Below, one piece after another: positions 1-64,000 of a stretch of DNA of 64,000 bases. The first letter of the stretch is position 1. Each line of letters starts with the position of its first letter. The position numbers were made by a program, and so were the translations under genes. Origin of the DNA: Hufsiella arboris (lineage in GTDB: Bacteria; Bacteroidota; Bacteroidia; Sphingobacteriales; Sphingobacteriaceae); contig NZ_WVHT01000008.1 of NCBI RefSeq assembly GCF_009834875.1, forward strand, positions 1-64,000. The letters are read 5' to 3'. The notes under the pieces were generated by a model that saw only the letters and a program-made list of their open reading frames with translations, did not search any database and had not been told where the DNA came from.

Positions 1-275
1 CAGGCAGCTTGCAGATCAGCCGTCTGACGGGTTGACGTTCTGAAAAAGTTTACACGTTTTTCAATAATGCTGTTATGGGTTTACAGGTTCAATTACCCGT
101 ATCAATAATCTGTCGATGCACACTGACTTAATAGTTCATTGTCATTCTGACGTGCAATAGGCTGTGTGCGAGAAGAAGGAAGAATCTCCACGTTTATTGG
201 CAGTGTGAAAGTTTTAGCAGAGCCAGCTTTAATTAATAGGTGATGAAAAGATACAAGCTGCAAGCTCGCACCGCA
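1..275. repeat. Long dispersed intergenic repeat, left copy
   Basis: This stretch is closely similar, in the same orientation, to 12639-12907. Both share GCAGCTTGCAGAT, CCGTCTGACGG, a run ending in TTTACACGTTTTTCAATAAT, the segment AAGGAAGAATCTCC(A/G)CG followed by TTTATTGGCAGT, and the hairpin region AGCTGCAAGCTCGCACC. It may continue beyond the left edge of the window. No ORF is convincing. It reads as a non-coding dispersed repeat of the genome. Confidence 0.7.
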
Positions 276-923
276 AAGGGGTTCACCATACTGCGGCTGT
301 GCAGTTGATAATGGTAGGTGATAACACCGACTATAAGGGAAAGTTAGATATATCCATAATAACCCTGTTAAAGCCGGCTTATGTGATTCGCCTGAGCAAT
401 ACAAGCTTTCGTCGCCTAAGTATTATTATTGCAACCAAGATGATGCACTGATTACTCATTACAAAGAACACATTTAGTGGTACGGTGATAACACCGACCA
501 CAGGTAAATAAGAACTTACGGTTATAATTACAGAGAATCTTTCTTTTAGAAATGGTTTAAAACTCAACGACCGGAAGGTATAAACAGGAGATTTTTTTTC
601 AGTGCGTAGGCGGCTTGTAGACGGCTTCAAGGTGGCTTTGGAAAAGGTATTAAAAAAAGCGGTATTTTTTATTTTTTTAAGACTTGTATAAGGAGGGTAG
701 ACCTTGTGTTAAGGATTGACTTTGAATGCTTTGTCATCCTGAACGCTGTGCTGTTTAGAAAGTGAGTTGGCGAGTGAAGGATCTTCGAGATGACGTTGTA
801 AACTTCAATTATAAGCAGTATCAAGCTAGCCATTGCGCCGTTTGCTCTGAAGCCAGAGTATCGTATTCAGTACCGGTAAAACATCCTGCGAACATTTAAA
901 CCAGCAAGGTTTGAAGATTTCGA
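276..923. other. Intergenic, no gene seen
   Basis: No ORF with protein-like composition is visible here; the short frames are low quality. A further dispersed-repeat fragment lies at about 731-800 (TTTGTCATCCTGAACGC and GAAGGATCTTCGAGATGAC), of the type that recurs between genes in this window. Nothing else is recognised. Confidence 0.5.
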
Positions 924-1790
924 TTAGTGAACGTTATTTGTCTCTTCCTTGCCAGGAGAACTTTCAGAAAATATTGAAAAGCCAATTCCTATTCCCCACC
1001 AAGTTTTTCCCTGATATTTCCAGCCATTTACATCACTTGCCTTAAGGTTGTCCCAACCGATGAACAATCCAATCTGAAGTTTTTTCCATTCAATGACTTC
1101 TCCTATCGATAAGCTAATCGCGGCAAAATCGCCGGCTTTTTTTATAGTGTTATTTGTATTTGAACTATCTAATGTTACCGATGCTATACCGATTCCAAAC
1201 AATGTACTCCAATCTGTATTGGGGAACCATTTAAATAGTCCTCTATGCTTAAATCCACCTATTCCGCTGATCGAAACATCCTTAGTGAAATCTGCCGTCC
1301 CACCTCTCGCTTTAAAAGGTAAAGTGGCTACTCCAACTGCAGGCGACCAGGCATTTTCGCGTTCGGCGGCCAAAACCGTTAAGTCACTAATGGGTATTAT
1401 AAAATAACGCTGGTGCCAGTTTCCTTGTTCGTCCTGGGAAAAATTGTATGATACAATTTTGTCCTGAGACGTTGAATTTGTTTTATCTTGAACAAGCATT
1501 GCACTTTTTGATGCTGAGCCTGTCTTTTTCTTTTTTGCCTCTTCTATTTCTCTGGCATTACCCCAATTCCAAAATCTGACTACATAATTATCATCCACCT
1601 TATTGACTACGGTAAATATCGCGTCTTTTAAAAGCTCTTTTTTTATAAAACCTGAAGTATCTCCGTTAATTGTGCACTCTTGCATTTGATGCTCAACCTT
1701 TAGTTTATAATATTTTCCAATTGCTTCTTGTGAAAAACCAATTTTTACGATCGAACACAAAAAAATGATGAACCAGATAAAGCGTTTCAT
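924..1790 (-). CDS. Secreted or outer-membrane protein of unknown function
   Basis: The 288-aa protein starts with a clear Sec signal peptide (positive MKR, hydrophobic core, cleavage near GFSQ at residues 18-21). Residues 22-140 are mixed polar sequence with no recognised domain. The last roughly 100 residues alternate short glycine- and aromatic-rich strands (for example GIGIASVTLD, LQIGLFIGWDNL, WWGIGIGFSIF), as in small outer-membrane beta-barrel or surface proteins of Bacteroidota. It lies 59 bp downstream of, and in the same orientation as, the propeller lipoprotein gene, so the two may be cotranscribed. Function not recognised. Confidence 0.75.
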   Translation of the reverse strand: MKRFIWFIIFLCSIVKIGFSQEAIGKYYKLKVEHQMQECTINGDTSGFIKKELLKDAIFTVVNKVDDNYVVRFWNWGNAREIEEAKKKKTGSASKSAMLVQDKTNSTSQDKIVSYNFSQDEQGNWHQRYFIIPISDLTVLAAERENAWSPAVGVATLPFKARGGTADFTKDVSISGIGGFKHRGLFKWFPNTDWSTLFGIGIASVTLDSSNTNNTIKKAGDFAAISLSIGEVIEWKKLQIGLFIGWDNLKASDVNGWKYQGKTWWGIGIGFSIFSESSPGKEETNNVH

Positions 1791-1849
1791 AGTGTTAATT
1801 TATTGCTTTTTGAGATTGAGGTTATTGCTTGTTGAGCCAAAACAATGTT

Positions 1850-2740
1850 TTATTTTACAAAAATTGAAGTTGCCTCAGCGTCATTGCTACCGTCTGTTAA
1901 AGAGGTAGCTATTCCATTTTTCCAGATTTTTGCGACCTTGATTCCTGCGACATTATTCTCAAATCCTACTACATAAACATCCGTTCCCGAAACAAAAACT
2001 GAAGTAGCTACTGCATTGCGGGTGCCATCTGTCAGAGCAGTACCCACTCCGTTTTTCCAAATCTTTGCAACCTGTTTATCAGCAATCTTTTCTAGTCCCG
2101 CCGCATAAACATCTGTTCCTGAAACAAAAACCGAAAGCGCAGTTGAAAAGAGGTTGCTGTTTGAAAGAGCAGTTGACACACCATTTTTCCAAATCTTAGC
2201 GCCACTACTATCATATCCAGATACATAAACATCTGATCCTGATACAAAAATTGAATTGGCCCAACTTCCGAGGGTGTCACCAGTAAGAGCAGTTGCTACG
2301 CCGTTTTTCCAAACTGTTGCAACAAGATACTTTTGGGTATCCTGCCGCTCCAGTCCCGCTACATAAACATCTGATCCTGAAACAAAAATGGAATTTGCCA
2401 TAGCATAGTAGTTAGTTGAGAGAGCCGTGGCTACCCCGTTTTTCCAAACTGTCGGACCATTTCCGCCATCCCCCGCCACATAAATATCTGCCCCCGAAAC
2501 AAAAACTGAATTGGCTACTGGTTGATACTTGTAAACATATGGAAGAGCAGTACTCACCCCATTTTTCCAAACTACAGCATTGGCCGCCTTTAAACCCGCA
2601 ACATAAACATCTGTTCCTGAAACAAAAACTGAATTGGCAACACCATCCTGGCTGTTAACATCTACAAGAGCAGCGGCTACTCCATTTTTCCAAATCATCG
2701 GAATTTTCCATCCTGTAGTATTGTTATAGCGATACCCCGC
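1850..2740 (-). repeat. Seven tandem coding repeats of about 120 bp
   Basis: The C-terminal two thirds of the lipoprotein gene is an in-frame tandem repeat, visible in the DNA as recurring CCGTTTTTCCAAA and CCTGAAACAAAAA motifs (read on the plus strand) at roughly 110-130 bp spacing. Such near-identical units can expand or contract by recombination. Confidence 0.75.
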
Positions 2741-3187
2741 GATATAAACGTCACCCGCCGTAGTTGAAAAATCCACCTGCGCGCCATATGCTGTACCATT
2801 ACTATTCGTAGCAAATGCGCGAACGTAATAAGTAGTATTTGGGTTTAAACCGGTAATTTTACTGCTAAAGCTTCCAACACCCGTGCTGTCAGTTGTTTTG
2901 GTTGTTAAAGTAATATCCGGGTTGGCACTCGTAGACCATACAACTCCTCTCGCAGTTATTGGTGAGCCACCATCTGAGCTAACATTTCCGCCACAGGTTG
3001 CAGAGGTCGCTCCCTCAACAGATGCGGTCGCAGTAGTTACTGATGGTGCGAGCTTATTAATAACGGGATCTGTTATATCGCCCTTTTTTTTGCAAGACGA
3101 GACAAACAGAAATATTAGAAATACCGCTAAACCTTTAAGAATAGATCGCCATTTTTTTTTGTGAAGAATAACTTTGATCAGTGTCAT
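1850..3187 (-). CDS. Lipoprotein with FN3-like domain and seven WKNG repeats (beta-propeller-like)
   Basis: The 445-aa protein has a lipoprotein signal peptide (FLFVSSCKKK; lipidated Cys near residue 32). An Ig/FN3-like domain follows at about 48-145 (it ends in the typical LNPNTTYYVRAFATNSNG). The rest is seven units of about 40 residues, each with (I/V)WKNG(V/I)xT(A/S)L followed by SVFVSGTDVYVAG. The last strand (ATSIFVK) ends with the half-repeat that the first strand (DVYIAGYRY) lacks, which is how a seven-bladed propeller closes. It is probably surface-exposed. Ligand or substrate is unknown; no catalytic residues are recognised. Confidence 0.8.
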   Translation of the reverse strand: MTLIKVILHKKKWRSILKGLAVFLIFLFVSSCKKKGDITDPVINKLAPSVTTATASVEGATSATCGGNVSSDGGSPITARGVVWSTSANPDITLTTKTTDSTGVGSFSSKITGLNPNTTYYVRAFATNSNGTAYGAQVDFSTTAGDVYIAGYRYNNTTGWKIPMIWKNGVAAALVDVNSQDGVANSVFVSGTDVYVAGLKAANAVVWKNGVSTALPYVYKYQPVANSVFVSGADIYVAGDGGNGPTVWKNGVATALSTNYYAMANSIFVSGSDVYVAGLERQDTQKYLVATVWKNGVATALTGDTLGSWANSIFVSGSDVYVSGYDSSGAKIWKNGVSTALSNSNLFSTALSVFVSGTDVYAAGLEKIADKQVAKIWKNGVGTALTDGTRNAVATSVFVSGTDVYVVGFENNVAGIKVAKIWKNGIATSLTDGSNDAEATSIFVK

Positions 3188-3268
3188 TTGGAAAGAATTT
3201 TTGGTTTGCCCTTTTCAATAGAATTTTGAAATCGTTGTTTAAATTTCCCGTTCAATTCGTCGACAATC

Positions 3269-3288
3269 AATAGCCTTTTCCGGCTATT
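3269..3288. other. Hairpin AATAGCC-ttttcc-GGCTATT between divergent genes
   Basis: A perfect 7-bp stem with a 6-nt loop, followed by T residues on the plus strand. It lies between the divergent starts of the propeller lipoprotein gene (3187) and the PAS-LuxR gene (3326). It resembles a terminator but no plus-strand gene ends here, so it may instead lie in the leader of the PAS-LuxR gene. Confidence 0.35.
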
Positions 3289-3325
3289 TTTAGTATTTTT
3301 ATCTTGATGTCTTTCCTGACATTTT

Positions 3326-4153
3326 ATGGTTTCTATCACAACTATAAATGCCGTTATGGCCTCAAAAAAAATTGTCACCTATAAGGATCTGCTAAGCGAT
3401 GTGTATTATCCTCCAAAGGATATAGATTGCATGGAGGTGCTGCAACTATTGAGGCAGGCTGAGTCGATACCTCAATATTTGTTACCTTTTAAGGGATGTA
3501 TCCAGGTAATCGATTATACCCAGCACCGGCATGTCGCGCTGAACGGACCGTTTAAAAATATGACCGGATACGATCCAAGAGATGTAATTGAAAATGGACT
3601 GGACTTCGTCATTGATATATTTCAAAAAGATGATTTTAAAATATATAACGAAATGATTTTTGGCCAGGCGACTGAGTTTCTGTGTAACAACGCGCAAGAG
3701 GAACATAGCTCATACCTCTTTACCTATTCATACAGGTCAAGACGTGTAGACGGCAAATGGATGCAAATATTTCAGCAAGGCAGCTATATCACTGATTCAA
3801 AGTCCAAACAACCTCATTATGGCATAGCTTTTATAGCCGATATTTCACCACTTAAAAAAGACACCTCCATGATCTTTTCCATAGATAAGAAGACGAATGA
3901 AGGCGGTTTATGTAATTATACTAATCTGCTGACCAATTACTATTATCCCGAACCGGAAGAATCCAAACTTTCAAAAAGGGAAAGAGAAATAGTGGGACGC
4001 CTGGCCGATGGGCTAAGCAGTAAACAAATTGCTGGTAAACTATTCATCAGTGAGAATACGGTTGTAAACCACCGAAAAAAAATACTAAAAAAAACAAATA
4101 CCAGGAATGTTGCAGAGCTGATCCGCCATGCTTATATGAAAGGGATCATTTAG
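3326..4153 (+). CDS. PAS-like sensor with LuxR-type helix-turn-helix
   Basis: The 275-aa protein has an N-terminal PAS-like region (about 45-190; includes NMTGYDPRDVIENGLDF and a second half YRSRRVDGKWMQIF) and a C-terminal LuxR/GerE domain (about 212-272: LSKREREIVGRLADGLSSKQIA, then a SENTVVNHRKKILKK recognition helix). It is probably a cytoplasmic one-component transcription factor. An internal ATG at 3356 (MASKK) is an alternative start. The gene ends 4 bp into the convergent alpha/beta hydrolase gene. Signal and targets are unknown. Confidence 0.85.
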   Translation: MVSITTINAVMASKKIVTYKDLLSDVYYPPKDIDCMEVLQLLRQAESIPQYLLPFKGCIQVIDYTQHRHVALNGPFKNMTGYDPRDVIENGLDFVIDIFQKDDFKIYNEMIFGQATEFLCNNAQEEHSSYLFTYSYRSRRVDGKWMQIFQQGSYITDSKSKQPHYGIAFIADISPLKKDTSMIFSIDKKTNEGGLCNYTNLLTNYYYPEPEESKLSKREREIVGRLADGLSSKQIAGKLFISENTVVNHRKKILKKTNTRNVAELIRHAYMKGII

Positions 4154-4956
4154 AAAACCGCAGCAGCAAAATCAATTAGTAATTGATTAAAAACAGCAGG
4201 ATTTTCTTCGTTGATTATGTGAGCAGAATGCACAATCCGGTAAACTTTTCCATTCCATAAGGGAGAAAAAGTGTCGAGGTAATTCGTTTTTACCAATTTT
4301 TCGTCTGTGCCGAAAACCACGCAAACAGGAACGTTCCAGTTTTCAATGTTATTTAATTCGTCAGACCATCCGGCAGATGCGGTTACATTGCCAATTGCTT
4401 GCCGGAACGCCGGGTCGGTATTTCTGTAGCTTTTATAAGTTCTTTCGGCGACGTCTTTATTACTTGTTGCATAGTTAATATAATCTCTAAGCTCATTTTC
4501 GGGAGGATTAGCAGCTATTATCAGATGACCAAAAGGCCCCGGGGTGATAACAACTTCCGGCGGAAGCTGATTGTTAATAATGCATGGACTAGTTAGCACA
4601 AGGCCTTTACAATTATTTAGCGGGGGTAATATTTCACCGATGACGTTAGTTCCGTAAGAAAGTCCTGCTAAAATAAACTCGCCGGGCTTAACAAGTTCGA
4701 TTAATTGCCGAATTAAATTGCCAAGCTTTTTCAATGTGTACTCATCGGGTTCATGGAACCACTGAGAATTGCCATGCCCCGGAAGATCTATAGCTATTAA
4801 TTGGTAGTTTGCTGATAACTCATGGTCTGACAGTTGTGCAAGCCATGTTTTTGAAGACATCGAACCTCCATGTATAAAAAAAATAGCCTTTTCACCAGTG
4901 CCGTTCATCCTTATCGCCAGCGTTTTGCCATTGACCTGGACCTTATTTTGAACCAT
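4150..4956 (-). CDS. Alpha/beta-fold hydrolase
   Basis: The 268-aa cytoplasmic protein has the oxyanion-hole motif FIHGGSM, DLPGHGNS, the nucleophile elbow GLSYGTN (Ser near residue 98), an acid in FGTDEK and a catalytic His in HSAHIINEENP. This order and length fit single-domain alpha/beta hydrolases of the esterase/lactonase type. Substrate cannot be told from sequence. It is convergent with, and overlaps by 4 bp, the PAS-LuxR gene, and has no other close neighbour. Confidence 0.88.
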   Translation of the reverse strand: MVQNKVQVNGKTLAIRMNGTGEKAIFFIHGGSMSSKTWLAQLSDHELSANYQLIAIDLPGHGNSQWFHEPDEYTLKKLGNLIRQLIELVKPGEFILAGLSYGTNVIGEILPPLNNCKGLVLTSPCIINNQLPPEVVITPGPFGHLIIAANPPENELRDYINYATSNKDVAERTYKSYRNTDPAFRQAIGNVTASAGWSDELNNIENWNVPVCVVFGTDEKLVKTNYLDTFSPLWNGKVYRIVHSAHIINEENPAVFNQLLIDFAAAVF

Positions 4957-5410
4957 ATTAATTAATAAGCTTGCGAAATTCCCAATTGACTTCCGATACT
5001 AAATTTACGCATAATTCTCATCGTGATAGGTTAGCATAAATATCAGCATCAGATCATTGTAAATCAATTAATTAAGATGAAAATACGGTTCACGAATTTA
5101 GTAAAATGAACCCTTGATTCAAAGGACGTCACGCGGGCCTTAATAGCCGGACGGAGGCCTGGGTTCCGTAAAGATTTAAGCGGCTCTTAGACAGTCGGTA
5201 GCACCAGAGTCGAAAGACTCTTTTTTACTGGTCATTCGAAGTGACGCTGCACTGAACACTTCGAACAGCAGGGGGTGCAACGTGCAAGGCAACCAGCAGA
5301 ATCTGGTTCATAGAGATTTATTGGTCCCGCCGGACACTAAACCATCTGGTTCTGCAGGTTGCGCTACTTGAACTCAGACAGTGAGTTAATAAACTTTCAT
5401 GACCTTTCAC
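4957..5410. other. Intergenic with structured dispersed repeat
   Basis: No gene is seen. The main content is a dispersed structured repeat at 5207-5270 (listed separately). The segment 5280-5370 has TGCAACGTGCAAGG and GGTTGCGCTACTTG-like half repeats. The promoter of the next operon begins at 5418. Confidence 0.5.
5207..5270. repeat. Structured dispersed repeat (two hairpins)
   Basis: GAGTC-gaaa-GACTC forms a stem with a GNRA-type loop, and TTCGAAGTG pairs with CACTTCGAA around a 13-nt loop. The same pair of hairpins occurs at 8561-8626 and 10302-10367, with a degenerate partial copy near 12476-12510. Confidence 0.7.
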
Positions 5411-5417
5411 TTTTAAC

Positions 5418-5447
5418 TTTGAAGAGTAAATTTTATTTATACTTTTG
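5418..5447 (+). promoter_or_regulatory. Promoter of the rtcB-prfH operon (Bacteroidota type)
   Basis: A -33 TTTG at 5418-5421 and a -7 TACTTTTG at 5440-5447, 18 bp apart, match the Bacteroidota consensus TTG-N19-TAnnTTTG. Transcription would start near 5455, giving a leader of about 235 nt before rtcB. Confidence 0.6.
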
Positions 5448-5485
5448 CAGCCAATTCCTTAATCAATCTCAAATACTTAGGAATT

Positions 5486-5509
5486 ATGACTTCATTTATT
5501 CACATATAG
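5486..5509 (+). CDS. Possible 7-codon leader peptide upstream of rtcB
   Basis: ATG ACT TCA TTT ATT CAC ATA TAG encodes MTSFIHI. It is preceded by AGGA five bases upstream and lies inside the predicted transcript leader. Such a tiny frame could arise by chance; it is listed because the downstream genes act on stalled or damaged ribosomes, so a translated leader is a plausible sensor. Confidence 0.2.
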   Translation: MTSFIHI

Positions 5510-5595
5510 CCCTTTCGATCCAGCTGGTTAGCTAGCTTCAATACCTTTATTGTATTACGAGTAGTTTGCTGATGCAAGGCATTGCCGAAAGGTAT

Positions 5596-5684
5596 ATCCG
5601 GTCCCGGATGAATTATCTTCATTAAAATCAATTTTCAATAACAATTAAAAAAGAGGATAGCTGTGGGCTATCCGCAATGAAGAT
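5596..5684 (+). promoter_or_regulatory. Structured mRNA leader just before rtcB
   Basis: Three perfect inverted repeats fill this stretch: ATCCGG-tc-CCGGAT (5596-5609), an outer helix ATCTTCATT (5615-5623) pairing with AATGAAGAT (5676-5684), and inside it GGATAGC-tgtgg-GCTATCC (5655-5673). The outer helix closes 5 nt before the rtcB start at 5690, so folding would occlude ribosome access. This may be a regulatory structure or an RNA substrate of the encoded ligase; both are inference. Confidence 0.5.
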
Positions 5685-5689
5685 CCTGT

Positions 5690-7093
5690 ATGGACAATTC
5701 AATAAAAACAAAAGATTTAACCAAAATAAGTTATACAAATAATACGGCAAGGAGCCTTGTTGCATCGGTATTCAACAAGCATTTCAAATACCATTCGAAA
5801 GATGAGAAGCTGGAAATTCTTGTTCAGATAAAAGATAGGCCGCAGGACTTTCTGGCTAATGAAGGAACAGCTAAGATAGCCCAGGTTTTCGCCGGAGGTG
5901 AGGATAGAATAAAACCAAGCTATTTTTCTCTGCTGGATAAGCCGGCAGCATTTAAAGTGTACGGCGCCATGCACGTTGATGACCATGCAATTAAGCAGAT
6001 GGAACTTGCTATGTCGTTGCCAATTAGCATACAAGGCGCATTGATGCCCGATGCACACGGTGGTTACGGATTGCCGATAGGAGCAGCGCTGGCCACAGAT
6101 AATGCGGTAATTCCATATGGCGTTGGCATGGATATCGGTTGCCGGATGAGGCTTTCCATACTGGATGCAAGCGACAGCTACCTGCAGCGGTATGATTTTC
6201 AGCTAAAGCAGGCGCTTCGGAATTTCACGCATTTTGGTATGGAGGGGGGCTTGGGATTCAGGCAGGAACACGAGGTTTTAGAGCATCCCTTATTCAGATC
6301 GACGCCATTGCTTCGCAGGTTGCACGGAAAGGCGGCAAGACAATTAGGTACTTCCGGGAACGGGAATCACTTTGTAGAATTTGGTGAGATCATGCTTTAT
6401 GAAGGCAATAGCCTTGGCTTGCCGGCAAACAAATACCTGGCTTTGCTTTCCCATTCCGGTAGTCGCGGCCTGGGTGCTGCTATCGCTAAAGAATATACCG
6501 CCATCGCGATGGAACGTTGTAAACTTCCTAATAATACCAGGCAACTGGCGTGGTTAAGCCTCGACTCTGAAGCCGGAGCAGAATACTGGCAGGCTATGAA
6601 CTTAGCAGGCGATTATGCTAAGGCTTGCCATGATAGGATACACATCAATGTGCTGAAAGACCTGGGACTTAAAATCCTGGCTAAAGTGGAAAATCACCAT
6701 AATTTCGCCTGGAAAGATCGGTTGCCCGATGGTAAAGAGGTAATTATCCACCGCAAAGGCGCTACGCCCGCACATGCAGGTGAATTGGGAATCATACCCG
6801 GCAGTATGACTGCTCCGGCATACCTGGTAAGGGGGCTTGGTATTGAAACTTCGCTTTACTCTGCTGCTCACGGTGCTGGGCGTGCCCTAAGCCGGCAGAA
6901 AGCCAAAGACAGTATGACGGGTTCGGGCATGAAACAGCTCTTGTCAAAAGCCGGGGTAACGCTTATCGGAGGAAACATCGACGAAAATCCCCGGGCATAC
7001 AAAGACATCGAGAAAGTGATGCACGCGCAGAAAGCTCTCGTAAGTACGGAAGGTGTTTTCTATCCCAAAATTGTAAGAATGAGTAAAGACTAA
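5690..7093 (+). CDS. rtcB: RtcB-family RNA ligase (RtcB2 type, PrfH-linked)
   Basis: RtcB joins 2',3'-cyclic phosphate or 3'-phosphate RNA ends to 5'-OH ends using GTP and Mn2+. The 467-aa protein shows the whole active site: DAHGGYGLPIG, GVGMDIGCR (Asp148), GNGNHFVE (His227), LLSHSGSRG (His255), VENHHNFAW (His336/337) and the guanylylated histidine in AAHGAGR (His394). It is followed after 4 bp by prfH. In the family literature, RtcB paralogues paired with PrfH religate 16S rRNA cut in the decoding centre. Function as ligase is near certain; the ribosome-repair role comes from the pairing. Confidence 0.95.
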   Translation: MDNSIKTKDLTKISYTNNTARSLVASVFNKHFKYHSKDEKLEILVQIKDRPQDFLANEGTAKIAQVFAGGEDRIKPSYFSLLDKPAAFKVYGAMHVDDHAIKQMELAMSLPISIQGALMPDAHGGYGLPIGAALATDNAVIPYGVGMDIGCRMRLSILDASDSYLQRYDFQLKQALRNFTHFGMEGGLGFRQEHEVLEHPLFRSTPLLRRLHGKAARQLGTSGNGNHFVEFGEIMLYEGNSLGLPANKYLALLSHSGSRGLGAAIAKEYTAIAMERCKLPNNTRQLAWLSLDSEAGAEYWQAMNLAGDYAKACHDRIHINVLKDLGLKILAKVENHHNFAWKDRLPDGKEVIIHRKGATPAHAGELGIIPGSMTAPAYLVRGLGIETSLYSAAHGAGRALSRQKAKDSMTGSGMKQLLSKAGVTLIGGNIDENPRAYKDIEKVMHAQKALVSTEGVFYPKIVRMSKD

Positions 7094-7097
7094 CATA

Positions 7098-7712
7098 ATG
7101 GAAGAGAAAATATTTTTAATCACCGCCGGTAGCGGGCCATTGGAATGCTGCCGGGCAGTATACAAAGTGCGAGAACTTCTGATAGCGCAGGCTCGCAAGC
7201 TGGACTTGCAGGTGGAAATACTGGATGAGATACCTGCAGAAAAGACAGGCGCTCTCCAGTCTTGTACACTCAGGTTTAAAGGATTTGTTCCTGAGGTCTT
7301 TATGAACGAATGGCAGGGCACGGTACAATGGATTGCGGCGAGCCCTTACCGGCCCGCACATAAGCGCAAGAACTGGTTCGTAGGGGTGGAAATCCTGGAA
7401 AATGGAGCGCCGGTAAGCTGGAATGAATCGGAGGTAACGTTTGAAACATTTAGAGCTTCCGGTCCCGGCGGGCAGAACGTAAACAAAGTTGAAAGCGCTG
7501 TAAGGGTAACGCATCAGCACACCGGGATTCAAATCCGGGTGGCGGACACCCGTTCCCAGCTCGAAAACAAAAGTATAGCGCTGAAACGATTAGCGCAAAA
7601 ATTAGAAGCGCTGCAAAATGAACAAGCTTCGCAGCTAAGGCATGATACCCGGAACAAACATCTTTCCCTGGAACGGGGAAATCCGGTTAAAGTGATCAGA
7701 GGGCCGCTGTGA
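7098..7712 (+). CDS. prfH: Peptide chain release factor homologue PrfH
   Basis: The 204-aa protein carries the GGQ peptidyl-tRNA hydrolysis motif in ASGPGGQNVNKVESAVRVTH (GGQ at 124-126), followed by the R/K-rich tail typical of class I release factors. It lacks the stop-codon reading domain of RF1/RF2 (those are about 360 aa); the N-terminal part (FLITAGSGPLECCRAVY) is the PrfH-specific one. PrfH frees nascent chains from ribosomes with a broken decoding centre. It sits 4 bp after rtcB and 25 bp before the TPR gene, so one operon is likely. Confidence 0.92.
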   Translation: MEEKIFLITAGSGPLECCRAVYKVRELLIAQARKLDLQVEILDEIPAEKTGALQSCTLRFKGFVPEVFMNEWQGTVQWIAASPYRPAHKRKNWFVGVEILENGAPVSWNESEVTFETFRASGPGGQNVNKVESAVRVTHQHTGIQIRVADTRSQLENKSIALKRLAQKLEALQNEQASQLRHDTRNKHLSLERGNPVKVIRGPL

Positions 7713-7737
7713 AAATTTTAGAGATTTTAAATGACAA

Positions 7738-8259
7738 ATGAATATGGATATTTATTGTACGATAGAAGAACGATACATCCAGGCAACTGAAGAGCTAAGG
7801 TATGGTGAAGCCGCCAAAGCGCTCCGGTTGTTCAACGAACTTTTGATAGCTGATACTGCTTATGCACGTACCTATTTTCAAATAGGTATCATCAACTATT
7901 ATTACATCAAAGACTACCAGGCCGCAGGATATTATTTCAGTGAGTGTATAAAGTTAGATCCCGGTTTCCCGGATGTATATACGGATTTTATAAAGCTTCT
8001 TGTTTTCCTCAATATGCAAAAGAAAGCGAAGCAGATAGCATTTAAGGCGATGGAAGTGGCAGGTGTAGGCCAACGACTGATTTACCAGCAGCTAGGTCTG
8101 CTTGAAGAGAAAAATCAGAATTGGAGCGCTGCCATTAATTATTACCAAAAGGCTTATGCGTATTCGCTGGATAAAGAGGACGCCGATGAATCAACGGCTG
8201 ACTTGGAACGTGCTAAGAGTAAGCTGTCAAAACAGGCCAGGTTTGTTTACAGCAGTTAG
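7738..8259 (+). CDS. TPR-repeat protein in the rtcB-prfH operon
   Basis: The 173-aa protein has no signal peptide or membrane segment and consists of about four TPR-like helical pairs (for example YFQIGIINYYYIKDYQAAGY at about 42-61, and SAAINYYQKAYAYSL near 128-142). TPR proteins are scaffolds; a partner is not evident. It begins 25 bp after prfH in the same direction and may be cotranscribed. Whether it belongs to the repair module or is only a neighbour is not known. Confidence 0.75.
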   Translation: MNMDIYCTIEERYIQATEELRYGEAAKALRLFNELLIADTAYARTYFQIGIINYYYIKDYQAAGYYFSECIKLDPGFPDVYTDFIKLLVFLNMQKKAKQIAFKAMEVAGVGQRLIYQQLGLLEEKNQNWSAAINYYQKAYAYSLDKEDADESTADLERAKSKLSKQARFVYSS

Positions 8260-8442
8260 GATTCTTGCCGGGGTTTATTTAGAATTGGTCGGCGAATATA
8301 ATTTACGGTCATCCGGACTGGTCCGTGCAGTATGCGGGAACGGGCTAGGTGGCTTTTGCCAGAGTTTGGACGGGCAGAGGCTCGAGTTGGGCCGCGCATT
8401 TGCACAGGCGCTAAGAGTTTCACCAGCACGAATTGACCCATC

Positions 8443-8628
8443 TTTGTCATTCTGACGTGCGAAGGAATATGCAGGGAAAGGAAGAATCTCCGCGTTTATT
8501 GGATTTGCGAAAAAATCAGCAGAAAACATTTTTACGGCGTTCCAAATATGAATTTAATTTGGAGTCGAAAGACTCCTTTTTATTAATCATTCGAAGTGAC
8601 GCTGCGCTGAACACTTCGAACAGCGGTA
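8443..8628. repeat. Dispersed repeat, copy left of the Fic gene
   Basis: The copy runs from TTTGTCATTCTGACGTGC through GGAAGAATCTCCGCGTTTAT to the hairpins GGAGTC-gaaa-GACTCC (8561-8576) and TTCGAAGTG/CACTTCGAA (8590-8620). It is closely similar to 10202-10368, in the same orientation, on the other side of the Fic gene. Confidence 0.75.
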
Positions 8629-8709
8629 GCTGCAAGCCGAACTGCCAACAACACCATCAAGAGTCGTTATAAGGATGCTGTATTACACTTCTTAAAATAT
8701 AAAAAGACC

Positions 8710-8788
8710 AATATTTCCTAATTCGGAATATATTGGGAAATATTATATTGATATAATTTCCTAATTTTGCTATTATTAGGAAATATTA
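8710..8788 (+). promoter_or_regulatory. Paired operator-like inverted repeats upstream of fic
   Basis: Two successive inverted repeats share one half-site. The first is AATATTTCCTAAT (8710-8722) with ATTGGGAAATATT (8732-8744), one mismatch. The second is AATTTCCTAAT (8755-8765) with ATTAGGAAATATT (8775-8787). The gene starts at 8825, so this is the right place for a repressor site. The C-terminal winged-helix region of the Fic protein itself is the obvious candidate binder (inference). Confidence 0.55.
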
Positions 8789-8824
8789 GCACAGAATATT
8801 GCTTACGCCTTGTAGTTTAAGTCA

Positions 8825-10162
8825 ATGAAAAAATTAGAATTCGCTCCGGAATGGTATAAACAAGATCTCTTTGAAGAGGTGATGCAAATAAGATTTGATG
8901 AACAGGTTGAGAGCTTAGTGAATAAGCTAAATGAGAATTATTATTATTGGGATAAAGTAAAATATTATAAAACAGAAATAGTAAAAACGCCTGAACTATT
9001 ATGGGCTGCAGTAAAACTTAGCAGGGTAGTTAATGCGAAAAAAGTAGGATTTGGGTCCCATAAATTTAGCTATAACTTAACCAATAACATCCAAAGAGGC
9101 TTACATGAATTTGATTTAAATATTGGCGGTAATCTTGGAGCTAAAAGTATCATACCTGAAGACGATAAAAGAAGGTATCTGGTAAGTTCGATAATGGAAG
9201 AAGCGATTGCGTCAAGTCAGATTGAGGGCGCAGTTACAACACGTAAGCAGGCCAAAGAAATGCTACGTAAAAACATCAAGCCTAAAACGAAGTCCGAGCA
9301 AATGATTGTGAACAATTATAATACAATCAATCATATTGTCAATATTCAGGGCGAGCCTTTAACCAAAGATAAGCTCCTTACAATTCATAAGTTGATTGTA
9401 AATCAAACGATGGATGACGCCGGTGATGAAGGAGTATACCGGGACAATAATGATATTAATGTAATCGACAGCCTGGATGGCGAGATTGTCCACATTCCAC
9501 CTAAATACACGGAAGTTCCTGAATTGATCGACGCATTAATAACTTTTTTTAATGATCAGGATGAAAATGAATTTATACACCCCATCATTAAAGGCTGCAT
9601 TATTCACTTTATGATCGGGTATATCCACCCTTTTACCGATGGAAATGGAAGAACAGCGCGAACTTTATTCTACTGGTATCTATTAAAAAAGGGTTATTGG
9701 CTGACCGAATACCTATCTATTTCAAGGCTTATAATGAAAAGTAAAAATCAGTATGCTCAGGCCTACTTATACACGGAGACTGACGGCAATGATTTAACCT
9801 ACTTTATCAATTACAATCTGAAAACCATGCAGCTGGCGTACAGTAGCTTGAAAGATTATATTGAAAGAAAAATAAGTGAAAAAAAACAGATCATAAATTT
9901 TCAGAAAATCGACGGTGTAAACGAAAGGCAGGCTATTATTATGAAATGGATTTATGAGGAACCAAATCTTTTATTCAGTGTGAAGGAGATCGAAAACCGA
10001 ATGATTGTTTCTAATCAAACTGCAAGAACTGACTTGGAAGGATTGGTTAATAAGGGGTTTCTTCAAATGATAAGCTTGAACAAAAAAACAAAGGGTTTTT
10101 GCAGGGCTGATGAGTTTGAAAACCTGGTAAGTAAAGAATTGCCTGCAAGAGCTATGATTTAG
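8825..10162 (+). CDS. Fic-family (AMPylase) protein, class II, with C-terminal HTH
   Basis: Fic proteins usually transfer AMP from ATP to target hydroxyls. The 445-aa protein has the complete active-site motif HPFTDGNGRTAR (268-279, catalytic His268) and the N-terminal auto-inhibitory motif SSQIEG (Glu134), which marks class II Fic proteins. The last roughly 80 residues look like a winged helix (SVKEIENRMIVSNQTARTDLEGLV). It is AT-rich and flanked by direct copies of a dispersed repeat, suggesting a mobile or recently inserted cassette. Target unknown; the intact motifs suggest activity. Confidence 0.92.
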   Translation: MKKLEFAPEWYKQDLFEEVMQIRFDEQVESLVNKLNENYYYWDKVKYYKTEIVKTPELLWAAVKLSRVVNAKKVGFGSHKFSYNLTNNIQRGLHEFDLNIGGNLGAKSIIPEDDKRRYLVSSIMEEAIASSQIEGAVTTRKQAKEMLRKNIKPKTKSEQMIVNNYNTINHIVNIQGEPLTKDKLLTIHKLIVNQTMDDAGDEGVYRDNNDINVIDSLDGEIVHIPPKYTEVPELIDALITFFNDQDENEFIHPIIKGCIIHFMIGYIHPFTDGNGRTARTLFYWYLLKKGYWLTEYLSISRLIMKSKNQYAQAYLYTETDGNDLTYFINYNLKTMQLAYSSLKDYIERKISEKKQIINFQKIDGVNERQAIIMKWIYEEPNLLFSVKEIENRMIVSNQTARTDLEGLVNKGFLQMISLNKKTKGFCRADEFENLVSKELPARAMI

Positions 10163-10201
10163 TACTCGTTATAAAAGTAATTTAACATACCTTCTATTTA
10201 A

Positions 10202-10368
10202 ACAGGAAATATAGGAAAAGGAAGAATCTTCGCGTTTATTGGCGTTTGCGAAATAATCTGTAGAAACAGCTTTTATAGTGTTGCAAATACGAGTATAATT
10301 TGGAGTCGAAAGACTCCTTTTTATTTATCATTCGAAGTGACGCTGCGCTGAACACTTCGAACAGCGGG
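10202..10368. repeat. Dispersed repeat, copy right of the Fic gene
   Basis: Contains GGAAGAATCTTCGCGTTTAT, CAAATACGAGTATAATTTGG and the hairpins GGAGTC-gaaa-GACTCC (10302-10317) and TTCGAAGTG/CACTTCGAA (10331-10361), matching 8443-8628 with small differences and lacking its first roughly 20 bases. Confidence 0.75.
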
Positions 10369-10436
10369 GTTGGTATAAATTAGTTTTTGGTTTTTGAATT
10401 TTATGTTGTTGAAAGATGCGGCAGATTCTTTAATTG

Positions 10437-11213
10437 CTACGCAACTTGAGTCAGTTCAAAATGCCTTTTGTGAAATTGATCTAACAATATCCCGTAAATA
10501 GGAGTTATCAAGTCCTTGATTTCTTGATTACATTTCAGCATCGCTTCTTTATATTCGCTTACTTTAATATCGGTTTTCCGCTTAGATACAATTTTTAATT
10601 TATCAATTTTAGGATTTGTTGAAGTTTGTATAAGCAAATGATACAACTCAATTTCTCTCAAGTCTTGATACGTAATTTTTTTACTATGAGCTATACTGTT
10701 TCTCTCATCTCTAAATTGATCGACGAATGCCGAAAGTTTAAATAACGATTCATGTAATAACGGCACTTTTTCTATTTCGGCGGAATGTAATGCTTTTTTA
10801 TTTTTCTTATTCTTTAACATGAAATGTGGTTTGCAACAAAAATTAGCCAAGCCAATTTGTAATACATGATTTACTAAAATCAATAGGCGGTCAATCACTC
10901 CAGTGACTCTTAATAAATGACCTTCAATATGATATATTATATATTCAAATCTTGATATATTATTTTTTTTTAAGGTGTTTGTGTTTCTAAAATTAGCTAA
11001 GAGATACCCTGAAGTATTTAGTTGTTTTATAAGATCTTCTAACTCAGCTGACGCTAAGAAACAGTCAAGTAAATACTTTTCTTGTTTTAACAACGGTCGG
11101 TTCGGCGTAAAACCATGTATTGCCTTAGAGCTTGTATCAACTTTTTTAATCATGTCACTGACCATAATTGCTAGCTGTTGTAGAAAATCGGTTAATTGAA
11201 GAACCTCTGACAT
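10437..11213 (-). CDS. HEPN-like protein (RN-x3-H motif)
   Basis: The 258-aa helical cytoplasmic protein has no signal peptide. Near residues 167-180 it carries RDERNSIAHSK, in which RNSIAH is the R-N-x3-H signature of HEPN ribonuclease-type domains. Basic and Leu-rich helices surround it. Similar proteins occur in defence and toxin-antitoxin settings, but no antitoxin is adjacent. AT-rich compared with the core genes. The call rests on the motif and the predicted helical character only. Confidence 0.55.
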   Translation of the reverse strand: MSEVLQLTDFLQQLAIMVSDMIKKVDTSSKAIHGFTPNRPLLKQEKYLLDCFLASAELEDLIKQLNTSGYLLANFRNTNTLKKNNISRFEYIIYHIEGHLLRVTGVIDRLLILVNHVLQIGLANFCCKPHFMLKNKKNKKALHSAEIEKVPLLHESLFKLSAFVDQFRDERNSIAHSKKITYQDLREIELYHLLIQTSTNPKIDKLKIVSKRKTDIKVSEYKEAMLKCNQEIKDLITPIYGILLDQFHKRHFELTQVA

Positions 11214-11635
11214 ATTTTTGACTAATTATACCATCGTGTTACATTAGTGAATTGGTCGTCGAAGCTAAATTTAAAGAAAAACAACGATAAATTAATTCAA
11301 TATTAATGATTAAGCAGAAAATAGCGTCCCGTGCAATTTTTTAGCAAACGTTAATACATGACTTGAAATTTTATTTGGTTACTCGATACCTGCTCAAGGT
11401 CCCAATCCTGGCCTCAAGTTTCAATTTGCCGGCCTGAGCTAAGACTAACTTAGCCCATTCACTAGAAGAAAGGTTACAACTTTCATAACTCTGTCATCAA
11501 GTACAAAATATCAAATCGTCAAAAGCTCCATTTCATTGGCTTAGTTTTTTTAGATGAAGTTGTAAACTTTAATTATATACGGCATTAAGCTAACCTTTAC
11601 ACTATCGCACTTAAGCTTAAGGCCAGACTAAGATT
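11214..11635. other. Intergenic, nothing recognised
   Basis: About 420 bp of AT-rich sequence between two minus-strand HEPN-like genes. No ORF, tRNA or repeat copy is visible. Confidence 0.5.
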
Positions 11636-12298
11636 TCAATTTATTCTCGCAATAAATTCAGAAACGCCGGAGTACATTACTTCAACCTGCCCTTTTGAAT
11701 ATTCATCATATTTTCCATGAGCGGCACTATTTCGAAGGCCTAGCCATCCTGTTATATTCTTTTTGTCAATGGTGCTATAGACCGATGCCTTTGCTAATTC
11801 GTCGTTTAAAAGATTTGCTTTCTTAGATTCGATTTTACCTTGTTTATTTACTTCATATAATATTGAATTTTTGTTGCATAATTGCCTCATATGTTCTTCC
11901 AATACCGCTCCAATCATTACAGCTGCAGCGTCCTTATAATTTTCGGATAAAAAATATTCAGACATTTCAAGAAAGTCGGAGAAAATTTCCGCTGATATTA
12001 GCTGCTTGTAAGTCTCAAGCCAACCGTTAACTAATTCATATTTTAGGTTTTCAAGAATGGCGATACCAGCTTTTATATGAAGAAATTGGGAATGACTTTC
12101 ATGTTTTGAAAATTCTTTATAGTAAATGTGCTCTTTACCAACAACTGAAATTAAAGTAGAATAGGTCAACGAACTAAATTGAGAATAAAGACCAAACCTC
12201 ACTGCATCACTAATATTTGATTTACTCAAGTTTTTATATATTTCAGTACCTTTTTCAATTGTAAAATTGATTCGCTCGATAATTCTAGAGTTATTCAT
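11636..12298 (-). CDS. HEPN-like protein (RN-x3-H motif), second copy
   Basis: The start is put at the ATG at 12298 (MNNSRIIERINF), giving 220 aa; an upstream TTG at 12349 is less likely. The middle (DFLEMSEYFLSENYKDAAAVM, an alanine-rich helix with AVLEEHMRQLC) looks like the helical HEPN/DUF4145-type fold. The C-terminus has LGLRNSAAHGKYDEY with RNSAAH at about 189-194, the R-N-x3-H signature. Not similar by eye to the other HEPN-like protein beyond the motif. RNase activity is inference. Confidence 0.55.
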   Translation of the reverse strand: MNNSRIIERINFTIEKGTEIYKNLSKSNISDAVRFGLYSQFSSLTYSTLISVVGKEHIYYKEFSKHESHSQFLHIKAGIAILENLKYELVNGWLETYKQLISAEIFSDFLEMSEYFLSENYKDAAAVMIGAVLEEHMRQLCNKNSILYEVNKQGKIESKKANLLNDELAKASVYSTIDKKNITGWLGLRNSAAHGKYDEYSKGQVEVMYSGVSEFIARIN

Positions 12299-13137
12299 TA
12301 AGTGATTTAAATTATAATAGTAATGCACCCTTGGACATACTTTTTTCAAACGCGTACATCAAAGGAACGGCTTAGTGGCATTTAATATAGTAAGTGTGTC
12401 TTAATTCAAGCGATTTAATTACAGATTCGCTCACCACTATACAAAAGTCGATAATAAAATAGAGTTTCTCTCTTAGGGTCGAGAGACTCATTTTATTAAT
12501 GATTATTCCACTTCTAACGGCAATGGAAGTTTTGCCGGTAAACAGCCTTTGTTTTTGGATTAAATATGTGATAGGAATATACGAGCTGCAAGCTCGCATC
12601 AGCAAGGGGGGTGAGTTGGGATCACCCGTCTGACGGCTCAGGCAGCTTGCAGATAGCCGTCTGACGGGGTGACGTTCTGAAAAAGTTTACACGTTTTTCA
12701 ATAATATTGATATGAGTTTACAGATTCAATACCCGCAATAGCAACCAGTAGATACAACTACCTTACTAATTGTCATTTTGAAGTGCAGTAGGTTGTGTAG
12801 GAGGAGAAGGAAGAATCTCCGCGTTTATTGGCAGTTATGGAAGTTTTGGTAAGCCAGCTTGAATATTAAACGAAAAGATACGAGCTGCAAGCTCGCACCA
12901 GCAAGGGCTTTTTTCTCAAATGGTTCATATACTAATACTTGTAAACTTTAAAAAATTCACTGAATCAGCACACATTGTACACAAGATGTAACTCAGCCGC
13001 TTTACCACTGCTAAACAATTTATCTTAGGTACTTAGTAATAAGCCATATGTTACAGTGATTGGCTTGTTGAAATAAAGTTCAATAAAACATTTAATCACT
13101 TCATTAAATTTTATTTACCATACTTGACAAACAGACA
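12299..13137. other. Intergenic, repeat-rich
   Basis: No gene is seen. Contents: a partial hairpin repeat (about 12476-12510), hairpin CGAGCT-gca-AGCTCG at about 12578-12592, and the right copy of the long repeat (12639-12907). The final 230 bp before the NYN gene is AT-rich and probably holds its promoter, which I cannot define. Confidence 0.5.
12639..12907. repeat. Long dispersed intergenic repeat, right copy
   Basis: Same sequence family and orientation as 1-275: shared GCAGCTTGCAGAT, GTGACGTTCTGAAAAAGT, GGAAGAATCTCCGCG and CGAGCTGCAAGCTCGCACC. A shorter third piece (CGAGCTGCAAGCTCGCAT and CCGTCTGACGG) lies directly upstream at about 12575-12637. Confidence 0.7.
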
Positions 13138-13647
13138 ATGAGAATTTCAGTATTTGTTGACGGAGCAAATTTCTTCTTCATGCAAAAGCAAAAACTTCAA
13201 TGGTTTGCTGACCCTAAGAAATTACTTGATTTTATCGGTACAAAAGGGGAGATCAATGAGGCCTTTTACTACATTGGGCAAGACGCACCGCCTGAAGCTA
13301 AGCAACAAGCATTTCTTGATGCGTTACCTACAATGGGTTATTCGCTTGTCTCTAAGCAAATTAAAACAATCTATGACACTAGAACTGGAGCTACAAAACG
13401 GAAGGCAAATTTAGACATTGAAATAGTACTTGATATGTTTAACACGATTGATCATTACGATATGGCTGTGTTGGTAAGTGGAGATGGTGACTTTGAACGA
13501 GCTCTAACGCTATTGCGAGCAAGAGGGAAACAATTATTGGTTGTAGCGACAGAAGGATTTATTGCGAGAGAACTTAGAAATGTAGCAGGCCGACATTACC
13601 TTGATATGCAAAGCATTAAGGTCGATATTGAAAAAACACGTTATTAA
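13138..13647 (+). CDS. NYN-domain (LabA/DUF88-like) putative ribonuclease
   Basis: The 169-aa protein is a single NYN (PIN-like) domain. It begins with FVDGANFFF (Asp8), has NLDIEIVLDM (Asp93, Asp99) and VLVSGDGDFERAL (Asp116, Asp118), then GKQLLVVATEGFIARELRNVA. These acidic residues form the metal site of PIN/NYN nucleases. LabA/DUF88 members act on RNA, and several occur in defence clusters. It stands alone between divergent HEPN-like and membrane-protein genes. Confidence 0.88.
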   Translation: MRISVFVDGANFFFMQKQKLQWFADPKKLLDFIGTKGEINEAFYYIGQDAPPEAKQQAFLDALPTMGYSLVSKQIKTIYDTRTGATKRKANLDIEIVLDMFNTIDHYDMAVLVSGDGDFERALTLLRARGKQLLVVATEGFIARELRNVAGRHYLDMQSIKVDIEKTRY

Positions 13648-13927
13648 TTTAGCGTGTATATACTTATTCTTGCAATATCCTTGATCTGTGTTTGCTCTTA
13701 AGGAAACAAATTTTTTTCTTTTATACTAGGCCGTCGATTAATTAGGAACAAAACCAACTTTGCTGTCAAACCCGTTTAAGAACAATAAGCTAAATAACTC
13801 AAGTAAATCGAAATGTCTGAAAATGGAAATTTTAGAAAGGTAATTGTCGGTTTAGGTCGAGCTTCATGTTTACTCTATACTAGCCAGCCGAGAAGCTAAA
13901 AGTAAGCTAAAATCAGAATCAAATCCA

Positions 13928-15370
13928 TCACTCAGTTTGCCGTATCAAATTGTTCCTTACTAGTACTTTATAAAGCCGTTCAATTATTATATCTTCACGG
14001 CCACTATCACCAGGATGGGGGTGACTAAAGTCACCTGCAGCAAAACTGTTAAAACTTAGCGCATATTCTTCATCGAGGCTATAATCAAATAAGGGTTCTA
14101 TTATTTCAGCCGGGAGCTCAGCAATACAGGTGTCTTCTATTTCTTTTCTAATAGGTTCTTTCAGATCATGCATATAGTAAATAGCCAACAAGTGATAATG
14201 GATCATTCGGCACAAAAAGTCCATACTAATCACATTTACCTTCAGTCCTTTTATTAATTCGTTAATGCACAGTCGCATGCACAATGGAAAAAAACCAACA
14301 TAACTGCTATTAGAAACATAGCTTTTATCTTTGTTGAACGATCTGATCCATTGTTCTGTCACATCAAATATTTTTCCTATTAAGAAGTGATAATTTGTTG
14401 GGTATTCGGAAGCTTGAATAGAGGAATAATTATAGCTGTCTATTCCTTCTATACACTTTTCCAACATGTTTGAAAAAATGCTCTGCATATTTCCATAGTG
14501 GTTAGCCACAGTGTCCATATCGACTTTCTGTGCTATTGATTCTTGATATAGCAACTGAATAAAAAGAATGTGAAGGTACAACGGGAAGTGAAGTTCAAGA
14601 TCATCGATAATCTGATCTGTTTGTTGATTATAAAGGCTTTGAAATCCTTTTATTTTTTCATTTTGTAAATGAACGAGATACCAATCTTTGATAATTTTTA
14701 AACCACCGATCTGAATAAGCATTGCTGGCTTTTCATGCAGCAATTTCCATAACAGAACATTGTCCTCATTAACTAAGTATGAATCATTATTAGACCTTAA
14801 TTCTTTATAGAAAATAGAATTATTATTGTTGATTAAATGCTTGAAAAATATTGCAAAGGAAGCATTGTCAATAATACCAAGATACTCTATATAAAAATAT
14901 GGATCATTTGTATTGGACTCGATAAAGACAGGATCAAAGATTATAGTTTTATAACTATCAAAATATTCTTTATCACTTGCCCTTAGTTCGTATTTATTAA
15001 ATAGATTAAAAAAGCGGTCAAAGTTTCGCCTCATAATCTTTCTGTAGAGGTTTATCAGTTCTGTTTTGGGGAGTTGGTTTGGTATTTTATACAACTTCCA
15101 TCCGAAATAACTAAAAAGAATAAGCAAAATAAGAAGTGCCCAATTGTTTGAATGGAAGCCACTTGCTATTCGAAAAGCATTTAATGCCCGAAAGTGTATC
15201 AATAAGGCATCATACTTTATAAGCACTAAAATGGTTAAAATTGTGAACAAAAGCAAAAATGGATCGTAGCTACCTAATTTCAACCTTATAACGGCCCGCT
15301 CGTCCGACGAGTATAATGCATAAACCGCTAAAACAAGACTGAATACAGTGAACCATTCGCTTACTCCCAT
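13928..15370 (-). CDS. Membrane protein of unknown function with large cytoplasmic region
   Basis: The 480-aa protein has three N-terminal hydrophobic segments (about 5-21, 36-54 and 75-93) and then nearly 390 residues of soluble, Tyr/Asn/Ile-rich sequence with no motif I recognise. The composition and AT bias match the rest of the 8.8-16.3 kb island. The neighbouring small membrane protein (15589-16182) is in the same orientation 218 bp upstream. A membrane-anchored effector is possible but not shown. Confidence 0.7.
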   Translation of the reverse strand: MGVSEWFTVFSLVLAVYALYSSDERAVIRLKLGSYDPFLLLFTILTILVLIKYDALLIHFRALNAFRIASGFHSNNWALLILLILFSYFGWKLYKIPNQLPKTELINLYRKIMRRNFDRFFNLFNKYELRASDKEYFDSYKTIIFDPVFIESNTNDPYFYIEYLGIIDNASFAIFFKHLINNNNSIFYKELRSNNDSYLVNEDNVLLWKLLHEKPAMLIQIGGLKIIKDWYLVHLQNEKIKGFQSLYNQQTDQIIDDLELHFPLYLHILFIQLLYQESIAQKVDMDTVANHYGNMQSIFSNMLEKCIEGIDSYNYSSIQASEYPTNYHFLIGKIFDVTEQWIRSFNKDKSYVSNSSYVGFFPLCMRLCINELIKGLKVNVISMDFLCRMIHYHLLAIYYMHDLKEPIRKEIEDTCIAELPAEIIEPLFDYSLDEEYALSFNSFAAGDFSHPHPGDSGREDIIIERLYKVLVRNNLIRQTE

Positions 15371-15588
15371 TATGTCGATTTAAATTATTTTGATATTAGT
15401 TCTTTTCGTAATGACTCACATTTTTTCGGTTAGTAAACGCTTGATCGCAAATGAACGGATCATCGTTACTGCTGCTTCGAAGATTCGCGTTGCCGAAATT
15501 TTAGCCCTCCATCCCGAGCGTACACGACGAGTTCAAAAGACAACTTATAATGCTTTTGAATTCCTTGCTATATTTAAACGGCCTATGA

Positions 15589-16182
15589 TTACTTGATTCG
15601 ACTATTTTCATCTTTGAATCGTTTTATCTCTAGAATTACTTGATTATCGGCCTCTGTAAAGTTTTTAAGTAAACAATTTAATGGATAACTGAATTTAGCT
15701 GAATAAAAAATTTCAAGTTTCTTTTCAAATAACATTTTTGTTGAATTAGATATCGTGGATATTGCAATCTTTTTCTTAACTAAATTAAATGATCTAATTA
15801 CTGATAACAATTTGTCGGTATCGCGATCAGAATTTAAGTAGTTTACAATATATTGCTCATCATTCTCGCCGATTATTTCAAAATAATTACACATGGCGAT
15901 ATAACCATGCATTATTTTTTCAGTTGACGGCATACCGACACGAGTCTCTTTAAGCACTATAGAATAGTTACTATAGTCTTGTTCCAATTGATTGATTAAC
16001 ATGAAAATTACATCAACATCATTTCGCTCTATTTGCAGTTGATCGGATTTATATTGTAGCCTTAACGTTTTAAAAATAATTATGCCGGTAACAACTGTAG
16101 CAGTAACTATTGACCAGTCGCCGACAGTTCCCCATACGTCAGAAGAAAATGGTCCAAAGTGATTAATGTCGGTTAAGTACAT
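15589..16182 (-). CDS. Small membrane protein of unknown function
   Basis: The 197-aa protein has one strong N-terminal membrane segment (about 21-41, SIVTATVVTGIIIFKTL) followed by a helical, probably coiled cytoplasmic part (YKSDQLQIERNDVDVIFMLI). This layout, with a single helix and then a polar helical domain, is common among small proteins of defence islands, but I do not recognise the family. Same strand as the 480-aa membrane protein. Confidence 0.65.
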   Translation of the reverse strand: MYLTDINHFGPFSSDVWGTVGDWSIVTATVVTGIIIFKTLRLQYKSDQLQIERNDVDVIFMLINQLEQDYSNYSIVLKETRVGMPSTEKIMHGYIAMCNYFEIIGENDEQYIVNYLNSDRDTDKLLSVIRSFNLVKKKIAISTISNSTKMLFEKKLEIFYSAKFSYPLNCLLKNFTEADNQVILEIKRFKDENSRIK

Positions 16183-16378
16183 GTCTCGATTTCTTTAGAA
16201 TACCTGTAATCTATTGTCTAGCCAATACACAAGTTTACTACATTTCGTTAGTTAAATTAACCTCTGAGATTTTAGTAATAAATTAAGTAGCAGATGATTT
16301 TAAATGGTGCCATAAACAATGTGTTCTGAAATCGGAAAGATTTTTAAGATAGAATTTTAAAATGCCTAGGCATCGGTT

Positions 16379-16756
16379 CTATTTTCTCAAAAGCTTTTCG
16401 AGGTATGTGATCTTATCCTTTTCCGCCTGCACCAATCGCTCATATAGCTCAATGACTTTATCTAAAGGATTAAATGTACAATGTTGACGGAAGTCACCGC
16501 TGCTGTGATCATGGAAATTATTGAAATAATTAAATACAGCTTCTTCACTAAAATTCTCGATAGCCTCAGTTGTTACTCCCAGCACACCCGCAATCTTCTT
16601 CAGCATATCTTCCTCAACAGTCTCACTTGCTTCAATCCTTGAGATAGTTTGCTGGCTGATCCCGAGTTCCGTTGCCAGGACGTCCTGTTTCATCCCCCGC
16701 AGTTCGCGAATGCGGCTGATCTTTCTTCCGATATGAGGTCTAGCTGTTGTTTCCAT
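16379..16756 (-). CDS. XRE-family transcriptional regulator
   Basis: The 125-aa protein has a helix-turn-helix at about 12-68 (RIRELRGMKQDVLATELGIS then QQTISRIEAS) and a C-terminal coiled region (ELYERLVQAEKDKITYLEKLL) likely to dimerise. It is transcribed divergently from the MNT/HEPN gene (127 bp between start codons). Similar regulators flank integrative elements in this phylum, which fits the change of base composition that begins here. Confidence 0.85.
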   Translation of the reverse strand: METTARPHIGRKISRIRELRGMKQDVLATELGISQQTISRIEASETVEEDMLKKIAGVLGVTTEAIENFSEEAVFNYFNNFHDHSSGDFRQHCTFNPLDKVIELYERLVQAEKDKITYLEKLLRK

Positions 16757-16882
16757 AGTTCAAATATATACGATTTAGCGTTGAGTAAAACAGTGATGAA
16801 GATAAGTAAAATACTTATGCTTTGAGTAGGGTACCGGGCTTTGCCTGGCAAACTTTGGGTGAACGAATTTAAAGTCCGGCTT

Positions 16883-17812
16883 ATGAATGGTCATCCACTT
16901 ACACTCAGCATCCTGCAATACAAGAGCTTACAGGAAATCACCGGCTTACTGGCGAACCGTTACCAGCCAGAGGGCATTATTTGTTTCGGGTATAAGAATA
17001 GGCAACGTCAGTCCGCCGGCTGCTTCGCCTCGCATGTGAATTCTGAGAGCTGCCATTATTTTCTCCTGCTGATCACGAAAGAAAACGCACGTATTGAACA
17101 TGAGGTACAGGAGTTTGTGGATCATCGTTATAGAAATGGCAAACTGACGATCCTTGCTCATGGAAAAGAAACAGTCGGGGAGGGCATTGCCCGAGGCAAC
17201 CTGTTCTTTACAAGCGTTTGCCGGTACGGGTTCCAGCTGTATTCGTCCAGCGGCTTGTGCCTGTGCTTTGATTACCCGGAAGAAAATTTCGAAACAAACC
17301 TGGCGGAGTGCAGCAGTAATGCTTACCAGCGCCTTGAAATGGCCTCGAGCTTTTTAACGGCTGCGGAAAAAAGCCTGTATGAAGAACATTATGCGGCCTG
17401 CCTGTTTTTGCTGCACCAGGTGGTGGAGCAGGCTTGTTTGGCGTTGATCCGGCTGTTTATGGCTTACCGTGCTGATACGCATAACCTTTCCCGCCTGCTG
17501 GAGCTCACGGAATGCTTTTCTGAATCGGCCGCTTATTTTCCGCGTGAGCTGCCAGAAGATCAGCGCCTGTTCCGCATGCTCATGAAAAGCTATTCGGACT
17601 GCCGTTATAAGGATGCCTTCGAGATAAACGATGAAGATGCGCAGTCTTTATTTAAGCGGGTTAGCGGATTCTTTGCCGCCCTGAAGTCGCTTTGCCATAA
17701 CAGGCTGGAGGATGAAACGGCAAAAGAGAACGTGCAGGAGCAGGTATTTTCGGCCTTGCCAGTTGGTTCGAATTCAACCGAAAACCCTATGGTACATGTG
17801 CCGGAAGATTAA
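16883..17812 (+). CDS. Nucleotidyltransferase-like plus HEPN domain protein
   Basis: Start placed at ATG 16883 (MNGHPLTLSIL, 309 aa); a TTG at 16841 would add 14 residues. The N-terminal half resembles a MNT domain (PEGIICFGYKN in place of the usual GSRARG loop) that has lost its key acidic pair, so it is probably not catalytic. The C-terminal half is a HEPN domain (about 165-285; AAEKSLYEEHYAACLFLLHQ, then VVEQACLALIRLFM and HNLSRLLELTECF). Clearly GC-richer than the island to its left. Fused MNT-HEPN genes of this type recur in Bacteroidota mobile elements. Confidence 0.75.
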   Translation: MNGHPLTLSILQYKSLQEITGLLANRYQPEGIICFGYKNRQRQSAGCFASHVNSESCHYFLLLITKENARIEHEVQEFVDHRYRNGKLTILAHGKETVGEGIARGNLFFTSVCRYGFQLYSSSGLCLCFDYPEENFETNLAECSSNAYQRLEMASSFLTAAEKSLYEEHYAACLFLLHQVVEQACLALIRLFMAYRADTHNLSRLLELTECFSESAAYFPRELPEDQRLFRMLMKSYSDCRYKDAFEINDEDAQSLFKRVSGFFAALKSLCHNRLEDETAKENVQEQVFSALPVGSNSTENPMVHVPED

Positions 17813-18293
17813 ACAGGCCGGAATGGTGCCCGTCACCGGTTTGTTTGCTTCCGTGCTGAAAGCGTATGTGTTATGCTATTGTCTCGTATTTCCGCTCGGC
17901 AAGTCGTCCTGTTTTCCGCCGCTGCTGGTTCCCTGTATTGCGGTCGCCGGCGAAAGCGGCCGTATCAAGCGCGTTAAGCGCTTCATCATTCGTGAGCATG
18001 ACTGCCATGAATTGGAAATCGGCCGTAGCCTGCAGCGATTGAACAGCCTTTGTTTCAGCATGTATATCCTGGCTGCTTTGTATGAAGAACTGTATGCCCA
18101 GGATGAATCACACGAGCAATTACCTGCCATTGCTGAAGCCATTACCAGGTTGTGGCAGCAGGTTATTCCGCTGTTAGCGAAGGACGGCCTGCTTTATATG
18201 CTTCGCTGCCGGAAGCTTAAAGCGCTGAAGCGGCGTCCAGGGAAATTGAGCATGGAGGTGCGAGTATGTCGTGGATCTGTCAAAAGCAACTGA
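17796..18293 (+). CDS. Unknown protein overlapping the MNT/HEPN gene
   Basis: This frame overlaps the end of the previous gene by 17 bp if it starts at ATG 17796 (MCRKIKQAG; 165 aa); the frame stays open upstream to 17712. It is GC-rich, Leu-, Arg- and Cys-rich, with segments such as LKAYVLCYCLVFPLG and MYILAALYEELYAQ. No family is recognised. The overlap suggests translational coupling with the HEPN gene, so they may work as a pair, but this is inference. Confidence 0.55.
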   Translation: MCRKIKQAGMVPVTGLFASVLKAYVLCYCLVFPLGKSSCFPPLLVPCIAVAGESGRIKRVKRFIIREHDCHELEIGRSLQRLNSLCFSMYILAALYEELYAQDESHEQLPAIAEAITRLWQQVIPLLAKDGLLYMLRCRKLKALKRRPGKLSMEVRVCRGSVKSN

Positions 18294-18517
18294 ACTTGTA
18301 GTTATTAAGGATGGATATCAGGAGATGCGGGTTGCAAACCCGCCTTTATGAGAGGTTCGGGATGCGCAAGCGTAACATCCCGAACAGCGGGAGAGGTTTG
18401 GGTTTGGTCGGGGTGAGATTCAGAAAAATCTGACAAGATCAAAGACTAATAAATTAGTTCGATACAATCGCATATCTCCGGCACCCGCGTTTCAAACGCG
18501 GGCGATGAGATGAATAC
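18294..18517. repeat. Hairpin-rich intergenic segment
   Basis: Three hairpins: GCGGGTT-gca-AACCCGC (about 18328-18344), TTCGGGATG pairing with CATCCCGAA (about 18356-18386, a variant of the TTCGAAGTG hairpin seen elsewhere) and CCCGCGTTT-c-AAACGCGGG (about 18484-18502). The last lies just past the stop of the minus-strand gene ending at 18518 and may serve as its terminator. Confidence 0.5.
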
Positions 18518-19219
18518 TTATTCTATGTTCTTTTCTAGGTTGTGTTTATAATTTAACGCAGCATTTCGAAAGAATCCTACCTCAGTGGTTTCAATGAAAC
18601 GATTTAAAGAATGAATTTTATCTGTTAATTCACCGGACTGTGCAACAATATGAGTTAAGGAATTTCCAGCCTGCTTAAATTTTATATAGGCTTCATTTAC
18701 CATGTCCTTTAGATCTGCTTCAGCGATTGCAATTTGATATTGCGATTTTAACTTTTCAAGCAATATATTAAACTCGTTTACGTCTGATTTAAATACAGAC
18801 ACCGTTTTTGAAAGGTAGGTATTTAACAATTCCAGTTTAGACTCCGTTGTTTCGCGGTCAAGTAAGTATTCTTTCACTTTAAGCAAGATATCATCTTCGG
18901 TGAATTCAGATTCAATTTTGATCGTGTCAACGATAGCTAATATTCTTATTAAAATTATTGGGTATAAATAGTCGGTTTTTGACAGGGTATTAAGCAGGTC
19001 ATAATTAATTAGCATTGCTTCTTTATAAAGCTTGTTTTCCTCATAAATAGTACTTTTCCAGGCTTGTAGTTTATATGCAATTGATTTAAAATCATGCCTG
19101 GCTAAATTGTGTTTTTCAAACTCTTCCAGGATAACAATATTATCGACATGGTATTTTGACTCCACAATATTGTCAATCAATGTATTGAACTCATCGCTTA
19201 TATTATTTTTTACTTCCAT
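18518..19219 (-). CDS. Cytoplasmic helical protein, partner of the upstream lipoprotein gene
   Basis: The start is set at ATG 19219 (MEVKNNISDEF, 233 aa), which avoids overlapping the lipoprotein gene ending at 19225; an ORF start at 19267 would overlap it. The protein is helical and Lys/Glu-rich, with no signal peptide or recognised motif. The 5-bp gap after the lipoprotein gene points to one transcript. An immunity- or accessory-like role is possible but only inferred from the layout. Confidence 0.65.
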   Translation of the reverse strand: MEVKNNISDEFNTLIDNIVESKYHVDNIVILEEFEKHNLARHDFKSIAYKLQAWKSTIYEENKLYKEAMLINYDLLNTLSKTDYLYPIILIRILAIVDTIKIESEFTEDDILLKVKEYLLDRETTESKLELLNTYLSKTVSVFKSDVNEFNILLEKLKSQYQIAIAEADLKDMVNEAYIKFKQAGNSLTHIVAQSGELTDKIHSLNRFIETTEVGFFRNAALNYKHNLEKNIE

Positions 19220-19224
19220 AGTAG

Positions 19225-20460
19225 TTATTGAGATTGTGAAGTACCCGGTATATAAATGTCCGGACATCGGTTAAAATCCCAGTAGCCATTGGACCGGCAA
19301 TACTGTAAACAATCGTCGCATGGTATATTAAAAGGCCTGTTAGTTCGACATGCAGTATACATATTTATGCATTGATCAAGGTCTTTGTTGTCTTTTGTCG
19401 CATTATAATAAGTACTGGCTTCATAGATATATATGGTTGCTATAATGCCTACACCAATTAAGACCATCGGAACAGATAATGTAGGGGTCGCTATTATGGC
19501 CACAGCGGTCAAAACTTTTCCTCCGAATGTTTGCCCGGATTGAAAATCATACCCTTGGTCTGAAAGAGCCTGAACTTCAGGTAATAGCCAAGCATTAAAC
19601 TGCGCGTTATAAGTAAATTCAACTGTTCTTCCGTTTGGATAAGTATACGTATAAGTCAATCCATCATATGGAGACTGAGGCAATCCGAATTGTCCAACAG
19701 TGTAAGTTGGACCAGGGCTATTGCCACCGTTACCGCCCGAACCAGCACCACCTTCTCCGCAATTATCGCAAAAGGAATACAGATACTCCCAGTTTCTACC
19801 TTGATCTGTTACCCAAAATACGTCATAACATGCAGATGTTTGGGATTCACCACAAAGAGTTATATATCTGTGCCTTTGTGAAGTGCTTTTTATACTGGAC
19901 GCTGGCAAAACTCCCTTTTGGATACTTGCAGCGCCTGTCATTAATCCGTATTTATATTGTCTTCCTCTTAAGTATCTGTAATTTATATCGTATGTGATGA
20001 TGGCTCCGTTAAAACCAGTTATTTGTGTATAGTTGAACGATGAAAGTAGTAGCTTTTTATTTTGTTTAATGAAGTTAATATCTCCATAAAATTCAACTAT
20101 TCTACCATATTTAACTTTGTTATCCCTTTTTAGAAAAACAAAGGCCCTTAGAAAGCCAATGTTTGCAGAGTCTAAACTGAATTCTTTCGCAGGTACGATT
20201 ATCAGCTTCGTTCCATTTTTTAATTGAACAGAATCTTGCTGTTGCCATATTGGTTTCAGTAAGTATTTTGACTGACCACTTAGGCTTAGAGATTTCGGAT
20301 TCGTTTTAATCTTAAGCAATTCCGAATTATACCAATCCTGGACCGACGAGTAATCAATAGAGTTATTTGAACTGTGCGGAAAAGTTTCGTTTTCTGATCT
20401 TTTGCATGAATTGATGAGTACCAAAAGAGCACAAGACATTACAAGTACAAATTTTTTCAT
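19225..20460 (-). CDS. Lipoprotein with Gly-rich middle, membrane segment and Cys-rich tail
   Basis: The 411-aa protein has a lipoprotein signal (LLVLINSCKRS; lipidated Cys near 19). A soluble N-terminal domain ends at a Gly/Ser-rich linker (GEGGAGSGGNGGNSPGP, about 235-251). Next come a hydrophobic stretch (about 310-345) and a short Cys-rich tail (CINMYTAC, CDDCLQYC, NRCP). This modular order resembles Bacteroidota surface proteins with a variable C-terminal effector domain. No toxin motif is recognised. Confidence 0.65.
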   Translation of the reverse strand: MKKFVLVMSCALLVLINSCKRSENETFPHSSNNSIDYSSVQDWYNSELLKIKTNPKSLSLSGQSKYLLKPIWQQQDSVQLKNGTKLIIVPAKEFSLDSANIGFLRAFVFLKRDNKVKYGRIVEFYGDINFIKQNKKLLLSSFNYTQITGFNGAIITYDINYRYLRGRQYKYGLMTGAASIQKGVLPASSIKSTSQRHRYITLCGESQTSACYDVFWVTDQGRNWEYLYSFCDNCGEGGAGSGGNGGNSPGPTYTVGQFGLPQSPYDGLTYTYTYPNGRTVEFTYNAQFNAWLLPEVQALSDQGYDFQSGQTFGGKVLTAVAIIATPTLSVPMVLIGVGIIATIYIYEASTYYNATKDNKDLDQCINMYTACRTNRPFNIPCDDCLQYCRSNGYWDFNRCPDIYIPGTSQSQ

Positions 20461-20578
20461 AATCTTTCAATTAATAAGTTGTACGATATTGGAAAAAAAA
20501 TGTTTCATAACAGCTTTTTGTTAAATATTCTTAATCCTGAGGAATAACGTTAGTTTTACGTGTCCGAGTGTTTCCCAC

Positions 20579-20609
20579 TTGCCATCCCCGCCTTTCCCGT
20601 CTATCTTTG
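20579..20609 (+). promoter_or_regulatory. Promoter of the LLM monooxygenase gene
   Basis: -33 TTG (20579-20581) and -7 TATCTTTG (20602-20609) with a 20-bp spacer match the Bacteroidota consensus. The -7 lies only 17 bp before the ATG at 20626, so the leader is very short, and the longer frame starting at 20560 cannot be the real start. Confidence 0.7.
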
Positions 20610-20625
20610 CCACCAAACAAACACC

Positions 20626-21657
20626 ATGGAACTAGGTATTGGATTTTTCGGCGACCTGCCACATAACGAAAAAGGCGAAATACAAGCGGCAAAAAACAGG
20701 CTGCAGGATATCATCGAAGAGATAAAATTGATGGATCAGCTGAGGCTGGATTTTTTTGGTATTGGCGAGCATCACCGGCCCGACTATGCAGTATCTGTGC
20801 CCGAAGTTATTTTAGCAGCTGCATCAACGGTTACGAAAACTATCAAATTAGGGAGCGCCGTTTCGGTGTTAAGCTCTTCGGATCCGGTTAAGCTTTACCA
20901 GAGTTTCGCTACCGTTGATTTGCTGTCTGACGGGCGGGCCGAGCTGATGGCCGGCCGGGGAAGTTTTATTGAATCGTTTCCGTTGTTTGGTTATAACCTG
21001 GCCGATTACGACGCCCTGTTCGAAGAAAAATTAAATTTATTACTACAAATAAACAGCAACGAGCGTATCAGCTGGAAAGGCTCTTTCCGTTCTCCGTTGA
21101 ATGATCAGCAAGTTTTGCCAAGAGCTGTTGGTGACAATCTCGACATCTGGATAGCTGTAGGCGGCACGCCGGAATCAGTGGAACGTGCCGGCCGGCTGGG
21201 TTTACCGGTTGTTTTTGCAATCATCGGCGGCAGTCCGGCGCAGTTCAAACCCTTGTTCGATTACTATAAAAAAGTTTACGAACATTACGGACACGATCTG
21301 GACAAGTTCCGTGTTGGTGTGCACATGCATTCGTTTTTCGGAACCGATGCCAGTGAAATCGCCGGATATTATTACCCGGTATACTCGGCGCAAATGGACC
21401 GGGTGGGCGCAAGCCGTGGCTGGCCCCCATACCAGCAAAACCAGTTCGATATCGGCCGCAGTAAGAATGGCCACCTTGTTATAGGTGACGCCGAAGAAGC
21501 TGTCGACAAAATTCTTGCTATGCAGGAAATGTTTGGGTTAACCCGTTTCTCTGCACATATGGATGTGGGAGGCCCTTCGCACGATAGGATGATGAAATCG
21601 ATTGAGATTTTTGGAGATAAGATTGCGCCGAAGGTCAGAGAGGCTTTGAAAAAGTAA
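20626..21657 (+). CDS. LLM-class flavin-dependent oxidoreductase
   Basis: The 343-aa protein begins MELGIGFFGDLPHNEKG, the usual N-terminus of bacterial luciferase-like monooxygenases in this phylum, and continues with FFGIGEHHRPDYAVSVP and KLGSAVSVLSSSDPVKLYQS, then DLLSDGRAELMAGRGS. These are family hallmarks (FMN/F420-type TIM barrel). Cytoplasmic. Substrate unknown. The start at 20626 is fixed by the promoter directly upstream. It appears monocistronic. Confidence 0.9.
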   Translation: MELGIGFFGDLPHNEKGEIQAAKNRLQDIIEEIKLMDQLRLDFFGIGEHHRPDYAVSVPEVILAAASTVTKTIKLGSAVSVLSSSDPVKLYQSFATVDLLSDGRAELMAGRGSFIESFPLFGYNLADYDALFEEKLNLLLQINSNERISWKGSFRSPLNDQQVLPRAVGDNLDIWIAVGGTPESVERAGRLGLPVVFAIIGGSPAQFKPLFDYYKKVYEHYGHDLDKFRVGVHMHSFFGTDASEIAGYYYPVYSAQMDRVGASRGWPPYQQNQFDIGRSKNGHLVIGDAEEAVDKILAMQEMFGLTRFSAHMDVGGPSHDRMMKSIEIFGDKIAPKVREALKK

Positions 21658-21781
21658 TAAATTCATTGGACCAGGTGATTATTCGCGGGCGGATAGTTTA
21701 TGCTTCACAACGGATGAAGGAGCGGCGCGCTGTCGCTTAATTCCCCGGAATTACTAAATTTAGCTAATCAATATAACCTCC

Positions 21782-23116
21782 ATGAACTACAGGAAATTTC
21801 TTTTCGCTGGTCTTTTTTTATTGTCCATGACTTTCTGCATGGCTCAGACGTATACTCCTTCGCCCGCTAACCAAAGCGCCAGGCAGGAATTTAGAAACGA
21901 CAAATATGGGTTGTTCATTCATTGGGGGCCTTTTAGTATTCCCGGCGATGGCGAATGGGTGATGAACAACCGTAATATCACCGTTAAAAATTATACCAGG
22001 CTGGAGAAATTTTTCAACCCTATTGATTTCGACGCGGCTAAATGGGTATCGATGGCTAAGCAGGGTGGTATGAAGTACATCACGCTAATAAGCAGGCATC
22101 ACGACGGTTTCAGCATGTGGGATACGAAATACAGCGATTTCAATATCATGAACACGCCGTATAAGAAAGATATCGTGAAGATGATGGCCGATGAATGCCA
22201 TAAGCAGGGAATTAAACTGTTTTTATATTACTCTTTGCTCGACTGGCGCCGGGATGATTACCAATACTGGACAGGCAGAACGGGACAAGGCACCGGGAGA
22301 ACTGTTCATGGCGACTGGAACGATTATATTCAGTTTATGAAAAACCAGCTTACCGAGCTTTTGACAAACTATGGCGAAATAGGCGGAATATGGTTCGACG
22401 GCTACTGGGATCAGATGGCCGAGGAAAGTAAGACCAGGAAGGAGACAGACGTTAAACTCGACTGGCACACGCGTGAACTGTACGACCTGATACATAAGTT
22501 GCAGCCGCAATGCCTGGTTGGGAATAACCACCACATCACACCTTTGCCGGGTGAGGATTTCCAGCTGTTTGAACAGGATGTACCGGGCGAGAACAGCCAT
22601 GGCCTGAGCTTCCAAAAGATATCGGCTCTTCCACTGGAAACCTGCGCTACTATCAATAATAGCTGGGGCTTTAACCTGGTCGACACGAGCTATAAAACGC
22701 ATGCGCAAATTGTGAACCTGCTTGTACGGTCGGCAGGCAACGGCGGCAACCTGCTGTTAAATATCGGGCCGATGCCAAACGGCGAGATACAGCCCGAATT
22801 TATCGATCGCATCAACTGGATGGGTAATTGGCTGAAAACTTATGGAAACAGTATTTATCAAACGACGGGAGGTTATATAAAACCACAATCATGGGGTGGC
22901 ATCACGCAAAATGGCAAGTATGTTTACATTCATCCCTTGAAACCTAAGGGCAATTCACTGACACTGGAAGAGGTGCCATTCAAGGTTGCTAAGGCATATC
23001 TTCTCAAAACAAACGCACCGGTAAAATATTCACTGCAGGGTAAATCGTTAAACCTGTCGGTTGAGCAGCCTACCAGCGATGATCCTGATAAAGTGATTGT
23101 ACTTGAAACCAGGTAA
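21782..23116 (+). CDS. Alpha-L-fucosidase (GH29), secreted
   Basis: The 444-aa protein has a Sec signal peptide (residues 1-21, ending CMAQ) and a full GH29 catalytic domain: KYGLFIHWGPFSIPG near 37-51, LISRHHDGFSMWDT, YYSLLDWRRDDY and the nucleophile Asp in GGIWFDGYWD (near residue 204), then a C-terminal beta-sandwich. It removes terminal alpha-L-fucose from oligosaccharides and works by a retaining mechanism. Another GH29 gene of different architecture is at 27910-29364. Confidence 0.93.
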   Translation: MNYRKFLFAGLFLLSMTFCMAQTYTPSPANQSARQEFRNDKYGLFIHWGPFSIPGDGEWVMNNRNITVKNYTRLEKFFNPIDFDAAKWVSMAKQGGMKYITLISRHHDGFSMWDTKYSDFNIMNTPYKKDIVKMMADECHKQGIKLFLYYSLLDWRRDDYQYWTGRTGQGTGRTVHGDWNDYIQFMKNQLTELLTNYGEIGGIWFDGYWDQMAEESKTRKETDVKLDWHTRELYDLIHKLQPQCLVGNNHHITPLPGEDFQLFEQDVPGENSHGLSFQKISALPLETCATINNSWGFNLVDTSYKTHAQIVNLLVRSAGNGGNLLLNIGPMPNGEIQPEFIDRINWMGNWLKTYGNSIYQTTGGYIKPQSWGGITQNGKYVYIHPLKPKGNSLTLEEVPFKVAKAYLLKTNAPVKYSLQGKSLNLSVEQPTSDDPDKVIVLETR

Positions 23117-23829
23117 GCCGATGTCATTGAGTTAAGGGAATATCAAAATGTCACGCCGAGGGGGCCAGTGTAAATATTGGAACTTTAAAATCATTTCAAT
23201 GGTGGGAGCGGGAGGCTTTCTTTTTGAAAACGGGCGCGCATCACGTTTGGCTGCTCCAGTCCCGCCATTCAGTCCAAGTCCTCGCGCTGGCACGCCTATC
23301 GTGTACCCAAAAGTTTAAGTTTTCATTAGCCTCCTGCCGGCAAGGCATTTACTTTTGAAAAGGCCAAAAGTAAACAAAAGCCTTTTCAATCCGCCGAGGT
23401 GCCTTTTTACTCATTGTCTTACACACATTAAAAAACCACAGCGCTTATTTTTATTCGGCACAGCGTATTGAAAGCGTTTGCAACCTTGAACATAAAACCA
23501 CTGCGTTATAGGCTTGGCAGTGCTTTACGTTTTTTTCTGCTCCTGTTTTTTTAATTCTATCCGGCACTTGCGGATTGATCGTACTTCGGCTGGTGCTGAC
23601 TTCTGATGATCGGTTGTTGGGTGCACTGCCAAGAGGAACGTTCATAGAATTCAGACTTTTGATAGTAAGAAACGGCCTTCGGAAATTTGGAAGTGAGGGC
23701 CAGTAAATTCACTGGCACCCAAGCTAGCTTCGCTGGTTTCTGCAAAACTCGTTTCAATGGCTATTATTGGCTATTGATAGGTGTGCGGTGTAGCTGTACC
23801 TTAGGTAAAAAACCACAAAACGATTACTT
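23117..23829. other. Intergenic with dispersed hairpin element
   Basis: No gene is convincing. TTACTTTTG pairs with CAAAAGTAA around AAAAGGC at 23349-23373. The rest contains fragments such as GTGCACTGCCAAGAGGAACG and GGCTTGGCAGTGCTTTACG, with complementary CACTGCCAAG/CTTGGCAGTG segments. It reads as a decayed repeat. Confidence 0.45.
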
Positions 23830-24582
23830 ATGGATTATCCTAACCGCGTAATAAAAGAGGGTGAAACCGATCAGAACATTGTAATTGCCATTCAGCAGAG
23901 GCTGGATGAACTGGGCCTCGGGCCTTTCCAGTTTTCGGGTACCTTCGGGCCCAAAACGAAGGCTGCAGTAAAGCTTTTCCAATCCACTCACCGCGACAAA
24001 AACGGTGTGCCGCTGGAAATGGATGGCGAAATAGGAGCAATCACCTGGTCCGTGTTGTTTGATAAAAGTCCTGTAGTAGTATCAGAGAATCCGCCTAATA
24101 ATTTACTTGCAGAGGCAATCAAAGTTGCTAAAACACAGGTCGGAACAATGGAAGAACCTCCAGGAAGTAATAAGGGCGTCCAGGTTAATAAATATTTGGC
24201 TTCTGTCGACTGCCCGCCCGGATCATTCTGGTGCGCAGGTTTTGTTTACTGGTGTTTTAATGAGGCCGCTAAAAGTCTTGGTGTCGCCAATCCATTGTTT
24301 AAGACCGGTGGTTGCCTCGATCACTGGAACAATACGAACGGCAGACGCATAAAGGCGCTTGATGCCGCCAATAATCCTTCATTGATTCAGGCTGGTTCTA
24401 TTTTTATCATTAATCACGGAGAAGGTAAGGGCCATACGGGGATCGTGGTAAAGGAAGACGGCGGATTTATACACACTATTGAAGGTAACAGCAATCCGTC
24501 AGGAAGCAGCAATGGAATAGGAGTATTCGAATTACAGCGGAAGATCATTAAAATTAATGCAGGATTTATTTTGTATGAATAA
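23830..24582 (+). CDS. Peptidoglycan-binding and CHAP amidase-like protein
   Basis: The 250-aa protein has an N-terminal PG_binding_1 domain (about 15-78; IQQRLDELGLGPFQFSGTFG, LFQSTH) and a C-terminal CHAP/NlpC-like domain (about 90-250) with the catalytic Cys in SFWCAGFVYWCF and His in GHTGIVV. It would cut peptide cross-links or amide bonds of peptidoglycan. No signal peptide is seen, so export may be by holin-like or other means, or it may act like an endolysin. No phage genes are adjacent. Confidence 0.88.
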   Translation: MDYPNRVIKEGETDQNIVIAIQQRLDELGLGPFQFSGTFGPKTKAAVKLFQSTHRDKNGVPLEMDGEIGAITWSVLFDKSPVVVSENPPNNLLAEAIKVAKTQVGTMEEPPGSNKGVQVNKYLASVDCPPGSFWCAGFVYWCFNEAAKSLGVANPLFKTGGCLDHWNNTNGRRIKALDAANNPSLIQAGSIFIINHGEGKGHTGIVVKEDGGFIHTIEGNSNPSGSSNGIGVFELQRKIIKINAGFILYE

Positions 24583-25443
24583 CAGCAAGGCTTATAGTTG
24601 GTTAATTGCTTTGTTCCAGGCAAAGCGGGATCTTTGTTATTAGTTGAGTAAATTACGTCAGTCAGGAGAGCGCAAAAGCACTTAATTGGAAGTTTCAAAA
24701 AATGTAATCTTCCGAGAAGCCATAACAGGTTCACATGAACTCACTCAGGATATTGCGATGATTAGATCTTGTTTTATTTCTTTAGTCGCCATCATGGCCG
24801 GGCAGGCCTAGATACTTTTTTTTACAGCAAAAAAAGTATCCAAAAATGCCGCGGCTGCTGAACATTTGTCGTAAATCCTCAATAGATTGTTTTTGCGCAT
24901 GGTTCGACTCCGCTCACCATGACAGGCCACCACTATATTTCGGTAACATTAAAATGCTGAGCGGAGTCAAAGCAGGCCTTTACTTCCAAATCTTCAAAGG
25001 CCGGTTCGTGCTTCGGAAAGAGCTGTGGTGTTATGACCGTTTGCCTCCTGCTACTGATTAACGGAACTGCCGATATTATTGGCACTAGCCGACTGGCGTT
25101 CATATCTCAGTGCCACTGATAGTACGCGAGCTTTCCGTCAGCGCCGGGAGAAATTTCCTTGCAATGGTGGGTTGTGGGCAAGCAAGGGCATCAGCATTTA
25201 ATAATGCAGCCCGTATTGCAAGGAAATTGTGTGAATGGTTTGTGTGGCAAGGGCGCCTTCGGGAAGCTCTTGAATTTTTGGCAACTTTTGTTTCAAGACA
25301 ATGCCAAGCGTTAGCGAGACCATGAACGCCAATAAAAACAATAAATGCTAGTGAATAACTGGCTAGCCATCGGGCGGCAATGAGCCCGGCTGAAATTCAT
25401 GTTTGCAAAAGCCATTCAAAGACAGCCCATATTGAAATGTTCG
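24583..25443. other. Intergenic with two repeat elements
   Basis: No gene is seen. A hairpin GATACTTTTTTT/AAAAAAAGTATC lies at 24811-24840, followed by TTCGACTCCGCTCACCATGACA (about 24903-24924), typical of dispersed repeats. A terminal-inverted-repeat element lies at 25083-25353 and is listed separately. Confidence 0.5.
25083..25353. mobile_element. Short element with nested inverted repeats (MITE-like)
   Basis: The 271-bp element has outer arms CACTAGC (25083-25089) and GCTAGTG (25347-25353), sub-terminal arms TGGCGTTCAT (25094-25103) and ATGAACGCCA (25322-25331), and inner arms ATTTCCTTGCAAT (25153-25165) and ATTGCAAGGAAAT (25215-25227). All three pairs are perfect. It has no ORF. The layout fits a non-autonomous transposable element or an RNA/DNA-hairpin repeat. 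Confidence 0.5.
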
Positions 25444-25923
25444 TTATTCAACGAACTGAATTTCCACGCGCCTGTTCAATTTGCGGCCAGTTGCTGTTTC
25501 GTTACTGGCAATTGGCTTTGTGTCGCCAAATTCGGTTGACGCGATACGCGACTCATCGGCACCTTTGCTTACAAGATATGCTTTAACGCTTTGAGCACGG
25601 GTTTTTGATAAATTCCAGTTGTAGACGTACGCTCCGATGTTGTCTGCATGCCCGCTTACCTTAAGCGACGCGTTGTTTTCAATAAGCAATTTTGCAACTT
25701 TATCCAACTCGTCATAATAGGCATCGGCTACTGAGGATTTGTTGAAGCCAAACTCGACATTTTTAAACTTGGTTTTAATGAGTTTGTCAATGTTTTTCGA
25801 AACCGGTGGATGGTTTTTCGGATTTCCTTTTTTCGAAGACCGTGCAGGTACGGTTAAAGCCAATAAACACAAAATGATTCCACAAAACAGAGTGGTTTTC
25901 CGGGTGCTGATTTTAGTTTTCAT
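25444..25923 (-). CDS. OmpA-family peptidoglycan-associated protein
   Basis: The 159-aa protein has a signal peptide (about 1-28, LALTVPARS) and an OmpA-like C-terminal domain (about 45-158) with the peptidoglycan-binding core KVSGHADNIGAYVYNWNLSK (20 residues; Asp and Arg ligands of the family) and GRKLNRRVEIQFVE. It links the outer membrane or periplasm to the cell wall. No barrel or linker domain is present, so it is a stand-alone periplasmic OmpA domain. Confidence 0.9.
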   Translation of the reverse strand: MKTKISTRKTTLFCGIILCLLALTVPARSSKKGNPKNHPPVSKNIDKLIKTKFKNVEFGFNKSSVADAYYDELDKVAKLLIENNASLKVSGHADNIGAYVYNWNLSKTRAQSVKAYLVSKGADESRIASTEFGDTKPIASNETATGRKLNRRVEIQFVE

Positions 25924-26066
25924 AATGTTTGATTAGTTTATATGTTTAAGACATAAGAGTTTGTATGACAGTTTATTATATACGGTATGCGGAGGATTGC
26001 GGATTTCGGCAGTCCTTGTTTTTTTAATTTTTTTGAGCCGGTTCTTATTTCCATCCGTCATTGTGA

Positions 26067-27704
26067 TTAGTCATTTAATACGTCCAAAAATCCAGGCATG
26101 AAATCTAATTGTGCCATATTATTTACAACCACCAGCGGCCTTTTAAGCAGGTTGTTTAGGTTCAATTCGTTAAACCAATTGAGTTTATTTTTCGACGAAT
26201 AGCCATAGCGGGCGACGAAAATATTGCTATCAGCCTGTCTTAATATTGGATAAATGTCTATATCCGGCGATACCGGAGGGCAATTGATTATAAGATAGTC
26301 ACATAGATTTTTTAACTGGAAGAGGAGCTGTTCAAACCTGCTATGCAAAACGGAATGACCCGCATCTGTTACTTGGCCGGCAGGGGGATCTGAATTTAGC
26401 AATTCTGTAACCTGTTTTAAATTATCCGGCGATCCAAGTCCCAGCAGATTCAGGTTTGGAGAAATTTTGGATGTAGTGAGGAGGGCGGGCCCATCGTTGG
26501 TACCGCCTGCAAGAAAATCACTTACTCCGCTTAATTTTTGCAGTTGAAAATCCTTTGTAAGAAAAGCGTTCTGGAGATCCAGGTCGACAAGTACCACCTT
26601 TTTATTAAGCAGGCTCAGTGCGACTGCAAGCTTGATCGTAAAGAAAGTTCTTCCCTCGCGCGCATTAGAACAGGTAAGCGATATAATTTTACCTTTTTCA
26701 GCGGGCAGAGTCTCAAAAAAAGAGATTACAGGATTTAGCCTTTTAATCAGCGGCGCGAAAGTAAACTGTTCCAGCGTGAACTGGCGTTGATCGTAGATAA
26801 CTTCAGCCGGTGTTAGCAGCGGAATGGCCGTAATTTTTTTTATATCTGCCAGGTGTCTGATAAGATCAGTCTTTCCGGCCGCTAACAGGATGTAAGGCAA
26901 GGGCAATAAAAGTCCGAGTAAGGCCGCGCCGATATAAAGCGGAACGGCTGAACTGTTTTTGGAAGTAAGAGAAGCCTGAGCGGATTGCGATGTTTGCGGT
27001 ATTTCTGGTGTAAGGTTTTCGTGCTGTCTGATCAGCGCGTTAATTGCAGAAAGTTCTACGTCGATTTTTGACAAACCGGATTTAGAAGTGTTTCTTAACG
27101 AATTCAATATAGTTTCAACATCAGTTTGCCGGATGCTGATGATACCTGATACACGTTTTGTCAATGCCGAAATGTTTTTGGAGGCGGTTGCTGACCTTCG
27201 CTTGTCCTCCGGCGATTGTTTGCTTAAAAGTGTCTGCCGCCTGATTTGGGCTTGGTTCAGTTCACGGATCGTGTTTCGCAGAGTACTGTCCGTCAATTCA
27301 AAGCTATCCGGAATTTGAATGAACTGATCCGGCGGACCAGTTATATAAGGCTTAATTGCATTTAAAACATCCAGTTCTTTGGTATACCTTGCCGTCGCTT
27401 TTTCCAGGCTGTACGGCCCGGCATCCTGGTCAGACTTAATACTGTCAAGCCTGCCGGCTCTTTTTCTCAATACTGAAATCGAGTGCCTGATAAGAACCGA
27501 GCTATCATTACTGGCTTCGGCAGATACGAATTGAGGGAGGTCAATCGTGGTTTTTTCTGAAAATTCTATTTCCCTGTAAATGAATGCTGCAAAAAGACAA
27601 ACTATTACCGATCCTGCAAAGAGAAATTTGTACCGTGAAATTTCACTCAATAAGCGTTTTATTCGATCAGGAACGGGTGAGTTAGAGTTTGATACCAGTA
27701 TCAT
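26067..27704 (-). CDS. Wzc/Wzz-like inner-membrane protein with degenerate ATP site
   Basis: The 545-aa protein has an N-terminal membrane segment (about 27-46), a periplasmic coiled part, a second membrane segment (about 250-275) and a P-loop domain typical of bacterial tyrosine kinases (about 325-530). The Walker A equivalent is SNAREGRTFFT (Arg where the essential Lys should be), Walker A' is VLVDLDLQNA, and Walker B is LIINCPPV (Asn for Asp). The C-terminus has no Tyr cluster. It is therefore probably a pseudo-kinase. It lies outside any exopolysaccharide cluster. Confidence 0.8.
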   Translation of the reverse strand: MILVSNSNSPVPDRIKRLLSEISRYKFLFAGSVIVCLFAAFIYREIEFSEKTTIDLPQFVSAEASNDSSVLIRHSISVLRKRAGRLDSIKSDQDAGPYSLEKATARYTKELDVLNAIKPYITGPPDQFIQIPDSFELTDSTLRNTIRELNQAQIRRQTLLSKQSPEDKRRSATASKNISALTKRVSGIISIRQTDVETILNSLRNTSKSGLSKIDVELSAINALIRQHENLTPEIPQTSQSAQASLTSKNSSAVPLYIGAALLGLLLPLPYILLAAGKTDLIRHLADIKKITAIPLLTPAEVIYDQRQFTLEQFTFAPLIKRLNPVISFFETLPAEKGKIISLTCSNAREGRTFFTIKLAVALSLLNKKVVLVDLDLQNAFLTKDFQLQKLSGVSDFLAGGTNDGPALLTTSKISPNLNLLGLGSPDNLKQVTELLNSDPPAGQVTDAGHSVLHSRFEQLLFQLKNLCDYLIINCPPVSPDIDIYPILRQADSNIFVARYGYSSKNKLNWFNELNLNNLLKRPLVVVNNMAQLDFMPGFLDVLND

Positions 27705-27909
27705 TTGTCAGGGCAGGAGGATAGCCGATCGCTAAGGTTAATTTATATTATTTCGATGTGTGTTATTTTTGATTTGATAACCGCCGATAATACGTCTGGT
27801 TTGGGCCATCTGTTTAATGTATACCGAAATGGAATTTTTCACAGTCTCGTTGGTAATCGGGCAAAAAAGTTGGCGATAAGTTTATCTTAGCGTTTGTAAA
27901 ATTTACCAC

Positions 27910-29364
27910 ATGAAGTTACTGCCTTTGATACTGTTGTTTATTTCCAGTGCTGTTTATGCGCAGAATCCCCCTAAGCCTTACGGTGCGCTGCCTTCCCAGC
28001 GGCAACTTGCCTGGCATGATACAGAGATCTACGGATTGATACATTTTACTCCGACCACTTTTGAGGACAAGGAATGGGGTTACGGCGATGCTGATCCGAA
28101 AATTTTCAACCCATCGTCTTTTGATGCGTCACAAATAGTAAAGGCTGCAAAAGCAGGCGGATTAAAAGGTATTATACTGGTTGCTAAACATCACGATGGC
28201 TTCGCTTTATGGCCTACCAAAACAACCGGCTATAATATTTCAAAAAGCCCGTTTCGTAATGGTGAAGGCGATTTAGTTAAGGAGATCGAAGAGTCGGCAA
28301 GGAAAAACGGCTTGAAGTTTGGTGTTTATTGTTCGCCATGGGATCGTAACAATGCCGCATATGGCACAAATAAATACCTTGAAATTTATCAAAGTCAGCT
28401 TAAGGAACTTTACAGTAACTACGGAAGCCTTTTTATGAGCTGGCATGATGGTGCTAATGGCGGAGACGGATATTACGGTGGCGCCCGGGAAAAGCGATCG
28501 ATTGACAATACAACTTATTATGACTGGAACAATACCTGGGCTATAACAAGAAGAATGCAACCATCGGCAAATATTTTCAGTGATATCGGACTGGACATAC
28601 GTTGGGTAGGAAATGAACAGGGCATGGCAGCCGACACGAGCTGGGCGACATTTACGCCCCTGCCTCCGGAGGGAAAGAACGTAGCAGTGCCGGGCCAGGC
28701 TAACTATCCGCAAAGTCCAGGTGGTATTCGTAACGGAAAATTTTGGATGCCGGCAGAGTGCGACGTTCCGCTCAGGAAAGGCTGGTTTTTTCATGTCCAG
28801 GAAAAACCTAAAGCACCCGATGAGCTGTTTGACTTGTACCTTAAGAGCGTCGGAAGAGGAGCGGGCCTCGATTTGGGACTGGCCCCGGATAAACGCGGCT
28901 TACTCTCGGATGATGATGTTAAATCATTAACAGAATTTGGCGACATTCTGAAAAAAACCTTTGCGTCAAACCTGTTGCAGAATGCATCGGTAGAGGCCAG
29001 CGACGTCCGGGGTAAGGATTATAAACCGGCGAACCTGACCGACAATAATAAAAATTCGTACTGGGCAACAAAGGATGAGGTGAATAAGGCCGTGCTTACT
29101 TTTCATTTAAGAAAGTCAGAGACTTTTGACCTGATCAGCTTGCAGGAGTTCATTCCTCTCGGGCAGCGGATTGAAGGCTTTACTATCGATATATTTGAAA
29201 ATAATGCCTGGAAGAAAATCTATGAGGGCGCGAGTATCGGATCAAAACGTTTAATCAGATTGACTACCCCGGTTAAAACGGCTGCCCTGAGAATTAATAT
29301 CACAAAGTCTCCGGTTTGCGTGACGCTTTCTGAAGTCGGATTATATAAGATCGCCGGTTTATAA
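27910..29364 (+). CDS. Alpha-L-fucosidase (GH29) with C-terminal CBM32/F5-8C-like domain
   Basis: The 484-aa protein has a signal peptide (1-17, cleaved after SAVYA). The catalytic domain includes IYGLIHFTPTTFEDKEWGYG, LVAKHHDGFALWPTK and the nucleophile region MSWHDGANGGDGY. The region from about 355 is a beta-sandwich (LLQNASVEASDVRG, YWATKDE, SEVGLYKIA), like an F5/8 type C carbohydrate-binding domain. Fits the GH29 subgroup found in Bacteroidota that hydrolyses branched fucosides (inference). Confidence 0.92.
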   Translation: MKLLPLILLFISSAVYAQNPPKPYGALPSQRQLAWHDTEIYGLIHFTPTTFEDKEWGYGDADPKIFNPSSFDASQIVKAAKAGGLKGIILVAKHHDGFALWPTKTTGYNISKSPFRNGEGDLVKEIEESARKNGLKFGVYCSPWDRNNAAYGTNKYLEIYQSQLKELYSNYGSLFMSWHDGANGGDGYYGGAREKRSIDNTTYYDWNNTWAITRRMQPSANIFSDIGLDIRWVGNEQGMAADTSWATFTPLPPEGKNVAVPGQANYPQSPGGIRNGKFWMPAECDVPLRKGWFFHVQEKPKAPDELFDLYLKSVGRGAGLDLGLAPDKRGLLSDDDVKSLTEFGDILKKTFASNLLQNASVEASDVRGKDYKPANLTDNNKNSYWATKDEVNKAVLTFHLRKSETFDLISLQEFIPLGQRIEGFTIDIFENNAWKKIYEGASIGSKRLIRLTTPVKTAALRINITKSPVCVTLSEVGLYKIAGL

Positions 29365-29559
29365 ATTAGCGTTCATTAAATCTTTGAATCGAGATAAGCA
29401 TAGCCCGTTTTAAAATAGATCTTACGCCGAAATCTATGTGAATAATTTAGCCGAGGGCGACTGGAAGGCTATCGTTGAATATGAACATGCCGGACGGAAT
29501 TATTTGTATGAAAGACATTTTAAGGTGATGGCTTCCTGAAATGGGTCAGAGCTGTCCCC

Positions 29560-30576
29560 TCAATTTTTCATAGTAGCCAAACGCTGCATATTAAGCACTT
29601 GTATGTTACTGCCTTTGCGGTCGATTAGTTTTTCTTCTTTAAAATCACTCAAAATGCGGCTGACAGTTTCACTGGCTATTCCCGCGAGGGCGGCCAGGTC
29701 GTCCCGGGAAATTTTCAGAGTATTGCTTCCAGGATTTTGACCAAGCAGCCTAACCAGCACCAGCGCCATTCGTTTACGCACAGAATTGTAAGCCATTTGC
29801 AAAAGCTGTTCTTCTTTCTCTTTCAGGTTGTTGGAAACTATTCGAATAAATTGCCTGGTAATGTCAGGATAAAGGTTTAACAGTTCGTTAATAGCGTCTT
29901 TCGGCAGAAAATTCAATTGCGTATCTTCCATTGTTTCGGCCGATTCCTGGTAAGGCTCATCAAGCAAAAAACAATTTACACCGAAATATTCATCGGCCGA
30001 ATAAATCCCGGTGAGTAACTCATGCCCGTTTTCACTGATTTTATAGGTTTTTACTTTGCCGCTCACCACCAGGTAAATCCCTTGTACGATATCCTGTTCG
30101 TAATAAACGATCTGTTTCTTTTTAAGAATTCTTAGCTTGCGTTCGGCAATAAGTTGCTGAAGCTTTGCGGTGCCGCTTCCGGGGCGTCGGTCTTGCTGCC
30201 TTTTGTGCTTATTAAGCCGGCTTTCTACGGCATTAAGTAATTCGGTTCCGTCGAAGGGTTTCGTGAGGTAATCATCTGCACCCATATCCATCCCTTTACG
30301 TATGTCTGCCCGCTCTGCTTTCGCTGTCAGGAAAATAAAAGGAATACCGTTCAGATCCGGGTTTTTGCTGAGCATATGCAGTACACCATAACCATCGAGT
30401 TCGGGCATCATGATGTCGCAAAGGATTAAATCAGGCGGATTTTGCTGCGATAATTCGACGCCCGCTTTGCCGTTTTCGGCCTGCACAACCTGGTACCCGG
30501 CGAGTTCCAGGATTTCGGCAGAGCTTTCGCGGATCTCGGTATTATCTTCAATTATCAGGATTTTTAGCTGTTGCAT
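29560..30576 (-). CDS. Response regulator fused to Crp/Fnr DNA-binding module
   Basis: Start at ATG 30576 (MQQLKILIIED, 338 aa); it overlaps the kinase gene stop by 29 bp. Domains in order: receiver (about 4-120; acidic pocket Glu10/Asp11, phospho-acceptor Asp54 in LILCDIMMPELDGYG, Thr84, Lys106), cNMP-like beta-roll (about 145-250) and Crp-type winged helix (about 285-335) with recognition sequence SETVSRIL. The E-x2-S-R pattern is that of FNR. This replaces the usual FixJ-to-FixK relay by one polypeptide. Its partner is the FixL-like kinase encoded just upstream. Confidence 0.93.
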   Translation of the reverse strand: MQQLKILIIEDNTEIRESSAEILELAGYQVVQAENGKAGVELSQQNPPDLILCDIMMPELDGYGVLHMLSKNPDLNGIPFIFLTAKAERADIRKGMDMGADDYLTKPFDGTELLNAVESRLNKHKRQQDRRPGSGTAKLQQLIAERKLRILKKKQIVYYEQDIVQGIYLVVSGKVKTYKISENGHELLTGIYSADEYFGVNCFLLDEPYQESAETMEDTQLNFLPKDAINELLNLYPDITRQFIRIVSNNLKEKEEQLLQMAYNSVRKRMALVLVRLLGQNPGSNTLKISRDDLAALAGIASETVSRILSDFKEEKLIDRKGSNIQVLNMQRLATMKN

Positions 30577-31753
30577 GGGCAAAAGTAAGTGTAAATAAAG
30601 TTCCTTCGTTTTGAACGCTTTCGAATTGAATGGTGCCATTCAGTAACTCTGTATAACGCTGCACGATGTCTAATCCCAAACCGGTACCGGGAATACTGCC
30701 GGTATTGCTCGCCCGAAAAAAAGGTTCAAATAGATGTTTCTGCTCCTCCCGGGGGATGCCGATGCCGGCGTCTTTAACTTTAATGATACAGGTTTCTCCC
30801 GCGACTTCGGTAACGAATTGGATGGTCGTGCCTTCATCCGAGTATTTTATAGCATTGGAAAGAAGGTTTATAATGCAATTTTTTAAAAGGCTGGAATCAA
30901 GCCTGACAGCAGTTACCTCACCAATGTGGCCGTAAACGACTTGCTGGTCCTGCTTGACCGACAGGCGCATTTCTTCAGTTATTTCCAGTGCAAGTTGCGG
31001 CAAATTGAAAATACTATAATTCACCTGCACTTTACCTGCGTCAATACGGTCAATTGAAAGAAAGTCATTCAGAATATTCGTCAGGCTGGTGACGGCGTTT
31101 TTAATTTTGCCGATATGCCTGGCAATGTTTGGATTGCAGTTTTCTGCATATTTTTCGATCAGTGAGGCTGAAAGTTGAACGGAGCCCAGCGGCGTGCGGA
31201 ATTCATGTGAAGCGGTAGATACAAACTGTGCTTTCAGCTGGTAAAGCTCTTTTTCTTTTTCGAGCGATTGGCTTACTTCCTCCTTGGCCTTCCGCAGATC
31301 CTCTACGCTCTGTTTAAGCGAGGCGGTACGTTCATCCACCAAATGTTCCAGCTTAGCCGCATAATTTTTCAGGCGTTCTTCAGCTTCCTTTTCCTTTGAC
31401 AGATCATGAATAAAGCCGGTATATAATACATTTTCGCCCGATTTTACTTCGCTTACCGCCAGGCGAAAAGGGAAGGTGCTGCCATCTTTCCGAAGACCGC
31501 GTACCTCCCGTCCGACGCCGATGATTTTCTTTACACCGGTGTGCTGGTAGTTAGCGATATACTGGTCATGGGACGACTTTTCGGGCTCTGGCATCAAAAC
31601 GGAGATATTTCTGCCAATAACTTCCGATTCGTGGTAACCGAATAATGCAAGGGCCGCCGGATTAACCGATTCAACCAGGCCACGGCTATTGATGGTAATA
31701 ATTCCGTCGATAGCCGTTTCGATAATCGCATTTAATAATTTGGCACTCTCCAT
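30548..31753 (-). CDS. FixL-like PAS histidine kinase (putative haem oxygen sensor)
   Basis: Start at ATG 31753 (MESAKLL, 401 aa); a TTG at 31771 is upstream. The PAS domain (about 1-120) has LMPEPEKSSHDQYI with His62 in the place of the FixL proximal haem ligand, then IIGVGREVRGLRKDG with Arg82 where FixL has its distal haem-pocket Arg. Then a coiled linker, HisKA (ASHEFRTPLG, His183) and HATPase (Asn300; DAGIGIP, GTGLGLDIV). No membrane segment, so it is cytosolic like some FixL. Haem binding is inferred by motif, not shown. Confidence 0.9.
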   Translation of the reverse strand: MESAKLLNAIIETAIDGIITINSRGLVESVNPAALALFGYHESEVIGRNISVLMPEPEKSSHDQYIANYQHTGVKKIIGVGREVRGLRKDGSTFPFRLAVSEVKSGENVLYTGFIHDLSKEKEAEERLKNYAAKLEHLVDERTASLKQSVEDLRKAKEEVSQSLEKEKELYQLKAQFVSTASHEFRTPLGSVQLSASLIEKYAENCNPNIARHIGKIKNAVTSLTNILNDFLSIDRIDAGKVQVNYSIFNLPQLALEITEEMRLSVKQDQQVVYGHIGEVTAVRLDSSLLKNCIINLLSNAIKYSDEGTTIQFVTEVAGETCIIKVKDAGIGIPREEQKHLFEPFFRASNTGSIPGTGLGLDIVQRYTELLNGTIQFESVQNEGTLFTLTFAHATAKNPDN

Positions 31754-31802
31754 AGTTAGATCTTCATACAAACATAATTAAACACAAGCTTATAAACAGA
31801 AA

Positions 31803-31827
31803 AAGCGCCCGGATTCAGGGCGCTTTC
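31803..31827 (-). terminator. Terminator after the small membrane protein gene
   Basis: AAAGCGCC pairs with GGCGCTTT around a 9-nt loop, 20 bp downstream of the stop of the 31848-32210 gene and before the FixL-like kinase gene. It separates these two transcripts. Confidence 0.6.
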
Positions 31828-31847
31828 AGGGAATACATTTTAAACAA

Positions 31848-32210
31848 TTATAGTAACATAAAAGCGGTCGCAGCAACCATCGCGATATGCGCCGCTAAAC
31901 TTAAGAAGAATATAAAAATCGTAAAACGAGTGCTGGCGCCGCCCATATTAGCGATGATGTTGGAAAAAAACAACACCAAACTGGCTCCTAAAAAAGGTAC
32001 AACCGGGCCATGAAACGAGTAAACGAACAGAAAGGTTAGTGGCACGAGCACGCAGGAATGAGCCAGTAATGAAATCATCCACCAAACTGTGTGCAAGCTT
32101 TTCTGGGTGTCGGCAAAAATAATATAACGATTATAAAGCGTTGTGATGTATGATGGAGCAACTTCTTGTTGTTCCCATGAAACATTTTGAATAGATTTTA
32201 GCGTGATCAT
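31848..32210 (-). CDS. Small membrane protein
   Basis: The start is set at ATG 32210 (MITLKSIQNVSW, 120 aa); a GTG at 32228 is less likely as it sits too close to the probable promoter. Three to four membrane helices follow residue 41 (WWMISLLAHSCVLVPLTFLF, LGASLVLFFSNIIANMGGAS, then FIFFLSLAAHIAMVAATAFM). Family not recognised. A Crp/Fnr-type palindrome lies 73-86 bp upstream, so it is probably controlled by the RR-Crp protein. Confidence 0.7.
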   Translation of the reverse strand: MITLKSIQNVSWEQQEVAPSYITTLYNRYIIFADTQKSLHTVWWMISLLAHSCVLVPLTFLFVYSFHGPVVPFLGASLVLFFSNIIANMGGASTRFTIFIFFLSLAAHIAMVAATAFMLL

Positions 32211-32230
32211 AATTCTGAAGTTTAACACTT

Positions 32231-32296
32231 CAAAGATCAGCTTAAATGGAAAGGTGGCTAATGCTGGTAATCATGTAAAAAAGTGATCTTCATCAC
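32231..32296 (-). promoter_or_regulatory. Crp/Fnr-type operator and promoter of the small membrane protein gene
   Basis: GTGAT-cttc-ATCAC (32283-32296) is a perfect palindrome. With flanks it matches the Crp consensus TGTGA-N6-TCACA at nine of ten positions and FNR TTGAT-N4-ATCAA at eight of ten. A -7-like GATCTTTG (minus strand, 32238-32231) would put transcription start near 32225 and the operator centre near -64, a class I activation position. Confidence 0.6.
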
Positions 32297-32340
32297 ATTT
32301 TAAAAAAATGTTGATACTGCGCCGGTAGTCCAGAACGAAA

Positions 32341-32370
32341 AAACCACTTAAAATATGAATTAAGTGGTTT
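32341..32370 (-). terminator. Terminator downstream of tRNA-Arg
   Basis: AAACCACTTAA (32341-32351) pairs with TTAAGTGGTTT (32360-32370), an 11-bp perfect stem 8 bp beyond the 3' end of the tRNA gene. Confidence 0.6.
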
Positions 32371-32378
32371 GGTAATCG

Positions 32379-32450
32379 TGCACGCGAAGGGATTCGAACC
32401 CCCATCATCAGAACCGGAATCTGACATTCTATCCATTGAACTACGCATGC
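32379..32450 (-). tRNA. tRNA-Arg(CCG)
   Basis: The minus strand folds as a standard 72-nt tRNA. Acceptor GCATGCG pairs with CGCGTGC (one T-G pair), the anticodon arm is TCAGA-TTCCGGT-TCTGA and the T arm is GGGGTTCGAATCCC. The anticodon CCG reads CGG. The discriminator base is A and CCA is not encoded, as is usual in this phylum. Confidence 0.95.
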
Positions 32451-32554
32451 GGTATTTCAGGGTGGCAAATATATTAAATTGATTCTAGTAAACCGCCTTT
32501 AAAACAAAAAATGGATGAGCAATATGCCCATCCATTAAAAAGAGGCCGCAATGT

Positions 32555-34081
32555 TTAATAACCAGGGTTTTGCGGCCCGAGATTCGGATTGTTCTTTAAT
32601 TCATTGGTCGGCATCGGAAATAATAAATGCTTTTGAGCGAGTACTGGCCCGTAACTGAACGCATGTCCAACGAAGTCGTCAAAGCCGTTGGTTGCTTCGT
32701 TATAAACTTTTCTCAGGCGTACCATATCGAACCAGGTTAAGTTATCATAGCACAGCTCATGCCAGCGTTCACGCCAAACGGCTTCGCGGAAAGCAGCCTG
32801 GCTAAGTCCTGACAGGGTAGGTAAAGTGGCTCTTGTCCGAATATCGTTAATAGCTTTGTAAGCGACGGCATTCGGCGAGCCATCAGTTTCATTTTGAGCT
32901 TCGGCGTACGTTAACAGCAGATCAGAATAAAGCAAGTTAGGTATGTTTAGATCGCTTCGGGTTGTGCCTACTGTGTTGAATGTACCGTTTGCTAAAACGT
33001 CGAAATGCTTGAATATATACGGTTTGTTTAATGGTTTTAAGGGGCCTATTCCGCCGGTATAGTAACTGGTGTAGAAGAATTGCTGCTCCTGAACCCGTTT
33101 ATCGCCGGCCTCGAATGATTTTACAAATGACTCAGTTGGTACCGTACTTCCGATCTCTGTACTGTAAGCAGAAATTTCCTTAAAATTTGGAAGCAAAATA
33201 TCTTGCAGGGAATTGTCATCAACCGATGCCAGAAACTGAAGTTCGAAAATGTGTTCTCCAACATTTTCAGTGCTTACCGAGTGAAGGTCGTTATAATTGG
33301 CAAAAAGTGAATATCCGCCATTATCGATAACCTCTTTCGCTTTGTCAGCCGCCAATTTATAATATTCCTGTCCTAAATTCAAAGGATTTCCGGCCATCGT
33401 AATGTACACTTTAGCAAGTAAGGTTTTGACTGCGCCTAAAGATGCTCTTCCGCTGGCATCTGTGAAGGGCAGCCCGGATGCCTCTGCTGTCTTCAGGTCA
33501 TTTACTATTTGCGTGTATACATCTTTGACAGCAGTTCTGGTTGGTTTAAGTTCCGGAGATGAAGCATCCACCGGTTTAATAATCAACGGTACGTCGCCAA
33601 ACAGCCTTACCAGGTAGAAGTATGACCAAGCCCTTAAGAAGTAAGCTTCTCCCAGTATCGATTTCTTCGTCGCATCTTCCATGGGATTTATACCAGGGAC
33701 CTTGTCAAGAACGAGATTGGTTTGCGCAATGACAACATAAAGTCCGTTCCACCAGTTGTTTACATGAACATTATCGCCGTTGTATACCAGCGATTGAAGA
33801 TTGTTTAAATCCGTATTTTGTCCTGTTTCGGTACTTGCAGTGCCTGTAACCATTTCTGGCATCGACCAGTTTACTGAAAATATTCCTGCTCCACCTCCGA
33901 TAAAGCGTGTTCGGTCATAAGCGGCGGCAATTCCAGCCGTTGCATGCTCCGGTAAAGTGAAATAACTGTCAGGACTTAAGCTTGAAGGGTCCTGCTCTTC
34001 TAAAAACGAAGAACATGACGCACTAAGCATTGTGGCAAAAAATAATAGTATGCCAGCGATTTTATTATATCTTGATTTCAT
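32555..34081 (-). CDS. SusD/RagB-family outer-membrane lipoprotein
   Basis: The 508-aa protein has a lipobox (ATMLSASCSS, Cys about 23), SusD-type N-terminus (FLEEQDPSSLSPDSYF), TPR-like helices (AYFLRAWSYFYLVRLFGDVP, about 148-167) and the typical end WRERWHELCYDNLTWFDMVR and LFPMPTNELKNNPNLGPQNPGY-like tail. It is the lid of the SusC channel, binding the substrate at the surface. It follows its SusC by 23 bp. Substrate unknown. Confidence 0.93.
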   Translation of the reverse strand: MKSRYNKIAGILLFFATMLSASCSSFLEEQDPSSLSPDSYFTLPEHATAGIAAAYDRTRFIGGGAGIFSVNWSMPEMVTGTASTETGQNTDLNNLQSLVYNGDNVHVNNWWNGLYVVIAQTNLVLDKVPGINPMEDATKKSILGEAYFLRAWSYFYLVRLFGDVPLIIKPVDASSPELKPTRTAVKDVYTQIVNDLKTAEASGLPFTDASGRASLGAVKTLLAKVYITMAGNPLNLGQEYYKLAADKAKEVIDNGGYSLFANYNDLHSVSTENVGEHIFELQFLASVDDNSLQDILLPNFKEISAYSTEIGSTVPTESFVKSFEAGDKRVQEQQFFYTSYYTGGIGPLKPLNKPYIFKHFDVLANGTFNTVGTTRSDLNIPNLLYSDLLLTYAEAQNETDGSPNAVAYKAINDIRTRATLPTLSGLSQAAFREAVWRERWHELCYDNLTWFDMVRLRKVYNEATNGFDDFVGHAFSYGPVLAQKHLLFPMPTNELKNNPNLGPQNPGY

Positions 34082-34104
34082 AATTTATCGGTTTTAGCTA
34101 AAAA

Positions 34105-37100
34105 TTACAATCCTACGTTTAAGCCAACCATAAAAGTTGTTGGTTTGGGATAGTCAAAAAATGTTTGCCCCTGAGAAAAAGCCTGATCATAGGTAGTTAC
34201 TTCAGGGTCATTTCCCGTGAAGTTGGTAACAAGGAAAAAATTCTGCGCTGAAGCATACAATCTTAAACGGCTTAAGTGCATTTTTTGAGTAATGGATGTT
34301 GGAAATGTATAACCTAAAAGAATGTTTTTTCCTCTGAGAAATGACCCGTCTTCAACCCAGTGACTATCAACATTCGTCACATATCCCGCTCTTGTATCCC
34401 TGATTGCAGCAATAGGAGTGTTTTGATTTTCAGGTGTCCAGGCATTTAATACGGTATTAAAACTGTTGGCGATACTTACACGGTCTTCGCCGGAGTGCCT
34501 GGTTTGGTTTAACAGGTCATTTCCGTAAGAGTATTGAAGCTCCAATGTAAAGTCGACGTTTTTATACCTTAAGCTATTCAGGAATGACCCGTAGCCTTTT
34601 GGTGTATTGTTGCCGATGACCACCCTGTCAGCGTCATTAATCGCATAGTCGCCATTTACGTCCAGATATTTTATATCCCCGGGTAAAATTGGCTTTCCGG
34701 CACGATAGCTTGCGAACTTTGCCGCTTCTGCCGCTTCCGCGGTTCCCCATGTACCTAACCTGACCAAGCCATAGAATGATCCAAGCGGTTCTCCTTCCTG
34801 GATAATACCTGTATTACTTAAAAAGTTCGGGTTGCCACTGTAAATAGGTGCTGGAGTTGCTAAAGCCAACACCTTGCTTCTGTTCATCGAAATATTGAAC
34901 GTAGTTTTCCATGTAAAGTCTTTACTATCAATATTGATGGTATTCAAAGCAATTTCAACCCCCTTATTTTCAAGGCTGCCTACATTTTGAGTTATAACAC
35001 TGTAACCGCTTGAACGTGGTAGCGGCACATCTAATAGCATATCAGTAGTTTTACGATAGTAAATGTCACCCTCTAATGAAATCCTGTTGTTGAAGAAGCC
35101 AACTTCCAGGCCGGCATCATACTGTGTGGTTTTTTCCCACCTTAAATCGGGATTAGCAAGCCTTGATGTTCCGGTTCCGGTTACTCTGCTATTATTGAAA
35201 ATTCCGGCATAGTTGGTACCTAACAATGATAATGCTGAATAGGCTGGGATTTCTGAATTACCTGTGGCACCATAGCTTGTTCTGAGTTTAAGGTTAGAGA
35301 TTGTTTTATTACCTTTTAAAAACTCTTCATCAGAAATTCTCCAGGCGAGAGCCGCCGAAGGAAAAAATGCATATTTGTGATTTTCTCCAAATTTCGATGA
35401 ACCATCAAGTCGTCCCGTTAAGGTTATCAGATACTTGTTTTTGAACGAGTAATTAGCCCTTCCGAAATAGGAATTAAAGGCGAATTTGCTGCGATCGGAT
35501 CCCGACGGATTTTGAACACTTCCCGCACCCAGATTGTTGTCTTGAAAGTAATCGGTAGAGAAATTTTGAGAATTTGCGTTAAAGTCGAAAAGGTTAGTTT
35601 CCTGCCACGAAATTCCTAATAAACCAGTTACATTATGTTTTTCATTAAACGTTTTATTGTAGGTAAGATAGTTTTCAAGAGACCAGTAAGTTTCGCGGTT
35701 GCTTCTGACAGAGGCTGTTCCACGCTGATCAAATGAAAGGCTGTACAGCGATCGTCCAAAGTATTCATCGTTTTCCCTGCTTGTAATATTTGCCCCTAAA
35801 ACAGTTCTCATTGTGAGATCTTTAGTGAACATAATATCGGTAAAAATATTTCCAAGCGTGTTTTGAGTAATTAACTTATATTGGCTTTCTTCTAAAATAT
35901 GAACCGGGTTTGAACCGCCTTCTGCGCCGGGATAATTCACATTATCAGCCCAGGCTCCATTCGGATACTTTACAGGTAAGAAAGGGAAAGCTTCTGTGAT
36001 CATCCGTACAGAGTTCAGTGCGCCGGTTCTGGTATCTCCAATGTTTTCATCCTGATTATTATAACTCAGGTCACCGCCCACTTTTAACCAATCTTTTATC
36101 TGGCTGTCAAAGGTAAACCTGCCGGAATACCTTTTCATATAGGTGTTTTTTAAAAGGCCGTTATCGTCACGGTAGCCTGCAAATATTCCATAGCTGCTTT
36201 TGTCATTGCCATTGGTGAAACTTAACTGATGGTTTTGCGACAACTTACTCTGTGTTGCCTCCTCCATCCAATCGGTGTTATAAAGCGGGTTGCCATTAGA
36301 ATCAAATAGCAGCGGCAGGCGTTTCCTTTTTTCCCGCGGATCTTCTACCGCTGAATAATTCCCGGCTGCCCATCCTTGCGGGTCATAAACCTTTATGTTA
36401 TCGTAGGCCAGGTTCTCGGTAGCAATATATTGGTTTGCATCAAGCATTTCAACTCGGTTAGGGCCGATTATATTGGTGCTGAATTGATTGTCATAGGTAA
36501 CTTTCCCGCCACTGGTCGACCCTCTTTTTGTAGTCACTAAAATTACTCCATTAGCTCCGCGTGCGCCATAAATCGCAGTAGCGGAAGCATCCTTCAAAAC
36601 CTCTACTGATTCAATGTCGCTTGGATTGATGTAATCGATAGCGTTTGATCGTTGAGTCTGCGTGCCAACCGGCAGAATTACACCATCAACAACGTACAAT
36701 GGATTATTGGAAGTATTGATCGAACTAAAGCCACGGATGCGGACATTAGTTTGGCCACCTGGTCTTCCAGAGTTGGTGTTCACCTGCACGCCGGTCACAC
36801 GGCCTGCCAACTGTTCGTTTAGGGAGCTTGCAGGCCGTTCCTGTAACTGGGTAGATTTTACCGAACCGATGGCGCCGGTTAGATCCGATTTCTTTTGTGT
36901 ACCGTAACCGATAACTACTACTTCATTCAGGGACTGGGTGCTTTCGAGCATTTTGACATTAAGCGTAGTGCGATTGTTCAAAGGCACTTCCTGAGTGACA
37001 AAACCGACGTAAGTGAATACCAAAGTGCCGTCGCCGGAAGGTACGCTTATTGAGTAATTACCCCGTATATCAGTACTGGCACCGGCGTTCGACCCTTTCA

Positions 37101-37575
37101 GCTTGACACTGACACCGGCTAATGGTTCGCCCTTACCATCGGTAACCTGGCCGCGGACATTGGCCTGCTGCTGTTCTTCGAGCGGCAAAGATGTAATCGA
37201 TTCAGTATATAGGTTATTTTTGCTCAGAACGATGCGTTCGTTCATCACTTCATAGTTAATGCCGTTGGGGATAAGTATTTTGTCTAAAACATTTTTTAAT
37301 TTTTCGCCAACGGCTTCACATGAAACCGTATTGCCGGTTTTTATAACACTTTTACTATAGACGAATTTAATGTCCTTGTTTTTTTCAAGGCTTTTTAACG
37401 TACTCTCAAGGCTGCCGTTCTCTACCGAGATATTGACCACCTTGTTTAACACGTTCTGCGCCTTTCCGTTATTAGCATAACTTACGCCGGTAACTATGCA
37501 TGCTAAAAACAACTGGCTAAATGTGAATTTCATAATGACACTCCAGTTAAACTGAGTTTTTAAACATAATTTCAT
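34105..37575 (-). CDS. SusC/RagA TonB-dependent receptor with STN domain (FecI/FecR linked)
   Basis: Start set at ATG 37575 (MKLCLKTQF, 1156 aa); an in-frame TTG lies at 37611. After a signal region come an STN signalling domain (about 50-125), a carboxypeptidase-regulatory-like domain (VRGQVTDGKGEPLAGVSVKL), a TonB box/plug (SLNEVVVIGYGTQ) and a 22-strand barrel ending in FMVGLNVGL. The STN domain talks to FecR in the periplasm, so this transporter is autoregulated through the FecI/FecR pair upstream. Confidence 0.93.
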   Translation of the reverse strand: MKLCLKTQFNWSVIMKFTFSQLFLACIVTGVSYANNGKAQNVLNKVVNISVENGSLESTLKSLEKNKDIKFVYSKSVIKTGNTVSCEAVGEKLKNVLDKILIPNGINYEVMNERIVLSKNNLYTESITSLPLEEQQQANVRGQVTDGKGEPLAGVSVKLKGSNAGASTDIRGNYSISVPSGDGTLVFTYVGFVTQEVPLNNRTTLNVKMLESTQSLNEVVVIGYGTQKKSDLTGAIGSVKSTQLQERPASSLNEQLAGRVTGVQVNTNSGRPGGQTNVRIRGFSSINTSNNPLYVVDGVILPVGTQTQRSNAIDYINPSDIESVEVLKDASATAIYGARGANGVILVTTKRGSTSGGKVTYDNQFSTNIIGPNRVEMLDANQYIATENLAYDNIKVYDPQGWAAGNYSAVEDPREKRKRLPLLFDSNGNPLYNTDWMEEATQSKLSQNHQLSFTNGNDKSSYGIFAGYRDDNGLLKNTYMKRYSGRFTFDSQIKDWLKVGGDLSYNNQDENIGDTRTGALNSVRMITEAFPFLPVKYPNGAWADNVNYPGAEGGSNPVHILEESQYKLITQNTLGNIFTDIMFTKDLTMRTVLGANITSRENDEYFGRSLYSLSFDQRGTASVRSNRETYWSLENYLTYNKTFNEKHNVTGLLGISWQETNLFDFNANSQNFSTDYFQDNNLGAGSVQNPSGSDRSKFAFNSYFGRANYSFKNKYLITLTGRLDGSSKFGENHKYAFFPSAALAWRISDEEFLKGNKTISNLKLRTSYGATGNSEIPAYSALSLLGTNYAGIFNNSRVTGTGTSRLANPDLRWEKTTQYDAGLEVGFFNNRISLEGDIYYRKTTDMLLDVPLPRSSGYSVITQNVGSLENKGVEIALNTINIDSKDFTWKTTFNISMNRSKVLALATPAPIYSGNPNFLSNTGIIQEGEPLGSFYGLVRLGTWGTAEAAEAAKFASYRAGKPILPGDIKYLDVNGDYAINDADRVVIGNNTPKGYGSFLNSLRYKNVDFTLELQYSYGNDLLNQTRHSGEDRVSIANSFNTVLNAWTPENQNTPIAAIRDTRAGYVTNVDSHWVEDGSFLRGKNILLGYTFPTSITQKMHLSRLRLYASAQNFFLVTNFTGNDPEVTTYDQAFSQGQTFFDYPKPTTFMVGLNVGL

Positions 37576-37659
37576 ACATTCGTTAGTTTTATTTTGTAAA
37601 AAAATAGACAATAGAAACCCCTTGCTACTTTGAGCGGTGCATTGGGGTTTTGAGAAATT

Positions 37660-37688
37660 GCCGGTAAGTGGTGACTACACTTCCCGGC
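37660..37688. terminator. Hairpin between fecR-like and susC genes
   Basis: GCCGG (37660-37664) pairs with CCGGC (37684-37688), with inner AGTG/CACT, and is followed by seven T on the plus strand. For minus-strand transcription it lies past the FecR stop (37745); the T-run is on the opposite side, so termination there would be weak. Confidence 0.4.
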
Positions 37689-37744
37689 TTTTTTTGTTAG
37701 GTCCTATTTACTTCATTAGCGATTTATTTTTAGGTGATTATTGG

Positions 37745-38728
37745 TTAATTATTTCGTTTAAGTATAATTTGGCCTTCATTGATCTCATAATTGATACTGA
37801 GTGATTTTTCCAGCATTTCCAGGATCTCGGGTAAACTTTGATCGGTGAAATCGGCTTTTAAAAGATAACTTTTCAGTACGTCATCATTTATCTCTATGGA
37901 GGAACCGAATTTTTTATTCAGGATCGCAATGACATCGCTTAGTGCAACATCATCAAAAGACAAGGTGGTTTTTCTCCAGATTTTCATTGGAGATGCGGCC
38001 GGTTCCCTTTCTGTTTTTAAATAGTTAGTTTGAGGATTGTATACGATTTTCTCTTCCGGAAGTAACAGAATTTTTGAATTATTTTTTCCAGGAATCTCCA
38101 CCGAAACTTTTCCCGTAACCACAGAAACCTCCGAGCGGTGATTCGGTAAGGTCCTGATACGGAAGCTGGTACCAAGCACTTTTGTGATAAGATTTTCACT
38201 TCGTATAACAAAGGGGTGTTTTGCGTCTTTAGTAACTTCAAAAAATGCATCGCCTTTTAATGATACTTTGCGGTAATTTCCGGTAAAGCTCTTTGGGATC
38301 GTTAAGCTGCTTTCCGGATTTAGCCAAACGGAGCTGCCGTCGGAAAGTGACTGACGTTTAATTGTTTTTGTCTTATTTATAAATGTTAGCTTATCTGTTG
38401 CGAGTGCAGCAACGGGTTGGTCAGATGGTCTGAAAAAATAAATCGCTCCCACAATCAAAAAGACGGCAGCTGCAGACGACGCGAGATATACCAGGCTTCG
38501 TAAGTCGCCAAGCCTTTTTCGTTCCGATCGCGGTAAATCGCAATTTTCTTTTACCTGGTTAAAGATTCTTTGTTTCAGCAGGTCTCTTTCCTCCAACGAA
38601 AGGTTCGGCAGCGGATCATCAGCCTGATTTTGCCGTTCAAACCATGCATAAAGCTGTTCGCGCTCTTCGTTCGAACAATCGCCCCGTAAATACTTTTTAA
38701 TTAGTTGATGGTAGCGGTCACTGCTCAT
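37745..38728 (-). CDS. FecR-family anti-sigma factor
   Basis: The 327-aa protein has an N-terminal anti-sigma region (1-80), one membrane segment (about 82-104, VYLASSAAAVFLIVGAIYFF) and the periplasmic FecR domain (FINKTKTIKRQSLSDGSSVW, LNPESSLTIPKSF) plus the C-terminal DUF4974 region (LSDVIAILNKKFGSSIEIND). It holds the FecI-type sigma factor until SusC/STN signals. It lies 83 bp after the sigma factor gene. Confidence 0.93.
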   Translation of the reverse strand: MSSDRYHQLIKKYLRGDCSNEEREQLYAWFERQNQADDPLPNLSLEERDLLKQRIFNQVKENCDLPRSERKRLGDLRSLVYLASSAAAVFLIVGAIYFFRPSDQPVAALATDKLTFINKTKTIKRQSLSDGSSVWLNPESSLTIPKSFTGNYRKVSLKGDAFFEVTKDAKHPFVIRSENLITKVLGTSFRIRTLPNHRSEVSVVTGKVSVEIPGKNNSKILLLPEEKIVYNPQTNYLKTEREPAASPMKIWRKTTLSFDDVALSDVIAILNKKFGSSIEINDDVLKSYLLKADFTDQSLPEILEMLEKSLSINYEINEGQIILKRNN

Positions 38729-38811
38729 AGGCCTGCGGTTATATGCCTATAGTCAGTTGAAAAACTCAGAACCCTTGCCCGTCAAAAAAATATTATCGCC
38801 AATTACCAATT

Positions 38812-39399
38812 TTAAAACAATGCACTCACGAATAATGGTGCCAGCATAAAAAACTGATTCAGACTGAGCCGGAGCCTTTTGAGTGCTTTGGTTAAATGCC
38901 CTTCAACCGTTTTTTCAGAAATTCCCATTTCTGAAGCGATTTCCTTTGTGGTTTTAAACTCATTTCGGCTTAGTTGGTACACAGCCCGGCATTTTACCGG
39001 AAGAAGGCCTATCTGCTTGTCAATAGTTTCTGCCAGATCATTTAGTGATATAACATCTTCCGTCGAGTTGTCAATATCGGTATGTAAATACTCGTAGGCT
39101 TCAACGTAATTTTTTCTGACGTATTTTTTCTGATAGTAATTAAACACACGATAGCGTATGCAAGAGTATATATAGCCGGGAAAGCTTGTGTTGATCTGCA
39201 GCGTTCTTCTGTTCAGCCATAAACTGGTGAAAAAATCCTGGACGATCTCTTCTGCGGTTTCTTTTGACGCCGTTTTTCTGAAAGCCAGTGAATAGGCATT
39301 TGCCCAATAGCGATTATATAACTCTTCGAATGCCTTGCAGTTATCCGCTGATAAAAATGCAATAAGCGCTTCATCAGATGATTTATAAAGATCACTCAT
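38812..39399 (-). CDS. ECF RNA polymerase sigma factor (FecI-like)
   Basis: The 195-aa protein has sigma region 2 (about 18-85; FEELYNRYWANAYSLAFRKT) and region 4 (about 130-180; SRNEFKTTKEIASEMGIS, EKTVEGHLTKALKRLR). It drives the SusC/SusD genes in the same cluster; the order sigma, FecR, SusC, SusD is the classic arrangement. Confidence 0.93.
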   Translation of the reverse strand: MSDLYKSSDEALIAFLSADNCKAFEELYNRYWANAYSLAFRKTASKETAEEIVQDFFTSLWLNRRTLQINTSFPGYIYSCIRYRVFNYYQKKYVRKNYVEAYEYLHTDIDNSTEDVISLNDLAETIDKQIGLLPVKCRAVYQLSRNEFKTTKEIASEMGISEKTVEGHLTKALKRLRLSLNQFFMLAPLFVSALF

Positions 39400-39570
39400 C
39401 TAATATTTTGTTTTTTTAGGTATAGTATTAACAGTTATCAAAGCAAGTGTTACCTGATAAAGGTTATAATTGGATATGCTAAAATTAGTAAAATTTATAA
39501 ATGCCTTTAAAATTTATATTTGATTAAATAATATTTCCGGCGTACCTAGGACGTATAAAGTCCGAAAAAT

Positions 39571-39618
39571 CTGAATAAAAAAAGCGGAGAACGATAATTC
39601 TCCGCTTTTTTTATTCAG
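39571..39618. terminator. Long perfect palindrome, bidirectional terminator
   Basis: A 21-bp perfect inverted repeat (39571-39591 with 39598-39618; core AAAAAGCGGAGAA/TTCTCCGCTTTTT) around a 6-nt loop, with A and T runs on both sides. It separates the sigma-factor promoter region from the end of the nan operon. Confidence 0.8.
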
Positions 39619-39656
39619 TTCAAAGTGGCTGCTTTTTTATTAAGCAAGCATAACTA

Positions 39657-40607
39657 TCACACTCTTTCCAGCATCAGGGGATAGGTTTTTCCTGAATTCC
39701 ACTGCGGTACGTAAAGATTTTCATCTTTATCAACACATATATCATGTGGATGGAAAAATGTTTTACAATCCTGCTTTTGAGGCTGCAATTGTCCGTTAAC
39801 GTAGGTTGGATGCGTGGCTCCCGGTGAAGAAACGACCTTATCATTTTTATCGATCAGAGTGATATAACCCGAACCCATATTTTGATTGTCGCCGGAGCGA
39901 AAAACGGCTCCGTAAACGTTTTCTCCCTGTACCACAGGCCGGCAGATAAACGAGCCCGGAAGGTGAATAGTGGTCAGATAACTCCCATCCATCGTAAAGC
40001 GTTTAAGGGCATTATGGTTCCGCGACGTTATAAGTAAAGTTGGCTCGTCAAACCTGTTATCTATTGCAATGCCATGTACGCAGTCAAATTGGGCGTCACC
40101 GTTTCCTTTGCCGCCCCAATGGCGGATATAATTGCCCATACTGTCGTACTGAATAACAAATTGATGGCCGTATCCATCTGTTACATAGATATCACCGTTA
40201 GGAGAAACTGCCGTTTCGGTTGGCTTATATTCGCCGGCTGATTTATATTGACTTATTTCCTTCGGATAATCCAATATCATCAACTCTTTGCCGTCAAGCG
40301 TAGTTTTAATTACCTGGTGTCTTTCTGTATCGGTAATATACAGGAACTCCTCACTATTTTCATTGCTCAGCGTAAGGCCGTGGGCGCCCGGATAGTTTGT
40401 TCCCCAACTGTTTTTAACCTTGCCATCCTTAGTATATATCAGTACGTTGTTTCTGGTCTCGTTGGTTAAAAGATAGAGCAATCCACTCTTGTCCATTACC
40501 ATTTCGTGGCAGTCTTTTACAGGGTATTTGTCCGGATCCTGGTTTCCCCAGCCTGCATTGACCCGGTACCTGAAATTATTATGGCCGATTAAATTGTTGT
40601 TTTGCAT
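39657..40607 (-). CDS. NHL-repeat (six-bladed beta-propeller) protein
   Basis: The 316-aa protein lacks a signal peptide and has propeller repeats such as DKSGLLYLLTNETRNNVLIY, EEFLYITDTERHQVIKTTLD and NGDIYVTDGYGHQFVIQYDS (each about 45 residues). Related proteins include peptidyl-amidoglycolate lyase-like propellers and lactonase-like enzymes. Last gene of the nan SusC operon, 33 bp after nanA. A sugar-acid lactonase-like role would fit but is not shown. Confidence 0.75.
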   Translation of the reverse strand: MQNNNLIGHNNFRYRVNAGWGNQDPDKYPVKDCHEMVMDKSGLLYLLTNETRNNVLIYTKDGKVKNSWGTNYPGAHGLTLSNENSEEFLYITDTERHQVIKTTLDGKELMILDYPKEISQYKSAGEYKPTETAVSPNGDIYVTDGYGHQFVIQYDSMGNYIRHWGGKGNGDAQFDCVHGIAIDNRFDEPTLLITSRNHNALKRFTMDGSYLTTIHLPGSFICRPVVQGENVYGAVFRSGDNQNMGSGYITLIDKNDKVVSSPGATHPTYVNGQLQPQKQDCKTFFHPHDICVDKDENLYVPQWNSGKTYPLMLERV

Positions 40608-40640
40608 TTGCAGGTGAAGTTAGTGAAAAGTTGTAGCAGC

Positions 40641-41576
40641 TTAATTTGCGATAACGGTTTTTACTTGTGTATGATCCTGTAATAATTTGAAAAAACCTAC
40701 CCGTTCAAGATCTGCTTGAAGATTAGCATATGCATCATCAGAAAGAGGGGCAAGCGGTAATCTTGGATTTCCCATGTCAACTCCAAGCATTTTCATTATA
40801 GCTCGTTGTGCCGCAATTGAAGGATGTTTAACAATACACCTGATAAAATCGACCACCTTCAGCTGCAATTTACCCGCTTCGTCAAGTTTACCTGCACGGT
40901 ATAACTCAATGATGCGGAGGTATACCGGCGCTGCAAATGTATAGGTGCTGCCGATAGCTCCGACTGCACCCACAGCCAACGCGGGCAGCAACATTTCATC
41001 ATAACCAAACAGCACTTCGAATCTGCCATTTTTATAATTGAGGCATGCCTGGTATTCGTGAAGGGTCGCAGCGGTATATTTAATACCCGCCAGGTTTGGA
41101 ATGCTTTGCTCTCCCAATGCTAAGAACTCCACCATGTCCATGCCTACGCCGGTTAAAGCAGGCATATGGTAGTAGTAGAATGGAAGTGTTGGAGCGGCGG
41201 ATGCAATTTCGGCCATACAATCAACCAGGTTTTGCACCGATACCGGCTTAAAGTAGAAAGCAGCAACTGACGAAAAAGCATCCGCACCAATTTTTGCTGC
41301 ATGAGCGGCCAGTTTTTTAGATTCTTCGATAGAGGTATGGCCAACATGCACCAAGACCAATATGCGTTTTTGTACCGCATTTACATACGCTTCTGCGACA
41401 GCCATGCGTTCTTCTACCGTCATGTTAGGACCTTCGCCATTCGTGCCACAGATATAAACGCCTGAGACTCCGTCTGCTACCAGTTTATCAACAAGCGCCG
41501 GTATTATATCTGTATTTAGCGATCCATCTTTGTGATAGGCGGCAAATGTAGCGGCAACTATTCCCTGAATTGTCAT
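40641..41576 (-). CDS. nanA: N-acetylneuraminate lyase
   Basis: This aldolase cleaves N-acetylneuraminate to N-acetylmannosamine and pyruvate in the cytoplasm. The 311-aa protein has the lyase-type signature YYHMPALTGVG (Tyr that interacts with the substrate), the Schiff-base Lys in LAGIKYT (near residue 165), GTNGEGPNM and AIGSTYTF. These resemble human NPL and bacterial NanA rather than DapA. It lies in the PhyH-nanA-NHL part of the SusC operon. A second, different DHDPS-family gene is at 53289-54236. Confidence 0.88.
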   Translation of the reverse strand: MTIQGIVAATFAAYHKDGSLNTDIIPALVDKLVADGVSGVYICGTNGEGPNMTVEERMAVAEAYVNAVQKRILVLVHVGHTSIEESKKLAAHAAKIGADAFSSVAAFYFKPVSVQNLVDCMAEIASAAPTLPFYYYHMPALTGVGMDMVEFLALGEQSIPNLAGIKYTAATLHEYQACLNYKNGRFEVLFGYDEMLLPALAVGAVGAIGSTYTFAAPVYLRIIELYRAGKLDEAGKLQLKVVDFIRCIVKHPSIAAQRAIMKMLGVDMGNPRLPLAPLSDDAYANLQADLERVGFFKLLQDHTQVKTVIAN

Positions 41577-41645
41577 GTATAAAATTTAGATTGTATATAG
41601 TAATTTCTGTTCGATACGGTGTTATGCCGTATATTTTCGTCGTTA

Positions 41646-42425
41646 TTAAATAGTTGCTTCAAATGTTCTTACTTCGTCAAAACGCGTATTTCCACTAACC
41701 AGTCTTCCTAAGCGCGGTTTGCCGTTATTGTAAACTTCGATGGCGTCTGCATCTGCATATCTTAAAAAGAGTATACGTCGGTCACGGTCAGTTGAATAAT
41801 TACCATCAGATTTATGAAGCATCCAGCAGTTAAATATCAAAGAGTCGCCGGCCTTCATTTCCATCGGAACGGCAAGGCTGTCATCGGCGTCTACCACTAT
41901 TTCTGATTGACTCTTTTTTTGCGCCTCATCCTGTTCCACGCGAATTTGCCCCTGCTTATGGCTACCCGGGATCAACCATAGGCAGCCATTGCCACGGTCG
42001 GTATCGTCCAGAGCTGTAAGCGTCGTAAGTGCATTGTATGGTTCCAATTCTCCATAGCCATTATCCTGGTGCCAGCCGAAGGGTTTGGTATTTCCCTTCA
42101 TTTTAAAGGTTAGCTGCGATGTTGCACCTTTTACATTTGGTCCGATAAGTTGATTGGCGACACCAATTAAAGGCCCTTCAAAATAATAGTCGCGTACGGT
42201 GGGTGCCTGGTGATGAATATTAACCAACAGAGAATTCTGCAGCCAGCTTTTATTGGGATCAAATCCTTCCTTTTCTTTCTCCCAGGCTGCCATACATTCC
42301 TTTCTCATCTGGTCTATACCTTCCTGTTTCAAAATTCCTTTGATAATCAGAAAGCCGTTTTCGTTGTATGACGCTAGTTCCTCTTTTGTGAGTTTTCTAT
42401 AGTTAAACAAATCGTCCTTTTTCAT
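41646..42425 (-). CDS. Phytanoyl-CoA dioxygenase (PhyH)-family protein
   Basis: The 259-aa cytoplasmic protein has the Fe(II)/2-oxoglutarate site: HQDNGYGELEPYNALTTLTA (HxD, near residue 119) and the distal His in NCWMLHKSDGNYS with the 2-OG-binding Arg in RRILFLRY. PhyH enzymes hydroxylate small molecules. It lies 20 bp from SusD and 69 bp from nanA, so it is cotranscribed with the sialic acid genes, which is unusual. The substrate could be a sialic acid or its breakdown product (inference). Confidence 0.85.
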   Translation of the reverse strand: MKKDDLFNYRKLTKEELASYNENGFLIIKGILKQEGIDQMRKECMAAWEKEKEGFDPNKSWLQNSLLVNIHHQAPTVRDYYFEGPLIGVANQLIGPNVKGATSQLTFKMKGNTKPFGWHQDNGYGELEPYNALTTLTALDDTDRGNGCLWLIPGSHKQGQIRVEQDEAQKKSQSEIVVDADDSLAVPMEMKAGDSLIFNCWMLHKSDGNYSTDRDRRILFLRYADADAIEVYNNGKPRLGRLVSGNTRFDEVRTFEATI

Positions 42426-42445
42426 GTGTATTTTGATGTTTGTAA

Positions 42446-43891
42446 TTAATAACCAGGTGTTTGTGTAAGGTTTTTATTTGCTGCGAGCACGGTTGCTGAT
42501 AGCGGCCAGAACAAAGGCGTTGTTTTACCCACTAAGTTAGGTACATAAGTATAAGCGTTGATGGTTCCGCCAAAATGGAAGCGTACAATATCATACCAGC
42601 GTTTGTTTTCAAAAAACATCTCGCGACCTCTTTCATCGAAAATGGCACGTTCAAGAGTGGCTTTATCGGTGTTGCCGGCGTAATTGCCATTTCCTGCTCT
42701 TACACGTACTTTGTTTAAGTATTCAATGGCTTTACCGGTATTACTAATGGCAGCATAGGCTTCAGCTTCAATCAGGTAAATATCAGCCAGGCGCCACATA
42801 ATTATATCGTTGTCTGATATCCTGTCGTCAGTGTATTTATTACCAGGAAGTTTGATAGCCCAGTAGTGTTTTGGAGTTGTGCCCTGGCGTTCCGTGATAA
42901 ATGTATATGGTTTACGTTTGTCATTTGGCAATCCGCTAAACAACTGGCGGCTCTTCAGACTTACCTCGTAGCCGCTCTGGCCGTTAACTGATGTTAACGT
43001 ATAAGGAATGCTGTCGAGGTTTGAAGCAGCCTGCACGGTTTGGTAAAAAGGCAAAGCGTTTAAAGCATAGTTAGCTCCTGTCTCGTCGCGCTGATAGTAG
43101 GCTGACATAATAACTTCAGCATTGGCACGCGTGGTGGTCACATCTTTAAAATTTGTTAACAAACTTACACCGGTGGCTTCAACGGCCGCTGCTGCAGTGA
43201 TTGCATCATTGTAATCAGCAGCACCGCTTTCGGTCACTTTAGCGCTCCATAATTTCGCTTCAGCTTTGAGGGCCTGGGCAGCGCCGTAAGAAAAGCGGTA
43301 TTTATTGGCATACGTTTTCTCGGGAAATAAAGAGGTTGCTTGATCCAGGTCGGCAAATATCTGCTTTAATACGTCAGCAGCCTTGGAGCGTGGCAGCAAA
43401 GGGACGTTGTCATCGTTAACGGCAGTTAGCATTAACGGTGTATCTCCTACAACGCGCACCAGGAAGAAGTAAGTATAAGCTCGCTGGCAAAGTGTTTCAG
43501 CTTTTAACCTGTTTTTTGTTGCCGGATTTGAGAAATTAAAGGGTTCTATCTTGTCTAGTAGCAAATTACAGCTGCCAATAGCTTTATACTGCCCGTTATA
43601 ATTGATGGTGCCGGTTGTGTTTGACAATATTTGCGACCATGCAGTGCTCAAACGCGAATTGGGGCCCTGTATTAATTCCTCGCTGCGTTCAGTGCCATAA
43701 GTAATAGAATTAGCAAAGGCGCGGATAGATGTGTAATTTCCTATAACAAAGGGTTCGAAATCACCCTCATTTTTAAAATATACCTGGCCGGTAATTTGCG
43801 ATTGCGGAGTAACATCCAATAGCTTTTGACAGCCTGTAAGGCTTGCCAGTATCAAAGCTGCTATAGTTGTTGCTTTATGTATCTTTTTCAT
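42446..43891 (-). CDS. SusD-family lipoprotein of the sialic acid locus
   Basis: The 481-aa protein has a lipobox (LASLTGCQK, Cys about 21), VTPQSQITGQVYFKNEGDFE, TPR-like helices (LCQRAYTYFFLVRVVGDTPL) and the typical FDERGREMFFENKRWYDIVR and FWPLSATVLAANKNLTQTPGY end. It follows its SusC by 13 bp. By position it corresponds to NanU, the sialic acid binding SusD homologue of Bacteroidota nan loci; that equivalence is by context. Confidence 0.9.
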   Translation of the reverse strand: MKKIHKATTIAALILASLTGCQKLLDVTPQSQITGQVYFKNEGDFEPFVIGNYTSIRAFANSITYGTERSEELIQGPNSRLSTAWSQILSNTTGTINYNGQYKAIGSCNLLLDKIEPFNFSNPATKNRLKAETLCQRAYTYFFLVRVVGDTPLMLTAVNDDNVPLLPRSKAADVLKQIFADLDQATSLFPEKTYANKYRFSYGAAQALKAEAKLWSAKVTESGAADYNDAITAAAAVEATGVSLLTNFKDVTTTRANAEVIMSAYYQRDETGANYALNALPFYQTVQAASNLDSIPYTLTSVNGQSGYEVSLKSRQLFSGLPNDKRKPYTFITERQGTTPKHYWAIKLPGNKYTDDRISDNDIIMWRLADIYLIEAEAYAAISNTGKAIEYLNKVRVRAGNGNYAGNTDKATLERAIFDERGREMFFENKRWYDIVRFHFGGTINAYTYVPNLVGKTTPLFWPLSATVLAANKNLTQTPGY

Positions 43892-43904
43892 GTTTTTTAA
43901 AATT

Positions 43905-46900
43905 TTAGAATCTTAATGATGCACCAAATGTGTATTGTCTTGGTCTTGGATAACCCCCCGGATCAAATCCTACATAACTTTCCGGATTCTGGCCTTTGTA
44001 TTTTGTCAGATAACCAAGGTTGGTTGCACTTAAGAATACCGTTAAGCCGGTTGATTTAATTTTAGACATGAGTTTCTTTGACAGATCGTAGCTTAAATAA
44101 AGTTCACGAAACGCCAGGAAATCTCCTTTTGTGATCATAGTTGAAACATCTGATGCATACGCGCTGCCAGTACCTACATCAGCAGCGGCCTGCCTTACAT
44201 AATTTTTTTGGCCAACATCTGCATCGCCGAAAGAGAAACGCGCATATTTTTTACCTTCGTCGCCCGGTTTTTGCCAGATGTCATTTCCAAGAGCTTCAAT
44301 AGGCGCCCCCTCATTATATGCTCTTGCCTGTCCCAACGAACGCGCCAGGTTGCCATTGGATATGACGTGTCCTAAAGCAAAATCCATATTGAAGCGAAGC
44401 GTAAAGCTTTTATAGGTGAATGAATTTTGCATACCACCGGTAACATTCGGTGTTTTATAACCTATAAATACCAGGTCCTTCGTATCAATAATGCCGTCGT
44501 TATTAATATCGGCAAACTGATAATCGCCGGCTTTTTTTCCGACAGCAAGTCCGCCGGTAGTGGATGCAATATCTTTGTGTGTCGCACTCCATGTTGCAGC
44601 CTCCGCATCGGTTGAAAAAACTTTTTCAACCTTCCATGCATAGTAACTGTATGGACGTTCACCTTCAGCAAAACCACCAACTTCAATATCCGTACCTGTG
44701 CCAGGATCAGCAATTACGCCGCCACCCTGCCTGTTTTTTAAGCGTCCGTTGTCTGGCAGTGATATGATCTTTTGCGAGTTGTAGGCATAGGCAAGATTGG
44801 CGTTCCACCGGAAATCTTTTGCTCTTAATACAGTCGCCTGAAGTTCAATCTCGATTCCCTTGTTTTGAAGCACGCCGTTGTTAAATATAATTGATGAAAA
44901 AGGGGCTTCTGCCGGCAGTGGTTTTGAATCAAGCCTGTCTTTTGTAAGCTTGTTATATAAGTCGACGGTTAAATTAATGCGGTCTCCCAGGAAGCCTGCG
45001 TCAACAGCTACATCGGTTGTTTGAGTTGTTTCCCATCTAAGGTTCGGGTTAGAGAGATTTGCCCGCTGAATGCCGGAAAGCTGATTGTAGACTGTAGCGG
45101 AATAACCGCCATATGTGTCGGTATAACTCAAGTCGTTAGATCCGGCCTGGCCCCAGCTGCCCCGTAGTTTAAGCATGCTTACCAGGTTATTTTGTTTCCA
45201 AAAGCTTTCCTTGAAGATGTTCCAGCCTATTGATGCCGATGGGAAAGTAGCGTACCTGTTACCAGGTGAAAAGTTTGAAAAACCATCGCGTCTGATTACC
45301 GCATTGACTAAATATCTGCCTTCATAATCGTATCCAAACTGGCCAAAAAAGCTGGCTGATTTATTTTCACTGAGTGTGGTTCCAAAGTTAGTTACATTGG
45401 TTACGGTAGTTCCGTTAACGGTTGTAAGCGGTGGTTCACTAATGGTTGTAATGTAATCGTTTGTTCCTCTTTGCGAGCCAATATCTATCGCATTGCCTGT
45501 ATTGCGGGTGTAATTGAATCCGCCCAGCAACATAAAATGATGAGATACTTTCCAGGAATAATCGTACTGTAAAATCTGATCGATCATTAACTGGCGTGTA
45601 TTATTCTGGTTTTCTGTTTTTAAACGGCTGGTAGCAAATTGTATCGGATCGGGAAATGCCTTCCTTGAAAAAATAGTTCTGGCGTCGCCGATCAGATATG
45701 ATACCGCCGGGCGGAAGTGCAGGCCTTTCACAATATTCCAGTCAAGGTCAACTTTTGATACAACCCTTTCTGTTGAAATGTTATTATCGTCATATGCCAG
45801 TGTATGGAAACGGTTACGTACTGTTAATACTTCACCGGTAGTTGGCGTGCCATCATCTTTAAATAGCCTTATCAAAGGAGTGATACGCGTTGCACGCACG
45901 ATGTCGTTGGTATATCCGTCAACATAATTAGGCAGCAAATTCTGGTAATTAAGGGATGCATTTACCTGTATGTTATTGCTTGCTTTAAAGCTAAAGTTTC
46001 CTAAAGCGCTATAGCGTTTGTAACTGGTTCCTACAAAAGTTCCTTCCTGGTTTATGTGATTGAAAGACACATTGTAGCTGGCAACATCACTGCCACCGTC
46101 GATGCTTAAGTTGTAGTTATTGGTAGTACCGGTATTCCAAAGCAAGTCCTGATAATGGTTGTCGTCAAACAGTAATTTAGAGCCGGGATTAACCGGATCG
46201 TCCATTGTTTCCCATCCTTTGGCGAGCAGGTTATCTACGTATGCCTGGCCTTCAACAGCAACGATGTTGTCGTATAGAGCTGTTGTATACATCGCATTTC
46301 CATATTGCCCCTTTGCTGTATAAACTTTTGTGCCTGCAGAAAAACCAGCGTTATTCAGGAATGCGTTCTTATCCTGCGGATCTGAAGTGTTTTTGATGGT
46401 CGTACGCGCCAGGGCAATGTACTGAGCAGCAGTCATGTATTTTTCCTGGCCTGTTGCTACTTCGCGGTTGGTACGATAGTTAAACGTAATGTTTGCTTTG
46501 CCCGAGCCGAACTTACCGCTTTTGGTTTTCACTACGATAACGCCATTAGCACCGCGTGCTCCATAAATAGCTGTTGAAGCGGCGTCTTTCATTACCTGTA
46601 ATGATTCGATGTCATCAGGGTTTAGGTCGTTCAATGTCCTGAACACGCCATCAATAACAACCAGCGGACTCGAGCCATCAGAGTTTAAATACGGATTACC
46701 GTTGGCATTCCCGGTACCTTGACCATACACATTAGGCTTTGAGCCGCCACGTATAATCACGTTTACAGGAGCTGCCCCTGGTTGGCCGTTTGACAATGGA
46801 ATAGAAACACCAGCGATTTTGCCCTGCATTGCCGCAAGCGGACTCGGATTGGCAGCATTGACCAATTGTTTTGTATCAAGCTTGGATACTGCGGCTGTGT

Positions 46901-47264
46901 TTTTTTGGCGTGTCTGCTGGGAGTAACCAACGATAACTACCTCTGTCAGCGATTTGCTGTTAGATGCCATCGTAACGTTTATTGCCGTTCTTCCCTTTAT
47001 AGTTATTTCCTGGGAGTCAAATCCTATAAACGAAAAGACAAGGGTTGAAGCAGTTGACGGTACATTTAGGGAATACTTACCTTCAGCATTACTTGTAGTG
47101 CCTATAGTTGTTCCTTTTACCTTAATACTTACACCCGGTAAGGTTTCATTTTTTGTTCCGTCGGTTACTACTCCCGAAACAATTAAGCTGTTTGATTGGC
47201 CGTACACCCTTCCTGCGACGAGGAAGCAGGCTAATAGCCATAAATAAATTAGTCTTCGATTCAT
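43905..47264 (-). CDS. SusC-family TonB-dependent transporter of the sialic acid locus
   Basis: The 1119-aa protein has a signal peptide (1-22), a carboxypeptidase-regulatory-like domain (VSGVVTDGTKNETLPGVSIK), a TonB-box region (SLTEVVIVGYSQ), a plug (AASTAIYGARGANGVIVVKT) and a barrel ending GASLRF. No STN domain, so it is not FecI-regulated, unlike the SusC at 34105-37575. First gene of the operon; an operator-like palindrome lies 17-29 bp upstream of the start. By position it corresponds to NanO. Confidence 0.9.
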   Translation of the reverse strand: MNRRLIYLWLLACFLVAGRVYGQSNSLIVSGVVTDGTKNETLPGVSIKVKGTTIGTTSNAEGKYSLNVPSTASTLVFSFIGFDSQEITIKGRTAINVTMASNSKSLTEVVIVGYSQQTRQKNTAAVSKLDTKQLVNAANPSPLAAMQGKIAGVSIPLSNGQPGAAPVNVIIRGGSKPNVYGQGTGNANGNPYLNSDGSSPLVVIDGVFRTLNDLNPDDIESLQVMKDAASTAIYGARGANGVIVVKTKSGKFGSGKANITFNYRTNREVATGQEKYMTAAQYIALARTTIKNTSDPQDKNAFLNNAGFSAGTKVYTAKGQYGNAMYTTALYDNIVAVEGQAYVDNLLAKGWETMDDPVNPGSKLLFDDNHYQDLLWNTGTTNNYNLSIDGGSDVASYNVSFNHINQEGTFVGTSYKRYSALGNFSFKASNNIQVNASLNYQNLLPNYVDGYTNDIVRATRITPLIRLFKDDGTPTTGEVLTVRNRFHTLAYDDNNISTERVVSKVDLDWNIVKGLHFRPAVSYLIGDARTIFSRKAFPDPIQFATSRLKTENQNNTRQLMIDQILQYDYSWKVSHHFMLLGGFNYTRNTGNAIDIGSQRGTNDYITTISEPPLTTVNGTTVTNVTNFGTTLSENKSASFFGQFGYDYEGRYLVNAVIRRDGFSNFSPGNRYATFPSASIGWNIFKESFWKQNNLVSMLKLRGSWGQAGSNDLSYTDTYGGYSATVYNQLSGIQRANLSNPNLRWETTQTTDVAVDAGFLGDRINLTVDLYNKLTKDRLDSKPLPAEAPFSSIIFNNGVLQNKGIEIELQATVLRAKDFRWNANLAYAYNSQKIISLPDNGRLKNRQGGGVIADPGTGTDIEVGGFAEGERPYSYYAWKVEKVFSTDAEAATWSATHKDIASTTGGLAVGKKAGDYQFADINNDGIIDTKDLVFIGYKTPNVTGGMQNSFTYKSFTLRFNMDFALGHVISNGNLARSLGQARAYNEGAPIEALGNDIWQKPGDEGKKYARFSFGDADVGQKNYVRQAAADVGTGSAYASDVSTMITKGDFLAFRELYLSYDLSKKLMSKIKSTGLTVFLSATNLGYLTKYKGQNPESYVGFDPGGYPRPRQYTFGASLRF

Positions 47265-47280
47265 GATTGTAATTAGTAGT

Positions 47281-47293
47281 GATGTACTACATA
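47281..47293. promoter_or_regulatory. Operator-like palindrome upstream of the nan susC gene
   Basis: Minus strand TATGTAGTACATC matches the palindrome TATGTAGTACATA at 12 of 13 positions, 17-29 bp upstream of the SusC start (47264). One of five copies around this locus. Confidence 0.75.
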
Positions 47294-47338
47294 TTAGTGG
47301 TTTATAATTAGTTTAATTGGGTAGTTTCTTTAATAAAA

Positions 47339-48514
47339 TCAGCGTTTGAGAAGGTTGCTTAAACCGATCGTTTTAAAGGCAATTCCTTCGTATGGTTTGA
47401 GGATTCCAGCCTCGTAGAGACAGGCAATTTCATTGTTATAAACTGCGATATCAGAATATGCAGAAGGGCCCTGGTGAATTACTTCGCTATTAATCCAGCT
47501 TTTTCCATTATCCAGACTTGCTCTTACCGTTACGTTGGAGCGCGACGTAGCACTTGCAGGATTGCTGAATAATAAGACAGATTTGCGCTTGGATATCGAA
47601 TAATTAAGCAAGCTGCCCTGGCAAATAGGTTCGATTAAGGTGCTGTCGGTTTTTAACTTGTTCCAAGTTTGGCCTCCATTGCTGCTTACAGTTGTCAACC
47701 TGGTTTTATGGGCACGGTTGCTGTTACGCATATTGAGCATTAACCTTCCGTTCGATATCTCGGCTACTGTAGTTTCATTGGCCATATCCTGCGGTGTATT
47801 ATTGCCTAATTTCCAGGTCGCGCCGTGATCGTCAGAGTATATAATATGAGCGAAGTTTTTATCAGTTGAAGCTTCCACATGGTTTACAGGCACAACCAAA
47901 CGGCCTTTATATTTACCGTGGGACAGTTGTACTCCATGACAAGGCCCGGTAGCATACCATGTCCAGTCGGGCATTTTTACCTGGGATGTAATCTCCCGCG
48001 GGGATGACCAGGTCGTTCCTTCATTATCCGACGAAAGAACATAAACACATCGGCCGCTTTTACTTTTTTGATACCTTATTTCTTTTTCATGATCTGTCCC
48101 CAAATTCCATGTACTGATTAACCATATTTTTCCGGTAGTGATATCCTGAATAGGCACGGGATTGCCACAGGTATTGGTAGAATCACTCCAAACTACCTGC
48201 ATATCACTCCAGGTTTTACCGCCGTTTGCTGAGCGTCGTAATACGAGGTCGATATCACCTGTATCTCCGCAATTGTTTTTACGTGCTTCCGCAAAGGCCA
48301 GTAAGATGCCATTTTTTGTGGTTAGTATCGCGGGAATACGGAAACATGAATAGCCGTTGTCCCCAGGTTTGTACAGATAGTTAAGAGGTTCGCTGCGTGA
48401 TATCAGGCTATCGTTTGTTTGAGCAATGCAATCAAAATGTTGCGCGACAAAAAAACAAAAGACTACCGTAAGACCGCGGAAAAGCTGTTTCGCTATTTTT
48501 AACTGTATAGTCAT
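47339..48514 (-). CDS. Exo-alpha-sialidase (GH33), secreted
   Basis: Sialidases remove terminal sialic acids from glycoconjugates. The 391-aa protein has a signal peptide (about 1-31), the FRIPAIL motif (RIP, near residue 58), and Asp boxes SANGGKTW, SSDNEGTTW, SDDHGATW and SSNGGQTW. It lies upstream of the SusC operon in the same orientation, with its own promoter (-7 TACATTTG at 48547-48540, minus strand) next to a palindrome operator at 48561-48573. Confidence 0.93.
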   Translation of the reverse strand: MTIQLKIAKQLFRGLTVVFCFFVAQHFDCIAQTNDSLISRSEPLNYLYKPGDNGYSCFRIPAILTTKNGILLAFAEARKNNCGDTGDIDLVLRRSANGGKTWSDMQVVWSDSTNTCGNPVPIQDITTGKIWLISTWNLGTDHEKEIRYQKSKSGRCVYVLSSDNEGTTWSSPREITSQVKMPDWTWYATGPCHGVQLSHGKYKGRLVVPVNHVEASTDKNFAHIIYSDDHGATWKLGNNTPQDMANETTVAEISNGRLMLNMRNSNRAHKTRLTTVSSNGGQTWNKLKTDSTLIEPICQGSLLNYSISKRKSVLLFSNPASATSRSNVTVRASLDNGKSWINSEVIHQGPSAYSDIAVYNNEIACLYEAGILKPYEGIAFKTIGLSNLLKR

Positions 48515-48539
48515 GAAATATTGTTATAATTGGTGATAG

Positions 48540-48573
48540 CAAATGTAATTATATTGTTATTATGTAGTACATA
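48540..48573 (-). promoter_or_regulatory. Promoter and operator of the sialidase gene
   Basis: -7 element TACATTTG (minus strand, 48547-48540) with the perfect palindrome TATGTAGTACATA (48561-48573) 13 bp upstream of it, over the -33 region. The same spacing recurs at 54272-54305, which argues for a shared repressor. Confidence 0.8.
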
Positions 48574-48610
48574 AAAATGAAAATTATTTTGGTTTAAATA
48601 ATGTACTGCA

Positions 48611-49867
48611 TTAATATCCCACAGGTTCAGTTGCGCCATTTACTATCCATGGCAGATTAAATTTGTGAAATACGATCGAGCGATGACTGGTACTGCTATT
48701 GCCTGTGTCTTCATTATATTCAATCAGTGCGCCTACCTGGAGGTCGGCTGTTTTTGCAAGGCTTGAATAACCACCCAATTTTCCGGGAGACGATCCGAAT
48801 GAGGGGATATCGCGTCCAATAGGATAAGTAGTGCCTTCATCATAACTTATCCTTATTTTCATAGCTGTTCTGGTAGTTTGACTTGCTGAGTTTAGAAAAA
48901 GTATCCGGTTAGGTTTCGGATCGTTGTACCGCCAGACAGAGCCTTCGCTGGCAGGATCCGGAAGATTTGTATTCGAAGCCCATGTGGGAAAGCCGCCGCC
49001 AAGAGAACCTGTAGCTACTTGCCGGTAAAGCGGGAGTGTTGAAGTAGGGCGGTCGTTTCTTAGCAAATCACCATTTAGTTTCTCGATAATTGTACTTTCT
49101 GTCGATTTTGTGGTTCCATTGGTGATAACAGATTCAGTCCAGGTAATGCCATGGTTGGTACTATAAATATTACGTCCGTAAGCTGGGATTATAAGAGTGC
49201 CGGCATCTGTGCCATGCAGCTTATAAATACCGGTTCCCGGTCCGATCCAGTCTTGTGCCGTTCCTGAAGGTTGTGTTGTACTGGTAACGTTCACAGGTGC
49301 AGACCATGTTGCTCCTTCGTCGGTACTTGAACAAACCCATACAGTCCTGTCTCCTGGTTGAAAAGCGAGGTACGATCCGTCCGGGTTTGAATAATGCGTA
49401 GAGTCGTTATGAAGCATAAATACAAAAATTTTACCGGTGGATTGGTCGACAACCGTCGTTGGATTACCATCTGTGTAATTTCCAGGCCCGGCGATCGCCT
49501 GAAGCGGCTGCCATGTCACGCCGTCGTCAAACGATCGCTTACAAACTATATTAATATTGCCGTAATCCTTGTTGTTGTCATTTCTTCCTTCGCAGATAGC
49601 AATGAGATAGCCGTGCTCAACGGTGCGTATTAAAGATGGAATGCGGTAGGAGTGATAACCATCCAACCCTCCCGTGAATATCTTTTGTGCGGAATAAGAA
49701 GGATCAGCTGATAACTTAAATTTGTTCTCCTGGTTTATTACTGTTTTAGCCAAGGCGTTCTGAATTGGTTTTTTGCAGGAAATGGCCAACAGTGAACTTA
49801 TTGAACATAGCGTAATAAAAGCTTTTGGGTAAAAAGAGCGGGCTCTTTTTGTAAGGCATTTTTTCAT
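48611..49867 (-). CDS. Sialidase (GH33), lipoprotein
   Basis: The 418-aa protein has a lipoprotein signal (LAISCKKP, Cys about 31), the RIP motif in YHSYRIPSLIRT, and Asp boxes SFDDGVTW and SSTDEGATW, then SYDEGTTY. It is probably anchored at the surface, complementing the exported sialidase at 47339-48514. Divergent from the esterase gene; the shared operator at 49925-49937 lies between them. Confidence 0.9.
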   Translation of the reverse strand: MKKCLTKRARSFYPKAFITLCSISSLLAISCKKPIQNALAKTVINQENKFKLSADPSYSAQKIFTGGLDGYHSYRIPSLIRTVEHGYLIAICEGRNDNNKDYGNINIVCKRSFDDGVTWQPLQAIAGPGNYTDGNPTTVVDQSTGKIFVFMLHNDSTHYSNPDGSYLAFQPGDRTVWVCSSTDEGATWSAPVNVTSTTQPSGTAQDWIGPGTGIYKLHGTDAGTLIIPAYGRNIYSTNHGITWTESVITNGTTKSTESTIIEKLNGDLLRNDRPTSTLPLYRQVATGSLGGGFPTWASNTNLPDPASEGSVWRYNDPKPNRILFLNSASQTTRTAMKIRISYDEGTTYPIGRDIPSFGSSPGKLGGYSSLAKTADLQVGALIEYNEDTGNSSTSHRSIVFHKFNLPWIVNGATEPVGY

Positions 49868-49924
49868 TTCGTTTTATGGTTTATAATCTGGTTACAACGG
49901 GCGTTGCTTTAACAAATATATAAT

Positions 49925-49963
49925 TATGTTCTACATAATAACAAATATGTTTTGTTATTTTTG
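49925..49963 (+). promoter_or_regulatory. Operator and promoter between sialidase and esterase genes
   Basis: TATGTTCTACATA (49925-49937; minus strand TATGTAGAACATA) is one mismatch from the consensus palindrome. A -7 TATTTTTG at 49956-49963, 18 bp downstream of the operator edge, serves the plus-strand esterase gene; the operator thus covers its -33 region. The palindrome can also serve the divergent sialidase gene. Confidence 0.7.
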
Positions 49964-49982
49964 TTAACGATTAAAACCAATT

Positions 49983-50897
49983 ATGAAAAGTATTTCTGTT
50001 ATCACTATCATGGCGGCATTGCTATTTGTTATTACTGAATCAAAGGCTCAGACCGTAATTCCTCTGTATAAAAAAGTACCTAATTCAAAAAAAAGTGATG
50101 TGGAAGAAAAAAGTGATTCCACTTCCAAACGGGGTAAGGTAAGTAATGTCGTTAATCCGACGATTACAGCTTTTTTTCCTGAAAAATCAAAAGCGAACGG
50201 TACGGCTGTTATTATCTGTCCAGGAGGAGGCTACTCGTACCTTGTGGTTAATGATGAAGGCAGCAATGTGGCAAAGGAATTTGCTGCGCGCGGTGTAGCT
50301 GCTTTTGTGTTGAAGTACAGGCTGCCAAATGATGTGATCATGGTTAACAGGGAGATAGGTCCTTTGCAGGATGCCCAGCAAGCGACAAAAATAGTTCGCG
50401 AAAATGCAAAAGAATGGAATATTGATCCGGCGAAAGTTGGAATAATGGGATTTTCAGCCGGCGGACATTTGGCTTCAACGGCGGCAACTCACTATCAAAA
50501 AGCGGTGATTGACAATCCTCTAAAAACTAATCTGCGGCCGGATTTTGCTTTACTGATCTATCCTGTAATTAGCTTTCAGGATAGTATTTTACATAAAGGA
50601 TCCAAAAAAGCACTCATCGGGGAAAACGCTGGTACTGAAAAAGTTATAGAATACTCTAATGAAATGCAGGTTACTGCTGATACGCCGCCGACGTTTCTGG
50701 TACATGCCTCCAATGATAAGGTTGTTCCTGTAGCTAACAGCATTAATTATTACACGGCATTGCAAAAACATGGAGTAAATGCGGAGATACATGTTTATCA
50801 ATCAGGAGGTCATGGATTTGGATTGAATAATCCAACCACAACAGATAAGTGGCTGGAGCATTGCTTCAATTGGATGATTGTTAATCATCTTTTGTAG
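49983..50897 (+). CDS. Secreted alpha/beta hydrolase, acetyl-esterase-like
   Basis: The 304-aa protein has a signal peptide (1-22, ending SKA) and a family fold: oxyanion hole region IICPGGGYSYL, nucleophile GFSAGGH (Ser near 158), acid in HASNDKVVP and His in GGHGFGLN. It resembles BD-FAE/acetyl-xylan esterases. In this locus a role in removing O-acetyl groups from sialic acids is likely by context but not proven. Convergent with the MFS gene (8 bp between stops). Confidence 0.85.
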   Translation: MKSISVITIMAALLFVITESKAQTVIPLYKKVPNSKKSDVEEKSDSTSKRGKVSNVVNPTITAFFPEKSKANGTAVIICPGGGYSYLVVNDEGSNVAKEFAARGVAAFVLKYRLPNDVIMVNREIGPLQDAQQATKIVRENAKEWNIDPAKVGIMGFSAGGHLASTAATHYQKAVIDNPLKTNLRPDFALLIYPVISFQDSILHKGSKKALIGENAGTEKVIEYSNEMQVTADTPPTFLVHASNDKVVPVANSINYYTALQKHGVNAEIHVYQSGGHGFGLNNPTTTDKWLEHCFNWMIVNHLL

Positions 50898-50905
50898 TCA
50901 AGAGT

Positions 50906-52153
50906 TTAAGCTTTTTTGCCGATCCTGATCCTTAGCAGAGACCATGCTGCAATTATCATTAGTATCGCCGAAACCTGATAAATAATAGCCAGACTGATAT
51001 TTGCATCCATAAGCATACCACCTACATAAACCATTAAGCCGCCGATGATCGTGCTTAAAAAGTTAAGAAAGCCATATCCTGTGGCAATATAGCGTTCGTC
51101 TATAACCTGGCACAGGATTGGCATCAGGTTACTATCATTAATTCCGCGAGCAATTCCGTATACGATCATCGCAATAATAGCTATGCCGAATACATGTGTT
51201 GATGCCATTAGAAAAAGAAAAGGCGCGCCTAATGTAAATCCGATAATAACCATATATAAACGGCTGCGTTTATTGGTACGGAACCATCGGTCGGCAAGAA
51301 TGCCCCCTAATACCACACCTAAAAATGAACCGATTTGAATGTATCCAGTTGCTGAAAGTCCGGCCTTACCCAAATCGAGTACAAAGTGTTCCTTTAAAAA
51401 GGTTGGCAGCCAGCCGTATATCATCCAGTTAACCACACCTAGTATGCAGAAATAGAAAAGTAAAACCAGGAAAGAACTCTCAGAAACCAACATTTTTACC
51501 GTTTGAAACAGATTTAACCGCTCCTCTTTCGAATCAGGTAATTCTGCCTGTAAAACTTCCGTTGTGCTATGTTTTTTATCCTGCAAAAAATAAATAAGGA
51601 TAATTCCGTAAACAACCCCGAATAAACCAATCATCTGAAAACCATAGCGCCAACCCCACAACATGGAAATATAGCCGCCCACGCCGCCTAATGCCTGGCC
51701 GGCATACAAGCCGCTCATATGAAGTCCCGTTGCAAAAGAGCGGGTTTTACCTTTGTGATAATCGGCTATCATTGCCAATCCTGCCGGAATATAACATGCC
51801 TCACTGATGCCCATGATTACCCTAGCTATCAGCATTTCATGGAAAGAAGTAACAAATCCCGTCCAGAGAGTTACGGCAGACCAGATACAGACGCTAAATA
51901 CAATGATGCTTTTACGGCCATATTTATCAGCTAAATAGCCGCCTAAGGGGCTTAAAATGCCGTATGATATTAAGAATACGGTAGTGAGTAATCCAAACTG
52001 TGCATCCGTCAGCTTAAAGTCTGACACAATGGGATCACGCATGGAAGTGATCAGATTTCTGTCAAAGTAATTGAGGAACGCAACTATCCAAAGTATTCCT
52101 ACTATTGCCCATTGGTAAAAGGATCCGGCTGGTTTTGTAATTCTGGTTTGCAT
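50906..52153 (-). CDS. MFS transporter, probable sialic acid permease (NanT-like)
   Basis: The 415-aa protein has 12 predicted membrane segments, the MFS motif between helices 2 and 3 (GGYLADKYGRKSI) and its repeat after helix 8 (GGILADRWFRTNKRS). Last gene of a three-gene operon after a DHDPS-family lyase and a NanM-like mutarotase. Inner-membrane transport of sialic acid, as done by NanT in other Bacteroidota, is the context-based call. Confidence 0.85.
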   Translation of the reverse strand: MQTRITKPAGSFYQWAIVGILWIVAFLNYFDRNLITSMRDPIVSDFKLTDAQFGLLTTVFLISYGILSPLGGYLADKYGRKSIIVFSVCIWSAVTLWTGFVTSFHEMLIARVIMGISEACYIPAGLAMIADYHKGKTRSFATGLHMSGLYAGQALGGVGGYISMLWGWRYGFQMIGLFGVVYGIILIYFLQDKKHSTTEVLQAELPDSKEERLNLFQTVKMLVSESSFLVLLFYFCILGVVNWMIYGWLPTFLKEHFVLDLGKAGLSATGYIQIGSFLGVVLGGILADRWFRTNKRSRLYMVIIGFTLGAPFLFLMASTHVFGIAIIAMIVYGIARGINDSNLMPILCQVIDERYIATGYGFLNFLSTIIGGLMVYVGGMLMDANISLAIIYQVSAILMIIAAWSLLRIRIGKKA

Positions 52154-52168
52154 TTGTGATTAGTCGGC

Positions 52169-53299
52169 TTAGAATTTTATCAGGTTAAATTGATCCAAAT
52201 TCAATGAGATTAATTTTGGAGTGCGAACTGCCGGCCGTACTTCGCCGCAGGGAAATACTACATAATTATTCCAGGTCACTGAAGTCGTAGTAACAGGTAT
52301 CCAAAGGCTGCCATTGGGATTTGTAGCCGCATCCGGCTTCTTAGATGTTTTTAATTTGATATTATCGATCCAGGAATTGGCAGGAATGTCATACCTCAGT
52401 ACATGATCTGAAAAGCCGGGATGCTGATCCTTTAGAACAGCTGTACTATCAGCTAATTTTCCATCATCACCGCCAAAGATCAGCAAATTGTTCCTGTTTA
52501 ATTCAAATGCAGGACCTGGGGCTGCTACAGTAGCTGCCGGCATATCGGCAAGTCTTTGCCATCCTTTGCCAGGAACATATTTGTAAGCGTCGTTGAGATA
52601 ATGCCTGTGAGCAGTGCCATTTCTTTCCTCGAGGTTTGTACCGCTGAAAAGAAAAAACCCTTCTTTATCTACAGATCCCGCCACGCCAAGCATGCGTGCA
52701 GGACCGGGCCAGCTCTCCAATTGTTGCCATTGACAGGTTTTCGGATCAGACAGATTTAAAGACCAAAAAATACTGGCGGCGCTTTTGGCATCGGGAGAAA
52801 GCAACCCGCCGGCGATGTAAATTTTATGATTGAAAACGGCTCCGCAGGAATTTGCCAGCGGTTGCGGCAGATCGGCCCATTTTTCTATTATTATTTTCTT
52901 ACTAACATAGCTGATTGCATAAACAGTTGCGAGGTGTCCTTCAGCATTACTGCCACCAATACAAATCAGTTTATTATCGTAGCTAATAGAAACGCCATAG
53001 CCCATTGATTGTGGCAGCTTTCCGGCAAGTACCCATTTTCCGGTAGGTTTATCTAAAGCAAATATTTTATCGGTCCATACTTTTTTAGATCCGGTCCAGG
53101 GTGCCCCGCCGTCCGGGAAGTTAGCTCCACCGGCAACAAGCAGAGATCCGTGAGATAAACCTGCGAATGAACCGGCAAAACCGAATTTGTCTGGTACGGC
53201 TGCTAGTTCGTCTATTTTTAAAGTAGTTGTTTTCCTTTCCTGTGCTTGCGTAAATACCGTCATAAATAAACAGATGATAGATAATAAATTACATTTCAT
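52169..53299 (-). CDS. NanM-like N-acetylneuraminate epimerase (kelch mutarotase)
   Basis: Start at ATG 53299 (MKCNLLSI, 376 aa, overlapping the lyase stop by 11 bp); a TTG lies at 53311. Signal peptide (about 1-20), then six kelch blades (LLVAGGANFPDGGAPWTG, KLICIGGSNAEGHL, KIYIAGG, NLLIFGGDDGK). These fit the cyclically permuted mutarotase family, which equilibrates alpha and beta anomers of sialic acid in the periplasm before transport. Confidence 0.85.
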   Translation of the reverse strand: MKCNLLSIICLFMTVFTQAQERKTTTLKIDELAAVPDKFGFAGSFAGLSHGSLLVAGGANFPDGGAPWTGSKKVWTDKIFALDKPTGKWVLAGKLPQSMGYGVSISYDNKLICIGGSNAEGHLATVYAISYVSKKIIIEKWADLPQPLANSCGAVFNHKIYIAGGLLSPDAKSAASIFWSLNLSDPKTCQWQQLESWPGPARMLGVAGSVDKEGFFLFSGTNLEERNGTAHRHYLNDAYKYVPGKGWQRLADMPAATVAAPGPAFELNRNNLLIFGGDDGKLADSTAVLKDQHPGFSDHVLRYDIPANSWIDNIKLKTSKKPDAATNPNGSLWIPVTTTSVTWNNYVVFPCGEVRPAVRTPKLISLNLDQFNLIKF

Positions 53300-54236
53300 G
53301 TGATGTCTCAAAAAAATTGGGGATCAATTGCCTGGCTCTTTCGCGAACCGGCAAAACATGTTGATCTGCGATCCATTTATAGGGCCATCTTAAACGAGTT
53401 CCCACTTGATAACAACCGCCAACCGCAGCTAAGAATTTATCTAACGCTGGATTTGAAAAACCGTTCCTTTGCAATGGCGCAATACATTCCTCAAAAAAGG
53501 CTAAGATGTTTTTTTCGATTTCAAGCGCTTCTTTTATGTTGGTTTGCATCAGTTGCCACCACTTTTGCGCAGCTTTAGGATTGATGCATGCTACATTTGA
53601 ATAAGCGCCTGACGCAATGCCGCATTCAACACCAGTGGCCAATAAATGTCCGGGAACAAAAATGGACAAATGCGATGCATATTGTTCCATCTCTTTTGCC
53701 CAGGTCTGGTCATGGCTTAATAACTTTACGCCAATCACTTGTGGTATATTTTCAAATAATGAGTAATCCTTGGGTTGCAACACAAACTTGGCGTGTGGCG
53801 GGTTATAAAGAACCAATGGAATATCGCCTGCTGCGTCGGCTAATCGTTGCATATAATCCAGCAGTTCTGATTCGGTAGCAATTATCCAATCAGGTAAAAT
53901 CAATTGGATAGCGTCGGGTTTCAGCGCTGCGGCAATTTTCAATCTTTCTAATGAAATAATAGGAGAGGGATGACTGGCGCCAATCTGAAATCGCATTCCA
54001 GTGTCGAGGCATTTTTCCGAAAGTATTCTATTAATCCGCGCATACTCATCTTCGGTTTGATTGTGAAATTCTCCGGCTGTTCCATTTGAGTATATGCCAT
54101 CGACCCCGGATTCAATGAGCATGTCAATTTCACCGGCAAGTTTCTGATAGTTGATCGAGTCATCGGCATTAATTGGTAGTAACAGGGTGGCCCAATTACC
54201 TTTTAAGTTCTTGGCGTTTAATTTTTCCTTCGTCAT
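53289..54236 (-). CDS. Dihydrodipicolinate synthase-family aldolase
   Basis: The 315-aa protein is a DHDPS/NAL TIM barrel: SNGTAGEFHNQTEDEY, QIGASHPSP, VLYNPPHAKFVL (Tyr) and the Schiff-base Lys in VIGVKLLSH (near residue 166). It lacks the YYHMPALTG signature of the lyase at 40641-41576, so it may act on another 2-oxo acid. First gene of the operon with nanM and the MFS gene; an operator-like palindrome lies 57-69 bp upstream. Confidence 0.8.
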   Translation of the reverse strand: MTKEKLNAKNLKGNWATLLLPINADDSINYQKLAGEIDMLIESGVDGIYSNGTAGEFHNQTEDEYARINRILSEKCLDTGMRFQIGASHPSPIISLERLKIAAALKPDAIQLILPDWIIATESELLDYMQRLADAAGDIPLVLYNPPHAKFVLQPKDYSLFENIPQVIGVKLLSHDQTWAKEMEQYASHLSIFVPGHLLATGVECGIASGAYSNVACINPKAAQKWWQLMQTNIKEALEIEKNILAFFEECIAPLQRNGFSNPALDKFLAAVGGCYQVGTRLRWPYKWIADQHVLPVRERARQLIPNFFETSHEM

Positions 54237-54271
54237 ATATTAAGCCATTGGCGGGCTATAGGTTCACATCA

Positions 54272-54305
54272 CAAATGTAAAAATAAAGTTATTATGTAGT
54301 ACATA
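54272..54305 (-). promoter_or_regulatory. Promoter and operator of the aldolase-nanM-MFS operon
   Basis: -7 TACATTTG (minus strand, 54279-54272) and perfect palindrome TATGTAGTACATA (54293-54305), again 13 bp apart and over the -33 region, exactly as upstream of the sialidase gene. Confidence 0.8.
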
Positions 54306-54367
54306 TTATTAACTTTATTTGGATGCGCAAAAAAATAATATAATGATTAGCAGATCTGAAGGGAGAA

Positions 54368-55066
54368 TTATTTATTAGCTAAACTATCGAAATGGGGTTT
54401 CAGATGCTCGTACATGCCAGCTTTAAAATCTTCTTTGGTGCCGGTTTTGAGAATTTCAACCAGATCCACATGGTTCACCTTTCCAATTTTGTATTCTTCT
54501 TTTTCCATGGTTGTTACATAGCCGAACACCGGAAGGAGCATTACCTGGAAACGTTTTAAGGTATTGTTACCAGTCATCTCATATAGCTTTCCATGGAAAG
54601 CTATTTCGTTTTTCACTCTGAATTTTTTTTCGCCTTCGTGGCCTTCATCGCGAGCGATTTTTTCTAACTGTAAGATGTCTTTATCGGTTTTTCTCAAAAA
54701 TAATAAATCGGCTAAACCCATTTCGAGTACCAACCGCAATTCAAATAAGTCTTGTAAGGTGCTGTCATCAATAATCAAGGGATCCAGTACACGTTCAAAT
54801 GTACCGAGGACATCAGGACGGGCAAGTAGCATACCACGTTTTTTCCGGGTTTCTATCATACCCAGCATTCGCAAACGGCTTAACGCTTCACGTACAACAT
54901 TACGGCTAACGCCAAGAGCAGCTACAAGTTCCATTTCTTTTGGAAGCGGATCACCCGGCTTAAAAGATTTTTTCTTGAAATATTCTCTTAACCGAAGTTC
55001 CACAATATCAGCCATTGTGTCGGTTGAAACACGTCCAAGATCTTTACTTAAATTTTCTAAAGCCAT
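54368..55066 (-). CDS. GntR/FadR-family regulator of the sialic acid locus
   Basis: The 232-aa protein has an N-terminal winged helix (about 17-80; GDPLPKEMELVAALGVSRNV, VREALSRLRMLGMIETRKKR) and a C-terminal FCD domain (FELRLVLEMGLADLLFLRKT, AFHGKLYEMTGN), the architecture of NanR. It is the only regulator in the locus and is the obvious binder of the palindromes at 47281, 48561, 49925, 54293 and 55102. Ligand: sialic acid or ManNAc (inferred). Confidence 0.85.
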   Translation of the reverse strand: MALENLSKDLGRVSTDTMADIVELRLREYFKKKSFKPGDPLPKEMELVAALGVSRNVVREALSRLRMLGMIETRKKRGMLLARPDVLGTFERVLDPLIIDDSTLQDLFELRLVLEMGLADLLFLRKTDKDILQLEKIARDEGHEGEKKFRVKNEIAFHGKLYEMTGNNTLKRFQVMLLPVFGYVTTMEKEEYKIGKVNHVDLVEILKTGTKEDFKAGMYEHLKPHFDSLANK

Positions 55067-55101
55067 TGTAATACGCTATGATCACAATTATACGCAATTA
55101 T

Positions 55102-55114
55102 TATGTAGAACAAA
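55102..55114. promoter_or_regulatory. Degenerate operator upstream of the GntR gene
   Basis: TATGTAGAACAAA matches the palindrome at 11 of 13 positions, about 36 bp upstream of the regulator start, as for autoregulation. Weaker than the other copies. Confidence 0.5.
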
Positions 55115-55175
55115 AGAATTACATTAAGCCAGGCCGCTTGTTTTTGTTGTTGACTTAGTTGGCAGCGTTAAAATA

Positions 55176-55209
55176 AAAAAGTCGTAACTCAAAAGGTTAA
55201 CGACTTTTT
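55176..55209. terminator. Terminator downstream of ychF
   Basis: AAAAAGTCGT (55176-55185) pairs with ACGACTTTTT (55200-55209), with inner AAC/GTT pairs and flanking A and T runs; it lies 56-89 bp after the minus-strand ychF stop. Confidence 0.65.
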
Positions 55210-55264
55210 ACCTGGAATAAGCATTAACCGGGTTGATTAAGCTTATATTACTGTAATTTAAAAT

Positions 55265-56365
55265 TTACACATTAAACCGGAAATGCATTACATCACCATC
55301 TTCAACCACATACGTTTTGCCTTCCACGCTAAGTTTACCGGCATCCTTACACGCATTCTCCGATCCGTATTTAACGAAGTCGTCATATTTAATTACTTCG
55401 GCGCGGATAAATCCTTTTTCAAAGTCTGTGTGGATAACGCCGGCGGCCTGAGGCGCCGTAAAGCCTTTTGTAATCGTCCATGCGCGAACTTCCTGAACGC
55501 CGGCTGTGAAGTATGTGTAAAGATCAAGGAGTTTGTATGCCGCACGGATCAGTTTGTTAACACCTGATTCGTCAAGCCCCATATCACCTAAAAACATCTG
55601 ACGTTCATCGTAACTTTCCAGCTCGGCAATTTCCGATTCAATCTTCGCCGAAATAATCAATACTTCAGCGTTTTCATCTTTTACTGCTTCCTTTACTTTT
55701 TCAACATACTGGTTGCCGGTATTTACAGACGCCTCATCCACGTTGCATACATATAAAACAGGCTTGGATGTAAGAAGGCTCAAATCTTCAATAAATTCAA
55801 AATCTTCTTTGCTTATCGGGGCTGTACGTACGGATTTGCCCGATTCAAGATGTTGCTTTACGGCGCTTAAAATATCGTAGGTTTTTTTCGCGTTTTTATC
55901 GCCGCCGGTTTTGGCCATTTTTTCAACCTTCTGAATGCGTTTATCTACCGTGTCAAGATCTTTTAACTGTAGTTCTGTATCGATAATTTCCTTGTCACGA
56001 ATCGGATCAACAGAGCCGTCCACATGAATTACATTACCATCGTCAAAACAACGTAACACATGGATAATTGCATTTGTAGCCCGGATATTCCCAAGGAACT
56101 GGTTTCCCAAACCTTCGCCTTTGCTTGCTCCCTTAACCAATCCAGCTATATCGACGATCTCAATGGTATTTGGAACAATTTTTTGAGGATTTACCAGTTC
56201 TGCAAGTTTATTTAAACGTTCGTCAGGTACGGTGATAACGCCAACGTTTGGCTCAATTGTGCAAAAAGGAAAATTTGCAGCCTGAGCCTTTGCATTTGAT
56301 AAACAATTAAAGAGTGTTGATTTTCCTACGTTGGGTAAACCCACTATGCCACATTGTAAGCCCAT
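55265..56365 (-). CDS. ychF: Redox-regulated ATPase/GTPase YchF
   Basis: The 366-aa protein is a full-length YchF/OLA1: P-loop GLPNVGKST (9-17), FPFCTIEPNVGVI, switch DIAGLVKGASKGEGLGNQFL, NVDEASV (replaces NKxD, explaining ATP preference) and a TGS domain at the C-terminus (AWTITKGFTAPQAAGVIHTD, VEDGDVMHFRFNV). A ribosome-associated stress ATPase. Housekeeping; no operon partner. Confidence 0.97.
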   Translation of the reverse strand: MGLQCGIVGLPNVGKSTLFNCLSNAKAQAANFPFCTIEPNVGVITVPDERLNKLAELVNPQKIVPNTIEIVDIAGLVKGASKGEGLGNQFLGNIRATNAIIHVLRCFDDGNVIHVDGSVDPIRDKEIIDTELQLKDLDTVDKRIQKVEKMAKTGGDKNAKKTYDILSAVKQHLESGKSVRTAPISKEDFEFIEDLSLLTSKPVLYVCNVDEASVNTGNQYVEKVKEAVKDENAEVLIISAKIESEIAELESYDERQMFLGDMGLDESGVNKLIRAAYKLLDLYTYFTAGVQEVRAWTITKGFTAPQAAGVIHTDFEKGFIRAEVIKYDDFVKYGSENACKDAGKLSVEGKTYVVEDGDVMHFRFNV

Positions 56366-56510
56366 TTATATTTATTTACGATTTACGTTACTTTAGCTGA
56401 TAAACTAAAGCCGGCAAAGATAGTAAAATTAACAACTGCCATTAGCTAGTACAGGCATTGTTTTGTATCTTGATCGCTAATAAATCTAATCCTAAACCCT
56501 ATAATTAACT

Positions 56511-56990
56511 ATGGAGTCAAATCATTTACAAGATGATGATAATCAGGAATTTCCGGATATGAAATTCAATGACACTATTCAGTACTATGTTTACGAAGCT
56601 GCGAAGTGGGCAAAAATTTTGTCGATTGTCGGTTTTTGCATCATTGGCCTTATTGTCGTGTTCGCCTTATTTATAGGGAGTGTGCTTACTTTTCTGGGCA
56701 AATTTGGGGGCGGCATGATGCCAGCCAACGTTAGTGCCGGATCACTTACCGTGGCATACTTGTTTATGGCGGCAATTTATTTTTTCCCTACGTTGTATTT
56801 ATACCAGTTCGCTTCAAATGCAAGAGACGGTGTTGGGTATAATAGCGAGGCGCAACTTACCGAAGCTTTTTCAAAACTGAAATCATTCTTCAAGTTTTGG
56901 GGTGTGTTTACGCTGATTATAATCGGTTTCTACGCAATTTTATTTCTATTTATAATGATCGGAGGCGTTGGGGCTGCCCTAGGCCAATAA
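56511..56990 (+). CDS. Small membrane protein (DUF5362-like)
   Basis: The 159-aa protein begins with about 35 polar residues and then has three to four membrane helices (about 37-60, 78-101, 130-155; WAKILSIVGFCIIGLIVVFA). Typical of small Bacteroidota membrane proteins near ychF. No function recognised. A terminator follows directly. Confidence 0.75.
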   Translation: MESNHLQDDDNQEFPDMKFNDTIQYYVYEAAKWAKILSIVGFCIIGLIVVFALFIGSVLTFLGKFGGGMMPANVSAGSLTVAYLFMAAIYFFPTLYLYQFASNARDGVGYNSEAQLTEAFSKLKSFFKFWGVFTLIIIGFYAILFLFIMIGGVGAALGQ

Positions 56991-56991
56991 A

Positions 56992-57018
56992 AAAAGCCAT
57001 CTTTTTAGGATGGCTTTT
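56992..57018. terminator. Bidirectional terminator
   Basis: AAAAGCCATC (56992-57001) pairs with GATGGCTTTT (57009-57018) around a 7-nt loop, with A/T runs on both sides. It serves the convergent DUF5362-like and DUF3276 genes. Confidence 0.75.
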
Positions 57019-57038
57019 CGTCTTATAAATTGAATTAA

Positions 57039-57374
57039 TTAAATATCAAATGAGAAATCGTCTTCTACTGAAGCTTTTGCAGAATCAGTTGGATTTTCTG
57101 AATACTCATAACGTTTCTCAACAACTTCCTGGTGGTCTTTAATATATTCAACCGTCTCCTTCAAGCCTTCAGCGAATTTTTCGAAATCTTCTTTGTAAAG
57201 AAAGATTTTGTGTTTCACAAATACCCCATCTTCCAAGCGTTTTTTACTTTCAGTGATGGTCACGTAGTAATCATTTGAGCGTGTTGCTTTTACATCAAAA
57301 AAATACGTGCGTTTTCCTGCTCTCACTTTTTTTGAAAAAACTTCTTCTCTCTCTTTGTTGTCAAAATCTCCCAT
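57039..57374 (-). CDS. DUF3276 (PUR-alpha-like) nucleic-acid-binding protein
   Basis: The 111-aa protein is a PUR-type domain: EVFSKKVRAGKRTYFFDVKA, DYYVTITESKKR and KHKIFLYKEDFEKFAEGLKE, the hallmark of this Bacteroidota-specific family that binds single-stranded DNA or RNA. The C-terminus is acidic. Confidence 0.9.
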   Translation of the reverse strand: MGDFDNKEREEVFSKKVRAGKRTYFFDVKATRSNDYYVTITESKKRLEDGVFVKHKIFLYKEDFEKFAEGLKETVEYIKDHQEVVEKRYEYSENPTDSAKASVEDDFSFDI

Positions 57375-57465
57375 TGTTGGTAAAGTTATAGTTTTGGTTG
57401 CGGTAAATATAAACTATTAATTATTAAACTTCAAAATGCTGATAATCGCTTTATACTGAGTTTTT

Positions 57466-59253
57466 TCAATTTTGTTCCTCTTCTTCAAGCAATTGTTTTT
57501 CATAGAGCTCGAAATAGGCTCCTTGCCCTTCAATCAGCTGATCATGGGTTCCCTGTTCGATGATCTTTCCCTGATCTAAAACCAATATTTTATCAGCGTT
57601 CTTGATGGTAGATACACGATGCGCAATAAGGATACTGGTTTTACCCTTCATGTTTTTTCCCAGGTTACTCAGAATTTCTTCTTCGGTTTTAGTATCAACG
57701 GCCGACAGGCAATCGTCGAATATCAGGATCGCTGGCTTTTTTGCAAGGGCGCGAGCAATGGAAACCCGCTGCTTTTGTCCGCCAGACAGGGTTATGCCTC
57801 TTTCGCCAATCATTGTTTCAAAGCCTTGTTCCAGTTCAACGATATTCTGGTAAACCGCTGCATCTTTGGCTGCCTGTTGTATCTCATGGCTTCCAATAGC
57901 CGAGTTGCCGAAAGCGATATTATTAGCTATCGTCTCCGAAAAAAGAAAGACTTCCTGTGGTACAAAACCTACCTGCTGCCGGTAGCTGGCTAAATTTAGT
58001 TTTTGAATCGGATTGCCATCGATGAGCAGCTCGCCGGAAGTTACATCATACATTCTCATAATAAGATTGGCAATAGTTGACTTCCCCGAACCTGTTTTGC
58101 CGATAATTGCCACGAACTCACCTGGCTTAACGGTAAAGGAAACGTTGTCCAGTGCTTTAATCCCGGTATCAGGGTAAATAAAAGATACGCCGCTAAATTT
58201 TATTTCGCCCGTAATTATCGTCTGTTCCTGGGTATTCGAAACGATCTCGGGCTCTGTGTGTAAAAATTCGTTGATTCTTTTTTGTGAAGCAGCGGCACGT
58301 TGTATTAATGAAGTCACCCAACCCAGGGATATTACCGGGAAGGTAAGCTGGTTTACATAGATTATAAACTCAGCAATGTTTCCGGAAGTGATCGTGCCAT
58401 TCATCACCTCGCGGCCTCCGATATAAATGGTAATTATGGTGCTTATTCCAACTAATAATACCATCAAAGGAAAAAATAGCGCCTGTACACGAACAAGTGC
58501 CATCGAGTTGGTTTTATAACGTTCACTTTCTGCGGCAAAATTCGCACGAATAGTATCTTCCCTAACAAATGACTTAACGATCCGGATTCCCGAGAAAGTT
58601 TCCTGTACAAGGCTGGATAGTGCCGAAAGCTGCTGTTGGATCATTTCGCTGCGCCGGTTGATGATGCTGTTAACGAAATAGATAGCTAAAACGAGTAAAG
58701 GAAGTGGCAGCAGGCAATAAACAGCAAGTTTTATGTTTACCGTGATCATAGCGAAAATGATCATGACAGACAGTACTACAGTATTAATCGTATACATAAT
58801 CCCGGGGCCGAGGTACATCCGCACCCGACTCACATCTTCGGTAACCCGGTTCATTAGATCGCCCGTGTTGTTCCGCCTGAAAAACGCCATTGAAAGCTGT
58901 TGGTAATGGCTGTAAATCTCATTTTTAAGGTCATACTCGATATGGCGTGACATCAAGATAATTGTTTGCCGCATAAAAAATAGAAACAATCCACGAAGGA
59001 GAGACAGAAGCAACACGGTAAGTCCAAATAACATCAGGCTGTAGCCGAATATCCGGTAAACGAGTTCCTGCCGGTCAAACCCATTAAAGAGCATGTAAAT
59101 ACTGATGTTTTCTTTTACAAGATCGAACGCGACACGAATTACCTGAGCGGGCAAAACGGCAAATATATTCGAAATGATAACGAAGAAAATCCCGGGTATA
59201 AGGCGCCACTTATATTTAATTAAAAACTTATTCAGGTAGGCGAGATCTTTCAT
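57466..59253 (-). CDS. ABC exporter (MsbA-type, fused membrane and ATPase domains)
   Basis: Start set at ATG 59253 (MKDLAYLNKFLIKYK, 595 aa); an in-frame extension to 59355 would overlap the divergent promoter region. The N-terminal half has six membrane helices, then Walker A (IIGKTGSGKSTIA), signature LSGGQKQRVSIARAL, Walker B ILIFDDCLS and H-loop IAHRVST. Homodimeric heterologous lipid or drug exporter. Divergent from the dehydrogenase gene. Confidence 0.94.
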   Translation of the reverse strand: MKDLAYLNKFLIKYKWRLIPGIFFVIISNIFAVLPAQVIRVAFDLVKENISIYMLFNGFDRQELVYRIFGYSLMLFGLTVLLLSLLRGLFLFFMRQTIILMSRHIEYDLKNEIYSHYQQLSMAFFRRNNTGDLMNRVTEDVSRVRMYLGPGIMYTINTVVLSVMIIFAMITVNIKLAVYCLLPLPLLVLAIYFVNSIINRRSEMIQQQLSALSSLVQETFSGIRIVKSFVREDTIRANFAAESERYKTNSMALVRVQALFFPLMVLLVGISTIITIYIGGREVMNGTITSGNIAEFIIYVNQLTFPVISLGWVTSLIQRAAASQKRINEFLHTEPEIVSNTQEQTIITGEIKFSGVSFIYPDTGIKALDNVSFTVKPGEFVAIIGKTGSGKSTIANLIMRMYDVTSGELLIDGNPIQKLNLASYRQQVGFVPQEVFLFSETIANNIAFGNSAIGSHEIQQAAKDAAVYQNIVELEQGFETMIGERGITLSGGQKQRVSIARALAKKPAILIFDDCLSAVDTKTEEEILSNLGKNMKGKTSILIAHRVSTIKNADKILVLDQGKIIEQGTHDQLIEGQGAYFELYEKQLLEEEEQN

Positions 59254-59305
59254 TTCAGAGTGCGCAAAATTAGCTATTATCGCACAGCTTTCGCTTTTGA
59301 CACTA

Positions 59306-59332
59306 TTGAAATTGTAAAATTTAGTATTTTTG
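59306..59332 (+). promoter_or_regulatory. Promoter of the dehydrogenase gene
   Basis: TTG (59306-59308) and TATTTTTG (59325-59332) fit the Bacteroidota promoter with a 16-bp spacer, slightly short; the gene starts 31 bp later. Confidence 0.5.
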
Positions 59333-59363
59333 CAGCGGCGAGCCGTTCCCATCATAAAAAAAT

Positions 59364-60452
59364 ATGACGATAAACAACCAGGAAGATCATGAGATTTTTA
59401 AGCAGCTAAGCCAATGGGGGCACCAAAAAGTTGTTTTTTGTCATGATGAAGACACCAACCTTAAGGCAATCATTGCGATTCATGACACCACGCTCGGGCC
59501 TGCTTTAGGAGGTACCAGGATGTGGCCATATAAAACGGAAGCCGAGGCGCTTAACGATGTTTTACGCCTTTCGAAAACCATGACATATAAAGCTGCCGTA
59601 GCCGGAGTTAATCTTGGCGGAGGGAAAGCTATCATCATCGGCGATAGTCGTATTCACAAAACTGAGGCGCTTATGCGCCGTTATGCGCGCTTTATTCAGA
59701 ATTTAAACGGTTCGTTTATTACTGCGGAAGAATTGGGAACAAATCCGCGCGATATGGAATATATCCGCATGGAAACCCAGTATGTCACCGGACTTCCCGA
59801 GTCAATGGGCGGCAGCGGCGACCCATCGCCGGTAACAGCAAGAGGTGTTTTAATGGGTATTAAAGCCTGTTTGAAGCAGACCTTCGGTAGTGATTCACTG
59901 ACAGGTCGTTCTGTTGCGGTACAAGGAATCGGCAGCGTTGGCGAAACCCTGGTAAGATTATTGCGGGAAGAAAATGCAAAAGTTTATATCACCGATATCA
60001 ACGAAGAACAGTTGCAGAAAGTAGCAAAGAAGTATGGAGCTGAGGTTATCACTAATCATTCGCTATTCGAATTTGAATTTGATGTTTATGCCCCTTGTGC
60101 GTTGGGAGCGACATTAAATTCGGAAACCATTGGAAAGCTGAAATGCAGTATAGTGGCAGGTTCGGCAAATAACCAGCTGGCGGATGAAACACTGCATGGT
60201 AAAATGTTGCTTGACCATGATATTGTTTATGCCCCTGATTACCTCATCAACGCTGGAGGGTTATTTAGTGCATATTCTGAAATTGCAGGTTACAGTAGAA
60301 AACGTACCATGCAATTAACCGAAAATATATATAACGCAACACTTGAAGTTTTAAAAAAATCGAAAGCAGAAAATATTACCGCAACTCAGGCTGCCAATGA
60401 ACTGGCAGAGAAGCGTATTGCGGATATTAGAAAAATAAAAGGCTCTTATTAA
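59364..60452 (+). CDS. Glu/Leu/Phe/Val dehydrogenase (leucine dehydrogenase-like)
   Basis: The 362-aa protein has the catalytic Lys region AAVAGVNLGGGKAIIIGD, GPALGGTRMWPY and a Rossmann NAD site (VAVQGIGSVGETLVRLL), then YAPDYLINAGGLFSAYSE. Length and order fit branched-chain leucine dehydrogenases (oxidative deamination of Leu/Val/Ile). It starts the 59.4-63.9 kb gene row. Confidence 0.93.
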   Translation: MTINNQEDHEIFKQLSQWGHQKVVFCHDEDTNLKAIIAIHDTTLGPALGGTRMWPYKTEAEALNDVLRLSKTMTYKAAVAGVNLGGGKAIIIGDSRIHKTEALMRRYARFIQNLNGSFITAEELGTNPRDMEYIRMETQYVTGLPESMGGSGDPSPVTARGVLMGIKACLKQTFGSDSLTGRSVAVQGIGSVGETLVRLLREENAKVYITDINEEQLQKVAKKYGAEVITNHSLFEFEFDVYAPCALGATLNSETIGKLKCSIVAGSANNQLADETLHGKMLLDHDIVYAPDYLINAGGLFSAYSEIAGYSRKRTMQLTENIYNATLEVLKKSKAENITATQAANELAEKRIADIRKIKGSY

Positions 60453-60488
60453 TAAATCTGGTTTAACAACCAACATCGTTCTTATAAT

Positions 60489-61436
60489 ATGTTGAATAGA
60501 AGGCACCTGCGGGTAAAAGTTTTGCAAACGCTATATGCGTATCACCAGTCGGAAAACAAATCAATTAAAGCATTTGAAAAAGGCCTGTTGCAAAATGTTG
60601 ATGAAGTGTATGAGATGTATATCTGGATGCTTTCTTTGTTTATAGAAGTTGCAGATTATTCAATACGTGACGCCGAAGAGCGCGCTAATAAATACCGTCC
60701 CTCAGAAGAGGATCTTAATGCCAGCATTAAATTAAACACCAATAAATTTATTGTTGCATTGCGTGATAATCCGGATTACCAGTCTGCGATGAAAAAGTAC
60801 AAGGTTTCATGGCAGTTCGATCCTGAAATAAGCCGTACTATTTTTAATTCGTTAAAAGCTTCTCCTGAATATGATGCTTACATCCACCAGGAAGATCACT
60901 CAATCAAAGCGGAAAAGGACATCATTAAATTCATATTTAAAAAGCTCATATTGAAGTCGCCGGCCATCGAGCAGGTTTTCGAAGAGCAATTTATTAATTG
61001 GCCTGTTGATAAAGAAGTGTTACAAGCCTTAATCGCTAAGACATTCAAGAATTTTGCCAGTGAAAATCCGCGTGAAAATAAGCTTGCGGAGCTTAGCCCT
61101 AACTGGGCCGAAGACCGGGCATTTATTCTTGACCTGTTTAGCAAAACAATCGTATTCGATGAGCAATACCAGGCACTTATTTCCGCTAAAACGAAAAACT
61201 GGGAAGCGGATCGTATCGCCATGATGGATATTTTGCTGATGAAAATGGCAGTTGTCGAACTGGTTAATTTTTCGTCAATCCCTGTAAAAGTTACTATCAA
61301 CGAGTATATCGAGATTTCCAAGGAATTCAGCACGCCAAAAAGTAATTCCTTTATTAACGGTATACTTGACAAAATTTACCTGGAGCTTAAATCAGAAGGT
61401 AAGATTCGTAAATTTGGCCGCGGGCTCGTAGAATAA
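60489..61436 (+). CDS. nusB: Transcription antitermination factor NusB
   Basis: The 315-aa protein begins MLNRRHLRVKVLQTLYAYHQ, the conserved N-terminus of Bacteroidota NusB, and ends with the RNA-binding core DRIAMMDILLMKMAVVELVN and KEFSTPKSNSFINGILDKI. Longer than the roughly 140-aa proteobacterial NusB because of a middle insert, as usual in this phylum. Stop and next start overlap (TAATG). Confidence 0.95.
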   Translation: MLNRRHLRVKVLQTLYAYHQSENKSIKAFEKGLLQNVDEVYEMYIWMLSLFIEVADYSIRDAEERANKYRPSEEDLNASIKLNTNKFIVALRDNPDYQSAMKKYKVSWQFDPEISRTIFNSLKASPEYDAYIHQEDHSIKAEKDIIKFIFKKLILKSPAIEQVFEEQFINWPVDKEVLQALIAKTFKNFASENPRENKLAELSPNWAEDRAFILDLFSKTIVFDEQYQALISAKTKNWEADRIAMMDILLMKMAVVELVNFSSIPVKVTINEYIEISKEFSTPKSNSFINGILDKIYLELKSEGKIRKFGRGLVE

Positions 61437-61876
61437 TGAAACAAATTCTTTTAATCTTTTCGTTAGCGCTTTTAGCAATTGGTTGTACTAATACTGCGAA
61501 AACCAATAATGCGAATGTTGATAAGAGCCAGTTAAGCGCGTCAGCTGCAAAATTTCAGTTTGATCAAACAACCTATGACTTTGGTATTATTGACCAGGGC
61601 GATACTGTTGTTCATAACTACTCATTTAATAATGCCGGCAAGAGTCCGTTAATTATTACCGATGCCCAGGCCAGCTGCGGATGTACTATCCCAGAATTTC
61701 CTCATGAACCGATTGCTCCCGGCAAAATAGGAGTTATCAAAGTAATTTTTAACAGTGCTAATAAGTTCGGTAAACAAACAAAAGCAATAACCATAACCGC
61801 AAACACCGTTCCCGCAATCACACAGCTTTTGCTGACCGGTGAAGTAAGAGACAATAAACAAATAAATTCTAAATAA
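61436..61876 (+). CDS. DUF1573 lipoprotein
   Basis: The 146-aa protein has a lipobox (ALLAIGCTN, Cys about 17) and a DUF1573/ASH-type domain (FDFGIIDQGDTVVHNYSF-like segment, QASCGCTIPEFPHEPIAPGK). Extracytoplasmic Ig-like protein, often next to nusB and yajC in this group. Translationally coupled at both ends by one-base overlaps. Role unknown. Confidence 0.88.
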   Translation: MKQILLIFSLALLAIGCTNTAKTNNANVDKSQLSASAAKFQFDQTTYDFGIIDQGDTVVHNYSFNNAGKSPLIITDAQASCGCTIPEFPHEPIAPGKIGVIKVIFNSANKFGKQTKAITITANTVPAITQLLLTGEVRDNKQINSK

Positions 61877-62190
61877 TGATTTCAACTATTTTATTACAGG
61901 CACAGGGAAGTGGATTAATGAGTTTCCTACCCATGTTGCTGATCATCGTGGTGTTCTATTTCTTCATGATTCGCCCACAGATGAAAAAGGCAAAAGATCA
62001 AAAGAAATATATAGAAGAGCTAAAAAAAGGCGATCGCGTAGTTACCACTGCTGGTATTCATGGTAAAATTATTGACATGAACGATACAACCTTTTTAATT
62101 GAAGTTGAAGGTGGAACAAAAATCCGTTTTGAACGCTCATCGATTTCTTTAGAAGCATCAAAAGCGCTGAACGCTAACAAGCCGGCATAA
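61876..62190 (+). CDS. yajC: Preprotein translocase subunit YajC
   Basis: The 104-aa protein has one N-terminal membrane helix (about 13-32, LPMLLIIVVFYFFMI) and the conserved MIRPQMKKAKDQKKY and KGDRVVTTAGIHGKI, the YajC fold. It associates with SecDF. Two hairpins follow (62215-62284). Confidence 0.96.
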   Translation: MISTILLQAQGSGLMSFLPMLLIIVVFYFFMIRPQMKKAKDQKKYIEELKKGDRVVTTAGIHGKIIDMNDTTFLIEVEGGTKIRFERSSISLEASKALNANKPA

Positions 62191-62214
62191 CATTGTCACA
62201 GAAGTATCGTATTT

Positions 62215-62284
62215 AATAGCGATGAACTAAAATTCATCGCTATTATTATTTAAAAAAAGACGGATTGATCATCCGTTTTTTATT
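62215..62284 (+). terminator. Two tandem hairpins after yajC
   Basis: AATAGCGATGAA (62215-62226) pairs perfectly with TTCATCGCTATT (62233-62244), and ACGGAT (62260-62265) with ATCCGT (62271-62276) followed by a T-run. The second is a good rho-independent terminator; it would end the dehydrogenase-nusB-yajC transcript. Confidence 0.65.
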
Positions 62285-62306
62285 TTTGGTAAAAGCGAAG
62301 TAGCCT

Positions 62307-63251
62307 ATGCCATTTCTTTCTTTAACTAAAACCGAACAACGAAGACTTTCGGTATTCGCAACCTGTTTAGGACTGGCGGTATTAACCTGGTTTTTCTTCG
62401 CTTTGTCAGGTAAATATATTTACGAAGTTAAAACCAAAATAAATTATGTTGATCTGCCTGTTAACAGGGCATTTCATGCGTTACAATCGGATACGATCAA
62501 ACTGCAGGTACAAAGTACGGGTTGGCACGTTTTACTTTCAAAATTCAGGGTGCATCCGCTGCCTGTCACCGTTAGCCTGAAAAATATCAGTAAACAGAGT
62601 TTTGTCACCTTAAGTGATCAGCTGAAACGGATAGACGCACAGTTGCCCGCCGAAGAAACGGTTGTTGCCGTAATTCCTGATACCTTATATTACGATTTCA
62701 CTTCCAGAACCATTAAGCGGGTGCCGGTTGTGCTGTCAAGCAATCTGCAGTTTAAAAAGCAATGGAACATAAGCAACAAGGCGGTGATAAAGCCTTCGTA
62801 TGTGGTTGTAACTGGTCCTGAATCTGATTTAGCAAAAATTAAAGAATGGACAACTGATAGCGTGGTGCGTAAAAACGTATCATCAAATGTGAGATCGCAG
62901 GTTATGCTGAGCCCTAGTCCGAGTGCCAATATCAGTATTTATCCGTCCTCTGTCGATGTGCTGATACCTGTCGATCAGTTCACCGAAAAAATTATTGAGG
63001 TCCCCTTAAAAGTAGTTAATCCGTCGGGCTTGAATGTGCGCGTCGTGCCGGAAAAAGTGTTTGTAAAAGTTCTTACGTCACTCCAGAACTATCAGAAAAT
63101 AACCAAAAATGTATTTACAGCAACAGTAGATCTCACCGATTGGGAGCGTTACCAATTGCCGCAATTACCTGTGCGTTTAACCAGGGAACCGGGGTTTACC
63201 AAGATTATCAGCACTGAACCGCAAACGGTTGACTTTATAGTTTACAAATAA
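62307..63251 (+). CDS. YbbR-like domain protein
   Basis: The 314-aa protein has one N-terminal membrane segment (about 18-36, ATCLGLAVLTWFFFALSG) and two to three YbbR-like beta modules (VQSTGWHVLLSKFRVHPLPV, VVVTGPESDLAKIKEW, FTEKIIEVPLKVVNPSGL). YbbR proteins bind or scaffold at the membrane; in Firmicutes they regulate a diadenylate cyclase, not seen here. It ends 13 bp before coaE. Confidence 0.85.
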   Translation: MPFLSLTKTEQRRLSVFATCLGLAVLTWFFFALSGKYIYEVKTKINYVDLPVNRAFHALQSDTIKLQVQSTGWHVLLSKFRVHPLPVTVSLKNISKQSFVTLSDQLKRIDAQLPAEETVVAVIPDTLYYDFTSRTIKRVPVVLSSNLQFKKQWNISNKAVIKPSYVVVTGPESDLAKIKEWTTDSVVRKNVSSNVRSQVMLSPSPSANISIYPSSVDVLIPVDQFTEKIIEVPLKVVNPSGLNVRVVPEKVFVKVLTSLQNYQKITKNVFTATVDLTDWERYQLPQLPVRLTREPGFTKIISTEPQTVDFIVYK

Positions 63252-63264
63252 GTAAATCCTGTTA

Positions 63265-63843
63265 ATGAAAAAAATAGGTATTACGGGAGGAATTGGCAGC
63301 GGTAAAACGACGGTTTGCAAGTTTTTTGAGATACTTGGAATACCTGTTTTTTATGCAGATACCGCCGCAAAACAGGTTATGGATAGTGATCTACTGTTGA
63401 AATCAGGGCTAATTGATGCTTTTGGTAAGGATGTATTTAATCATGACGGTCTGAACCGCAAACATCTCGCAAATATTGTTTTTAATGACAAAGGCAAACT
63501 TCAATTACTGAATTCGCTTGTTCATCCTGCGGTTTTCAGGTCATTTGATGCATGGGTTGCCGGTCAAAATGCACCATACGTTTTAAAAGAAGCCGCCCTG
63601 CTTTTCGAAAGCGGATCATATAAAGCCTGTGACGAAACGATATTAGTCAAAGCGCCGCTGGAATTAAAGCTTAAGCGAGTAATTAAACGTGATTCCATTT
63701 CAGCAGAGGAAGTTAAGGCAAGGATGGACCGCCAAATGAGTGATCAGGAAAAAGCGAAGCTTTCCGGGCATTTAATTATTAACGACGAACTTAACCTGGT
63801 AATCCCTCAGGTTTTGAGCCTTCATCATTATTTTCTATCGTAA
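63265..63843 (+). CDS. coaE: Dephospho-CoA kinase
   Basis: The 192-aa protein has the P-loop GITGGIGSGKTTVC (5-18), YADTAAKQVM, the substrate region VHPAVFRSF and LLFESGSYKACD, and DRQMSDQEKAKL, all standard CoaE features. It phosphorylates dephospho-CoA in the last step of coenzyme A synthesis. It follows the YbbR-like gene by 13 bp. Confidence 0.97.
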   Translation: MKKIGITGGIGSGKTTVCKFFEILGIPVFYADTAAKQVMDSDLLLKSGLIDAFGKDVFNHDGLNRKHLANIVFNDKGKLQLLNSLVHPAVFRSFDAWVAGQNAPYVLKEAALLFESGSYKACDETILVKAPLELKLKRVIKRDSISAEEVKARMDRQMSDQEKAKLSGHLIINDELNLVIPQVLSLHHYFLS

Positions 63844-63844
63844 T

Positions 63845-64000
63845 ATGTCCCCTGATTTTCTTCAATTTAATGAATATGGGCTCTATTGTCTTGCCGGCGA
63901 CTTTTACCTCGATCCGTCAAAGCCTGTAAAAAATGCGGTTATATCGCATGCTCATGCCGATCATGCCGTTGCTGGAAACACTAATGTGTGGTGTACTCCG
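63845..64000 (+). CDS. Ligase-associated metallo-beta-lactamase-fold exonuclease (partial, runs off the window)
   Basis: Only the first 52 codons are in the window: FLQFNEYGLYCLAGDFYLDP, then AVISHAHADHAVAGNTNVWC, the HxHxDH metal motif. This beginning is typical of the DNA-repair exonuclease that travels with an ATP-dependent DNA ligase in this phylum. The start is 1 bp after the coaE stop. Length and the rest cannot be judged. Confidence 0.75.
   Translation, partial: MSPDFLQFNEYGLYCLAGDFYLDPSKPVKNAVISHAHADHAVAGNTNVWCTP

Follow-up and report, generated by a model that had tools for sequence, protein, structure and literature searches.

Organization of the locus

The window is a 64,000-nucleotide stretch of Hufsiella arboris DNA (positions 1 to 64,000 of contig NZ_WVHT01000008.1). 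Its minus strand carries two sialidase-like genes followed by SusC, SusD, PhyH, NanA and NHL (Table 1). Both BNR sialidase-like genes adjoin SusC on its upstream side, and the spacings between the SusC, SusD, PhyH, NanA and NHL genes are 13, 20, 69 and 33 bp. A preliminary description had SusC, SusD, PhyH, nanA and NHL running in one direction with gaps of 13-69 bp, and the coordinates together with the Pfam matches (PhyH, DHDPS, NHL and SusD) bear this out. A linked second unit upstream of the sialidase/Sus/PhyH run contains the GntR, DHDPS2, NanM and MFS genes. The linkage is not due to chance because other genera carry this gene set too. The hairpin 3' of NHL is the longest of the 24 terminator-like sites found, where shuffled sequences lead one to expect 16.1 sites.

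Table 1. Features of the sialic acid-type locus in the window
Feature	Position	Strand	Basis
Terminator-like intrinsic hairpin, 3' of NHL	39571..39618	-	20 pairs, 7 of them G-C; top minus-strand site
NHL six-bladed propeller, candidate PAL-like lyase	39657..40607	-	Pfam NHL, PAL 3fvz match, Foldseek, kept residues
NanA-type N-acetylneuraminate lyase (predicted)	40641..41576	-	Pfam DHDPS, PDB matches, motifs
PhyH1, predicted Fe(II)/2-oxoglutarate dioxygenase, defines ortholog group	41646..42425	-	Pfam PhyH, HxD...H residues, model
SusD-like lipoprotein; NanU is top NCBIfam match, under cut-off	42446..43891	-	Pfam and NCBIfam
SusC-like TonB-dependent transporter	43905..47264	-	TIGR04056, 708.9 bits
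Sialidase-like protein, BNR repeats	47339..48514	-	Pfam and NCBIfam
Second sialidase-like protein, BNR repeats	48611..49867	-	Pfam and NCBIfam
Alpha/beta hydrolase, conserved neighbor	49983..50897	+	Family by eye only; match in 9/46 PhyH1 loci
MFS transporter; D-galactonate transporter is top NCBIfam match, under cut-off	50906..52153	-	
NanM-like mutarotase, under cut-off	52169..53311	-	
DHDPS2, second DHDPS/aldolase-family protein	53289..54236	-	Far under all named NCBIfam cut-offs
GntR-type regulator	54368..55066	-	By eye and recurrence; match in 12/46 PhyH1 loci

PhyH1 is a constant member of sialic acid-type loci in Bacteroidota

PhyH1 matched Pfam PhyH with E = 5.6e-32 and a score of 112.2 bits, compared with the gathering score of 22. 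Residues H119, D121 and H204 are invariant in 37 of 37 aligned sequences, and on the basis of the motif we take them to be the HxD...H iron ligands. The structure model has a pLDDT of 90.6. PhyH1 is a candidate Fe(II)/2-oxoglutarate (2OG) dioxygenase, as predicted from its sequence.

PhyH1 defines a tight ortholog group, which spans 46 loci. Each of the 16 PhyH1 loci titled as Bacteroidota has a sialidase versus none of the 14 distant PhyH loci, and two further PhyH1 loci that were placed in Bacteroidota by the analysis itself (L082 and L083) also hold one. By the preliminary description, PhyH unlinked to nan genes elsewhere would have counted against its reading; linkage was found, and PhyH is constant in the sialic acid-type loci of other Bacteroidota.

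The sialidase gene frequently adjoins PhyH1. This arrangement fits a role for PhyH1 ahead of NanA, in which it would remove or alter a sialic acid modification (by oxidative O-demethylation or N-glycolyl processing, for instance) and so enable cleavage by NanA. L082 has a SASA sialate O-acetylesterase and L080 has a similar protein by eye, therefore modified sialic acids appear to be handled at these loci. In two Comamonadaceae MAGs, PhyH1 lies beside NanE and a ROK kinase, which also favors action before NanA and counts against an epimerase-free pathway. However, action before NanA leaves both the apparently missing epimerases and the co-occurrence of a second aldolase (described below) unexplained, and we consider it fairly unlikely.

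A hydroxylated sialic acid, used or made by the operon, or action on a related 2-oxo-sugar acid, had been suggested earlier. The tie of PhyH to sialic acid loci was confirmed. As for synthesis of such a compound, a hydroxylase is present, but the other identified genes serve release, uptake and cleavage, and inspection by eye of the longer ORFs at 30-64 kb found no sialic acid synthase or CMP-transferase. Synthesis is very improbable because sialidases, NanM, SusC/D and a lyase are encoded alongside.

NanA and a second aldolase

NanA matched Pfam DHDPS with E = 8.8e-60, and its top PDB matches are the N-acetylneuraminate lyases 5afd (E = 1.9e-68) and 6h4e (E = 2.7e-65). The G-x-D-E and G-S-T-Y motifs are kept in 14/14, as is K166, presumably the Schiff-base lysine; the two motifs presumably bind the sugar. 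The scores fall under the NCBIfam nanA equivalog cut-off (153.6 versus 382 bits) and under that of PRK04147 (178.3 versus 281). From the PDB matches and motifs, NanA was called as a predicted enzyme of the N-acetylneuraminate lyase type.

DHDPS2 is rare. It was found in five of 395 genomes of the phylum, and these include all four that have PhyH1. The fifth genome has DHDPS2 directly after an NHL gene of the same clade as the one in the window. DHDPS2 thus co-occurs with PhyH1 and with NHL.

The NHL protein resembles PAL

The NHL protein matched Pfam NHL with E = 4.1e-12, and its model has a pLDDT of 89. Foldseek ranked PAL (3fvz) first with E = 5.3e-15. Structural comparison with PAL by VIA gave Z = 30.9 and an rmsd of 2.6 over 272 residues, tied with TRIM2 (7qrv, Z = 30.7), and this tie weighs against the PAL-based pathway proposed below. 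By sequence, PAL 3fvz ranks third after the NHL-repeat domains of fly Thin and TRIM71. Alignment to PAL using phmmer shows that the PAL His, Tyr and Arg positions are kept. Within the NHL family, H76, H178, H288, Y146 and D289 are conserved in 58/58 sequences and R196 in 57/58. We take H76, H178 and H288 to be equivalent to the zinc-site histidines of PAL. Tyr and Arg are named as the catalytic dyad of PAL in the available text of PMC10303134. Together, sequence and structure model make the NHL protein a candidate PAL-like lyase.

The preliminary description had proposed the NHL protein as a lactonase-like partner. This proposal was not borne out. PAL is first by Foldseek and its catalytic positions are kept, gluconolactonases have the same propeller fold (Z of about 25.6) and rank under PAL, and no Pfam match to an SGL/gluconolactonase domain was found at E up to 1e-3. 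Lactonase activity was demoted to part of a rival scheme, in which PhyH1 would oxidize the anomeric carbon of ManNAc to a lactone or acid, NHL would open the lactone and a sugar-acid pathway would end with DHDPS2. The common fold is consistent with this scheme, as are the resemblance of the MFS protein to a D-galactonate transporter and the D-2-hydroxyacid dehydrogenase and aldonate-dehydratase-like protein additionally found in four larger PhyH1 loci, which count for an epimerase-free branch as well. The fold ranking, the kept PAL residues and the missing SGL domain argue against it and render it improbable.

Of the nine loci in the window's NHL clade, seven also carry PhyH. Among the 19 PhyH1 genomes, just 6 have an NHL of this clade and 13 do not, and no NHL match at all was found in G536, G537, G538, G541 and G545. 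NHL is therefore not obligatory, and an obligatory pairing of PhyH with NHL was not supported. Relatives of the window's NHL protein that keep the same residues were found in unrelated cytochrome operons, which counts against its assignment to a sialic acid branch.

No NanE and no close nan-type AGE relative in the source genome

A PF04131 search of the source genome (G000, 99.97% complete) gave no match for NanE, which is absent from 46 of the 49 searched genomes, this one included. The NanE HMM in the control-locus search included the neighboring 316-aa ROK protein, and weak NanE matches were disregarded. Nor was a close relative of the nan-locus AGE epimerases found in this near-complete genome. 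Both known routes from ManNAc thus look broken.

The source genome does have two distant PF07221 proteins, each 25% identical to the nan-locus AGEs. One is a cellobiose-epimerase relative (2e-111). The other (556 aa) matches 8h1k, a PDB entry labeled N-acylglucosamine 2-epimerase, and cellobiose epimerase equally well (1.7e-40 versus 3.1e-40), so the source genome may still encode a ManNAc epimerase. By eye, this protein has a signal-like start. For nan-locus AGEs from other genomes, the matches to AGE structures are at 9e-170 and 2.8e-222.

A close relative (57% or more) of the nan-locus AGEs is missing from 10 of the 19 PhyH1 Bacteroidota-type genomes, and six of these 10 are without any PF07221 protein (E = 1e-10). 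Pedobacter sp. Leaf194 is an example of an isolate in which the locus is present and both NanE and a nan-type AGE are absent. The other nine, among them G556, have a nan-type AGE elsewhere in the genome, which counts against a bypass. AGE is present in 16 of the 30 control NanA loci without PhyH1 versus 0/16 (or 0/18) Bacteroidota PhyH1 loci.

The missing NanE and the lack of a close AGE relative would also suit a locus that handles a sialic acid with no N-acetyl group. KDN is an example: its cleavage by the lyase yields mannose, for which a ManNAc epimerase is not required. PhyH1 would then have a role unrelated to nitrogen. One of the two PF07221 proteins of the source genome could be a hexose epimerase. 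However, the top match of SusD is NanU and those of NanA are N-acetylneuraminate lyases, and a KDN locus leaves PhyH1, NHL and DHDPS2 without a role. We regard it as quite improbable. The apparent absence of epimerases and the co-occurring second aldolase point to the C6 sugar after NanA, rather than a hydroxylated sialic acid. An oxygenase, a lyase-like propeller and a second aldolase in place of the epimerase point to an undescribed route of sialic acid breakdown.

A possible epimerase-free pathway

We tentatively propose, at somewhat less than an even chance, that the locus encodes an aerobic, epimerase-free branch of sialic acid catabolism. Sialidases would release sialic acid, SusC/D, NanM and MFS would import it, and NanA would cleave it to pyruvate and ManNAc. 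PhyH1 would hydroxylate the acetamido-bearing carbon of ManNAc, or of N-acetylmannosaminate if C1 were oxidized first. The operon contains no enzyme to oxidize C1, which counts against the proposal. Where present, the PAL-like NHL protein would split the carbinolamide, with release of acetamide and formation of a 2-oxo sugar or sugar acid. DHDPS2 may be the second aldolase that acts on the resulting 2-oxo acid, either directly or after reduction and dehydration. We infer the substrate, the carbon attacked, the acetamide product and the order of the steps.

The FmdA/AmdA acetamidase (PF03069) is absent from 19/23 genomes, the source genome included, and 4/23 are positive. Its rarity argues against acetamide as the product unless another amidase serves. 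NagA was found in 19/23 genomes, again including the source genome, where its presence counts against the proposal, and PhyH1 as a simple NagA replacement was rejected on this basis; none was found in the two Comamonadaceae MAGs, in G540 or in G548. A wider form of the proposal is on the unlikely side: several phyla would carry out oxidative de-acetamidation of sialic acid using a 2OG oxygenase, a PAL-type lyase that frees acetamide and a second aldolase, with no ManNAc epimerase or NagA/NagB and with the PAL fold in a catabolic role.

Relationship to known systems

The Escherichia coli nan route (NanA, NanK and NanE) has a NanA-type lyase in common with the locus; the source genome is without NanE. 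The Bacteroides fragilis route (NanL, NanE-II (AGE) and RokA; PMC10017367) shares a DHDPS-family lyase, and the window SusD is related to NanU. Unlike in B. fragilis, the locus is without an AGE and the source genome has no close AGE relative; PhyH1, NHL and DHDPS2 are present instead. Three sialic acid routes are given in a review, and the word dioxygenase is absent from its available text (PMC10017367), in agreement with the earlier statement that standard Bacteroidota nan loci are without a 2-oxoglutarate dioxygenase. Searches of open-license PMC articles found no dioxygenase in sialic acid catabolism and nothing relevant on a ManNAc dehydrogenase.

The PAM system for peptide amidation pairs the copper hydroxylase PHM, which makes a carbinolamide, with the six-bladed propeller lyase PAL, which splits it. 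The NHL protein shares the PAL fold and its His/Tyr/Arg positions. Unlike PAM, the candidate hydroxylase here is an Fe/2OG PhyH protein, and the two are separate bacterial proteins in a sugar operon with no peptide. A bacterial pair of 2OG dioxygenase and dedicated hemiaminal lyase in one operon is published for methylguanidine (MgdH/MgdL, PMC12508155). Apart from this difference in substrate, MgdL is without sequence homology to PAL according to its authors (PMC12508155, available text), whereas the lyase candidate here is a PAL homologue.

If the proposal is true, a second dioxygenase-plus-lyase pair would be added and the PAL lyase fold would gain a bacterial sugar role. There would be an oxygen-dependent catabolic branch for sialic acid, and perhaps for other N-acetyl sugars, that is invisible to surveys keyed to NanE. 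In a metagenomic survey, sialidase genes far exceed nanE in some free-living habitats, by about 143 times in floodplain (PMC10570557, available text), and an epimerase-free branch could partly account for this excess.

Organization of the sialidase locus

The Hufsiella arboris genome that holds the window (4.8 Mb, 99.97% complete, phylum Bacteroidota) carries a run of minus-strand genes from two sialidase-like genes to the propeller protein NHL, followed by a terminator-like hairpin. The gap sizes of 13, 20, 69 and 33 bp from SusC onward in the preliminary description agree with the gene coordinates. That description did not mention the GntR, second aldolase-family (DHDPS2), NanM and MFS transporter genes upstream, which are separated from the run only by a plus-strand alpha/beta hydrolase gene. 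The locus is read as catabolizing sialic acid by a route whose middle section differs from the known ones.

Features of the window and of loci compared with it
Sequence	Feature	Position	Strand
Window	DHDPS2	53289-54236	-
Window	Two BNR sialidase-like genes, SusC, SusD, PhyH, NanA-type lyase, NHL	49867 down to 39657	-
Window	PhyH dioxygenase (PhyH1)	41646-42425	-
Window	NanA-type lyase	40641-41576	-
Window	NHL	39657-40607	-
Window	Terminator-like hairpin, 20 pairs, after NHL	39618-39571	-
Window	Second SusC/SusD pair, FecR-like and ECF-sigma-like genes	32555-39399	
Window	G+C of 0.33-0.36	10001-16000	
L078 (Pedobacter sp. Leaf194)	GntR-Sia-SusC-SusD-PhyH1-DHDPS2-NanA-NanM-MFS-NHL		
L075 (Flavihumibacter soli)	Sia-PhyH1-NHL only		
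L083 (uncultured bacterium)	PhyH1 match, stopping just short of sialidase at 2652	1868-2629	
L099 (Comamonadaceae MAG)	Reads as GntR, TRAP transporter, DHDPS, NanE, ROK kinase, then PhyH1	3832-10774	
L093 (Comamonadaceae MAG)	NanE, ROK, SIS protein, PhyH1	583-4007	
L034	PhyH2 (second PhyH type) adjoining NHL	9567-11424	

The second SusC/SusD pair lies directly downstream of the operon's terminator, and the segment at 10001-16000 has a lower G+C than the rest of the window.

PhyH1 accompanies sialidases, and DHDPS2 accompanies PhyH1

Sequence comparison places PhyH1 in a distinct ortholog group, found in 4 of 395 Bacteroidota genomes including that of H. arboris (E up to 1e-30). Two short peptide patterns, searched across the genomes of 84,980 species, returned 60 loci, a scan that misses any ortholog without either pattern present. 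The PhyH1 group comprises 46 of these (52-86% identity, two partial) and the other 14, at 30% identity or less, formed the outgroup. By label most of the 46 belong to Bacteroidota, Planctomycetota and Verrucomicrobiota, and a few MAGs are labelled otherwise. The HMMs for sialidase, NanM, DHDPS and further genes derive from the window and the PhyH1 loci themselves and are hence tuned to them; with these, a sialidase or NanM match was obtained in 27 of 46 PhyH1 loci and in none of the 14 outgroup loci, of which one spans just 3.8 kb. Sialidase matched in 18/18 Bacteroidota-type loci, a set of 16 labelled Bacteroidota plus L082 (labelled Williamsia), which joined for its SusC/D, and L083, which joined for its genes and is a circular choice. 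A sialidase, NanM or DHDPS gene is one gene from PhyH1 in 17 of these 18; sialidase matched in 8 of the remaining 28 loci, many of them on short contigs.

DHDPS2 occurs in 5 of 395 genomes (E up to 1e-50), namely all four with PhyH1 plus G182, a co-occurrence with a hypergeometric probability of 5e-9 that ignores relatedness. In G021 the two genes are on separate contigs (C94 and C87), and in G182 the gene immediately before DHDPS2 is an NHL of the window's clade, with no PhyH match in those 20 kb. The class I aldolase Lys and Tyr are kept in 14/14 DHDPS2 members, which carry G-T-A-[GC]-E versus G-[TS]-[NT]-G-E in NanA members.

For controls, 33 of 36 NanA places of the phylum sample were fetched; three fell within PhyH1 genomes, leaving 30. 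An AGE-type ManNAc epimerase gene is present in 16/30 control loci versus 0/18 Bacteroidota-type PhyH1 loci (Fisher p 8e-5) and 0/16 labelled Bacteroidota (p 2e-4), both values ignoring relatedness. Over all 46 PhyH1 loci, AGE occurs in L090 and the E. coli-type epimerase NanE in L093 and L099. DHDPS2 was found at control NanA loci only in L256 and L285, both of PhyH1 genomes.

Epimerases of the known routes

Sialic acid routes covered by a review run through NanA/NanK/NanE, through an AGE epimerase in B. fragilis, and through 2,7-anhydro-Neu5Ac (PMC10017367). Gene content suggests that the known routes downstream of NanA are broken in H. arboris. A search of 49 genomes for NanE (PF04131) gave three positives, G575 and two Comamonadaceae MAGs, and no match in H. 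arboris. PF07221, which covers AGE and also cellobiose epimerases, matched in 14 of 21 genomes, 19 of which carry PhyH1. Nine of these 19 have a nan-locus-type AGE (57% or more identity to other genomes' nan-locus proteins). None was found in the other ten (G000, which is H. arboris, G021, G034, G536, G538, G539, G540, G545, G548 and G564), and PF07221 is wholly absent in six (G021, G536, G538, G539, G548 and G564), some of them MAGs.

Two nan-locus proteins serve as yardsticks; their matches to AGE structures are at 9e-170 and 2.8e-222. Both PF07221 proteins of H. arboris show 25% identity to the yardsticks. The first is a cellobiose 2-epimerase relative (2e-111). The second has 556 residues and, by eye, a signal-like start; it aligns with 8h1k (labelled N-acylglucosamine 2-epimerase) at 1.7e-40 and about equally with a cellobiose epimerase, at 3.1e-40, whereas the structures that fit the yardsticks best are matched at just 6e-18 and 2e-13. 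On these matches a ManNAc epimerase is unlikely in this genome.

NHL resembles the amidating lyase PAL

Alignment and modeling indicate that NHL is PAL-like. Phmmer ranked fly Thin (2.3e-19), TRIM71 (6e-11) and the PAL domain of PAM (7.4e-11) in that order, the first two through generic repeats. The PAL zinc ligands, which we take to be His 585, 690 and 786, and Tyr654 and Arg706 correspond to NHL H76, H178, H288, Y146 and R196, with H288 in a second, weak stretch of alignment. The PAL catalytic dyad is Tyr/Arg, human Tyr651/Arg703 (PMC10303134). H76, Y146, H178, H288 and D289 are present in 58/58 family members and R196 in 57/58. The NHL model (pLDDT 89, 6 sequences) has PAL 3fvz as its first Foldseek match; VIA Z scores are 30.9 for PAL, tied with TRIM2 (30.7), and about 25.6 for gluconolactonases.

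The window's NHL falls in a supported clade of nine (98/94) with L031, L032, L033, L034, L072, L079, L087 and L294. PhyH1 or PhyH2 is present in seven of the nine loci; L032 holds MFS-NanM and L294 DHDPS2. The PhyH2 and NHL genes overlap in L079 (1 base) and in L087 (4 bases). An NHL of at least 61% identity occurs in 4/316 genomes (G000, G021, G034 and G182), each of which is one of the five DHDPS2 genomes; G393, outside those five, has one at 60% that is off the tree, and G150, with two NHLs of the clade, is outside the samples used for the NHL and DHDPS2 counts.

A candidate oxidative removal of acetamide

PAL converts an N-acyl-alpha-hydroxy carbon to an amide plus a carbonyl. An Fe/2OG hydroxylase and a PAL-like lyase, placed after the NanA step in a cell that has neither NanE nor a close AGE, suggest that ManNAc or its acid loses acetamide oxidatively. 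This would leave a 2-oxo sugar or 2-oxo sugar acid, a fitting substrate for a class I aldolase such as DHDPS2. A D-2-hydroxyacid dehydrogenase and an aldonate-dehydratase-like protein are added in L079, L081, L082 and L087; these could convert 2-ketogluconate to KDG, or reduce hydroxypyruvate after cleavage. We infer this whole reaction chemistry.

Several findings point the other way. NHL of the window's clade occurs in only 6/19 PhyH1 genomes, PF03069 acetamidase was not found in 19/23 genomes, H. arboris included, and NagA is present in 19/23 (H. arboris and 18 others). Nine PhyH1 genomes encode nan-type AGE elsewhere in the genome, and the Comamonadaceae MAGs have NanE and a ROK kinase alongside PhyH1; NagA was not found in either MAG. 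Alternatively, PhyH1 could act on a modified sialic acid ahead of NanA. Weighing these points, we regard an epimerase-free aerobic branch of sialic acid catabolism as a tentative reading, somewhat short of even, and the full de-acetamidation chemistry as somewhat less likely than that.

A bacterial 2OG dioxygenase and hemiaminal lyase pair, MgdH/MgdL, is published; its authors name PAL as the only similar activity known to them and state that MgdL and PAL share no sequence homology (PMC12508155). Full-text searches of open-licence PMC papers turned up no dioxygenase in sialic acid catabolism.

Related genes at other loci

RidA, a class-III aminotransferase and an M81 protein recur near PhyH/NHL loci (L063), and ceramidase-like, dipeptidase and D-serine-dehydratase-like genes were seen by eye (L063, L082, L083, L294, L295 set); these side genes are possibly ganglioside-linked. 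NHL relatives (43-57% identity) in L036, L053 and about 20 loci of similar gene sizes retain the PAL positions, in operons that by eye comprise a DUF1549/1553 cytochrome, DUF1501, NHL and DUF2231/cytochrome, with no hydroxylase partner seen. L034 is without NanA and combines its PhyH2-NHL pair with GH20, NagA-like, NagB-like, MFS, BNR protein, GntP permease and glycerate kinase genes. The PhyH2-NHL pair might also be used on other N-acetyl sugars.
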